From a virus, in the IMG/VR virus record IMGVR_UViG_3300032053_000218, positions 1 to 37,790 of that record: a DNA stretch of 37,790 nucleotides; one strand, 5' to 3'. Below, piece after piece: positions 1 through 37,790 of this stretch. Below the pieces are notes generated by a model. It saw only the letters and a list, made by a program, of their open reading frames with translations, had not been told where the DNA came from and ran no database searches. The translations under genes and the position numbers were made by a program. How positions within the stretch are numbered: the stretch's first letter is position 1; every line of letters begins with the position of its first letter.

Positions 1-99
1 TATGATTCCAAGTTTCGGCCCTACCGTTGGATGATCCTCGATACGAATCCCCTTGACGATAATTTGTTTCTCAAATTTCTCTTTCTCTGTAGTTTGCAT
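1..99 (-). CDS. Partial hypothetical protein (N-terminal 33 residues)
   Basis: Only the first 33 codons lie in the window; the gene continues beyond the left edge. The start is the ATG at 99-97, preceded on the minus strand by an AAGGGGGA ribosome binding site. The fragment begins MQTTEKEKFEKQIIVKG and is charged, with no recognisable domain. It is the last visible member of the minus-strand run starting at 1126 and lies 10 bases after the preceding gene, so it is probably co-transcribed with it. No function can be proposed. Confidence 0.6.
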   Translation of the reverse strand, partial: MQTTEKEKFEKQIIVKGIRIEDHPTVGPKLGII

Positions 100-109
100 G
101 ATTTCCCCC

Positions 110-289
110 TTAATCGTTTCCAAGAAAATCTTTAATTCCATCTTTCTCAATAATCTCATAACCCATGGAGTAGATTCTCTTTATTACCACTTCACAGGCC
201 GCCAGGACCCATTTGTAATTAGCCTCCGTTAAAGATTCTCCTGCGTCCAGCTGGCCCGGAATAACCATTAAAGCATCTTCTAGTCTCAT
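110..289 (-). CDS. Hypothetical small protein, 59 aa
   Basis: A 59-residue protein beginning MRLEDALMVIPGQLDAGES. An AGGAGGAATAA ribosome binding site sits directly upstream of the ATG at 289-287, and the reading frame is open to the TAA at 112-110. The protein looks soluble and helical (a central stretch with WVLAACEVVIKRIY), without Cys pairs or membrane segments. It is packed between genes of the same strand, 10 bases from the next and 11 from the previous, which supports a real operon member. Family not recognised. Confidence 0.6.
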   Translation of the reverse strand: MRLEDALMVIPGQLDAGESLTEANYKWVLAACEVVIKRIYSMGYEIIEKDGIKDFLGND

Positions 290-300
290 TTATTCCTCCT

Positions 301-489
301 TTATTGATATAATTCAACGCAGATATTTAGGTTTTCATCAAACCAAAACTCACCCACCATGGCCCCGAAAGGAGGCTTGGAGCCCATAAAACTTAACCCC
401 ACTACCACATTATCTCCATCTAATGGACAATAACACGATATTGTGTTTACGTCTGTTGGCTTTCTTTCTTTTAACCATTTTTCCATCAT
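301..489 (-). CDS. Hypothetical small protein, 62 aa
   Basis: The frame is open further upstream, but the tandem ATG-ATG at 489-484 is preferred: a GAGGAG site lies 10 bases before it and the previous gene stops one base upstream (TGA at 493-491), a coupled arrangement. The protein begins MMEKWLKERKP and has a compact C-terminal half rich in aromatic and hydrophobic residues (GLSFMGSKPPFGAMVGEFWF). It contains CYC but no metal-binding pattern. Function unknown. An early, small accessory phage gene is the likely class. Confidence 0.55.
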   Translation of the reverse strand: MMEKWLKERKPTDVNTISCYCPLDGDNVVVGLSFMGSKPPFGAMVGEFWFDENLNICVELYQ

Positions 490-490
490 T

Positions 491-790
491 TCATTTCTGC
501 TCCTCATCCGGCAGGGATTCAAGCAGGGCGCGGATTTGCTTCTCCCCTGTCTGGTAAAGATAACGAGACGAATCGCTGTTTATAACAGACAAGCCTTCCC
601 CAAAATTAGCCGCTCCGTCAATGAAGAATTGAGCAGAACGGATATCCACCTTCCCCGCCGCTTCGAGGACGCGGATGGCGGTTCCATATTCATCAACCGT
701 GTGTTCGTTTGGCCATAATCCATATTGGGCATATTGTGTTTGTTTAAGCGAATTAATCGCCGCATCAAGTGGATTTTTCTTCTCGCTCAT
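491..790 (-). CDS. Hypothetical protein, 99 aa
   Basis: A 99-residue acidic protein starting MSEKKNPLDAAINSLKQ, preceded by AGGAGGATTAG. The N-terminal 45 residues look helical; the C-terminal part (RYLYQTGEKQIRALLESLPDE) suggests another amphipathic helix. There are no Cys residues and no membrane segment. It sits directly after the 791-1126 gene with no gap and before the 301-489 gene, so it belongs to the same minus-strand transcript. No family recognised. Confidence 0.6.
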   Translation of the reverse strand: MSEKKNPLDAAINSLKQTQYAQYGLWPNEHTVDEYGTAIRVLEAAGKVDIRSAQFFIDGAANFGEGLSVINSDSSRYLYQTGEKQIRALLESLPDEEQK

Positions 791-1126
791 CTAATCCTCC
801 TTCCCATCGTAGTCGGCGATGGCCTTTAATCGCGTTTCCCGATCTTCGCAAGAGGTGCATTTGGAGTGCTGAGGATTGACTTTCTTACATAATCTACAGA
901 TCACCAGATCTGCTTCTTGTAGTTCCCCGCACAGTTTATCCGCCGCACGAAGTCGGGCGATGATGATTGATTTTATTCTTTGAGTAAGTTCCTTTATTGT
1001 CGGAGCCATCTTTGTTAATCGTTCATCCCCACTTTTGGTATAGCCATCGTCAATGCTTTCTATCCTAGCCTCAAATGCTACGGTTATCTCTTCCACCAAT
1101 TCATCGGTGCTATATGTCTCGCTCAT
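791..1126 (-). CDS. Hypothetical protein with C-terminal zinc-binding Cys pairs, 111 aa
   Basis: First gene after the strong promoter at 1149-1177, with AGGAGGAATAG just upstream of the ATG. The N-terminal two thirds is acidic and then helical (residues 40-70, including IKELTQRIKSIIIARLRAADKL partly as one helix). The C-terminal third holds two Cys pairs, C77-x2-C80 and C90-x2-C93, with a His between them, which is the layout of a small zinc ribbon or treble-clef finger. Such proteins often bind nucleic acid or a host factor, but that is inference. As leader of the operon it is expected to be expressed early and well. Confidence 0.65.
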   Translation of the reverse strand: MSETYSTDELVEEITVAFEARIESIDDGYTKSGDERLTKMAPTIKELTQRIKSIIIARLRAADKLCGELQEADLVICRLCKKVNPQHSKCTSCEDRETRLKAIADYDGKED

Positions 1127-1148
1127 CTATTCCTCCTTGTATATTTAC

Positions 1149-1177
1149 AATATAGCCCTATTTACGGCGTTTGTCAA
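1149..1177 (-). promoter_or_regulatory. Sigma-70-like promoter (P1) for the leftmost minus-strand operon
   Basis: Read on the minus strand: a perfect TTGACA at 1177-1172, a 17-base spacer, and TATATT at 1154-1149. Transcription would start near 1142, giving a leader of about 16 bases before the ATG at 1126. It closely resembles the promoter at 3367-3394: both share TTGACAAA, a central AAATAGG and TATATTG. Confidence 0.8.
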
Positions 1178-1191
1178 GGTTTATTTACGGC
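1159..1191 (-). repeat. Two 10-bp direct repeats straddling the P1 -35 box (possible operator)
   Basis: TATTTACGGC occurs perfectly at 1159-1168 and 1182-1191, 23 bases apart, one copy in the spacer of P1 and one just upstream of its -35 hexamer. The spacing is close to two helical turns, so a dimeric regulator could bind on one face and block or recruit polymerase. The core TTTACGGC also occurs at 1623-1630, beside the DnaA-box cluster, and at 3140-3147 inside a gene. A regulatory role is inference. Confidence 0.5.
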
Positions 1192-1394
1192 TTTCTTATA
1201 AAATCACAACAAATAAACCGATTCGGTTCTTCCGCCCCGGCAATCTTACATGGTCTTTCACATCCGGCGCACAACCGTGCCACCCCATACTTCTGCCATC
1301 TGTTACCGAGAGAAAAGAAATAATCGGAAAGCACCGAACCGTGATCCTGCCGCGCCCTCCAATAGTAATGTTCAGCAAGATTTAATGTTCTCAT
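1185..1394 (-). CDS. Hypothetical Cys-rich small protein, 69 aa
   Basis: Start ATG at 1394-1392 with GGGGAG seven bases upstream; it overlaps the end of the 1372-1542 gene by 23 bases in another frame. The C-terminal half carries five Cys (CAGCERPC then ICC), which could form a small zinc site, while the N-terminal half is rich in aromatic residues and Arg (EHYYWRARQD). It ends just upstream of promoter P1. Family unknown. The overlap and good ribosome binding site support it, but it is short. Confidence 0.5.
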   Translation of the reverse strand: MRTLNLAEHYYWRARQDHGSVLSDYFFSLGNRWQKYGVARLCAGCERPCKIAGAEEPNRFICCDFIRKP

Positions 1395-1542
1395 ATTTCA
1401 TCTCCCCGAATGCCCTCTCAAGCCGTTCCGCATACCGCAAAAACCCCTCCAGCCGCCGGTACTCCTCGGCCTCTCTCCGATCCCATACCAGCCGCCCCCT
1501 CAACTCCCCCCGTCTCTTTTTGAGTCCTTCCAGGTTTGTCAT
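1372..1542 (-). CDS. Hypothetical small basic helical protein, 56 aa
   Basis: A 56-residue protein starting MTNLEGLKKRRGELRGRL, with AAGGAG upstream of the ATG at 1542-1540. It is almost entirely charged residues, Leu and aromatics, with Arg and Glu alternating through residues 8-45, as expected for one long amphipathic helix or a short coiled coil. The 3' end overlaps the following gene. It is the first gene leftward of the origin-like region. Function unknown; a DNA-binding or regulatory peptide is only a guess. Confidence 0.5.
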   Translation of the reverse strand: MTNLEGLKKRRGELRGRLVWDRREAEEYRRLEGFLRYAERLERAFGEMKYENIKSC

Positions 1543-1944
1543 TTCTGCTCCTTATACTTTTCCACAATTCACTTCTCGGGGGATTTCCACAAATCGCATT
1601 CTAAAACCCCCCAAAAATCCCATTTACGGCATATGGGGGATTTCCACAGCCCCTATCTATACTTATCCACATTTTTTTCCACAACATAGTCCCCTCTTCT
1701 TCTTCTATACATACTTAATAAAGAAAGAAATAATGGAGTATAGTATATACTTATATACTTATAAACATAATACCTATATACATACTTCTCTTGAAGTACG
1801 GCTCGCGCTCTCTTAAAAGATCGCTCGCCGTCCCCTAATTGAAAGTCGATAATCATGCTAGTCGCTCTCTCTCTCAATTTCTCTCTTACCTAAGTTACGG
1901 CGCGGCTTGAGACCTCATCCCCCTACCCCCTTCCCCTATTCATT
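1543..1944. other. Putative replication origin: DnaA-box-like cluster plus AT-rich stretch
   Basis: No convincing gene here. Five nine-base sites match or nearly match the DnaA box on the plus strand within 126 bases: TTTTCCACA 1558-1566, ATTTCCACA 1583-1591, ATTTCCACA 1640-1648, TTATCCACA 1663-1671 (perfect), TTTTCCACA 1675-1683. They are followed by a very AT-rich stretch, about 1696-1782, with repeated TATACTTA/TATATAC words, and a hairpin at 1783-1798 (TACTTC-TCTT-GAAGTA). Boxes next to an AT-rich unwinding element are the usual design of DnaA-dependent origins. The rest, 1800-1944, is CT-rich and otherwise featureless. Confidence 0.55.
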
Positions 1945-2541
1945 TCACATTGCTCTTGGCATTATTAAAGCCCATGCCTTTTGATTGTCTCCGACATTTC
2001 CTTTCACCCTCATCGCTGATTTATCATCCCAGATCTCAAGCGTAATTCCTACTGCCCCAGCCTTTTTCATCGCGCCCAGAAGATTATGAAGTAGCTCAAC
2101 GGTCATCCCAAGCTTGATAGTTGGCTTTCCTTTCGGTGAAACTGCCGTAATTCTTGGAAATTTCCCATCCATCTTCTTAACTGCCGTTTTATTAACGGAG
2201 GAAAGATCGGTAGTTACGAATACGGCATCTCCGTTGTCTGTCTTTAATATCGCCGCGTTCTCAAGAATTGGCATACCATGCTGTTTGGGGATTGTTTTTA
2301 TGATTTTCTCGGCATCCTCTCTTGAAATCATAAATGGTTCAAAGTCTTCAATAACGCTTTCCCCCAGTATTTGAGGATACTCTTCGACGGGCGCATTTCT
2401 TGGCGTAGTCACTAGCATTAACGCTTGCCCATCGGTGGCCGCCGTGTACTTCGGCGTAAAACACACTCCCGTGGTTTGTCCACGCCATGAATTATTCTTC
2501 ATGGCAATCTGAGATACGCTCAGGTTCGCTTTGTTAAACAT
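1945..2541 (-). CDS. DNA polymerase sliding-clamp-like protein (beta-clamp family), 198 aa
   Basis: Clamp-like features are seen by eye: KYTAATDGQALMLV at about residues 31-44 matches the ATDGHRL-type strand of bacterial DnaN and phage clamp homologues; DGKFPRI near the middle matches the KFPD-type segment; the last residues ALIMPRAM resemble the MPMRL-type clamp terminus. At 198 residues it is about half of cellular DnaN (roughly 366), so it would hold two of the three clamp folds unless it assembles as a larger ring. Role: tethering a DNA polymerase, phage or host, during genome replication. GAGAGG lies before the ATG. It lies next to the origin-like region, which fits. A divergent clamp-fold protein with another job is possible. 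Confidence 0.6.
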   Translation of the reverse strand: MFNKANLSVSQIAMKNNSWRGQTTGVCFTPKYTAATDGQALMLVTTPRNAPVEEYPQILGESVIEDFEPFMISREDAEKIIKTIPKQHGMPILENAAILKTDNGDAVFVTTDLSSVNKTAVKKMDGKFPRITAVSPKGKPTIKLGMTVELLHNLLGAMKKAGAVGITLEIWDDKSAMRVKGNVGDNQKAWALIMPRAM

Positions 2542-2620
2542 TTTCCTCTCTCCCTCGGCCCGCTTGGTAAATGATACTCAGGACTTACGGCCCATGTATA
2601 TCTGGGGATACATTGCGTTG

Positions 2621-2935
2621 TTATTCTCGGCCCTCGGCCCTATTCATGGCGATCTCGGCCCCATCCATGGCATCGATGGCTTTCTCGGAAAGTTCTTTTG
2701 CTTCTGGATTATTCCAGTCAACCGGAATTACCTGAATCGCAAACCATAGTTCCCGACACGCTTCCAGCAAGTCCGGCGCGGCGGCGATCAGGCAAGCATC
2801 ATCAAATGAATTGCATTGCGCTACATAAAAATTTCCGCCAACATTCACTTTGTCCGATAGGACGCAAGGGAGCGTTCCCGTCCCGTCGTCATCGTGTGCC
2901 GTCCACGGCCCCGGTGTGTGTTTTGTCTTTTCCAT
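2621..2935 (-). CDS. Conserved phage hypothetical protein with HTPGPW and IAAAPDLLEA motifs, 104 aa
   Basis: The protein begins MEKTKHTPGPWTAHDDD and contains DACLIAAAPDLLEAC, a pairing I recognise from many small phage and prophage proteins of unknown function. The N-terminal half is probably beta-rich, the C-terminal half helical. GGGAGGAAAG precedes the ATG at 2935. The 3' end (AMDGAEIAMNRAEGRE) comes from imperfect repeats of a CTCGGCC-containing unit on the plus strand around 2630-2660, so the C-terminus may be variable. Its function is not known. Confidence 0.65.
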   Translation of the reverse strand: MEKTKHTPGPWTAHDDDGTGTLPCVLSDKVNVGGNFYVAQCNSFDDACLIAAAPDLLEACRELWFAIQVIPVDWNNPEAKELSEKAIDAMDGAEIAMNRAEGRE

Positions 2936-2949
2936 TTTTCTTTCCTCCC

Positions 2950-3078
2950 TTAAAACAGATTATTGCTTTTATCGCTCCCAATACGGCGTAAAAGCCATAT
3001 CAAACCGCCAAGCCCCACCGCGCCGAAGCACAGCAAGGGCAAAGCCGCCAGTAATTGCACTAAGGTTATGTCATTCAT
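2950..3078 (-). CDS. Hypothetical single-pass membrane peptide, 42 aa
   Basis: A 42-residue peptide starting MNDITLVQLLAALPLL with one strongly hydrophobic stretch at residues 5-30, then RRIGSDKSNN. The GGAGGAAAGAAA site ends right before the ATG at 3078-3076, and the frame overlaps the end of the 3071-3343 gene by eight bases. One membrane helix with a short basic tail suggests an inner-membrane peptide with its tail in the cytoplasm. No function known; early phage membrane peptides sometimes act on host physiology or superinfection, which is inference. Confidence 0.5.
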   Translation of the reverse strand: MNDITLVQLLAALPLLCFGAVGLGGLIWLLRRIGSDKSNNLF

Positions 3079-3343
3079 TTTCTTTCCTCCATGTTCGCCT
3101 AAACATCCCTGTCAATTGGCGATTGATCTTAGCCGCACATTTACGGCATTGCGTCGTATCAAATTGCGTAACGACAACGTGCGCGTCTTCATAGTGACCA
3201 CATCCACAACGCATCACCCAGTCGCCATTAGGTTTATACCAGCAGCCAACAGCCTCGTGTACAACTACAGGCCGGGGTTCAGCTAGTGACCTAGCTCTAT
3301 CATATTCTATTTGTGCCGCCATCCTGCGCCTGACGTGTGTCAT
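3071..3343 (-). CDS. Hypothetical zinc-ribbon-like protein, 90 aa
   Basis: First gene of the minus arm after promoter 3367-3394, with TAGGAGGAAAGAG upstream of the ATG. The protein is basic at both ends. It carries C46-x-C48 (RCGCGH) and C66-x2-C69 (QCRKC), a likely zinc site, in a segment reading as beta strands (HVVVTQFDTTQC). The C-terminus ends in a basic helix. A nucleic-acid-binding or regulatory role is plausible from position and charge but not shown. Confidence 0.6.
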   Translation of the reverse strand: MTHVRRRMAAQIEYDRARSLAEPRPVVVHEAVGCWYKPNGDWVMRCGCGHYEDAHVVVTQFDTTQCRKCAAKINRQLTGMFRRTWRKENE

Positions 3344-3366
3344 GTTTCTCTTTCCTCCTATTAATC

Positions 3367-3394
3367 AATATATGCCTATTTGCTCATTTGTCAA
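3367..3394 (-). promoter_or_regulatory. Sigma-70-like promoter (P2) for the minus-strand arm
   Basis: On the minus strand: TTGACA at 3394-3389, a 16-base spacer, and TATATT at 3372-3367, giving a leader of about 17 bases before the ATG at 3343. It matches P1 over TTGACAAA, AAATAGG and TATATTG, so both are probably read by host polymerase early in infection. The 10-bp TATTTACGGC repeats found at P1 are absent here. Confidence 0.8.
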
Positions 3395-3647
3395 GTCTTT
3401 TCTTGCGTTATTTGAAAATAGTTTTCCCTGCCCATGTATCCCCGGAAAGACTTTTAAAAGAGCGGCCGCGCAGTAAATCCGCCCCGTAAATTCCCACCCC
3501 ATAAAAAGAATAGATAGATCATACCATTCCAGCCTAGAGCTGTTCCAATCCCTGTCCAGCCCTTCCCCTTCACCTGTATATACATTGTCTATACATTATA
3601 TTCTCTTCCCCGCCATAATCTCAATTAACAGGCTGGTCCAAACAAAC

Positions 3648-4096
3648 AGGGACACCGGCTTCCACGAATCCCCCAGGACCGCCCGAGTACCCCCTTGTGT
3701 CGCATAAGACCCAATAGGTAAACTAGAATTATCCCGCATCCCATTCATTCTAATCACGCATTGAGCACGGATGTGATTATGCAAGCGTTATCCACAGCCA
3801 AATCAAATGGGGACAGCGGCCCAAACCCCAGATACCCATATCCCCATTTAGGGTTGTGTGGCGCACATAAGGTGTTTACTCATATGGGGTATAGTTTAGG
3901 CATATGGGGAGGTATAGGAAAGCGTGAAAAATATCAATTTATTCGTATGGGAAACGTGAAAAGAGGTAATACTACATTAAGGTGGTAATAGATGGGGGGC
4001 AGTACAATTACGGGGCTGGATTTCCTGCCTGGATACAAACGGGTAGCGCGAAAAAGAGCCTTTATATGGGTAGGGGGTTAAATAGGGACACCGGCT
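3648..4096. repeat. 13-bp direct repeat AGGGACACCGGCT, two copies
   Basis: The same 13 bases occur at 3648-3660 and 4084-4096, both in the gene-free divergent region and 436 bases apart. Two exact copies of a GC-rich 13-mer in one noncoding region are unlikely by chance. Protein binding sites or remnants of a duplication are both possible. Confidence 0.45.
3881..3920 (+). repeat. Two tandem 20-bp units starting CATATGGGG
   Basis: Units start at 3881 and 3901, each beginning CATATGGGG and containing a TATAG core. A related inverted word, CCATATCCCC, lies at about 3836-3845, and ATATGGG recurs near 4063 and 4286. The arrangement resembles short iterons or operators in a phage control region; the function is inferred. 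Confidence 0.4.
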
Positions 4097-4178
4097 CGTC
4101 TGACACCATGTTTCTTGCTGGGGCGGGGTTTTTCTGGTGTAACGCGGGTTGATTTAGGGGGCGATTTCGTGTTGGGGC

Positions 4179-4208
4179 TTGTCAACCTGAAAAAAGATTT
4201 TTTATTAT
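4179..4208 (+). promoter_or_regulatory. Possible upstream plus-strand promoter
   Basis: TTGTCA at 4179-4184 and TATTAT at 4203-4208 are separated by 18 bases in a locally AT-rich stretch of a G-rich region. It would add a second start about 70 bases upstream of the extended -10 element. The match is moderate. Confidence 0.35.
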
Positions 4209-4270
4209 TTTGAAATCAGTAGTTTGCGTAGTGACGGGGCCGTAAAAGGGGGTATTGGGTGGAGGGAGTG

Positions 4271-4279
4271 TGTTATAAT
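4271..4279 (+). promoter_or_regulatory. Extended -10 promoter for the rightward (late) arm
   Basis: TGTTATAAT is a perfect extended -10 element (TG, one base, TATAAT) at 4271-4279. No good -35 hexamer lies at the usual distance (GGTATT at 4251-4256), which extended -10 promoters tolerate. Predicted transcription start is about 4286, two bases before an ATG at 4288 and 35 before the ATG at 4321. Confidence 0.65.
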
Positions 4280-4320
4280 CAGAGTATATGGGTATTTCAA
4301 CGCCACGGGGTTATAGACAC

Positions 4321-4533
4321 ATGAGTACGGACGAGGGGATTGGGTTAGTTTACTCGGCGGATATCGAAAGGATGACAAACGATGTGGTGTCTAGGAAGGG
4401 TTTGATGGCGTTATACGAGGACATGGACAGTCTGCCGAGCGTGCAGAGTGTATGGCCGGAGGAATTCATTGATATTTGCGAGGCCGCATGGAGGGCCGAT
4501 CTTGATACAACCCCTGCCTCTAGTGAGGAATGA
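4321..4533 (+). CDS. Hypothetical acidic protein, 70 aa
   Basis: First gene of the rightward arm. The ATG at 4321 is chosen because the promoter at 4271-4279 would start transcription near 4286, leaving a 35-base leader with GGGG 10 bases before the ATG. The frame is also open to an ATG at 4288, which would give 81 residues but only as a leaderless message. The protein (MSTDEGIGLVYSADIERM onward) is acidic with a likely helical C-terminus (WPEEFIDICEAAWRADLD). No family recognised. It ends at a TGA overlapped by an ATG at 4530. Confidence 0.5.
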   Translation: MSTDEGIGLVYSADIERMTNDVVSRKGLMALYEDMDSLPSVQSVWPEEFIDICEAAWRADLDTTPASSEE

Positions 4534-4616
4534 ATGGGGAAGCCGATAAATTGGCGAGGGATGATGGGGGCGGTGATACGCCGCTCCCGGATCCCGTTAA
4601 TTCAACAGGAGGATTT

Positions 4617-4979
4617 ATGGATTCAAAGGAAAGCCAGTTAAGGGAATGGCTTAAAGAAATTATTCCCTTTGGCAAAATGGTTGATGGGTATTGCTTGATT
4701 AAATGGGACGAATCTTATCTCAGGGCCCGGCTTTTTACCAAAAATTACATCTACCAGTTGGCGGTGGCAACACTGGTCGATTATCTGGGCGCAACGATGG
4801 TATGTCGGCTTGCCAGGGCCGGGGAGGACTGGTTGCGCGGTAGGGACTTGCCAGACGGTACATTTTCTACAGAGACGTGGAATAGGATTAAAAACGCGAT
4901 TATATCTAACGAATTAGTCAGGGTGATCGGGCAACGAGAAAATATTAACTCGACCCGGAGTCCTGTTTTAACAGGGTAA
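4617..4979 (+). CDS. Hypothetical protein, 120 aa
   Basis: The ATG at 4617 has an excellent ACAGGAGGATTT site and is preferred over an in-frame ATG at 4530, which overlaps the stop of the previous gene. The protein starts MDSKESQLREWLKEIIPFGK and appears helical, with aromatic-rich segments (KNYIYQLAVATLVDYLG) and GEDWLRGRDLPDGTFSTETW near residues 80-95. No motif is recognised. It precedes the head genes, where small terminase subunits and regulators are often found, but it does not show a clear helix-turn-helix. Confidence 0.55.
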   Translation: MDSKESQLREWLKEIIPFGKMVDGYCLIKWDESYLRARLFTKNYIYQLAVATLVDYLGATMVCRLARAGEDWLRGRDLPDGTFSTETWNRIKNAIISNELVRVIGQRENINSTRSPVLTG

Positions 4980-4993
4980 TTTAGGAGGCTTGT

Positions 4994-5137
4994 ATGCCTG
5001 AAGCACTCGAAAGAGACCTGAAGAGGAAGGCGCGAAGGAAGTTTGGTTCAACAACGTCGGAGAGGGCGCGGAAGTACATTTATGGGACGATGAGAAAGAC
5101 CGGATGGGTTCCGAGTACACAGAAGAAGGGCAAGTGA
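4994..5137 (+). CDS. Small very basic protein, 47 aa
   Basis: A 47-residue protein with TTAGGAGG nine bases before its ATG, beginning MPEALERDLKRKARRKFG and ending in KKGK. About a third of its residues are Lys or Arg. Peptides of this kind (with an ARKYIYGTMRKTGW-like C-terminal half) are common near phage head genes; the function is unknown. Charge suggests nucleic-acid contact. Its TGA (5135-5137) shares a base with the ATG of the next gene, which indicates translational coupling. Confidence 0.6.
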   Translation: MPEALERDLKRKARRKFGSTTSERARKYIYGTMRKTGWVPSTQKKGK

Positions 5138-5313
5138 TGTTTAAGGAAAAGGCATCACAGAAAGACTTCCTCGAATTAGAAAATGATTTTTATGAGTTAT
5201 CCAGTCAATTTTCGGCCTTATGTAAACTTCTTGGTGTGGCATTTGACGTGGGGTCATTTAGACGCGCCCATTACGTTGACCAGTCCAAGGACTTGACCGA
5301 GAAGTTAAAGTGA
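5137..5313 (+). CDS. Hypothetical small helical protein, 58 aa
   Basis: Starts at the ATG overlapping the previous stop by one base; MFKEKASQKDFLELENDFYEL is predicted as an amphipathic helix, followed by SSQFSALCKLLGVAFDVGSF, a second helix. No motif recognised. Coupled on both sides with neighbouring genes: the next start, a TTG at 5329, lies 15 bases on. A helical-hairpin protein of unknown role. Confidence 0.5.
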   Translation: MFKEKASQKDFLELENDFYELSSQFSALCKLLGVAFDVGSFRRAHYVDQSKDLTEKLK

Positions 5314-5328
5314 ACGGAGAACCTCCAC

Positions 5329-5604
5329 TTGCTTGGATACGTAGTTCTTTACGCAGTCGCCGCACTCGTAAGAGAGGCCATGGCGATCTGGTATTACCGG
5401 GCGATTTTCGGGGGCCGGGCTTTCTTGGCATCAATAGTAAGCGGACTCATAGAGATAGTAGACTTAACGGTTCTGTCAAGTCTGGTTATTTTATTGACGC
5501 AAACGGGTGGGTTTAAGCGGGCATATCCCGCCACGGCGTATGTGTTATTTGGGTCGGTGGGGGTGTATTTGGGGGTTAAGTTTAGGGGGCGGAGACATAG
5601 GTAA
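5329..5604 (+). CDS. Small multi-pass membrane protein, 91 aa
   Basis: Begins at a TTG (5329) with GGAG nine bases upstream and ends overlapping the portal ATG by one base. Three or four hydrophobic segments are visible: about residues 1-17, 28-36, 40-58 and 68-83, and the tail is basic (KFRGRRHR). This is the pattern of a small inner-membrane protein. I cannot assign it; a holin this far from the lysis genes is possible but not supported. An overlapping frame from a GTG at 5310 looks like a shadow because its composition is Arg/Ser-rich and patternless. Confidence 0.55.
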   Translation: MLGYVVLYAVAALVREAMAIWYYRAIFGGRAFLASIVSGLIEIVDLTVLSSLVILLTQTGGFKRAYPATAYVLFGSVGVYLGVKFRGRRHR

Positions 5605-8600
5605 TGGCTAAAAAAAAGAAGAGTTTGGAAATAGACCCGGAAGCCTCGAAAAGTACGATAGAGGGCTTTCGTGGGGGCATGAGATTGCCCCTTGACAGGA
5701 TAATGGAGAAGGGGACGAAACTGCGGACTGTTCTTGAGATTCATATCAAGGAAATCTTCGATAAAGAGAAGTCAAATCAACGGACTCTTGAAGATAACCT
5801 GACGAAGTGGCAGAAGATTTACTTCGGGCAGAAGGAACCCAAGACCTGGCCGTTTCCGAACTGTTTCTCCAGGGATACTGAAATATTGACAAGCAATGGT
5901 TGGTGGCCAGTTGATGAGGTTCGACCCCTTCAGAAAGTTTTAAGTCTGAATCCTAAAACTAAAGAATCGTCTTTTCAGCGAATAAAAAAAACAATTAGTC
6001 GGTTTGAGGAAAAATTAATAAATCTCAAATCTAATAGTATTGACTTACTCGTTACCGAAGATCATAACATTTTGGCCTATAGTCAAGAATGCGAAAAACC
6101 AAAGTTTATCAAGGCCAAAGATGTCCGCGGAGGGTGGAAAATCCCACTTGTATCAAAATTTATTGATGGAATTAATCCAGATGATATTGACGGATATAAT
6201 CCAGAAAAAATAGTTCAATTTATTGGATGGTATATTGCGGAAGGGTGGACATATAAACATGGGACCATCGGAATCGCACAGTCAGAAATTAATCAAGAAA
6301 AAAGAGATAAAATAGAAAATCTTCTTTTATCACTCGATTTTAAATTTAAGAAAAAGAAGTGGGGATTTTTAGTATCTTGTAAAAAAATTACTCCGTATCT
6401 ACGGGCTTGTTTGCGATCCCTGGGGCACAGTCACGAAAAACACATTCCTCCGTTCATCAAACAACTTAACCCGCGCCTTTTATCATTGTTACTCAATGCC
6501 ATGGTTGCCGGAGATGGTCATATTAGAAAAGACGGAGAAACCACTTATTATACAACTTCTAAAAAATTAGCCGATGATGTTCAGGAAATTTCCCAAAAAA
6601 TAGGATTGCGGGCTAGAATTACCATACGAGATGATTGTGGGAGGGAAATATATACTCACCACAAATATGTTACCCCTGGAATCACGCGACATCTTGGATA
6701 CTGCGTATCCATTTTGAAAAGATCGTTTGCTAAAACCAGAAATCTGTCAAAAACGATAGTTGACTACAATGATTTCGTTTATTGTTTTACGACCGAACCA
6801 TTCCATACTGTCTATGTTCGCAGGAACGGAATAGCCTGTTGGTCGGGCCAATGTTCAAATGTTGCCGTTCCCATTACTCGGTCGGCGGTGGACACGGTTT
6901 TCGTGCGTATCGTCGATGCCATTTTCAATAAAATGAACGTTTGGATTGTAAAGGCGCGGAAGGCCGAATTTATTGATCTGGCGAAAGAGGTTGAGGACGG
7001 TCTGGACTGGTTCCAGAGAAACATCCTGCACCTTAAAAGGAAGTTGCTGTCACCACTCATGCAGGGGTTAAAGACGGGGACGGGGATAGGAGAGTTGGTA
7101 TATGAAGAGAAACGGCGTACGGTATATCGCTATGCTACACCGGAAGAGGAAAAAGACCCGGCCATCCACAAGTACCCGCTCCCCAAAACGAACACGAAGG
7201 GCATAAAATACGTCCAGCAGTTATATGCAGGGCCGAACTTCTATCCGGTATCGAGGGAAGATTTCATCCTGTCGTCGGATGCCACGGAGATTGAGGATGC
7301 CTATTTGGTTGGGAATAGGTTCTATCTGCGCAAAACGCAACTCGAATCCAGGGTGCGGCAGGACCTATACGATAAAGAACCGGTGGAGAAGATTACGGCC
7401 CCGGACCAGTATAGCGATCAACGGAAGGGTCGGGCGACCATTGACAAGAAGGAACTTGATACGGTTCCCTACACCGATCCATACGAACTCTGGAAACTCT
7501 GGTTAAGGTATGACGTTGATGAGGACGGGGAGGAGGATGATATCATGGTTGTCTATCATCCGTCCAGCGGCCAGATTTTGAGGGGGATATACGCGCCCCT
7601 GTTCTCGGGGATGCGCCCGTACACGAAGTTTATCTTCTATCCGAAAGAATTTAGTTTCGACGGCGAGGGTATAGTTCAGATTCTTGAACACCTCCAGGTC
7701 ACTTTAGATACACTGGTGAACCAAATGATTGACCGCGTTACCCAGATTAACGCGCCGATCCTATTCACCAGGGAGGGTTGCGGACTTGATGGTGTTAAGT
7801 CGCTTACGCCGGGTCGCGTCTATCCCCTCGCCGACACCCCCAAAGATGCCATTCAGGAGTTCAGGTTCAGCGACGTGACGATTTCGCTGTCGAATGAAAT
7901 CCAATGGATTGTTTCGATGATGGACAGGGCCGTGGGAGTCACGCCCATATCCTTGGGAATCTCGACGGCAGAGAGGCCGGTAGCTAAGGACACATTCGCA
8001 CAACAGGAGGAGACGAATAAGAAATTCGCCTTCGGAACCGACAACTTGCGCGATTGTATCACGGAACTTGGATATAAAATTCTTGAGTTCATTGCCCAGT
8101 ATCAACCCAACTTTGAATATCACAAGGCGGGCGATAAGGGAATGCCGGAGACGAGGACGGTTCAATTCCCGGTGGAATACATCAGGGATGCGTTCGAGAT
8201 TGAACTGGCGGCTTCCTCCGAACTCTTGAATAAAGAGGTTCGGCGCGAAATCTTCATGCAGGTATATCAACTTCTAAGTGACTTTATGACGAAGATCGGC
8301 GGGATGGCGCAAATGATAACGTCGCCGCAAGTCCCAAGTGATTTCAAGAAAGTCCTGATTGACGGTTCAAATAAGAGCGTTCTAATTCTCAATAAAATTT
8401 TGGAAAATTTTCCAGACATGAAAGATTCCAAAAACTTGATTATGGATATTACCGAGGCGATTGATACAGAGAAGATGATACAGCAGTCTGCGGATATTAT
8501 TGCGGAGAAACAGCAGAAGGCACAGGCACAGGCGCAACAACAGGGTCAGGGGCCGCCGCAGCCGGAGCAGATACCGCAGAATGCCCCACTCGCATCGGCG

Positions 8601-8630
8601 GAACAAATGCTCATGCCGCAGGGCCAATGA
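5604..8630 (+). CDS. Portal protein, interrupted by an in-frame intein
   Basis: The portal forms the ring at the capsid vertex through which DNA is packaged and ejected. Residues 1-86 and 417-1008 are the exteins and give about 678 residues after splicing, normal for short-tailed phage portals. Typical portal segments: WPFPN joined to CSNVAVPITRSAVDT at the splice junction (the PFPGASN-type motif), YAPLFSGMRPYTKFIFYP, GEGIVQILEHLQ, and the long helix VTLDTLVNQMIDRVTQ. The C-terminus is Gln/Pro/Ala-rich and disordered. The gene follows the membrane protein with a one-base overlap and is followed by a small protein and scaffold-like protein, the usual head order. The intein sits in the conserved junction motif, so splicing is presumably required for a working portal. 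Confidence 0.9.
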   Translation: MAKKKKSLEIDPEASKSTIEGFRGGMRLPLDRIMEKGTKLRTVLEIHIKEIFDKEKSNQRTLEDNLTKWQKIYFGQKEPKTWPFPNCFSRDTEILTSNGWWPVDEVRPLQKVLSLNPKTKESSFQRIKKTISRFEEKLINLKSNSIDLLVTEDHNILAYSQECEKPKFIKAKDVRGGWKIPLVSKFIDGINPDDIDGYNPEKIVQFIGWYIAEGWTYKHGTIGIAQSEINQEKRDKIENLLLSLDFKFKKKKWGFLVSCKKITPYLRACLRSLGHSHEKHIPPFIKQLNPRLLSLLLNAMVAGDGHIRKDGETTYYTTSKKLADDVQEISQKIGLRARITIRDDCGREIYTHHKYVTPGITRHLGYCVSILKRSFAKTRNLSKTIVDYNDFVYCFTTEPFHTVYVRRNGIACWSGQCSNVAVPITRSAVDTVFVRIVDAIFNKMNVWIVKARKAEFIDLAKEVEDGLDWFQRNILHLKRKLLSPLMQGLKTGTGIGELVYEEKRRTVYRYATPEEEKDPAIHKYPLPKTNTKGIKYVQQLYAGPNFYPVSREDFILSSDATEIEDAYLVGNRFYLRKTQLESRVRQDLYDKEPVEKITAPDQYSDQRKGRATIDKKELDTVPYTDPYELWKLWLRYDVDEDGEEDDIMVVYHPSSGQILRGIYAPLFSGMRPYTKFIFYPKEFSFDGEGIVQILEHLQVTLDTLVNQMIDRVTQINAPILFTREGCGLDGVKSLTPGRVYPLADTPKDAIQEFRFSDVTISLSNEIQWIVSMMDRAVGVTPISLGISTAERPVAKDTFAQQEETNKKFAFGTDNLRDCITELGYKILEFIAQYQPNFEYHKAGDKGMPETRTVQFPVEYIRDAFEIELAASSELLNKEVRREIFMQVYQLLSDFMTKIGGMAQMITSPQVPSDFKKVLIDGSNKSVLILNKILENFPDMKDSKNLIMDITEAIDTEKMIQQSADIIAEKQQKAQAQAQQQGQGPPQPEQIPQNAPLASAEQMLMPQGQ
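5862..6851 (+). mobile_element. Intein with LAGLIDADG-type homing endonuclease in the portal gene
   Basis: The insert is 330 residues and runs from Cys1 (CFSRDTEILTSNGWWPVDEV, block A) to Gln330. Block B is TEDH at residues 65-68. Two LAGLIDADG-like helices, FIGWYIAEGW (120-129) and LLNAMVAGDGH (210-220), each keep an acidic residue, so the endonuclease may be active. Block F is YCFTTEPFHTVYV (307-319). The C-terminal splice site reads IACWSGQ then Cys as the first extein residue: the usual His-Asn end is replaced by Gly-Gln. Inteins excise themselves after translation; the endonuclease spreads the insert into empty alleles. The coding DNA is much more AT-rich than the flanks, suggesting recent arrival. 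Confidence 0.9.
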
Positions 8631-8631
8631 C

Positions 8632-8868
8632 ATGGACGACGCACTCAAGAGGAAGATGGCTCAGGAACTATCCGGCATTGAACAGACTACCTTCTGGGAT
8701 GAATTCTTGAAGGCTATACGGGGCCATAGGAAATACTATTCGCAGACGCTTGAGAAAGAGTCCGTGGAGAGGGAGATTGCGAAGGCTCAAGGGAGCATAT
8801 TTTCAATAGATAGGATTATGAGATTACCACGCGATTTGACGGGGATAGAGAAATCCCCCGATGAATAA
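8632..8868 (+). CDS. Hypothetical small protein after portal, 78 aa
   Basis: Starts at ATG 8632, one base after the portal stop, with no good ribosome binding site of its own, so translation is probably coupled to the portal gene. The protein (MDDALKRKMAQELSGIEQ onward) is charged and helical through residues 1-60, ending DLTGIEKSPDE. Small helical proteins directly after portals are common in this gene order; the role is unknown. The frame is open upstream inside the portal gene but has no good start there. Confidence 0.55.
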   Translation: MDDALKRKMAQELSGIEQTTFWDEFLKAIRGHRKYYSQTLEKESVEREIAKAQGSIFSIDRIMRLPRDLTGIEKSPDE

Positions 8869-8883
8869 AGGAGTAAATAGAGT

Positions 8884-9696
8884 ATGGCTGAAGAAGAAGG
8901 GACACCGGTAGCAACCGTTACCGCCCCAGACGCAACGCCAAAGGCCGAGGACAAGTGGACGGGGAAATCCCCAGAAGAACTTGTCTCGATGCTGAAAAAC
9001 CAGGAAGTTATGATTTCCAAGCAGGGAAACGACATCGGAGACCTGCGCAATGAGATCGTAAGGTCTAGGGAAGAACAGCGACTGGCGCTTGAGCAGGATC
9101 GAAGGCAGAGGGAGTATGTGCAACCGCAGTATCCCCCTCAGCAACCGAGTTACCAGCCGCCGGACGAGAAACAGTTTGACTATGAAAGGCCGGTTACGAG
9201 TGTTAATACACTTGTTGACAGGAGACTTCAGGCCGAACTTGATAATCGTGAGGCGGTTCGACAACAGTACGAACAAAAGATGAATTGGGAAAGGGCCGTA
9301 TCCAGTTACGCCAAGGGGCGCGACAAAGTATTTTCAAAGAAAGACCCGCTCTACGAAGGGATTGAACCGGCAGTAGAGAACCTTGTCCAGCAGACATTCA
9401 TGGGCGGTAAAATGCTCATTGAGGATTTGCGGGATGAGGAGACGTGGGAAACTGCGGCTCAGATTATTCGCCTGAGACGTAAGGAATACGAGAAGGTGGT
9501 TAAACCCAAGACACAACCGGTAAGTGCGCCATTCGGAGAGGTTTCTGCTCAGGTAAAGGATTTTGGGGGCGGTGGAACCATGCCGGATTTCGATGAGGGG
9601 GCAGATGCCATGATTCGGAATCTGGGGGCCGCCGCAGGGATTAAAAACAGAGAACAAGCGGCGGAGGCACTCCGGGGCGGCAAGGAGAAAAAGTAA
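8884..9696 (+). CDS. Putative capsid scaffolding protein, 270 aa
   Basis: Called from position and composition: it lies between portal and major capsid and is highly charged and helical. An acidic, disordered N-terminus (MAEEEGTPVATVTAPDATPK) is followed by a coiled-coil-like segment around residues 35-75 (Glu, Arg, Gln-rich), a Pro/Gln-rich linker PQYPPQQPSYQPPDEKQ, a second helical region with many Arg/Glu (95-215), and a Lys-rich end GGKEKK. Scaffolds direct coat assembly and often end in a basic coat-binding segment. AAGGAG lies 10 bases before the ATG. No protease is seen nearby in the head module, so a reusable scaffold is possible. Confidence 0.6.
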   Translation: MAEEEGTPVATVTAPDATPKAEDKWTGKSPEELVSMLKNQEVMISKQGNDIGDLRNEIVRSREEQRLALEQDRRQREYVQPQYPPQQPSYQPPDEKQFDYERPVTSVNTLVDRRLQAELDNREAVRQQYEQKMNWERAVSSYAKGRDKVFSKKDPLYEGIEPAVENLVQQTFMGGKMLIEDLRDEETWETAAQIIRLRRKEYEKVVKPKTQPVSAPFGEVSAQVKDFGGGGTMPDFDEGADAMIRNLGAAAGIKNREQAAEALRGGKEKK

Positions 9697-9697
9697 C

Positions 9698-10195
9698 ATG
9701 GCTGAATTTCTTAAAGACATTCACATAGTTGACCTTAACCGTTCCGTGATTGACGAGGAAAAATCCGACAAGAAAAAGAATAGGTTCGTTTTCAAGAAGA
9801 GGGTCTATATTGCAGATGCGGATTACAGGGATGCCCAAACGCGCCCACCCTATAAGTTTGAGTGGGCGGCATTAGATAAGATCGGTCATTCCGACCCGGA
9901 CGGGGATTCTTCCGGGGTACAGACATATTTCGGCATGGGATATGATTTCGTGACCAAGGATGACCCGTATTACCCGGAAGGGGCGACCAGAAATTCTGAG
10001 GGGCACTATGTTTTCAAGGACGCGATTTTGATGAAGTGCGATTTTGGCGCATGGCTCAAGCGTCGGGCCAGAGACATTGACAGATCGAATAAGGCTCCAA
10101 AGAGGACGCGCGATGCGTTCCTTAATGCGACGGTTGATGATGAGACCGGCGAGAAGTTGGGTTTTTCCAAAGATCAGTTAAAAGATATGGTTTGA
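9698..10195 (+). CDS. Hypothetical head-module protein, 165 aa
   Basis: Starts one base after the previous stop region, with AAGGAG upstream. The protein (MAEFLKDIHIVDLNRSVIDE onward) has a basic segment KSDKKKNRFVFKKRVYIADADYRDA split over residues 24-46, a middle part with many Asp/Gly/Tyr (PDGDSSGVQTYFGMGYDF), and a basic helical C-terminal third (WLKRRARDIDRSNKAPKRT). No family recognised. Its place between scaffold-like and decoration-like genes argues for a head component or assembly factor. Confidence 0.55.
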   Translation: MAEFLKDIHIVDLNRSVIDEEKSDKKKNRFVFKKRVYIADADYRDAQTRPPYKFEWAALDKIGHSDPDGDSSGVQTYFGMGYDFVTKDDPYYPEGATRNSEGHYVFKDAILMKCDFGAWLKRRARDIDRSNKAPKRTRDAFLNATVDDETGEKLGFSKDQLKDMV

Positions 10196-10205
10196 GTCGT
10201 TTCCG

Positions 10206-10222
10206 CCGAAAGATAATTTCGG
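10206..10222 (+). other. Stem-loop abutting the ribosome binding site of the decoration-like gene
   Basis: CCGAAA (10206-10211) pairs with TTTCGG (10217-10222) over a five-base loop GATAA. The 3' arm runs into GGAGGAG, the ribosome binding site of the next gene. No U-tract follows, so this is not a terminator; it could protect or tune translation of an abundant message. Only six base pairs. Confidence 0.35.
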
Positions 10223-10231
10223 AGGAGAAAA

Positions 10232-10678
10232 ATGGCTACGATGGGTTTTCAACCCTATGACACAGCGGGTGTTCGGACCGTTCACCTCCCTTCTTACACC
10301 ACGGGTAACTTTGCAAAGGGAGATGCGGTTTATCTTAATGCCGGGGTCGTTACCAAGGCGGCCAGCGGTACTACGGTTTGCAGTATTTTTGGGGTCGCGG
10401 CTGGCAATGCCCTTACGAGCGGAACGGTTCCGGTTTATGTTGCCGATCCTACTACGGTGTGGGTTGGTACGGTTGATGGTACGAGCGTGGAGGGGACGGT
10501 GGGCGAGAACTATGGATTAAATATCACGTCTGGTGATATGTCTATTGGTCAGTCGCTTACGACCAATACGTTGGTTAGGATTATTGATGTTCATCCCGCC
10601 GATGGCTACAAGGCATTGGGGAGAGTTCTTTTTTGTTGGAAAGCCACGGCTATTCAGGGTGACGAGGCCGCCGACTAA
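10232..10678 (+). CDS. Putative capsid decoration / head fibre-like protein, 148 aa
   Basis: Immediately precedes the major capsid gene and has a strong GGAGGAGAAAA site. It is beta-rich and Gly/Thr/Val-rich: MATMGFQPYDTAGVRTVHLP, then alternating valine strands such as VYLNAGVVTKAASGTTV and VPVYVADPTTVWVGTVDGT. It has few charged residues and two Cys. This is the profile of small beta-barrel cement or decoration proteins that bind capsid surfaces, and short proteins beside the coat gene often do that. Assignment rests on composition and position. Confidence 0.55.
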   Translation: MATMGFQPYDTAGVRTVHLPSYTTGNFAKGDAVYLNAGVVTKAASGTTVCSIFGVAAGNALTSGTVPVYVADPTTVWVGTVDGTSVEGTVGENYGLNITSGDMSIGQSLTTNTLVRIIDVHPADGYKALGRVLFCWKATAIQGDEAAD

Positions 10679-10690
10679 GGGAGATGAACA

Positions 10691-11617
10691 ATGAGTGATT
10701 CAATTATTCGCGTAAATTTTGATGGTTCTACCAACAAGGAACTCTTTAAGAAGTTGATTGAGGGTATTTTTGACAATACCGACAGGGAGGCACTTAAAGA
10801 GTACCCGAATATGTTCAAAACTCATAATTCTAATGAGGAATATATTCGGAAATTAAGGATGGCTGGCCTGCCCCTCGGCGGCGAGGTAAAAGAAGGCGAA
10901 GGAATTCCTATCTATGCGCCTAAGTACGGCCAGACGAAGGATTGGACTCAGAAGAGTTTCGGCCTCGGGTTACGCATTACTGACCGCATGAAACGGTTCA
11001 ATAAGTGGGATCTGATGGCGAAATTCACAAGGAGTCTGAAGAAATCTCAGGTTGAGACCAAGGATGTTGAGTTAGCTAAGGTGTGGAATAACCTGACGGC
11101 TACGACTTATGCCGATTGCTATGACGGCGAGGCCATCGGGTCTGCGTCCCATGATTGTTTGGATGATAAGGTTACGCAGTATGACAACCTTCTGTCTGCG
11201 GCCCTGAGCAACGCGAGCCTTGAGTCCGCGTTGAACTATTTTGATTATATGTATGACGATCAGGCACAGATCATAACCGCCAAACCCGATACGCTGTATG
11301 TAAACTACATGCTGAGGATTTCGGCGGCCAAGATTCTGCGGTCTGATAACGTGTCGGGGGAAATGTCCAACACGCTCAACGTGTTCCCGGATTGGAGCCT
11401 CAAGACGTTTGTGTACCACCGCCTGACCTCTACTACGGCGTGGGGGCTTCTCGCCAAGAACGACGAGAACTTTGACGTAAACGTTTGGACGGCCCTTGAA
11501 CCCGATTTGAAGGTTAAGGACTCGCCCGACCAGACGAGAGACACTATCGTTGACTCGCTCCAGTACTTTTGCTACGGCGTGGGAGATGCGAGAATGGTCT
11601 ATGTCGGAAATACCTGA
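10691..11617 (+). CDS. Major capsid protein, 308 aa
   Basis: The coat protein that forms the icosahedral shell, called from gene order and sequence character. The N-terminus (MSDSIIRVNFDGSTNKELFKKL) leads into helices; a segment around residues 65-100 (LGGEVKEGEGIPIYAPKYGQTKDWT, in part) and FGLGLRITDRMKRFNKWD resemble the E-loop and spine-helix entry of HK97-fold coats; the C-terminal part (SLKTFVYHRLTSTTAWGLLAK; DTIVDSLQYFCYGVGDARMVYVG) looks like the axial domain and P-loop end. The 308-residue length is normal for this fold. GGGAG lies upstream, and a strong hairpin terminator follows, as expected for a highly expressed gene. Confidence 0.8.
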   Translation: MSDSIIRVNFDGSTNKELFKKLIEGIFDNTDREALKEYPNMFKTHNSNEEYIRKLRMAGLPLGGEVKEGEGIPIYAPKYGQTKDWTQKSFGLGLRITDRMKRFNKWDLMAKFTRSLKKSQVETKDVELAKVWNNLTATTYADCYDGEAIGSASHDCLDDKVTQYDNLLSAALSNASLESALNYFDYMYDDQAQIITAKPDTLYVNYMLRISAAKILRSDNVSGEMSNTLNVFPDWSLKTFVYHRLTSTTAWGLLAKNDENFDVNVWTALEPDLKVKDSPDQTRDTIVDSLQYFCYGVGDARMVYVGNT

Positions 11618-11660
11618 TTTTAGTTAGTTAGGTTCTTGGAATACCTTAGAAGTAAGAAAC

Positions 11661-11690
11661 GGGGAACGTCGCCAAGGGCGTTCCCCTTAT
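11661..11690 (+). terminator. Rho-independent terminator after the major capsid gene
   Basis: GGGGAACG (11661-11668) pairs perfectly with CGTTCCCC (11679-11686) over a 10-base loop, followed by TTATT. The gene-free stretch 11618-11746 otherwise holds only the next gene's ribosome binding site. It probably ends or attenuates head-module transcription after the most abundant product. Confidence 0.75.
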
Positions 11691-11746
11691 TACGATCACG
11701 CAGGACCAACGAATGAGAAGTCGTACAGCGGATCGAGAGGATTAAA

Positions 11747-12673
11747 TTGAGTACATTTCCTGATGGTGTTTTTCAATACGGGGGCGAACCCGTGGGCGGA
11801 GCAAGATTCTCTAGTCCATGGGCAACCTCTTGGTTTGTTGATGGTACAAGTGGATATGACGGATTTGATGGTAAGGCTCCAGATAGAGCTAAACTTACGG
11901 TCCAGGCCGCATTGACGGCGGCTGGTCGTGGCGATGTTATTTATGTTAGGCCACTTGATTATGACACGGATCGTTCAGATGTCCTGAAATATAGTGAAAC
12001 CCTTACTGTCCCTTATGCGACAGAGGACCTTTCACTTATTGGTGTTGCAAATACGAATCCTGGGAATCCGAATTATGGCGTCAAATTGCAACGGACAACG
12101 GTAGACACAACGTATTGTCTTACCGTTAATGCTCCGGCGTTTCATATTGAAAACGTGTGCGTTCGTTCAGAGGGTTCTCTCGGTGGGGGGATTCATTTTT
12201 ATGGAGTGGGGACCAGTGACTATCCGACGTATGCTGGCTCTTGCGGCCCGACGATGAATAATGTTGTACTGCGCGGCGGTAAATATTCCGTCCGGATTTC
12301 TGGTGGGTATGCCGCCTATATTGCGAATTGCCGATTTGAGGGTGGTTCCGGGCAGTATAGTTCTCTTGTTCTAAACGGGAATGATTTTCCTCAACGCAGA
12401 ATCCACGTTCGTGATTGTTATTTCGGGGGGTTTAATGGTGCCGCGATTGCCGAAGCCTATATTCGTGTTTATAGTAACACGGACTTGCTTATTCAGAGAT
12501 GCGTGTTTGGAATCCTTCCTACTGGCACTGCTTACATCAATGCCACGGGAGTAAACCTTGGAATAATTGCTGATTGTTACTTTGATAATGCCGATGCGGT
12601 ACTTGCCAGCGCAATCATCAAGGGTGGTCTTACGGCAGTTTCTTGCTTTGATGAAAAGGGTATTATTGCCTAA
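11747..12673 (+). CDS. Putative right-handed beta-helix structural protein, 308 aa
   Basis: TTG start at 11747 with GAGAGG six bases upstream. After an N-terminal part (FPDGVFQYGGEPVGGARF; WFVDGTSGYDGFDGKAP, as in many pectate-lyase-like phage proteins where a calcium-like DGxxG loop leads into the helix), repeated short strands with turns are visible: FHIENVCVRSEG, MNNVVLRGGKYSVRISGG, AYIANCRFEGG, IHVRDCYFGG, LLIQRCVFG, GIIADCYF. This ladder, with Cys/Asn/Phe stacking, is typical of right-handed parallel beta-helices in tail spikes and capsid-associated fibres. Placed between terminator and neck genes, far from the main fibres, so it may decorate the head. Confidence 0.65.
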   Translation: MSTFPDGVFQYGGEPVGGARFSSPWATSWFVDGTSGYDGFDGKAPDRAKLTVQAALTAAGRGDVIYVRPLDYDTDRSDVLKYSETLTVPYATEDLSLIGVANTNPGNPNYGVKLQRTTVDTTYCLTVNAPAFHIENVCVRSEGSLGGGIHFYGVGTSDYPTYAGSCGPTMNNVVLRGGKYSVRISGGYAAYIANCRFEGGSGQYSSLVLNGNDFPQRRIHVRDCYFGGFNGAAIAEAYIRVYSNTDLLIQRCVFGILPTGTAYINATGVNLGIIADCYFDNADAVLASAIIKGGLTAVSCFDEKGIIA

Positions 12674-12696
12674 GTTGTGTTGAGTTTCAATGGAGA

Positions 12697-12716
12697 GGGG
12701 CGAAAAAATTCGCCCC
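12697..12716 (+). terminator. Hairpin, possible terminator or attenuator
   Basis: GGGGCGAA and TTCGCCCC form an eight-bp stem around AAAA. The following TACTCTAAT is only partly U-rich, so termination may be weak; it may instead be an attenuator between the beta-helix gene and the small genes that follow. Confidence 0.5.
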
Positions 12717-12740
12717 TACTCTAATCTAATCGGAGGTTCG

Positions 12741-12941
12741 ATGGCGAACATCATTATTCAAAAACCCGTCAGTTTTGGTAAAACCCGTTCTGAGCAAGAA
12801 GAGAACATGCGTAAAGAATGGGGTCAAACAGTTACGGATGAACAACTCGATAAGATTAAATTTTTAGAAAAGAGGGCGAAAGAAAAAGTCGGATCGAGTA
12901 AAAACTTTTTTACACCCATTGATGCCGACAAAGTAAAGTAA
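12741..12941 (+). CDS. Hypothetical small protein, 66 aa
   Basis: The ATG at 12741 follows CGGAGGTTCG and is preferred to an in-frame upstream ATG at 12690, which would place the preceding hairpin inside the gene. The protein (MANIIIQKPVSFGKTRSEQEEN onward, in short) is charged and helical over residues 15-50 and ends NFFTPIDADKVK. No domain recognised. It begins a run of five closely packed small genes. Confidence 0.55.
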   Translation: MANIIIQKPVSFGKTRSEQEENMRKEWGQTVTDEQLDKIKFLEKRAKEKVGSSKNFFTPIDADKVK

Positions 12942-12970
12942 ATGGATACCAAGATAACGATAGGAGAACA

Positions 12971-13165
12971 ATGAGTCCTATTTATGACTTTGCCTGCGTG
13001 AAGTGCGGACACCACGAAGATGATGTCATTGTTTCCAGAGACGGGGTTGAAAAGATGTGTCCGAACTGCGATTTTTTTATGAAGAAAAAACCAAGTAGGT
13101 TCCATCCGATATTCAACGGCTCAGGTTGGACGCCTAATTTTGGTTCTAAACGAGGAGAAACATGA
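12971..13165 (+). CDS. FmdB-like zinc-ribbon protein, 64 aa
   Basis: MSPIYDFACVKCGHHEDD with C9-x2-C12 and CPNC at C30-x2-C33 matches the small FmdB-type zinc ribbon, a family widespread in bacteria and phages that begins MPxYxFxCxxCG. The C-terminus is basic and Gly/Phe-rich (PSRFHPIFNGSGWTPNFGSK), also typical. The role in phages is unknown; it may bind nucleic acid or be structural. AGGAGAAC lies before the ATG, and the stop overlaps the next start (ATGA). Confidence 0.75.
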   Translation: MSPIYDFACVKCGHHEDDVIVSRDGVEKMCPNCDFFMKKKPSRFHPIFNGSGWTPNFGSKRGET

Positions 13166-13344
13166 CTGAATTAATCACGATTTCTACGCTTAATGAAAAG
13201 CTCAAAGAGATCGAGGCAAGATTTAATGAGGTTACGAGGAATCTGGTTCAGGCGCGGGATGAGCAGATCAGGCTCCGGGGAGAGTTCGACGCCCTGACGA
13301 AACTGAAGGCCGAACTGGAAAAGGAAGAAAAGAAGGAGGCATAA
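13162..13344 (+). CDS. Small coiled-coil protein, 60 aa
   Basis: A 60-residue protein starting MTELITISTLNEKLKEIEARF, with heptad-like hydrophobic positions through residues 5-55 and very high Glu/Lys/Arg content (LKAELEKEEKKEA at the end). It is expected to be a single long helix or coiled-coil dimer. It overlaps the previous gene by four bases and is followed directly by the next. Possibly an assembly helper; function unknown. Confidence 0.55.
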   Translation: MTELITISTLNEKLKEIEARFNEVTRNLVQARDEQIRLRGEFDALTKLKAELEKEEKKEA

Positions 13345-13866
13345 ATGGGAAACGATATTACAAGGAATCCCATCTATATTGACACGGCAGGGGTGGTTAC
13401 GACCGGGCCGATATGGATTAAGAAGATCGTTCTTGTCCCGACCGCGACTACGGCTACAGCGGTATTGAAGTATTGGGAAGAGGACGAGGAATCGGTTAGG
13501 GTCCACATGAAAAGCAAGACGGCAAGTGGAACCGATTCTAATACTTTAACATCTACGGGGAACTTAACTTCAGCCAATGCCGTTGCTACCGATGCTATTC
13601 ATATTTATGAATCAAGTACTGGGAACAATATTGGGACATGGGAAATTTCAGTTGCCGGAGATAACGACAAATGCGACGTTCTTCCGGCCACGTTGACAAC
13701 GGAATCCAACAAGACTTATTCGTGGAAGGTCTATGCCAGCTATCCGTTTGCGTCCCTGAATAACGCAACGTTCCCACCTTGCCAGATGGACTTTTATCCC
13801 CCGGTTAAAATCCCGAACCTTATGGTTACGACCCTGACGACCGGGACGCTTTACATCTATTCGTGA
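13345..13866 (+). CDS. Putative virion structural protein, 173 aa
   Basis: Begins MGNDITRNPIYIDTAGVVTT with GGAGG six bases upstream. It is rich in Thr, Val, Ser and Asn with alternating hydrophobic residues (IWIKKIVLVPTATTATAVLKYW; GTWEISVAGDNDK), indicating a beta-sandwich. Many phage neck or decoration proteins have this make-up, including an N-terminal PIWIKKIVLV strand typical of small head-associated proteins. No specific family is recognised. Its TGA overlaps the ATG of the next gene. Confidence 0.5.
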   Translation: MGNDITRNPIYIDTAGVVTTGPIWIKKIVLVPTATTATAVLKYWEEDEESVRVHMKSKTASGTDSNTLTSTGNLTSANAVATDAIHIYESSTGNNIGTWEISVAGDNDKCDVLPATLTTESNKTYSWKVYASYPFASLNNATFPPCQMDFYPPVKIPNLMVTTLTTGTLYIYS

Positions 13867-14345
13867 TGTTAAGAATCCCAGATGCCGTGAACCTGGCTTC
13901 CGGCAAGAAGTACTATACCTGCCGCCTATGTGGTGCGTCATACGACGAGATGGAATTACCCTACAAACTGGGGGGTACCGCCCCCGTTGTGGGGGAGACC
14001 ATAACCGGCGCAACTTCGGGGGCCACGGCGGTTGTGGACAACATCAAACTGATTTCCGGGGCGTGGAGCGGAACCGCCGCCGGAATCCTTTGGTGTACGT
14101 CGCCGTCGGCATTTGACTTCGATACCGGGCATTGGGGAACCGAGAATGAGGTTGTTACCAGTTCGACCGGCTCGTTTACATTGGATGGATACGGACACAA
14201 GAAAAGTTATGGCCGATACTATCCCGAAGATGAAATAGTCGAAAGGGATGGAACCTATTTATGTTTGGCCCATAACAGTGCCAGATGGAACTTCAAAGAT
14301 AAGAATGAGCAAAACATTGAAATCGACGAAGGAGATCGGGAATGA
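13866..14345 (+). CDS. Structural protein with a Cys-pair motif and inserted beta domain, 159 aa
   Basis: ATG at 13866 overlaps the previous stop by one base; a GTG at 13863 would add one residue. Near the N-terminus YYTCRLCGASYDE gives a CxxC. Residues about 36-80 (GTAPVVGETITGATSGATAVV and the following GAWSGTAAGILW) form a Gly/Thr-rich beta unit that I know from many phage structural proteins. A second metal-type segment TYLCLAHNSARW lies near residue 135, so the beta unit may be inserted into a split zinc ribbon. Location before the co-chaperonin and adaptor suggests a neck or capsid accessory protein. Confidence 0.5.
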   Translation: MLRIPDAVNLASGKKYYTCRLCGASYDEMELPYKLGGTAPVVGETITGATSGATAVVDNIKLISGAWSGTAAGILWCTSPSAFDFDTGHWGTENEVVTSSTGSFTLDGYGHKKSYGRYYPEDEIVERDGTYLCLAHNSARWNFKDKNEQNIEIDEGDRE

Positions 14346-14632
14346 GTGAACTGAAATTGTCTCCCTGGGGAGACAGGCTTTACATAATTCTGGACGAGCC
14401 GAAGGAATCTGTCGGGACGATTATCCTGCCGGAGAGACACAGCGAAAGAAGCCGTGTAGCGACGGTTTCAGCGGTTGGTGAAGAAGTGAAACACATTAAG
14501 CCCGGGGACAAAGTTCTAATTTCTTACTATACGGGCGTTTTCATTCACCTTCCGGATTTTGCGTTTCGCGGAAAAGAGGACTTGCATCGCATCGTGCGCG
14601 AGGACGAGATTTTAGCCAAGATCGAGGTGTAA
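14342..14632 (+). CDS. GroES-like co-chaperonin, 96 aa
   Basis: Similar to GroES over its whole length: PWGDRLYIILDEPKESVG near the N-terminus (residues 8-25), a mobile-loop region with the hydrophobic triplet IIL at 27-29, VATVSAVGEEV (39-49), IKPGDKVLISYYTG (52-65), and the C-terminal REDEILAKIEV. GroES caps GroEL and releases folded protein; phage versions (T4 gp31 is the classical functional case) retune host GroEL for capsid proteins. No GroEL gene is seen here, so the host chaperonin would be the partner. The 96-residue length matches GroES. It overlaps the previous gene by four bases, inside the structural cluster. Confidence 0.85.
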   Translation: MSELKLSPWGDRLYIILDEPKESVGTIILPERHSERSRVATVSAVGEEVKHIKPGDKVLISYYTGVFIHLPDFAFRGKEDLHRIVREDEILAKIEV

Positions 14633-14633
14633 C

Positions 14634-15311
14634 ATGGCCTATAGTTTTGACGATTTCTGTACTTATTTGAAATTTGAACTCGGCCAGAGAACAGACCTGG
14701 AATCGCCCACAAACTTTTATAAAATCTGGATTAACGCGGCCTACATTTCGCTCACGACTAGGGACAAACTATTCGGGATGAATAAATCCTTCTGGTTTCC
14801 GCAACTTGAGACAAGCGGAACGGCAATGACTACGGCAGGCGTTACTTATGTTCTTACGCCTGAGGATGCACTTGTCATACGCAGGATATGGAATACCACG
14901 GATGACGCCTATTTAAAACCGATTACGAAGGACGAATACTATAAGAGACTCAGCAAGGTAACGACGGCATCCAGGGGAACTCCGACTGAATATGTCAGAC
15001 TTGGGACGAATATCTATCTGTCCCCGACACCCGACGATAGTACGACAAGTCTGGTCATATATTACAGGATGGTTCCCGCAGTCCTTGGCGCGTCCACGGA
15101 CGTGACGGTTCTTGGCGCGGAATGGGATGAACCGATCCTGAAGTTGGCCGTAATTCAAACCCACCAACGGTTGAAGGAATACGACTTGGCCGAGTTGGAA
15201 AAGAAGGCGTGGGTAGAGGATGTACTTGGACTTATGGGGATTTATAACCAAGAGGAACGGGCGCGAGAGACGGTATTAGGAATGGACCCAATGAGTGGAT
15301 CGGGATATTAG
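14634..15311 (+). CDS. Head-tail adaptor (head completion) protein, 225 aa
   Basis: MAYSFDDFCTYLKFELGQRTD begins a helical protein with the layout of podovirus adaptors (P22 gp4-like), which bind the portal ring and extend the DNA channel. After a helical N-terminal third comes a beta segment (YVLTPEDALVIRRIWNTTDD; GTPTEYVRLGTNIYLSPTP; SLVIYYRMVP) and a helical C-terminal third (EWDEPILKLAVIQTHQRLKEYDLAELEKKAW). The Tyr-rich strand IYLSPTPDD is typical of adaptor families of this size. Gene order before the gp10-like tail protein supports the call. Confidence 0.65.
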   Translation: MAYSFDDFCTYLKFELGQRTDLESPTNFYKIWINAAYISLTTRDKLFGMNKSFWFPQLETSGTAMTTAGVTYVLTPEDALVIRRIWNTTDDAYLKPITKDEYYKRLSKVTTASRGTPTEYVRLGTNIYLSPTPDDSTTSLVIYYRMVPAVLGASTDVTVLGAEWDEPILKLAVIQTHQRLKEYDLAELEKKAWVEDVLGLMGIYNQEERARETVLGMDPMSGSGY

Positions 15312-15312
15312 T

Positions 15313-15702
15313 ATGATAATCGGAACCCTGACACTTGTGGGTCGGCAGAAGATACGGGAGTACATTTCCGATTATGTAACCCATCCCCTTTATATTGGTT
15401 GGGGGATGTGTACCACGGCCAACGTCGCCTCCGAAACCGACACTTCTCTTATCGGGGAATTGGGCAGGGCGTTGGCCACCACGTCGGCGACGGGTAATCC
15501 ATTAACCGTGTCTATAGGTGAAACCATAAAGGCTTCTTATGAAATCCTTGAGATGGGAATATTTACGGCGGCATCCGGGGGTTCCATGATTTATCGTGGG
15601 TTATTTTCTAAGGACGGGGTGACGGCAAAAAGTAGATGGATAAATAGTGGGGATAGTTTGGAAATATCTATTATTCTTAATTTTGCAAACGGAGCATTTT
15701 AA
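15313..15702 (+). CDS. Tail/neck structural protein, copy 1 of a tandem paralogous pair, 129 aa
   Basis: ATG at 15313 has GGGA seven bases upstream and follows the previous TAG by one base; an in-frame GTG at 15295 would overlap it. The middle (YIGWGMCTTANVASETDTSLIGELGRA, in part) and the segment LEMGIFTAASGGSMIYRGLF match the next gene's WIGYGSGVTAA and AEIGVFTVASSGTMLLRKLA. The pattern (a WIG-G turn, T-L-E, then E-GIF-AS-G-M-R) is common in small phage tail proteins of unknown role. It lies between the adaptor and gp10-like protein, so a neck component is likely. Confidence 0.55.
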   Translation: MIIGTLTLVGRQKIREYISDYVTHPLYIGWGMCTTANVASETDTSLIGELGRALATTSATGNPLTVSIGETIKASYEILEMGIFTAASGGSMIYRGLFSKDGVTAKSRWINSGDSLEISIILNFANGAF

Positions 15703-16100
15703 TGGTCACGACCGCCGGACTCAATGCTATTGCCGGTCTCTTGGGGGACAAGAGTAGTCCTGTTGATTTTGCCTGGATTGGTTACGGAAGCGGTGTGACG
15801 GCGGCGGCACTCGATCAGACGGCATTGGTGACGCCGGTTGGGGCCAGATTGGAGGCAACCATCGAGGTAATGTCTATTCTCAAACCAAATGATACCGTAA
15901 AGTTTTCGGCCACAGTCACCCCCGAGGCATTGGGGACGTGCGCGGAAATAGGCGTGTTTACGGTGGCATCCTCTGGAACAATGTTATTGAGAAAACTCGC
16001 AGTTCCAATATTAACCTATAAAGCCAAGGATACGTTATCCCTTATAGCTACCGTAACCATTAAAAATAAAGGCGTTGGGGCGGATGACGGTGACTGGTAA
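15702..16100 (+). CDS. Tail/neck structural protein, copy 2 of the pair, 132 aa
   Basis: The ATG overlaps the last base of copy 1. The protein begins MVTTAGLNAIAGLLGD, has FAWIGYGSGVTAA at about residues 23-35 and CAEIGVFTVASSGTMLLRKL at about 80-98, and ends in SLIATVTIKNKGVGADDGDW. It is a divergent paralogue of the preceding gene: same length, same motif order, limited identity. Tandem copies suggest a heteromeric ring or two layers of the same fold. Beta-rich; no enzyme motif. Confidence 0.55.
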   Translation: MVTTAGLNAIAGLLGDKSSPVDFAWIGYGSGVTAAALDQTALVTPVGARLEATIEVMSILKPNDTVKFSATVTPEALGTCAEIGVFTVASSGTMLLRKLAVPILTYKAKDTLSLIATVTIKNKGVGADDGDW

Positions 16101-16111
16101 TGAGAAATTAA

Positions 16112-17464
16112 ATGCCAACATCTAAATTCATCAGAAAATTTATTATCCGGCCCGCAGAACATTTATATGATTTGCAATACGCATCCGCAAACGCCGACCC
16201 GCAGGCCACCGCATGGCCGTCCATGAATGTACAAATGTATAGGAAGTCTATTCAAAAGAGACCGGGATATTCGTTGGATAGATCAATGGTATCCGGGGAC
16301 AAAGTTCAAGATTGTATTGTTTACACGAAGTATGACAACAAGAGTTATTCTTTAATTTTGACGGATGCCAACCTTATTAAACGCGAACCAACCGAGACCG
16401 ATGGCGGAACATGGTCTTATCTTACGGAGACATATACGGGTGGGACAACTGGGCGGGCGACTACAAATGGAACGACTGCCGTTGAGTTTACGGATACGAG
16501 TTTGATAGCCAACGGGGTCGTTGCGAAGGGAGATAAATTTATTTTGGACTTGGCGGCGGATCATGCCGTTGACAAAGAACCGGCTACCGGGTCTAAGTGG
16601 TCAAACATAGAATCGGTTACGGATGCGGATACTCTTGTTTTAACTGTGGTCTATGGGGGGTCGCCAGCTACCGATAAGTATAAGATTAGGAAAGTCTATA
16701 CCACGCCGGATGGAGAGCGGTGGACATGGACCGTAGTTAATGACAAGTTCTGTTTTACCAATGGGAATACGGATGTGCAGTATTGGAACGGAGCCGGATA
16801 TGCCGGTGCATTAAATGCGGTAAATGCATGCCAGGCCAGGTATTGCCTGAACTATGCCAATAGGCTTTTCTTGGCGGACCTGTATTTTCCGGACGAAGTT
16901 GGAGGAACATATACTCGCCATCCGTGGACGGTAAGGTGGTCGGCAGAGGGGAAGCCGGAGACCTATTTATTGGACGGGGATACTACCGCCGGAGAAAGCG
17001 ATTTCCTTGGAACCGATGACGTTATAACGGGGCTTGGGCAGACAGGACAGCAGATTGTTGTTTACAAATATAACTCGCTTATTTTCGGGAACCGGACGGG
17101 GGTGGCGACATCTCCGGTAGAGTTTCCGACCGAGCGTCGGGGGCTTGGGTGTATCGCCCCATATTCAATCATTCCGGTTGCGGGAACGAATGTGTTTTTG
17201 GGGAACGATAACTTCTATTCCTTGAACGGGGACGTCCCCGAGCAATTCGGAGACAAGATTAGAGACAAGTTTTTCGACGTGGTGAGCGAGACGGATAGAA
17301 AGAGAATGTGGGGAAAACTTCTCGTGGGCCAAAGAAAGATTCTTTGGATCGCCAACAGCAATTCCGGGGAGGGACAATTGGCTTTTGTGTATGACTATGG
17401 AAACAGGGAATGGGCGACGTGGAAGTTCTATCAGGACGTTACGGGTATTGGAGAGTGTGCTTAA
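16112..17464 (+). CDS. P22 gp10-like tail hub / DNA-stabilisation protein, 450 aa
   Basis: The C-terminal third (residues about 305-385) has the signature of the P22 gp10 / T7 gp12 nozzle type: GQQIVVYKYNSLIFGNRTG, FPTERRGLGCIAPYSIIP, NVFLGNDNFYSLNGDVPEQF. These read as beta-propeller blades. The N-terminus (KFIRKFIIRPAEHLYDLQYAS; MNVQMYRKSIQKRPGYSLD) also matches the start of such proteins, with the KRPGY-type segment. Residues about 105-195 are Thr/Gly-rich and could be an inserted domain. Role: closing the portal channel below the adaptor and holding packaged DNA, with fibres attached below. A short-tailed virion is inferred chiefly from this gene. Confidence 0.7.
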   Translation: MPTSKFIRKFIIRPAEHLYDLQYASANADPQATAWPSMNVQMYRKSIQKRPGYSLDRSMVSGDKVQDCIVYTKYDNKSYSLILTDANLIKREPTETDGGTWSYLTETYTGGTTGRATTNGTTAVEFTDTSLIANGVVAKGDKFILDLAADHAVDKEPATGSKWSNIESVTDADTLVLTVVYGGSPATDKYKIRKVYTTPDGERWTWTVVNDKFCFTNGNTDVQYWNGAGYAGALNAVNACQARYCLNYANRLFLADLYFPDEVGGTYTRHPWTVRWSAEGKPETYLLDGDTTAGESDFLGTDDVITGLGQTGQQIVVYKYNSLIFGNRTGVATSPVEFPTERRGLGCIAPYSIIPVAGTNVFLGNDNFYSLNGDVPEQFGDKIRDKFFDVVSETDRKRMWGKLLVGQRKILWIANSNSGEGQLAFVYDYGNREWATWKFYQDVTGIGECA

Positions 17465-18631
17465 ATGGCAATGCATACTGGAGAGCAATATCCCGGCCTC
17501 CGTGATTTAGTCGCAACCGCGATAACCGGCACGAAGATTAAACTTACTTGGAAAGACCCATGGATTCTCCTTCCAACTGAACCGAGTTGGTATCTTGAAC
17601 GCATCGGTATCTATCGCAAAGTGAGTGGTGGAACATATGCTGAAATCGCGGTTTTGATTAATACCAGCAAACTGCATTATTGGGTGACCTCCTGGCCGGA
17701 TACGACCGTGAAGGATGGAACCGCATATTCTTATTATTTAGATTGTATATTTTTCTCGGCATATCTTAATTCGTCAAACGAGGCAAGCGCGACGACGCCA
17801 CTTCCGGCCCCAACCAATCTGTCTGCCGTAGCCGATTCCACGGACAAGATTATTCTGACATGGAAAGATAATTCTACCAATGAAGCCGGATTTGAAGTTT
17901 ATATGAAGAAAGAGGGTGGTTCTTACGGTTCACCAACCATTAAGGCCAAGAACGCCGAAACTCACACAGAAACAGGTCTCGTTATATCTACTCTATACTG
18001 CTTTAAGGTTAGGGCGGTAAATGCCATCGTAAACTCATTGTATTCTAATGTATCGTGCGTGGCTACGGATGCTACGGCCGTAGTGCCGCTTTCAAATACC
18101 GGGCACCAGGACATTGATGTAATTGATACGGTCAACGTAACCATCATCAAGGCTCCGGTCACTACGGTTATAAAGACCGTGGAGGCTACGGAAGTTTTGA
18201 CTAATACTTTCGACGTGGTGGCCGCAGACGGGGCCATATATAAGATAGATACGAGCCATGCCGATGCCGGGTATCCGGTTTCGTCTTATATAAGAACGAA
18301 AGACCTGGACTTTACTGACCAGCACCCCGACATCTCAGGAATGGTGAAAACGATTAGAAAACTTCGCTTGATTTACGAGGACATAGACGCGAGCACCCCG
18401 ATTACCGCCTATATCAGTAACGATGGGGGGGCGAATTGGAGCACGTCGTTCACGACGGCCGGGACCGGAGATGGGCGAGTAAAAACGCAGGACTTTTACT
18501 TTATGAATAGCGAATATGTTACCGGGCTTAATTTTACGTTCAGGGTAGATTGTCTATCCACGACCAAGACCTTTTTGTGGTTGGCATTCGAGATAGACTT
18601 TTTAGTTAGGGGCGAACACTTCAATGTGTAG
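17465..18631 (+). CDS. Tail protein with two fibronectin type III domains, 388 aa
   Basis: Starts right after the previous TAA with GGAGAG upstream. Two FN3-like domains: residues about 10-111 (IKLTWKDPW; LERIGIYRKVSGG; TAYSYYLD) and about 112-203 (PAPTNLSAVADSTDKIILTWKD, in part; FEVYMKKEGG; LYCFKVRAVN). The rest (205-388) is beta-rich, with KTRKL-like and AYISNDGGANWSTS strands, and ends FEIDFLVRGEHFNV, resembling a phage tail domain for attaching fibres. FN3 domains bind sugars or proteins on the host surface. It is well placed to link the gp10-like protein to the fibre encoded next. Confidence 0.65.
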   Translation: MAMHTGEQYPGLRDLVATAITGTKIKLTWKDPWILLPTEPSWYLERIGIYRKVSGGTYAEIAVLINTSKLHYWVTSWPDTTVKDGTAYSYYLDCIFFSAYLNSSNEASATTPLPAPTNLSAVADSTDKIILTWKDNSTNEAGFEVYMKKEGGSYGSPTIKAKNAETHTETGLVISTLYCFKVRAVNAIVNSLYSNVSCVATDATAVVPLSNTGHQDIDVIDTVNVTIIKAPVTTVIKTVEATEVLTNTFDVVAADGAIYKIDTSHADAGYPVSSYIRTKDLDFTDQHPDISGMVKTIRKLRLIYEDIDASTPITAYISNDGGANWSTSFTTAGTGDGRVKTQDFYFMNSEYVTGLNFTFRVDCLSTTKTFLWLAFEIDFLVRGEHFNV

Positions 18632-18645
18632 CCGGGGAGACTTGC

Positions 18646-21600
18646 GTGGCCGATAAGTGTTGGATTGTATATGGATTTCTCGGCGGCCTTGGTTGTCCTG
18701 CCCTCAGATTTAACTATTACAACGGCACAAGTTGGGTATTTGATAAAACAAAATATCGGGCGCACTTAACGGCTATCGCGGATGCCGGGGCAAACGCCAT
18801 CCGCAGAATGCCCGATGCGGGCGCGAGAGACAACCACCCCTACGGAAAGAAGGGCCAGTTTTGCGAATATCAGTATGTTTCCGAGAGTGTCGGATGGGAT
18901 TTGGATCATTTTAATGAGGCTTATTTTGATACTCTTGGCGAGGCGATACTTATTGAAAACGACTTGGGGCTGACCACTTTTCAATGTTTTGCCGATAACG
19001 CCGTATACCATCGGGCGACAAGTAAAATATATTCTCCATGGGTCTCGAACAATAATGGAATAGATACCGTTTACGATGCGGACGCCTATCCGTATTTTGA
19101 TGCCCTGATTGATAAATACCTTTCCGAGTTTTCCAGCATGGACGTGGTTTGGGCTGTCGGGAACGAGATGGATAATTCGGGCTTTCCAGCACTATTCAAT
19201 GCAGTCATTGTTCCGTTGGTTGGGACCGGGGTCGGTAAATTAAATCCGGACAAACTGACATACGGTTCGTGTAGTAGTTCCATTACGAACACGGTTAGGG
19301 GTTATCTTGCCGATGATGCGACTAGAAATAAGGTCATCATGGAGGTTCATGGTTGGCCGGCATCCGTTTATAAGTCAAGATTTTCCCCGTGGAATGATAC
19401 GGGAGCAAGGATGCTCTTTAGTGATGATGGGGTTTCTACCGGGGCTTCGGCGTGTGATAAGTGGGAGGCGGGGGCGGCCCCATCAGCCGCAGAGTGGTAC
19501 GATGCCATCTTTGATGTTCTGACAACATACGGGGCCGCAGATGGTTCCGATGACCACATCCTTAATTTTGAACATACGTTCATGTCCGGTTATGACCTGT
19601 CTACAACCTGTCAGGCGGCGACCATCGCCAAAATGAGAGAGGCATACGAGGCATGGGTTTTGACGACTACCGGTCCGCCGCCGCCACCCGGTGCCACGGT
19701 TCCGATAACGCCATCCGGGTTGACGGCAACCATAAGCGGGGCCACGACCGTGACACTTGCGTGGACGGATAATTCTATTAACGAAGTTGATTTCCACATA
19801 GAAAAAAGCACGACCTATCCGGGAACTGCCGGATTCACGCAGATTGCGACCGTCGCGGCCAATGTCGTGACCTATGCGGCGACAGGATTAGCCGAGGGGG
19901 AATCGGTTTGGTTTAGGGTTCGGGCGCACAATATCACCGGATATTCCGGTTATACTAATATAGTTTTGGCTGTCATTCCTGCGGCAGTATCTATGCCAAA
20001 GTCGCCGCAACGCCTTGCCAACCTTCCGTACCCATACGGGTTTAAGAGTTTGGATGAAATCAGGGATTACCTGATTAAACTGCGGTCTAAGTTGGGGATG
20101 ACCGATTTTTCCGTACATCTTGGGGACATCATTACCAAGAGCGGCGCAATGTTTCCCGACCCATCCCTGGGGGCAATAATTTATGGAAATGATGTGCCGG
20201 AGTGGGTTACTCTTTTAGGGAATACAACGACAGAGTGTCAGTTTCTACTCCAGACGGGAACGGGGGCGGTTCTTGGCAGTGCGGCCCCTGTCTGGAGTAC
20301 GACGGCACAACATTTGACCCTAAGCGACTCGGCGGCGGCCCCGTACCTGAAACTAATCAATGCTAGCGATACGACCCGCGACCCGATCATCCAATGGGCG
20401 GTCGGGGCAACCCCGGTCACGAAGTTCACGATGGGCGTGGACGATAGTGACGCTGATGATGCGTTCCGCATCGGCAAAGGCACGACGCTGGAAACGGAAA
20501 CCGTCCTGTATTCAGGCAATACCAACACACTGTTCGGTGAGGGCATTTGTTCAGGCGCGGGAGCTGATCCATCAGCCATGATGAACAGTGTCATCGTTGG
20601 CGATGATGCCGCTCGCCTTGCCGCTGGATATTGGGAAGATAATGTCATCATCGGGTCACAAGTCGGATATAACGTAAGGGATGACTCTACTACGGGAACC
20701 CAAGATGGTATTTGGGATTCTGTTATTATTGGTCCCTATGCCGCCATTGGGGTTGCCGATACACTTCTGGGTATTAATACCGTCATGGCCTTGGGATATG
20801 AAGTTCTTGGCAATGCGAAGGGATACTTTGTTCAAGATATATTCATAGGCGATGCGGCTGGATATTCCATAAACACCACGGGGCAAACCGACGGCGTGTG
20901 TAGGGCCATCGTCATTGGCGGTTCGGCGTTTCTTGGTTTTACCCCCACGGGTGACAACTGGGGAGAAGTTACTGCCATTGGATATAGCGCCCTTTATTCT
21001 TATATTGATGACTTAATAAATAATAACACCCAAATCATATCTATCGGCAATGACTCTTTTCACGACATGGAATATGGGACGGAAAACGTCGGCATCGGCG
21101 CAGAGGTCTTTTATCATGGTGGGACGATAGATGTTGCCGGGGGTACGGCTGGATTAAATTACTGTACTGCCGTTGGGAACTATGCCGGGATTTATCAAGA
21201 CACACCTGCCGATGGCCTGACCTTTTTCGGATACGGGGCCGGGCATGATACCGGACGATATGGATATGTACAGGGAGATATTGTCGCCATCGGGAGAAAT
21301 GCTTTAAACATTATTGCTGTATCCGGCACCCCGTATTTCACCACAGAGAAGGGGTCAATATATATTGGGTCTTATTCGGGTTGGGATATTACGAATGTCG
21401 TACCTCCGGCTACCGGACCGACAGGAGTCAAGGCGGCGGGGGCTGGATTAGAAATAGGTAATTATAGATACCGGACTTCCTTTGTTTTAGACGGCAAGGA
21501 AACAATGCTCGGAAAGGCATCGACTTCAAATATAACCACGACCGCCGGGAATCTCATCATAAATGTTGCCGCCATCCCTGTTTACTCGGGTCCGAGAACT

Positions 21601-22440
21601 TGTTCCGCAAGAAAACTCTATCGCTCCAAGGTCGGAGGTTCACTTTACCTGCCATACTATTTGGTTGCCACCATTGGTGACAATTCAACGGTGATCTATG
21701 CCGATTCCACGCCCGATGCCAACCTAACCGTTGTCGGCCCATCGACAAGTTATTCTGTCGCCATCGGCTATGGGGCGAAGGTCTGGGCGGCGAATCAACT
21801 GGTTGTGGGCGGAGATACGGGCGGATACATTGACGAAGTTTATCTGGGTAACGGGATTGTCAACGCCACGCCCTTAGACGTTACCATCAATGCATCGGGG
21901 GGCGTCGGAACAAACATTGCCGCCGCCGACCTCATTCTTGCGGGGGGAAGGGCCACGGGAAATGCCGCATCTGGCGACATCATCTTCAAGACGGGAGCGG
22001 TTGGTGCGAGCGGGACGGCTCTACAGACGCTTGCCGAGCGGTTCAAAATACAGGCCGGAACAGCCGGGGTGACCACGGCGTATCCCATTACCTCAACCAT
22101 CGCCGACGGCACCCCCCCTTTTGTCTTGGCCTCGACCACAAAGGTCGAGAACCTAAATGCCGATACGTTAGATGGATTACACGCCGCCGACATCGTGGCG
22201 AGTGCGGTATGGTCGAATATCGGGTCGAATCCACAGGTAGGACAGTATCGTATAAAGGAGATGCACTTTAATGCGTCCATGCAAATCGTTATTGTTTATG
22301 ACGATGTGCCGGAAATTGCTATCGGAGACTATCCGACCATTCTCTCCAGTCCAGGAAGCGGAGAATACCGTATCAAGGCCCTTCGACTCGATTCAGGTCT
22401 GCGGGTCGTCGTCGTCTATGACGCGACACCGGAGCCATAA
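18646..22440 (+). CDS. Giant tail fibre: glycosidase-like head, FN3 domain, beta-repeat shaft, 1264 aa
   Basis: GTG start with CGGGGAG upstream. Residues 1-340 look like a clan-A (GH5-like) TIM barrel: VVWAVGNEMDN (N173, E174 as candidate acid/base) and ILNFEHTF (E309 as candidate nucleophile). A Pro-rich linker (343-348) leads to an FN3 domain (about 352-445). Residues 640-915 hold more than a dozen IG-x-x-A/G strands (VIIGSQVGY, IFIGDAAGY, TAIGYSALY, TAVGNYAGI, VAIGRNAL), like YadA-head or chaperone-dependent fibre shafts. A Tyr-rich beta domain (925-1025), VENLNADTLDGLHAADI (1167-1183), and two C-terminal repeats (YRIK...VVYD-TPE) follow. Expected role: binding and trimming host surface glycan. 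Confidence 0.75.
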   Translation: MADKCWIVYGFLGGLGCPALRFNYYNGTSWVFDKTKYRAHLTAIADAGANAIRRMPDAGARDNHPYGKKGQFCEYQYVSESVGWDLDHFNEAYFDTLGEAILIENDLGLTTFQCFADNAVYHRATSKIYSPWVSNNNGIDTVYDADAYPYFDALIDKYLSEFSSMDVVWAVGNEMDNSGFPALFNAVIVPLVGTGVGKLNPDKLTYGSCSSSITNTVRGYLADDATRNKVIMEVHGWPASVYKSRFSPWNDTGARMLFSDDGVSTGASACDKWEAGAAPSAAEWYDAIFDVLTTYGAADGSDDHILNFEHTFMSGYDLSTTCQAATIAKMREAYEAWVLTTTGPPPPPGATVPITPSGLTATISGATTVTLAWTDNSINEVDFHIEKSTTYPGTAGFTQIATVAANVVTYAATGLAEGESVWFRVRAHNITGYSGYTNIVLAVIPAAVSMPKSPQRLANLPYPYGFKSLDEIRDYLIKLRSKLGMTDFSVHLGDIITKSGAMFPDPSLGAIIYGNDVPEWVTLLGNTTTECQFLLQTGTGAVLGSAAPVWSTTAQHLTLSDSAAAPYLKLINASDTTRDPIIQWAVGATPVTKFTMGVDDSDADDAFRIGKGTTLETETVLYSGNTNTLFGEGICSGAGADPSAMMNSVIVGDDAARLAAGYWEDNVIIGSQVGYNVRDDSTTGTQDGIWDSVIIGPYAAIGVADTLLGINTVMALGYEVLGNAKGYFVQDIFIGDAAGYSINTTGQTDGVCRAIVIGGSAFLGFTPTGDNWGEVTAIGYSALYSYIDDLINNNTQIISIGNDSFHDMEYGTENVGIGAEVFYHGGTIDVAGGTAGLNYCTAVGNYAGIYQDTPADGLTFFGYGAGHDTGRYGYVQGDIVAIGRNALNIIAVSGTPYFTTEKGSIYIGSYSGWDITNVVPPATGPTGVKAAGAGLEIGNYRYRTSFVLDGKETMLGKASTSNITTTAGNLIINVAAIPVYSGPRTCSARKLYRSKVGGSLYLPYYLVATIGDNSTVIYADSTPDANLTVVGPSTSYSVAIGYGAKVWAANQLVVGGDTGGYIDEVYLGNGIVNATPLDVTINASGGVGTNIAAADLILAGGRATGNAASGDIIFKTGAVGASGTALQTLAERFKIQAGTAGVTTAYPITSTIADGTPPFVLASTTKVENLNADTLDGLHAADIVASAVWSNIGSNPQVGQYRIKEMHFNASMQIVIVYDDVPEIAIGDYPTILSSPGSGEYRIKALRLDSGLRVVVVYDATPEP

Positions 22441-23031
22441 ATGAACATGATCTGGAATAGATTGAAATATGTTTTAAGTCCCCAATTTGATGTGTATGAT
22501 GTTGTGAAAAAAACCGTAAGAAATAGAGTTGCCGACATAGGCTTTGGAACCGGATTTGGGACGCATCTATTCAGTGTCAACGCAAAAGAGGTTTATGGAT
22601 ATGAAATAGATGAGGCCGCTATCCAGTTTGCCAAGACCGTATTTCCGTTCAAGGCTCTGCATTTTGATTATGGAGATATTTTGAAAGGTATTGATGGTCC
22701 GGCATTTGATTATGTCGTTATGATTGACGTGATTGAGCATCTCAAGAAAGAACGGACGGCACTTGAGAATGTTAAAAAGATGATGATTCCGGGCGGCACA
22801 TTCATCTGTTCTACGCCGAACCGCCTGAGCCGATACCGGAAGGGCGAATGCCACGTTCGGGAGTATGCCCCGAAGGAATTGGAGGGGATATTGAAACGTG
22901 TCTTTGTCTCAGTCAGTCTGAGAAATTATAGGCTTGAACCGCTGGTCAGCCAATATGAAAACCCGATGCTTGCCGTATGTAGAAACACGGACGCGGTAAC
23001 TCAATCTACGAAGGAGAAAGCAAATGGCTGA
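22441..23031 (+). CDS. Class I SAM-dependent methyltransferase, 196 aa
   Basis: A Rossmann-fold methyltransferase of the UbiG/Methyltransf_11-type: motif I VADIGFGTGFGTHLF (about 30-44), acidic end of strand 2 GYEID (53-57), YVVMIDVIEHLKK (91-103) and the post-motif FICSTPN (121-127). It transfers a methyl group from SAM to an unknown acceptor; DVIEHL-type enzymes often act on small molecules or sugars. GGAG lies seven bases before the ATG, directly after the fibre stop. It overlaps the next gene by eight bases. Together with the nearby glycosyltransferase it may modify a glycan on fibre, virion or host. Confidence 0.8.
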   Translation: MNMIWNRLKYVLSPQFDVYDVVKKTVRNRVADIGFGTGFGTHLFSVNAKEVYGYEIDEAAIQFAKTVFPFKALHFDYGDILKGIDGPAFDYVVMIDVIEHLKKERTALENVKKMMIPGGTFICSTPNRLSRYRKGECHVREYAPKELEGILKRVFVSVSLRNYRLEPLVSQYENPMLAVCRNTDAVTQSTKEKANG

Positions 23032-23527
23032 TGCAAGTTTGACTTTTAAGCCTGCTGATATTGCTACGGCGAGTGACGCGGCCTCCAAGGCTATGTCGAA
23101 AATTAATGCCGGGTCTGCCGTATGGGACCTGGACGCCTCTGCCGCCGTGAGTGCGGTTGCGGCTCGGTCTGCGACTTGGGATGGTTTTGCCAGCGATGTC
23201 TCGGATGCCTTGAGTGCGGCTTCCCACGCCCTGACCCACGCGAATACGGCCAGTAGCATAGCGGCGGGACTGCAATCTAACGTGAGCGATGCCCTGAGCG
23301 CGGCTTCTAATGCGGTAAGCAAGGCCGTAAAAGCGAGTAGTGTCGTTGCGGCTCAGTCCGATGCGGTGAGTAACGCTATTTCGCAAGCGACGGCGGCCCT
23401 CAGTAAGGCCACGTCTCTCGCCTCGACCGTCATTCGGACCAACGACACGGGTTCATCTGCCGCTGTTCACTACATCACGCGGACGAGCGCGGGTCTGCTC
23501 AAGTTCATGTATTCTAACGTTCTTTAA
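23024..23527 (+). CDS. Ala/Ser-rich repetitive fibre-like protein, 167 aa
   Basis: Begins MADASLTFKPADIATASDAASKA, a start shared with the gene at 25136. The body is low-complexity Ala/Ser/Asn with recurring VSDALSAASHAL / VSDALSAASNAV units, spaced like heptads, and would form a long helical or coiled-coil rod. The C-terminus (VIRTNDTGSSAAVHYITRTSAGLL) resembles a trimeric fibre tip. It is rich in Ser/Thr and lies between methyltransferase and glycosyltransferase genes, so it is a candidate glycosylation target. Function inferred from composition only. Confidence 0.6.
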   Translation: MADASLTFKPADIATASDAASKAMSKINAGSAVWDLDASAAVSAVAARSATWDGFASDVSDALSAASHALTHANTASSIAAGLQSNVSDALSAASNAVSKAVKASSVVAAQSDAVSNAISQATAALSKATSLASTVIRTNDTGSSAAVHYITRTSAGLLKFMYSNVL

Positions 23528-23546
23528 CCGTCAAGGAGGGTCGGAT

Positions 23547-24590
23547 ATGCAAGTAGTTCATTGGGCATCATGGTGTCCAAGACAATCGGGAATGTACGAG
23601 TCTGTCAAAGATCAAATCAAGTACGAACGGAAAGCGGGGCTTCAATCCGACCTTGCTGAACCAAACGACAAACAAAAAGAGGGGAGGGTCGCCACCGACG
23701 ATGGTTGGCTCTCCCCCATTTCTTGGGAGACGGCCAAGAAAGCTGACATTCATGTTTTACACGCCGCCATTCCCGGCGAAATCAGGAACATGAAGGGGCC
23801 GAAATTCGTCGCCATACTTCATGGGCCGCAGGAACACATGCTCTTAAAGGAATGGGTATCGAACCGGAAGGACGAATCATTCAATCTGCATATCAATATT
23901 CTTTGGAAATACGACGCGACGGTCGTTCTCAACAAGCATGAGTTCGATATCCTGGAACTCTACGATGAATATGGCAGGATTCACTACATCCCAAACTCGA
24001 TTGATCTGGAGCGGTACCAGGGCGAGGAAATGACGTGGAAATATATCAATCATCCGGCCATCATGTCATGTGACGTTCTGAGGATGGAGAAGTTGCCGTC
24101 CCATATTATCTGGGCGATGCCAAGGATTGTTAAGCGGATACCGGAGGCGCGACTGAATCTGTTTAGCCTGTCGCTGGAGCCGATATCGACGTATCGGAAC
24201 ATGTTCTGCCGGAGTAAGGAACGAAAGTTGGAAAACCTCTGCGAGAACATTCAACTTGAGAATAACAACCTGCGTCCATTTATGAAGGGTGCGGACATCG
24301 GGTTTAATAATAACATCAGCGGGATTGCCAGCCGCGTCACGATGGAGATGATGGCGATGGGCGTCCCGGTCATTAGTTATGCAGGCGACTATACGCCGTA
24401 TCACGCAAAGATTTGGGACCTGGATTCTATTGCCGAACAGGTTGAGAAATGCTGGAGGGTCCTAACCAAAGACGGGAGCATTCTCCGGCAACAGACCCTT
24501 CAATATGCCAAAGACAACTTTGACAGGGAGAAGGAAGTCAAGAAGTACGTCGAGTTGTACACGAAACTTCTGGAGAAGAAAGATGGTTAA
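23547..24590 (+). CDS. GT4-like glycosyltransferase (GT-B fold), 347 aa
   Basis: Ribosome binding site AAGGAGGG. GT-B features: KFVAILHGPQEHML (86-99) in the N-terminal domain; the acceptor/donor interface with IHYIPNSIDLERY (145-157), the hallmark of GT4 enzymes; ADIGFNNNISGIASRVTMEMMAMGVPVISYAGDY (249-281 in parts), where E267 is the expected nucleotide-sugar-binding Glu. Such enzymes transfer a sugar from a nucleotide donor with retention. The acceptor is unknown. Downstream, the SAM-dependent enzyme gene overlaps by eight bases, so the two are translated together. Phage GTs can modify virion proteins, DNA or host O-antigen. Confidence 0.8.
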   Translation: MQVVHWASWCPRQSGMYESVKDQIKYERKAGLQSDLAEPNDKQKEGRVATDDGWLSPISWETAKKADIHVLHAAIPGEIRNMKGPKFVAILHGPQEHMLLKEWVSNRKDESFNLHINILWKYDATVVLNKHEFDILELYDEYGRIHYIPNSIDLERYQGEEMTWKYINHPAIMSCDVLRMEKLPSHIIWAMPRIVKRIPEARLNLFSLSLEPISTYRNMFCRSKERKLENLCENIQLENNNLRPFMKGADIGFNNNISGIASRVTMEMMAMGVPVISYAGDYTPYHAKIWDLDSIAEQVEKCWRVLTKDGSILRQQTLQYAKDNFDREKEVKKYVELYTKLLEKKDG

Positions 24591-25143
24591 GGTTACGGAG
24601 GCCGAGGTTCTTTCGCTCGCGGGGCCGAACCAGATATTCGGGGAGTGGAAGGCATACTTACAATTCCTTCAATCCTATTGCACGGAACATAGTCTCTTGA
24701 ACCCGGTCATCGTAGAATTGGGCGCACAACATGGGCGGCAGAAGGCGCACTATGAGCGGTTTCTTGATGCGACCCATATCGGGATAGACATGAGCGACAA
24801 GTGGTCAAAGCCCGACATTCTCGGCAATACGCATGCGCCCGAAACACTAAAGAAACTCAAGGCGTTGCTCGACGGCAGGAAGATAAACATCCTATTCATC
24901 GATGCCACGCACACCTACGTAGACGCCCTCGCGGATTACCTGGTCTATGGTCCGCTCGCGTCGGACATTATCGCGTTCCATGACATCCAACACGAAAAGG
25001 AAATAAAGCAACTTTGGGACGAAATCAGGGCAAGCGAGAAAGACAATCCGAACATGTCATTTGTTGATATCGGGAACTGGGCTAACGGATGGTGTGAGTT
25101 GGGGATTGGAATAATCGTTAAGGGGGAGAGACACAATGGCTGA
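24583..25143 (+). CDS. SAM-dependent enzyme, methyltransferase-24 / cephalosporin-hydroxylase-like, 186 aa
   Basis: ATG 24583 has GGAG seven bases upstream and overlaps the glycosyltransferase stop; a further upstream in-frame start lacks a good site. Motifs: PVIVELGAQHGRQ (41-53, SAM-binding loop), HIGIDMSD (65-72), INILFIDATHTYVDALADY (101-119), YGPLASDIIAFHDI (122-135), the order seen in sugar O-methyltransferases and cephalosporin-hydroxylase-like proteins. The family commonly methylates sugars in surface glycans. The paired glycosyltransferase supports a glycan substrate. The C-terminus has ELGIGIIVKG. Overlaps the next gene by eight bases. Confidence 0.7.
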   Translation: MVKVTEAEVLSLAGPNQIFGEWKAYLQFLQSYCTEHSLLNPVIVELGAQHGRQKAHYERFLDATHIGIDMSDKWSKPDILGNTHAPETLKKLKALLDGRKINILFIDATHTYVDALADYLVYGPLASDIIAFHDIQHEKEIKQLWDEIRASEKDNPNMSFVDIGNWANGWCELGIGIIVKGERHNG

Positions 25144-25660
25144 CACGAGCGCAACATTCAAGCCTGCCGACATAGCAACATCTTCAGATGCGGCCTCGGA
25201 CGCATTGTCCAGGGTGGCCGTCGTTTCCGATGCGGCCAGTAACGCCCTGTCGAAGATCACGGCTCGGTCTGCTACGTGGGACACCAAGACCATCGTCCTC
25301 AAGGTTTATAACGAGGCAAGTGCCATAGCCAGCGGTGACGGCAAGATGTATTTTACCGTCCCTGCCGCGCTTAACGGGATGAATCTTACATCGGTAGGGG
25401 GGCATCTCTATACGGCGGCAACATCGGGGGTCGTCGGCGTGCAAATCTACAACGTAGATTCGGCAATCCACATGCTGTCGCGGGCGATGGAATGGGACGT
25501 GACGGAAAAGGACACGGCAACGGCGGCGGCATCGAGCGTGGCCAAGATCGACGCGGCGGCGGACGGCGTGCTGACGGGAGAGGAACTTCGCGTGGACATC
25601 GACGCGGCGGCAAGTGGCGCGAAGGGACTTGAGGTCAGGCTTTCGTTCAGGACGCCGTAA
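25136..25660 (+). CDS. Fibre-like protein sharing its N-terminus with the 23024 gene, 174 aa
   Basis: MADTSATFKPADIATSSDAASDALSR aligns with the start of the 23024-23527 product at about 20 of 26 positions, then both have a KI.ARSATWD segment. The remainder differs: it has a beta-rich C-terminal body (VLKVYNEASAIASGDGKMYF; LYTAATSGVVGVQIYNV; GEELRVDIDAAASGAKGLEVRL) like a small receptor-binding or fibre-tip domain. Shared heads with different tails suggest both attach to the same structure. Start at ATG 25136, overlapping the previous gene. Confidence 0.6.
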   Translation: MADTSATFKPADIATSSDAASDALSRVAVVSDAASNALSKITARSATWDTKTIVLKVYNEASAIASGDGKMYFTVPAALNGMNLTSVGGHLYTAATSGVVGVQIYNVDSAIHMLSRAMEWDVTEKDTATAAASSVAKIDAAADGVLTGEELRVDIDAAASGAKGLEVRLSFRTP

Positions 25661-25669
25661 GGAGATAAC

Positions 25670-27247
25670 ATGGCAGAAAGGCACTGGATAAACGGTGGCG
25701 TTAATAATCTCTGGGGTACGACAGGCAACTGGTCTCTGACAGAAGGCGGGGCTGGCGGACAGGCTATACCAGTGGTGGCAGATGATGTCTTCTTTGATGC
25801 CGGGAGTCCTGCGTGTACTGTTAACAGCCAAAACAGGGTATGCAAGACCTTCACTGCTGCATCCTATGCGGCAACATTAACATTTACCTATTCCATAAGT
25901 GTATCTGGAAACATAACCGTTGGAACGAGTATGGGGTGGTCCGGGACGGGTCAATTAATTATGCTTGTTGCCGGGACGTGGACATCCAACGGGGCGACGA
26001 TTGGCGCAGACATTAAGATTGGAGACTTCACGGCAGGTACCGTCACGCTGGCAGACGATTTGACAACTTCGGGTGATCTGTCTCTTACCAATGCGACCAG
26101 TACGACGTTCTCCGGAGATTTTCATATTACCGCCGCCACGTGTACGATTACGGGAGGACAAACCGTTACCATTGTTCACGACGTCACCATTACAGGTTTA
26201 ACAACCATTGTTAGTACCGAAGTCCTCGATGGGTTATTTAATTGGAATACGGGCGGTCTTACGGTAGGGGGGGCCTTTACCGGGACAACGCCCATTGTTC
26301 TTACCGGAGGAACGTGGCAAGAAACCTATGTTTGTTCAAAAAACGTGACCCTTGCGGGAGACGTTACCATATCTGGAACCATCCTCTATGCGGCAAGTGG
26401 AACCCCGACACTTACCTATTCATCGGGAACGATTACAACTACGGGCTCCACACTCTCAATCGCTACGGCCTGTACACTCAACACCAACGGAATGAGTTGG
26501 GCGAACATTACCCTAAGTGCCGCATTAACCCTCACGATTAGTTCTCCGTTGACACTTACCGGGAACTTCACCATATCTGCCGCCTCAACCCTCACGATTA
26601 ACGGTTTATTGACGGTGGCAGGAACACTGACTCTTCCCAATGCCGCCGTTACCTTCGCCGGGATATCTGGGTTTACCGTGGGGACACTGACCAATACAGC
26701 AATCACGGCGACACGCATTTATACATTTGAGGAAGCGATCACCTATACCATAACAACCGATTGGACGTGTGTTCATACTGCCGCACAAACGGTGCGGTTC
26801 ACGGTCACTTCAGCCGACGGGGCAACGAAGGCTATTATTACCCTGAACTACGGTGCAACCCAAAAGGTCTTTTTTCTTGATCCAACGAGAATAGACAGTT
26901 CATTGGGACAACCCATATTTAGTTTCACGGGTGCGATAACCGATTCCTATAATTGGTCTAACGACTTGGGCCACGGACGTATCATCCCAGAGGCGGGAGG
27001 CGAATCCGTAACGGTCGCCGGGATAACCAAAGACAACGCCGGGGTCGCACTCGGTTCGTGCGATGTCTATTTGTTCCGCGACAATGGGGGCGATACGGCA
27101 ACATACATAGCCTATGTAGAAAGCGGTGCGGCTGACGGGACATATTCCTTCACGGTGTTTCCCGGCTCGACATACTTTGTCGTGGCTTTCAAGGGCGGGG
27201 CAACGCCCGTTATGGACGTTACGGACAGGACGGTAACAGCGGTCTAA
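25670..27247 (+). CDS. Repetitive beta-structured fibre / adhesin-like protein, 525 aa
   Basis: AAGGAG site; starts MAERHWINGGVNNLWGTTGNW. Residues 40-350 are Thr/Ser/Gly/Ala-rich with short repeating strands (ITVGTSM, LTTSGDLSLTNATS, VTLAGDVTISGTI, LTLTGNFTISAAS, LLTVAGTLTLPNA), typical of a beta-helix or beta-solenoid. Residues about 350-430 form another beta domain (FEEAITYTITTDW). The last 75 residues (VTVAGITKDNAGVALGSCDVYLFRD to VVAFKG) look like a carboxypeptidase-regulatory/Ig-type sandwich common at phage fibre ends. Likely a receptor-binding or surface-exposed virion protein. Confidence 0.6.
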   Translation: MAERHWINGGVNNLWGTTGNWSLTEGGAGGQAIPVVADDVFFDAGSPACTVNSQNRVCKTFTAASYAATLTFTYSISVSGNITVGTSMGWSGTGQLIMLVAGTWTSNGATIGADIKIGDFTAGTVTLADDLTTSGDLSLTNATSTTFSGDFHITAATCTITGGQTVTIVHDVTITGLTTIVSTEVLDGLFNWNTGGLTVGGAFTGTTPIVLTGGTWQETYVCSKNVTLAGDVTISGTILYAASGTPTLTYSSGTITTTGSTLSIATACTLNTNGMSWANITLSAALTLTISSPLTLTGNFTISAASTLTINGLLTVAGTLTLPNAAVTFAGISGFTVGTLTNTAITATRIYTFEEAITYTITTDWTCVHTAAQTVRFTVTSADGATKAIITLNYGATQKVFFLDPTRIDSSLGQPIFSFTGAITDSYNWSNDLGHGRIIPEAGGESVTVAGITKDNAGVALGSCDVYLFRDNGGDTATYIAYVESGAADGTYSFTVFPGSTYFVVAFKGGATPVMDVTDRTVTAV

Positions 27248-27248
27248 T

Positions 27249-28040
27249 ATGGCGATTTCATTGCGGTCTGTCGGGGCAAGTCCGGGAGCCAACTCCTCGA
27301 ACTGCGTTATTACAAAGCCCGCAGGCTTGGCCGTCGGCGACTTCATGCTGGCGCATGTCGTCAATAAGGCCACGAGTGGGACCATCTCAAGATCGGGTTG
27401 GACCATAATCGGGGCACAGTCCAACACGGCGAACTCCCGCTCGGCTCTGTTCTATAAGTTTGCAGACGACGCCGATGTTGCCGCCAGCACTTTTACGTTT
27501 ACCCTCGGCACAGTGGGGCGCAACCGAGGGGAAATGGCGGCGTGGCTTAGCGTCGATACTTCTACGCCCGTCCATGCGGTAGACCAACAGATTAACGCCG
27601 CTGGAACCTCAATAGCCGTTCCTTCAATTACGGTTTCGGACGCACGAAAACTCCTCATCATTGGTAGCAACGCCTCTGGTGGAACAGCAACCGCCTGTTC
27701 TGGAATCAATCAGGTCTGCACCATCACGGATGGTTATGCCGTTGCCTATAGCACATATTGTGCGTTGGCCTGTTTCAGTGGAATAAAGGCAACCTCGGGC
27801 GCGATCGACGCCCACTCGCTGAGCACTTTCACATCTGCCGTTAGTAGTGGTCATGCAGTAGCATTGAACCCGGCGACTTCCAACCCAAAGGGTGGTGCGG
27901 CAGACAAAGATGCATACCTGCGTTCCCTGGCCGATAAGGACGAGACGGGGAACCCGAAAAATCTTAGGCTTAGGTCTGAGGCGGATAAGGTGGCCGCGCC
28001 ACCGACCGCTTACGTGCAACAGGTAATCATGGTGATGTGA
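27249..28040 (+). CDS. Phage fibre/receptor-binding beta-sandwich protein, 263 aa
   Basis: LRSVGASPGANSSNCVITKPAGLAVGDFMLAHV opens a Ser/Ala-rich beta-sandwich; SGWTIIGAQSNTANSRSALFYKFA and MAAWLSVDTSTPVHAVD fit the same fold, which I recognise from many fibre-associated proteins in uncultured phages. The C-terminal tail changes character: YLRSLADKDETGNPKNLRLRSEADK is charged and includes two LRS-x-ADK units. Weak ribosome binding site, so it is probably coupled to the upstream gene. It ends with a TGA that overlaps the next start. Role: host recognition, by inference. Confidence 0.55.
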   Translation: MAISLRSVGASPGANSSNCVITKPAGLAVGDFMLAHVVNKATSGTISRSGWTIIGAQSNTANSRSALFYKFADDADVAASTFTFTLGTVGRNRGEMAAWLSVDTSTPVHAVDQQINAAGTSIAVPSITVSDARKLLIIGSNASGGTATACSGINQVCTITDGYAVAYSTYCALACFSGIKATSGAIDAHSLSTFTSAVSSGHAVALNPATSNPKGGAADKDAYLRSLADKDETGNPKNLRLRSEADKVAAPPTAYVQQVIMVM

Positions 28041-28612
28041 TGTTTCAAGATAATAATTTGGGGCTAAAGCCGGGCGATATCATCGTCATCTGGAGTAGCC
28101 GCTTAATCGCCTTTCTCGTTTACACCGTATTCGGAATCCGTGATCCCGCGACTCATGCCGAAATGGTCTACGACGATCAATATAATATTTCATCCTCTAT
28201 CGGCGGGGTCAAGTTGAGGCCGACTGCTGATATGTTTAAGGCCCGCAAGTGGGTCGTCCTTAGGAATAATAAAATACTCCCGCCCGAAAATGTCCAATGG
28301 ACGGCCAGGGCGTATATCGGATGCGGCTATGATTATTTCCTATACGCGCTTTGGATCATGCGCCTTTCGCTCGTCCTTCAACCCCTGGTGTGGATATTCC
28401 TACAACCTTTCCGCAACTGGCTGAAACGTAAAGAAGCGAAAACATTTGGCTGTTCCGAACTTGTCGTTCAGATACTGAAAGACCTGGGCATTGACACCGG
28501 CATCGACGAGCCGTGCAACGCTCCGCCGGATAACCTCTTGCAGACCGCCAGAAGCTGTATTCATGATTGGGAGATAATTCTAAGTGGGGGGAATTTTAGG
28601 AGGATAAAATGA
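28040..28612 (+). CDS. Permuted papain-like (YiiX/LRAT-type NlpC/P60) hydrolase, 190 aa
   Basis: ATG 28040 is taken (a GTG at 28037 is equivalent). LKPGDIIVIWSSRLIAFLVY (9-28) is the opening strand of permuted NlpC/P60-like enzymes; PATHAEMVYDD places a His at residue 39 as the candidate catalytic base; KTFGCSELVVQIL gives Cys138 as the nucleophile, following the His as in the permuted order. Between them, residues 98-125 are very hydrophobic (YALWIMRLSLVLQPLVWIF), so the protein may be membrane-associated. The reaction could be cleavage of peptidoglycan peptides or acyl/amide chemistry on lipids. It opens a block of four enzyme genes. Confidence 0.65.
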   Translation: MFQDNNLGLKPGDIIVIWSSRLIAFLVYTVFGIRDPATHAEMVYDDQYNISSSIGGVKLRPTADMFKARKWVVLRNNKILPPENVQWTARAYIGCGYDYFLYALWIMRLSLVLQPLVWIFLQPFRNWLKRKEAKTFGCSELVVQILKDLGIDTGIDEPCNAPPDNLLQTARSCIHDWEIILSGGNFRRIK

Positions 28613-29601
28613 ACGATATTATTAAATTAGTCTTTGATCGAGTGAAACTTGACCTGCTCCGCAAGACTGGCGTGGTGGCGGTGGGCATCGGTTATAAAAC
28701 TGTCGGGGGTGTGAAGACTTCTGTGCCCGCCATCGTCTGTTCGGTTATTAAGAAACTTCCGGTCAAGAACATCAAGGCAATGGATCTCATCCCTGTGCAA
28801 ATCGAAAATACGTCCACGGACGTCATCGAGACGGGCATTATCAGGGCACTCGAAGACCGCACGAAACGCTGGCGTCCTGCGCCTGGGGGCGTGAGCATCG
28901 GGCATGAGAAGATCACGGCTGGCACCTTGGGTTGCCTTGTGGAGAAAGGCGGCAAAAAATACATCCTTTCCAACAATCATGTGCTGGCGAACATGAACGA
29001 GGGGGCTATCGGGGATGCGATTCTACAACCCGGGGCGTATGACGGGGGCACATTCCCTTATGACAGGATCGCCACCCTCGCGGAGTTCGTCAAGATCAAC
29101 TTCATCGGGGGGGATGGGTGCGGTATAAGCAAGGCGATAACAAAAGCGCTGAACTTCATCACCAAGTCCATCAAGAGCGGATCGAGGTTTGCCACGTCGA
29201 GGGCAGAACTCCCGGAAAATCGGGTCGATGCGGCCATCGCGGAACCCCTGGACGCGAGCTGGGTCCTGGACGAAATTCTTGAAATCGGCAAACTGCTGGG
29301 TATCGGCGAGGCGACGCTTGGTCTCGGCGTGAAGAAATCCGGGCGCACTTCCGGACTCACTCACGGAACCATCGACGTTATGAACGTGGCGGTCCAGGTC
29401 CAATACGGCGACACGAAAATCGCCTACTTCGTCGACCAGTTACAAGCGGGTGCCATGAGCGAAGGCGGGGATTCCGGGTCGGCTGTCGTCGATAACGAGA
29501 ATCGCCTTATTGGGCTTTTGTTCGCTGGGTCAGATGCGACCACGATCATCAATCCCATCGGTGAGGTGTTCTCAGCACTTAAACTCGATCCGTGGAGATA
29601 G
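28609..29601 (+). CDS. Trypsin-like serine protease, 330 aa
   Basis: A chymotrypsin-fold protease with a complete triad: KKYILSNNHVLAN (H124), NRVDAAIA (D207), SEGGDSGSAVVD (S289). GVVAVGIGYKTVGGVKTSVP (21-40) and AGTLGCLVEKGGK (104-116) fit bacterial Nal1-like proteases that begin with a GVxGVGIGxK segment, and KKSGRTSGLTHGTI (242-255) is the strand typical of that group. No signal peptide: the N-terminus is MNDIIKLVFDRVKLDL. Target unknown: prohead or virion maturation, host protein cleavage or cell-surface proteins. An AGGAGGATAAA site; overlaps the previous stop by four bases. Confidence 0.85.
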   Translation: MNDIIKLVFDRVKLDLLRKTGVVAVGIGYKTVGGVKTSVPAIVCSVIKKLPVKNIKAMDLIPVQIENTSTDVIETGIIRALEDRTKRWRPAPGGVSIGHEKITAGTLGCLVEKGGKKYILSNNHVLANMNEGAIGDAILQPGAYDGGTFPYDRIATLAEFVKINFIGGDGCGISKAITKALNFITKSIKSGSRFATSRAELPENRVDAAIAEPLDASWVLDEILEIGKLLGIGEATLGLGVKKSGRTSGLTHGTIDVMNVAVQVQYGDTKIAYFVDQLQAGAMSEGGDSGSAVVDNENRLIGLLFAGSDATTIINPIGEVFSALKLDPWR

Positions 29602-29647
29602 ACGGCGGAAAGATGCGGTACAAATAATGGGGCAATTGGCCTAAAAA

Positions 29648-30088
29648 TTGGGGCAAGTATCCAAAATGATTATCAGTCCTCATATATCCGAGAATGAGTA
29701 CCGCTGTAAATGTTGTGGTGCCCTTCCTCCGGCGCTTCGGGGAGGGGAAATCCCGACGTGTTATGAATGGTTCTTTGAGGACTTTGAGGATATACGATTG
29801 GAACTGGGAAAACCGATAGTAATTTCAAGCGGTTACCGTTGCCCGGCGCACAATCAGGCCATTGGGGGCGAGTTGATTTCTGCCCATCTCTGGGGACTTG
29901 CCCTAGACCTAGATCGCAATAGTGTTGCCGAAGTGGAAGAATTACGACTCATCGTGGAAATGGTTCATCCAGAATTAAGGATGGAGGTCGTTAAAGACAT
30001 CGGCACCTGGATTCATATTGATTCGATTTACGCCGTATTCCCGCCAGCGTCAGATGCGTGGAAAAAAGGCATTAGAGTATATAAATGA
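29648..30088 (+). CDS. M15A-type peptidase (endolysin-like carboxypeptidase), 146 aa
   Basis: Zinc peptidase features: ISSGYRCPAHNQAIGG (59-74), ISAHLWGLALDLD with H80 and D87, and TWIHIDS with H123, the His-Asp-His metal site of M15A L-Ala-D-Glu/D-Ala peptidases. The N-terminal segment YRCKCCG ... PTC is the Cys cluster common in phage M15 enzymes. The TTG at 29648 gives this length; an ATG at 29666 would remove six residues, and neither has a good ribosome binding site. It probably cuts cell-wall peptides at lysis or during entry. The 46-base gap before it contains a short duplication of TGGGGCAA. Confidence 0.8.
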   Translation: MGQVSKMIISPHISENEYRCKCCGALPPALRGGEIPTCYEWFFEDFEDIRLELGKPIVISSGYRCPAHNQAIGGELISAHLWGLALDLDRNSVAEVEELRLIVEMVHPELRMEVVKDIGTWIHIDSIYAVFPPASDAWKKGIRVYK

Positions 30089-30612
30089 ATTTAGACCTGA
30101 ATTATCTCAAGAATCCGTCGCCGCTTCTGCGTCTATTTGAACCGACGATTGAGAAACTCCAGTTCATAGCGAACAAATTCGCCACGGGATTTCTGTATAT
30201 CCCCGATGAACTTAGGAGTCCGCAGAAGGTATTCGAGTTGATGGCGCACTTATTCCCGTATGCTATTGAACCGGCCCTTCGTCCGTTCCATGTTTATTAC
30301 GAGATTGGAAGATTCGATGGGCTGATCGGGTTTACGAACATCATGCCTGAATATAAATGCGGAGTATTGTTCAAGATATGGAACCCGACTATTTGGGGGG
30401 CTACGTTGGCACGGGGTTTGGCAGAGCTGACCGACCGTTTCATGCAGGAATACCACATTAAAAGGATGGAAGTAGAGACCGTAGATGAACGGATGGTAAA
30501 AATGGGAAAGATTTGCGGTTTTAAACAAGAGGGAACAAAAGCTATGGGTTTTAGGTTTGACGGAAAATTTTATACAGCCTTCATGCTTAGGAAAATAAGG
30601 CGCGAGGACTAG
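30085..30612 (+). CDS. GNAT-family acetyltransferase-like protein, 175 aa
   Basis: The C-terminal part (RMEVETVDERMVKMGKICGFKQEG then FRFDGKFYTAFMLRK) has the final strands of GNAT/RimL-type acetyltransferases, and the middle YYEIGRFDGLIGFTNIMPEYKCG fits the central sheet. The N-terminal part (FLYIPDELRSPQKVFELMAHLFPYA) is extended. Expected reaction: acetyl transfer from acetyl-CoA to an amine; the P-loop (Q/RxxGxG/A) is not clear, so it may be a degenerate fold. Similar proteins occur near podovirus internal protein genes. Overlaps the previous gene by four bases. Confidence 0.6.
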   Translation: MNLDLNYLKNPSPLLRLFEPTIEKLQFIANKFATGFLYIPDELRSPQKVFELMAHLFPYAIEPALRPFHVYYEIGRFDGLIGFTNIMPEYKCGVLFKIWNPTIWGATLARGLAELTDRFMQEYHIKRMEVETVDERMVKMGKICGFKQEGTKAMGFRFDGKFYTAFMLRKIRRED

Positions 30613-30621
30613 GAGGGAAAG

Positions 30622-31074
30622 ATGTCAATACCAACGATTGCAACAGGCATATCGGCCTTGTTGGGTGTGGGGGGAAGTCTTTTTGGCAAGAAAAAGAAGC
30701 CAACGGAGTATACGAGCACGAAGGCTCCGGCGGCACAGGGGTTGGAGAACTCCATCAATCAATACTATCAAAGCATGATGGGGAAACCTTCTCCGTATAC
30801 GCCCATGAATAGCCAGATGTTCCAGGGCGCGAACATCCTGTCTAATGCGTATGGGGGTGGGCCGTATCAGCACTACGGGATGCAACAGATGCCACAGGGT
30901 GGGATGCAGGGACAACCACAAATGCAGGGCATGATGCCTGGTATGCCCCCTGGTATGCCCCAGGGTGGCGGTGGTATGCCACAACTCCCACGGCAAATGG
31001 GTCAGGGTGGGATACCTCCGTGGCTTGCACAGATGGCAGCGGCAAAGGGTACGGGGGTTCCACAGAGACAATGA
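30622..31074 (+). CDS. Low-complexity virion/ejection protein, 150 aa
   Basis: Ribosome binding site GGAGGGAAAG. The N-terminus (MSIPTIATGISALLGVGGSLFGKKKK) has one hydrophobic segment with a Lys cluster, typical of small internal virion proteins that insert into membranes. From residue 75 on it is Gly/Met/Pro/Gln-rich, with GMPPGMPQGGGGMP and similar repeats, and expected to be disordered. It begins the run of six presumed ejection genes and overlaps the next by four bases. Confidence 0.55.
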   Translation: MSIPTIATGISALLGVGGSLFGKKKKPTEYTSTKAPAAQGLENSINQYYQSMMGKPSPYTPMNSQMFQGANILSNAYGGGPYQHYGMQQMPQGGMQGQPQMQGMMPGMPPGMPQGGGGMPQLPRQMGQGGIPPWLAQMAAAKGTGVPQRQ

Positions 31075-31259
31075 GAGACAGACTCGGGACGAGCAAGTGG
31101 CTTAACCTGCCGTCCAGAAACCCGACCCAGGCATACATGAGGCGTTTTGTGCGCAATCCATCACTGCCCCTAGAAACCGGATTTACCCGGATGAAGAAGG
31201 CGTGGGATGAAAATATGGCGAGTAAATTAAAGACGAAATACGACGAGTATTTTGAATAG
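31071..31259 (+). CDS. Hypothetical small basic protein, 62 aa
   Basis: Uses the ATG overlapping the previous TGA by four bases. The protein (MRDRLGTSKWLNLPSRNPTQ onward) is basic and aromatic, ends in a helix KKAWDENMASKLKTKYDEYFE, and has no known domain. Size and position are those of a small partner of neighbouring ejection proteins. Confidence 0.5.
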   Translation: MRDRLGTSKWLNLPSRNPTQAYMRRFVRNPSLPLETGFTRMKKAWDENMASKLKTKYDEYFE

Positions 31260-31268
31260 GAGGAAGTG

Positions 31269-31856
31269 ATGATGAATCAATTTGGTGATAGTGGCGGAGG
31301 CGGTGGTTATCGGCCCCCCGTCAGGCCGAATAGACCCCAGACCCAGGGTGTTCAGCGGCCTCGGCAACCCTATCCCGGAGGATCACAAGTGGGAAATGCT
31401 TACGGACAACAGTCGCATCCGAATATGCCGAGTATGCCCAGTCCATTCCCGAAAATGCCGTTTCCTGGAATGGGGGGAGGCGGGTTTCAGACAACCGCGC
31501 CGTTTGGTGTCGGGGGCATGGGCTTCTCCAATAATTTGGGGGGCGGGCAGGGTTATGGACAATTTCCGATACACAGTTCCATACAGTCGATGTACCAGCA
31601 ACCCATGATGGGGATTCCGGGGATGTTCGGCGGGGGCGGACCTCAATATGGGACAAATATTCAACCCATGCCGGGATACGGACAGCAACCCAATCTTTCG
31701 GCAAATAGACTTACCGGAAACCCCTATATGCCTCAACCCCAACAGCCCCTTCCACAGCCACAACAAATGCCGAATAATCCCCATAATCCTTACCAAAGTA
31801 GTCAGGGTTGGAATCCTCCGGGGCAGTTCCCCGGCGGGAGATTTCCAGCTTATTGA
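31269..31856 (+). CDS. Gly/Pro/Gln/Met-rich disordered virion protein, 195 aa
   Basis: Start at ATG 31269, five bases after GGAGG; a GTG three bases upstream would add one residue. The whole chain is low complexity: RPNRPQTQGVQRPRQPYPGG, PNMPSMPSPFPKMPFPGMGGGG, PQPQQPLPQPQQMPNN. There is no predicted folded domain. It is flanked by a similar protein upstream and a related Gln/Asn/Gly-rich one downstream. Such chains suggest a filling or flexible role inside the capsid or during ejection. No function assigned. Confidence 0.55.
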   Translation: MMNQFGDSGGGGGYRPPVRPNRPQTQGVQRPRQPYPGGSQVGNAYGQQSHPNMPSMPSPFPKMPFPGMGGGGFQTTAPFGVGGMGFSNNLGGGQGYGQFPIHSSIQSMYQQPMMGIPGMFGGGGPQYGTNIQPMPGYGQQPNLSANRLTGNPYMPQPQQPLPQPQQMPNNPHNPYQSSQGWNPPGQFPGGRFPAY

Positions 31857-31865
31857 GGCAATAAA

Positions 31866-32804
31866 ATGATAGATACAAGCAAATTTAACACACCGGACTC
31901 ATGGGGGGGTACGGTGCGGGATAAAAGCAATCCGATCACGAATCCGCCTACGGGGACCGTCCCTGCGGGCGGACAACAAGACCCCTACGCCTCATTTACG
32001 ATGCCGCAACAGACCTTCAATGCTCCGGGCATGGATCAGTGGTCTAAGGCGGCAGACCTATATGGGTATGCATCTGCTCCGCAGGCGGCACCGACGGCGT
32101 GGGGTACGGCTGAGAATGCCTATAATCAGATGTTACCCGGCGGCCAACCCGTAGATGTTACGGGATGGTGGAATGCACAGCAACCCGTATTCCAAACCCA
32201 GATGTCTGATTATGCAAAGCAGGCGGCTGAACAGGCCGGGATGGGTGGGATGAGATGGTCAAGTCCCCTGCTTACAAACATAGCCGAACAGACGGGTCGC
32301 GGACTTCAGAATTTGACGGCTGATTTTGCGGGTAGGCAAATTAGTGCGGACGAGGCGGCACGACAGAGGATGATGGAATCCATGACCGGTTTATCTAATC
32401 TTGGTCAAGGTCAGGCCAATCTTGGATTAGCGAATACGGCTAATATGTTTACGGGCGCGGGTGGTCTTGCTAATATCGGGTCTTTGCAGTTCCAGGCCCC
32501 GATGCAGGCGGCGCAGGCACTACAGCAAAGTGGAAATAATATGTTCAACCAACAGTCCAACATGATGAATCAGATGTATAACCCACCGTGGATGCAGGGG
32601 GCATTACAGGCCAGCGGTCAGTCTGCCTACGGAACACCGCAAACATATCAACCTAGTTTCGGGGAGAACATGTTGGGGATTGCCGGACAACTTTTGCCGT
32701 ATGCTAATTTCGGGGGTAGTCCTAGCGGCGGGTATACTCCGACTACTAATCCGTACATGCAACCGAATGCGCCGAATAATATGGCATCTACCTGGACATA
32801 TTAA
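31866..32804 (+). CDS. Putative DNA-ejection / internal virion protein, 312 aa
   Basis: GAGGCAATAAA before the ATG. The N-terminal 90 residues are disordered with Gly/Pro/Asn. Residues 105-245 are helical and rich in Ala/Gln/Gly/Asn/Met (YAKQAAEQAGMGG, IAEQTGRGLQNLTADFAGRQIS, MQAAQALQQSGNNMFNQQSNMM), the composition of P22 gp7/gp16/gp20-like ejection proteins, which are Ala/Gln-rich helices that form a channel across the envelope. The C-terminus is Pro/Asn/Tyr-rich. The call rests on composition and neighbours. Confidence 0.6.
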   Translation: MIDTSKFNTPDSWGGTVRDKSNPITNPPTGTVPAGGQQDPYASFTMPQQTFNAPGMDQWSKAADLYGYASAPQAAPTAWGTAENAYNQMLPGGQPVDVTGWWNAQQPVFQTQMSDYAKQAAEQAGMGGMRWSSPLLTNIAEQTGRGLQNLTADFAGRQISADEAARQRMMESMTGLSNLGQGQANLGLANTANMFTGAGGLANIGSLQFQAPMQAAQALQQSGNNMFNQQSNMMNQMYNPPWMQGALQASGQSAYGTPQTYQPSFGENMLGIAGQLLPYANFGGSPSGGYTPTTNPYMQPNAPNNMASTWTY

Positions 32805-32818
32805 TGGAGGCTTAAACC

Positions 32819-33859
32819 ATGCCATACAATAGGTATCAATCAATTCAGGGATATGATCCAAGTCCGCAGGAAGCAAACTGGCTTGGCGGGATGGCGTATA
32901 ACCCATATAGTTCGGGGACGGACTTCGGGTTTGCGTTAAGGAATACGCTGAATAACTTACTCGCCCATAAACAGGGGCAGGAGGAACAAAGAAGGGCGGA
33001 ACAAGAACAACGTAGAAAAGCTGGCGTTGAGGAAAGGAAACTTGGTTTTGAACAGTGGCGCGTAGATTTAGAAGCACGGCGGTTGGCGGACGAAGAGGCC
33101 GAAAGACAAAGGAAGTTATTGGAACCATCTCCATATGAAATTAAGGTTAAGGAAATTTGGTCGGCTAACCCAACATGGACGGAAGGGCAAGTCAGAAACA
33201 AGGCCTTGGGGCTTGAGACACTCGAAGAGAAAGCGGCAAAAATAAAAAGTACACTAGAGCTTGAACACGGAAAAGCAGACATCGAGGTTGCACATCGGGC
33301 ACCGAGGGAGCCAAGAGAACCCAGTGAAACCCGATTGAGATACGCGGAGATTGACAAGGCCGTTACAAGCGGTTGGATGACCCCGCGAGAGGGTGCGATG
33401 GAAAAGATTAGGGCCGCCAAGGATAATGTGAACGTGACTAAAACTACTACCGCAAGACAAGCAAATTCAGGATTGGTAGCCAAGGCCCGCAGTGATTCCT
33501 TTAATGCTGTGGGAATAGATGGGAATGAGAAGAAATATAAAGAATATCTTAGAAAAATGATTGAGGATAGTGGTGGGCAACCCCCATTTAGCCCAGAGGG
33601 TTATCGGTTAGATATGTCTCCAAAGTATACGGTGTCTACACTTAACCTAGAAGATGAGGTTGCCGATGCCAATGACCAGGATACAGTAGATTTATACGAT
33701 GAAATGTATAGGAAATTTAAAGAAGACTTATTGCCAGCATACCGAAGTTTCGTGAATTTCATGGCGGCAAAAGATGAGCTTGCCATGCTTATTAAGGGAA
33801 GTAAACTATTCGACAAGAATCAATTAAAGAGATGGTTTGAACTATACGGCGAGGAATAA
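32819..33859 (+). CDS. Coiled-coil internal virion/ejection protein, 346 aa
   Basis: GGAGG is 12 bases before the ATG. Residues about 40-130 are a long Arg/Glu/Gln-rich coiled coil (GQEEQRRAEQEQRRKAGVEER, then WRVDLEARRLADEEAERQRK). The rest is charged and helical with EVADANDQDTVDLYDEMYRKF near residue 280. It follows the Ala/Gln-rich protein and precedes the 829-residue protein, a trio reminiscent of the three ejection proteins of P22- and T7-type phages. No enzymatic motif. Confidence 0.6.
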   Translation: MPYNRYQSIQGYDPSPQEANWLGGMAYNPYSSGTDFGFALRNTLNNLLAHKQGQEEQRRAEQEQRRKAGVEERKLGFEQWRVDLEARRLADEEAERQRKLLEPSPYEIKVKEIWSANPTWTEGQVRNKALGLETLEEKAAKIKSTLELEHGKADIEVAHRAPREPREPSETRLRYAEIDKAVTSGWMTPREGAMEKIRAAKDNVNVTKTTTARQANSGLVAKARSDSFNAVGIDGNEKKYKEYLRKMIEDSGGQPPFSPEGYRLDMSPKYTVSTLNLEDEVADANDQDTVDLYDEMYRKFKEDLLPAYRSFVNFMAAKDELAMLIKGSKLFDKNQLKRWFELYGEE

Positions 33860-33860
33860 G

Positions 33861-36350
33861 ATGCCACTCGATGAATACGGGAACGAAATCCAAGAGGAGG
33901 AAGAGCCTCAACCCGTTCTCCCCGAGAGGAAGAATAAGTATGCCGGACTTTGGGACGTGCCGGGTTTGCCCACGTCTCCCCAGGTAGACACCGTTACCGG
34001 GGAACCGCTCAAGAAGAACAAGTATTCCGGTATATGGGATTCCGCGCCAACACCGCCGCCCATGCCCCCGAAGAAATCCCCGCGAGAGATGATGGAACTG
34101 GCTATTAAGGCCGGAAGGATTCCATCTACTAATATCGTTAAGGATTTAATTAAAAAGTATAGTGATCCGGAATACATCGCAAGGGTTGATACTGCCGAGC
34201 ATTTTAAAAAGACCGTATCGAACCTTGCTAAATCGGCGAAAGGTCTTGTTCCAGGATTGGTTACATTGGCCGACAAGACGGTTGGTGCGATAAGTCGTCC
34301 CGGCCACGACATCATGGAACGGGGTATGGAACAGGTCGCCGCACAGAAGGCCAAAGAGATGGGCATGGAACCGCAGGCGAATCGGGTGGGCGGGGCATTG
34401 GAACCATTAAAGAACATGGCCGATCTTGCTCTTTGGGCACCGAAATTAATTGCCGATGTTATTAAAGACCCCATCGGGACGGTTGAGAACAGGCCACTTG
34501 ATATTGTAATGCTGGCGGCGGGTGGGGCTTTACACAAGGGACTTAAGAGGACAAGGGAAGTGGTTGCGCCAAAACAACCCATCCCCGACGTCGCCGGAGT
34601 AATCCCCAAGGAACAGATGCCCGCTATTCCGGGGCCGGGTGAGGTTAAGGGTCTGGGGATAGAGTTCGTTGACGATGCGGGTCGCCCCATCAGTCGTGCC
34701 GAAGCATTCCGTGGCAAACAGGCAAGAATAGAACCATCCGCAGAAGGACCGGGCAAGATAAAGATGGTTGTGGCCCCACCCCCAGAAGTGGCAGAACAAC
34801 CGCCAATGGTTAGGGACTTTTTTGAAAAAATCAAAGAGGCCAAACGGCTCACGCCAAAACAAAAAAATCTTTACAGTATTGAACGGAGGAAACGACTTGC
34901 ACGGGCGATGGAGGCGGGCAGAAAGATAGGCGGTAGGGCTGGATATGAAGCTCAACAAAAAGCCCTGAGTGGTTTATTGGAGCGCGTTGATTTCGAACCC
35001 CTGAAACTAACCCCCGAACATGCCGACGCCTTATTCCAATACATAGAAGATAGTCCCGCCGTTTTGGGGTTTGAAAAGATTGCGACCAAGAATGGACTAA
35101 TGAAAATGTTGGGAGAAAAAGGCGCGGGAATACCCCAACCAAAAGAACTTTCGCTTCTTAAAGACGTATTCGGGCCAGAAATTACGACGACCACAATTGG
35201 TGGAAAACCGTGGTGGATGCGGGCATGGGAACTTGGTATTGATACTATAGGTATTTCTCGGGCGGCCATTACTTCAGCTGATCTATCATTTGGTCTTCGG
35301 CAAGGAATAATGTATATGGCCCGACACCCAATTAAGTTTTTGAAAGATTTTCCCAAACAATTTAAATGGTTTTTTAGCGACAAGGCATCTAAAATAGTTT
35401 TGGATGATATACGAACCCGAGAAAATTATCCCCTAGCAAGAGAGGCCGGGTTGGATATTATCGGGAAAGAGGAACCATTTCAATCTAGATTTGCCGAGAA
35501 AATTCCAATAATAAAAGAATCTAGCCGTGCCTATACCACCTTTGCATCAAAAATGCGGATGGATGCCTTTGACAGTAGAATTGAAAATCTTCAGAGGATG
35601 GGTATTAACCTGCATGAGAACTTAGAATTAGCCAAGAAAGAGGCGATGCTTATTAATACGGTAACAGGCCGCGGTCAACTCAAACGACTTGCCCCAATAC
35701 AAAAAGAAATTAACGCCGCCTTCTTTTCTCCGCACCTGGCTCTGTCAAGACTCAACATGTTGAACCCTATTTGGTATATCAAACTTCCGAAACTTACTAG
35801 GATAGAGGCATTAAAATATGCGGCATCGTTTGCTTCTTACGGAGCCGTCATGTTGGGGTTGGCAACGGTAGCCGGTCTAAAGGTTGGATGGGAACCGACA
35901 AGTGCAGATTTTTTAAAAATAAAAATTGGCGATACTCGCATTGATCCCTTTGGGGGATTCTCTCAATATATAAGACTCTTTTTTCAGCTGAAAGAAAATA
36001 AAATTACCAGCTCTACTTCGGGTAAAGTGATGAAGCTTGGAGAGGGATATAAACCGACAACTCGATTTGATCTCTTGTTCCGGTTTGGTGAGGCCAAGGA
36101 AGCCCCCGCATTCTCATTCGCCACGGGTTTTTTAAAGGGACAGAACTGGATCGGAGAAAAGTTCGAGTTGGGAAAAGAGACTACCAATCGGTTTGTTCCT
36201 ATGGTGATTCAAGATTTTGTTGATCTCTATAAAGAAGAACCCGACCTGTTACCGTTGGGGTTTCTTGGGATATTTGGAATCGGCATACAAACCTATGGTC
36301 CGAACTCTTATAAGAAACGGCATGGACAAAGGACGAGTTTGCAATGGTAA
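33861..36350 (+). CDS. Large internal virion / ejection protein with LPD38-like C-terminal region, 829 aa
   Basis: ATG 33861 follows GAGGAATAAG. The first 70 residues are Pro-rich and contain two repeats, KNKYAGLWD (24-31) and KNKYSGIWD (52-60). Residues 130-370 are mixed charged segments with a possible hydrophobic helix (ADLALWAPKLIADVI). Around 598-640 the sequence NTVTGRGQLKRLAPIQKEIN then AAFFSPHLALSRLNMLNP, and around 685-710 IKIGDTRIDPFGGFSQYIRL, match a C-terminal module I remember from large polyvalent proteins (LPD38) of phages. It likely enters the host with the DNA. A hydrophobic helix at about 655-672 precedes that segment. Confidence 0.65.
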   Translation: MPLDEYGNEIQEEEEPQPVLPERKNKYAGLWDVPGLPTSPQVDTVTGEPLKKNKYSGIWDSAPTPPPMPPKKSPREMMELAIKAGRIPSTNIVKDLIKKYSDPEYIARVDTAEHFKKTVSNLAKSAKGLVPGLVTLADKTVGAISRPGHDIMERGMEQVAAQKAKEMGMEPQANRVGGALEPLKNMADLALWAPKLIADVIKDPIGTVENRPLDIVMLAAGGALHKGLKRTREVVAPKQPIPDVAGVIPKEQMPAIPGPGEVKGLGIEFVDDAGRPISRAEAFRGKQARIEPSAEGPGKIKMVVAPPPEVAEQPPMVRDFFEKIKEAKRLTPKQKNLYSIERRKRLARAMEAGRKIGGRAGYEAQQKALSGLLERVDFEPLKLTPEHADALFQYIEDSPAVLGFEKIATKNGLMKMLGEKGAGIPQPKELSLLKDVFGPEITTTTIGGKPWWMRAWELGIDTIGISRAAITSADLSFGLRQGIMYMARHPIKFLKDFPKQFKWFFSDKASKIVLDDIRTRENYPLAREAGLDIIGKEEPFQSRFAEKIPIIKESSRAYTTFASKMRMDAFDSRIENLQRMGINLHENLELAKKEAMLINTVTGRGQLKRLAPIQKEINAAFFSPHLALSRLNMLNPIWYIKLPKLTRIEALKYAASFASYGAVMLGLATVAGLKVGWEPTSADFLKIKIGDTRIDPFGGFSQYIRLFFQLKENKITSSTSGKVMKLGEGYKPTTRFDLLFRFGEAKEAPAFSFATGFLKGQNWIGEKFELGKETTNRFVPMVIQDFVDLYKEEPDLLPLGFLGIFGIGIQTYGPNSYKKRHGQRTSLQW

Positions 36351-36547
36351 AACAAACAAGATTTAAGATAGTCATTATTGGTCTGGCCTTTGGGTTAGTC
36401 GAGGGTATTGCCAAAGTTATGTTCCCGACGTTTCCTATCGTTGAGACATTCGGGTTTCAGGCGGCGATTGTCGGGGCGTATTTGACAGTGAGGACGTTCA
36501 GTAACGTTAAGGGGATGGAAAAAGAGAATGGCAAAAAACCTGATTAA
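36344..36547 (+). CDS. Holin-like protein with two membrane segments, 67 aa
   Basis: Starts within the last codons of the previous gene and carries FKIVIIGLAFGLVEGIAKVMF (7-27) and FGFQAAIVGAYLTVRTF (36-52), followed by a charged tail SNVKGMEKENGKKPD. Two short membrane helices with a charged C-terminus resemble class II holins. It overlaps the next gene, a spanin-like protein, by 20 bases. Holin identity is inferred from size, topology and location beside the lysis genes. Confidence 0.55.
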   Translation: MVKQTRFKIVIIGLAFGLVEGIAKVMFPTFPIVETFGFQAAIVGAYLTVRTFSNVKGMEKENGKKPD

Positions 36548-37166
36548 GTATGGGGTGATTGGCGCGGCGGTACTCATTGTCACCATTCTATTCCTTCGTT
36601 CATGTTTCCTGTATGATCAGAACTCTTTGATCAAGGGTCGCTACAAAGAACTCCAGAAGATTACCGATGCCGACCACTCCACGCTGACCAAGGAGATTGC
36701 CTCCCAGTATAAAATCATCAAGGACAAAACCAAAGAGATAGCCGATCTACTTGCCAGTGCCGGAAAACCTACCGAAGCCGAAAAGGAAAAGGATGCGGTA
36801 ATCGTCGCAAAAGAAAAGGAAATTGCTCGATTGAAAGCCCTGGGGAACTATAAGGCGGCACTCGAACAGTCGCAAGCCGAGAATAAGGCGTGGTCTGAGA
36901 AGTTCACGCTTGCTGAGGAACGGCACAAGAAAGACCTGTTTGACCTTAACGCTAAATGGGCGGCGAAGTTTGATGCCCAAGTTGTTATTGGTAATGATTG
37001 GAAGAAAGACAGGGACAACGAAAACAGACTTCGGTTACTGGCCGAGAAACGCATCGGCAAACTTGAGAGTAGTCTGCGGTGGAGCAAGTTCTGGAAAGCG
37101 GGTACGACTCTATTAGCGGTTGTCGGGGGCGGGTATATCGTCTATGACTTAATAAGGGGGAAGTAA
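36528..37166 (+). CDS. Spanin-like protein, N-terminal anchor plus coiled coil, 212 aa
   Basis: The N-terminus YGVIGAAVLIVTILFLRSC (8-26) is a membrane anchor; residues 35-185 are a long coiled coil (KELQKITDADHSTLTKEI; EKDAVIVAKEKEIARLKAL; ESSLRWSKFW), as in Rz-type inner-membrane spanins. A second hydrophobic segment (AGTTLLAVVGGGYIVYDLI) lies at 190-207, which is unusual for Rz and would make the protein anchored at both ends. The expected job is to bridge the inner and outer membranes after the holin acts. No separate small lipoprotein (Rz1) was seen. Confidence 0.55.
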   Translation: MAKNLIKYGVIGAAVLIVTILFLRSCFLYDQNSLIKGRYKELQKITDADHSTLTKEIASQYKIIKDKTKEIADLLASAGKPTEAEKEKDAVIVAKEKEIARLKALGNYKAALEQSQAENKAWSEKFTLAEERHKKDLFDLNAKWAAKFDAQVVIGNDWKKDRDNENRLRLLAEKRIGKLESSLRWSKFWKAGTTLLAVVGGGYIVYDLIRGK

Positions 37167-37167
37167 A

Positions 37168-37410
37168 ATGATGAACCATCACCGGGATTTCCAAATTCAA
37201 AACCCCGATCAGTTCCAGGGATACATCCAACGCGCAGTCGAGGACATTGACCAAAACCTAGAAGAGCTTAATGAAAAAATCACTGGCTGTTCAAGACAGA
37301 TTGCGTCATTAAGATGGAAGGTAGCCGGTATTGGCGGCACGGTGGCGGTTATCGTATCCCTGGTAATGTCATTATTGAATGGGTTTTTCCAACATCTTAT
37401 AAAGAAATGA
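37168..37410 (+). CDS. Small membrane-anchored protein, XhlA-like, 80 aa
   Basis: A charged helical N-terminus (MMNHHRDFQIQNPDQFQGYI, then AVEDIDQNLEELNEKITG) is followed by a C-terminal hydrophobic helix WKVAGIGGTVAVIVSLVMSLLNGF (50-73). This is the topology of hemolysin XhlA-type proteins that assist phage lysis. GGGGAAG lies before the ATG. It is flanked by spanin- and holin-like genes. Assignment is from topology only. Confidence 0.5.
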   Translation: MMNHHRDFQIQNPDQFQGYIQRAVEDIDQNLEELNEKITGCSRQIASLRWKVAGIGGTVAVIVSLVMSLLNGFFQHLIKK

Positions 37411-37423
37411 AAAGGAAACCACC

Positions 37424-37564
37424 ATGAACATCATCCAAGAGTATTTAGCCATTCAATTCGCCCTGAAACTACAACTCTCGCCCCTGAGCATTGGTTGCCT
37501 ACTCGTGCTCGGATTCTGTTTCCTTGTTGCGTGGCGATGGTTTAAGGGCCGGATAAACAAATAG
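37424..37564 (+). CDS. Small membrane peptide, 46 aa
   Basis: A 46-residue peptide starting MNIIQEYLAIQFALKLQL, with AAGGAAACC just before the ATG. Residues 20-38 (PLSIGCLLVLGFCFLVAWRWF) form one membrane helix, with a basic C-terminal tail KGRINK. It probably belongs to the lysis group as a holin partner or antiholin; this is inference. Confidence 0.5.
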   Translation: MNIIQEYLAIQFALKLQLSPLSIGCLLVLGFCFLVAWRWFKGRINK

Positions 37565-37570
37565 TCTTAC

Positions 37571-37790
37571 ATGAGAACCAAGAAGGCAGACACGCTTGCT
37601 GAGTGGCGCAAGACAAACTTTGCGGAGACCCAGAAGTGCCTAGAGGTTGCCAAGGCCATACGAGATGACCCTGAAGCTACCAATAAAGATCGTATTGAGA
37701 GCATCAAGGCCATAGCCCGGATGCTTGGTTCGCTTGCGCCGGAGCGGATAGCAACCCCGAAGGGGACAGCCGGAGATGAGACCAAGGAAT
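37571..37790 (+). CDS. Partial gene, possible terminase small subunit (N-terminal 73 residues)
   Basis: The frame is open to the window edge. The start ATG follows the previous stop by six bases; no strong site is visible. The protein begins MRTKKADTLAEWRKTNFAE and continues with helical segments (CLEVAKAIRDDPEATNKDRIESIKAIARMLG, in parts), and SLAPERIATPKG. The DPEATNKDRIESIKAIARMLG-type helix, and location at the end of the lysis block with no terminase seen elsewhere, fit a small terminase subunit, but similar helices occur in unrelated proteins. The large subunit would be expected next. Confidence 0.45.
   Translation, partial: MRTKKADTLAEWRKTNFAETQKCLEVAKAIRDDPEATNKDRIESIKAIARMLGSLAPERIATPKGTAGDETKE

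Follow-up and report, generated by a model that had tools for sequence, protein, structure and literature searches.

Glycosylation of virion proteins has been published for the mycobacteriophages Che8 and Rita (Freeman et al., 2023, as cited in PMC11256854), where the proteins of the virion itself are the presumed targets of phage-encoded glycosyltransferases. In that system capsid proteins of cultured phages are glycosylated, and in the related phage Maravista the glycosyltransferase genes lie near the 3' end of the genome. The locus analysed here resembles this system in a phage-encoded glycosyltransferase that may modify virion proteins, but differs in that the glycosyltransferase is linked with stalk proteins and methyltransferases and moves between unrelated phages; the account given here draws on sequence and predicted structure. 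An earlier note on this DNA had called a methylated-sugar coat on a phage fibre little-described, which is fair for methylated sugars on fibres; virion glycosylation as such is published for mycobacteriophages.

Two other systems offer a comparison. SdgA and SdgB O-glycosylate serine-aspartate repeat adhesins, SdgB targeting DSD repeats (PMC8561734). The likeness lies in a GT-B enzyme that occurs with a Ser-rich, extended protein containing Ser-Asp pairs, and SdgA was the best NCBIfam match of the window glycosyltransferase (E 6.7e-7); however, this match is far under the model cut-off (28.2 bits vs 800), the Ser-Asp pairs here are only mildly enriched and set in heptads, and methyltransferases are present in addition. 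MycE, MycF, SpnH and SpnK have the same fold as the second methyltransferase of the locus and are among its best structural matches, but these enzymes methylate macrolide sugars, and the phage protein is just 12-14% identical to them and shorter than MycE and SpnK.

Gene content and layout of the locus

The window, which is the whole stretch of DNA analysed (37,790 bases, a virus record from IMG/VR), carries portal, capsid and tail-tubular-like genes. Its portal gene (5604-8630) has an in-frame insert of about 330 residues (about amino acids 88-416) with intein-like sequence, which is missing from the near relatives G007 and G008 and the distant relative G010. All genes of the locus are on the plus strand. 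The large fibre gene fib18646 (18646-22440) ends in a C-terminal tag (22204-22440), an element of about 30 amino acids that several distinct fibre-like proteins have in common at their ends and that is present here as two tandem copies of about 35 amino acids with the final residues ...YRIKALRLDSGLRVVVVYDATPEP. It is followed by MT1 (22441-23031), predicted to encode a class I SAM-dependent methyltransferase of 196 amino acids, and by coilA (23024-23527), a Ser/Ala-rich heptad stalk with the conserved N-terminal motif MADxSxTFKPAD / SFDPA and, at its own C terminus, an element related to the tag. The next genes are GT4 (23547-24590), a putative soluble GT-B glycosyltransferase, MT2 (24583-25143), a Methyltransf_24-type methyltransferase, and coilB (25136-25660), which has the coilA-type N-terminal motif, a short stalk and a C-terminal domain unlike that of coilA. 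For MT2, a start at 24583 was adopted and the one at 24505, where the mechanically called ORF begins, was rejected. Downstream lie a Thr-rich (19%) fibre-like protein (25670-27247), which in the G001/G004 group moved together with the cassette but also occurs without it, and the fibre-like protein fib27249 (27249-28040), with which the contiguous transferred block ends.

The earlier note had listed five genes here, for a methyltransferase, a GT4-like enzyme, a second SAM-dependent enzyme and two fibre-like proteins, and all were confirmed. Their translational coupling, which had also been proposed, is real at most junctions, since 8-nt overlaps join MT1 to coilA, GT4 to MT2 and MT2 to coilB, and fib18646 abuts MT1; it does not extend to coilA and GT4, which are separated by a 19-nt gap, GT4 being preceded by its own ribosome-binding site (AAGGAGGG). 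No transmembrane or strongly hydrophobic segments were found in the cassette proteins.

Predicted enzymes of the cassette

The GT4 product matched Pfam Glyco_transf_4 with an E-value of 9e-5 and 22.9 bits, under the curated cut-off of 28.5, and Glycos_transf_1 with 16.3 bits, under the cut-off of 26.4. A profile search with GT4 found no PDB sequence relatives, and across the GT4 family the NCBIfam models BshA and TIGR04157 were matched by more members than SdgA. The AlphaFold2 model of the protein showed a GT-B two-domain fold across the whole chain (mean pLDDT 66, pTM 0.72), with a best structural match of Z 22.7 over about 295 residues. A second look placed BshA, TarM, PimA and others at Z about 20-23 and SdgB at 19.6, and the GT-B matches also included T4 alpha-glucosyltransferase; PimA, BshA and PglA, to which GT4 is similar, are soluble glycan-building glycosyltransferases. 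The catalytic motif of GT4-like GT-B enzymes, EX7E, is incomplete: among 11 aligned sequences E267 is invariant and the first Glu is replaced by an invariant Gly259. Activity is therefore not guaranteed, and because of this loss and the Pfam scores under cut-off the enzyme is named GT4-like and is not filed as GT4.

MT1 matched Pfam Methyltransf_31 (E 2.9e-12) as well as Methyltransf_11, 12, 23 and 25, all above the cut-offs, its relatives being generic methyltransferases only. MT2 scored 22.1 bits against Methyltransf_24, below the cut-off of 26.3, but its homologues on the contigs L034 (63.2 bits) and L002 (32.0 bits) exceeded it, and the family was matched by all seven aligned MT2 homologues. 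A profile search with MT2 gave no PDB sequence relatives of note. The top structural match of the MT2 model (pLDDT 79) was MycE, with SpnH, MycF and SpnK close, and among the matches of this model the RNA methyltransferases TrmR and FtsJ tied with the sugar O-methyltransferases (Z 14.6-15.4). As predicted folds, GT-B and class I give no substrate, donor or acceptor identity.

Strong purifying selection was indicated for GT4 by a dN/dS of about 0.05 against two homologues; values were 0.06-0.16 for the two methyltransferases and 0.08-0.24 for the stalks. In some of the pairs compared, synonymous changes approached or reached saturation. These low values argue that all are maintained proteins.

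Mobility and distribution across phage backgrounds

A scan with GT4 revealed close homologues (93-95% identity) on contigs of quite different phages. Between the window and the siphovirus G001, a single DNA match (77.6% nucleotide identity) spans 22442-28040, from the start codon of MT1, which lies at 8890-9480 of L002 in G001, through the end of fib27249. A second match (20428-22090, 75.8%) falls inside the large fibre gene, and no other was found among the G001 pieces compared. Outside the cassette, just two of 40 window ORFs have homologues in G001, one being the central part of the fibre, and the cassette lies directly after the capsid-region genes in G001 and among fibre genes in the window. 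By contrast, G007 and G008 are near relatives of the window phage, with major capsid proteins 85-87% identical and many other structural genes higher, and lack the cassette between conserved flanks, other genes separating the fibre and peptidase genes there; the cassette is thus accessory. A trypsin-like protease gene (28609-29601) with a strong phrog_20754 match lies in the variable region of the window and was not seen in G007 or G008.

Loci confirmed with family alignments numbered 15 for GT4 and 22 for MT1, the weakest loci in both sets being no more than distant relatives. Relatives came from one viral collection, so all counts are lower bounds; the contigs are fragments, in which absences near contig ends were left uncounted and gene calls were mechanical. 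Delimited by genes outside the cassette, about eight backgrounds were recognised: the window; G001/G004/L062/L067; L047; L006; L051; L042/L055/L057; L059; and L060/L076. The core that recurs in them consists of the tag-ended fibre protein, MT1, coilA and GT4, mostly with no other common gene. Window ORFs outside the cassette have homologues only in G001 (the two above) and L047 (two, one being the tag), and there are a few other single-ORF links between backgrounds, for example L047-L062 and L051-L059.

The usual order opens with a tag-ended short protein (the large fibre in the window) and continues with MT1, coilA and GT4. After GT4 one further gene may be present (MT2 in the window and in G001/G004), and in most cases a coilB-like protein follows. 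In seven of the eight backgrounds coilA is immediately 5' of GT4, the L006 contig starting inside coilA. MT1 homologues are 44-80% identical, and GT4 adjoins them on every contig that extends far enough; MT1 is found just upstream of GT4 in every testable locus except L047, which has no MT1 upstream of coilA. In L060 and L076 GT4 is directly beside MT1, a recognisable coilA is missing and head genes adjoin. GT4 is found among virion genes in the testable loci, beside either coilA or, in these two, MT1. On L059, a collagen-like repeat protein of 1694 amino acids (853-5937; GTSGYSGPSG-type) adjoins a cassette of the same type.

All six loci confirmed in the coilA scan, and all eight confirmed when viral contigs were scanned with the tag alignment, were on contigs with cassette genes; because these scans reach close relatives only, this is linkage at that depth and not proof of exclusivity. 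A search of 50,697 cultured-phage records for GT4, coilB and the capsid protein found no relatives. The sole genome match, L042, lies in a Deltaproteobacteria MAG and may be a binned phage contig. The low dN/dS of GT4 and the recurrence of the MT1-coilA-GT4 order in unrelated phages argue against a chance assembly, and these sequence comparisons indicate that the genes have been handed on as one block between uncultured phages that are otherwise unrelated.

In these phages, genes for sugar modification repeatedly occur next to structural genes. Downstream of the cassette, G001 has a second sugar-type set (L002 17224-20938) with a DegT aminotransferase, an acetyltransferase, a weak GT2-like gene and a Methyltransf_24 enzyme. 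In the distant relative G010, weak GT2-like genes, a sulfotransferase-like gene and a Methyltransf_24 gene follow shortly after the capsid gene (L034 1243-5020), and another distant relative, G011, has weak GT2-like genes just after its capsid gene, recognised by their likeness to those of G010, which the Pfam scan covered.

Candidate acceptors and proposed function

Ser makes up 19% and Ala 26% of coilA. In all six coilA proteins tested, which came from five backgrounds, Ser recurred with a period of 3.5 residues (0 of 1000 shuffles each), and in most of them hydrophobic residues were likewise near this period, their sequences differing otherwise. This is what a coiled-coil stalk bearing a stripe of serines should show, although the stripe could merely reflect polar coiled-coil packing. 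Ser-Asp dipeptides numbered 5 in coilA vs 2.0 expected (p 0.027) and were enriched in several, not all, homologues.

We favour, with a probability of roughly 0.55, the reading that this is a mobile cassette for virion modification, whose enzymes glycosylate and methylate the stalks or fibres encoded with them, because of the co-inheritance of the enzymes with stalks, the late virion position and the soluble enzymes. Further points in its favour are the accessory status of the cassette, the low dN/dS values, the serine periodicity of coilA, the weak SdgA match of GT4, the sugar O-methyltransferases among the structural neighbours of MT2, and the weak GT2-like genes after the capsid gene in G010 and G011. 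We infer enzyme activity, acceptor, order of steps and biological benefit as follows. Late in infection, the tag-ended fibre, coilA and coilB would be produced together with the co-translated soluble enzymes, which would act in the cytoplasm while virions are being assembled or earlier. With a nucleotide sugar as donor, GT4 would glycosylate the fibre proteins, most likely at Ser/Thr residues in the Ser-striped stalk. The sugar would be methylated by MT1 and MT2, the latter resembling metal-dependent sugar O-methyltransferases. The outcome would be a short, glycosylated and methylated fibre coat that may alter adsorption, stability or recognition by others. The suggestion of the earlier note that the enzymes act on these proteins gains from the co-inheritance of enzymes, stalks and tag fibre in the virion region; it is weakened by L060 and L076, which keep MT1-GT4 without coilA, so that coilA is not the sole possible acceptor and stands as a candidate only.

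The main alternative, though unlikely, is that GT4 and the methyltransferases change LPS or capsule precursors of the host and thereby keep the same or other phages from binding to the infected cell or lysogen, the fibre genes moving with them through co-selection of receptor-binding with receptor-masking genes. The likeness of GT4 to soluble glycan-building enzymes would suit this, as would the exchange of part of the large fibre gene with the same siphovirus G001, and an integrase in G007 makes a temperate lifestyle plausible. Yet the genes sit in the late virion operon, coupled to stalk genes, their location varies from phage to phage but is always beside structural genes, and the coilA-GT4 linkage persists across unrelated phages. 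Gtr-type seroconversion or superinfection-exclusion clusters, moreover, have membrane flippase or transferase subunits, and such subunits are absent from the cassette, in whose proteins no strongly hydrophobic segment was detected.

Rather improbable, too, is that the acceptor is another virion protein, the major capsid or a decoration protein, and that the stalks have an anchoring or adhesive role independent of the modification. The block follows the capsid gene in G001-type phages, MT1-GT4 follow head genes in L060 and L076, and the published mycobacteriophage glycosylation is on the major capsid protein (PMC11256854); however, the linkage is mostly with coilA and the tag protein, and capsid and other genes differ among the phages that have these enzymes in common. 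That the enzymes glycosylate or methylate phage DNA or RNA to protect it from restriction, to which T4 alpha-glucosyltransferase and the several RNA methyltransferases among the structural neighbours might point, is very improbable, as the genes are coupled to stalk genes and a thymidylate-synthase family gene, which a hydroxymethyl-pyrimidine pathway should include, was not found in the window or in five related records, which may be incomplete.

Within the favoured reading of own-virion modification, a more specific version is put forward tentatively: a mobile "glyco-stalk" module, in which the glycosyltransferase would add sugars to the Ser stripe of its own stalks, the methyltransferases would cap these sugars, and the tag, possibly a foldon-like trimerisation element, would drive assembly, the module being exchanged between unrelated phages with common hosts. 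If modification of the phage's own fibres is true, fibre glycosylation and methylation would be an exchangeable trait of uncultured phages and not a peculiarity of mycobacteriophages, and one glycosyltransferase, two methyltransferases and two small stalks would provide a compact, testable set for how and why phages decorate their own surface.
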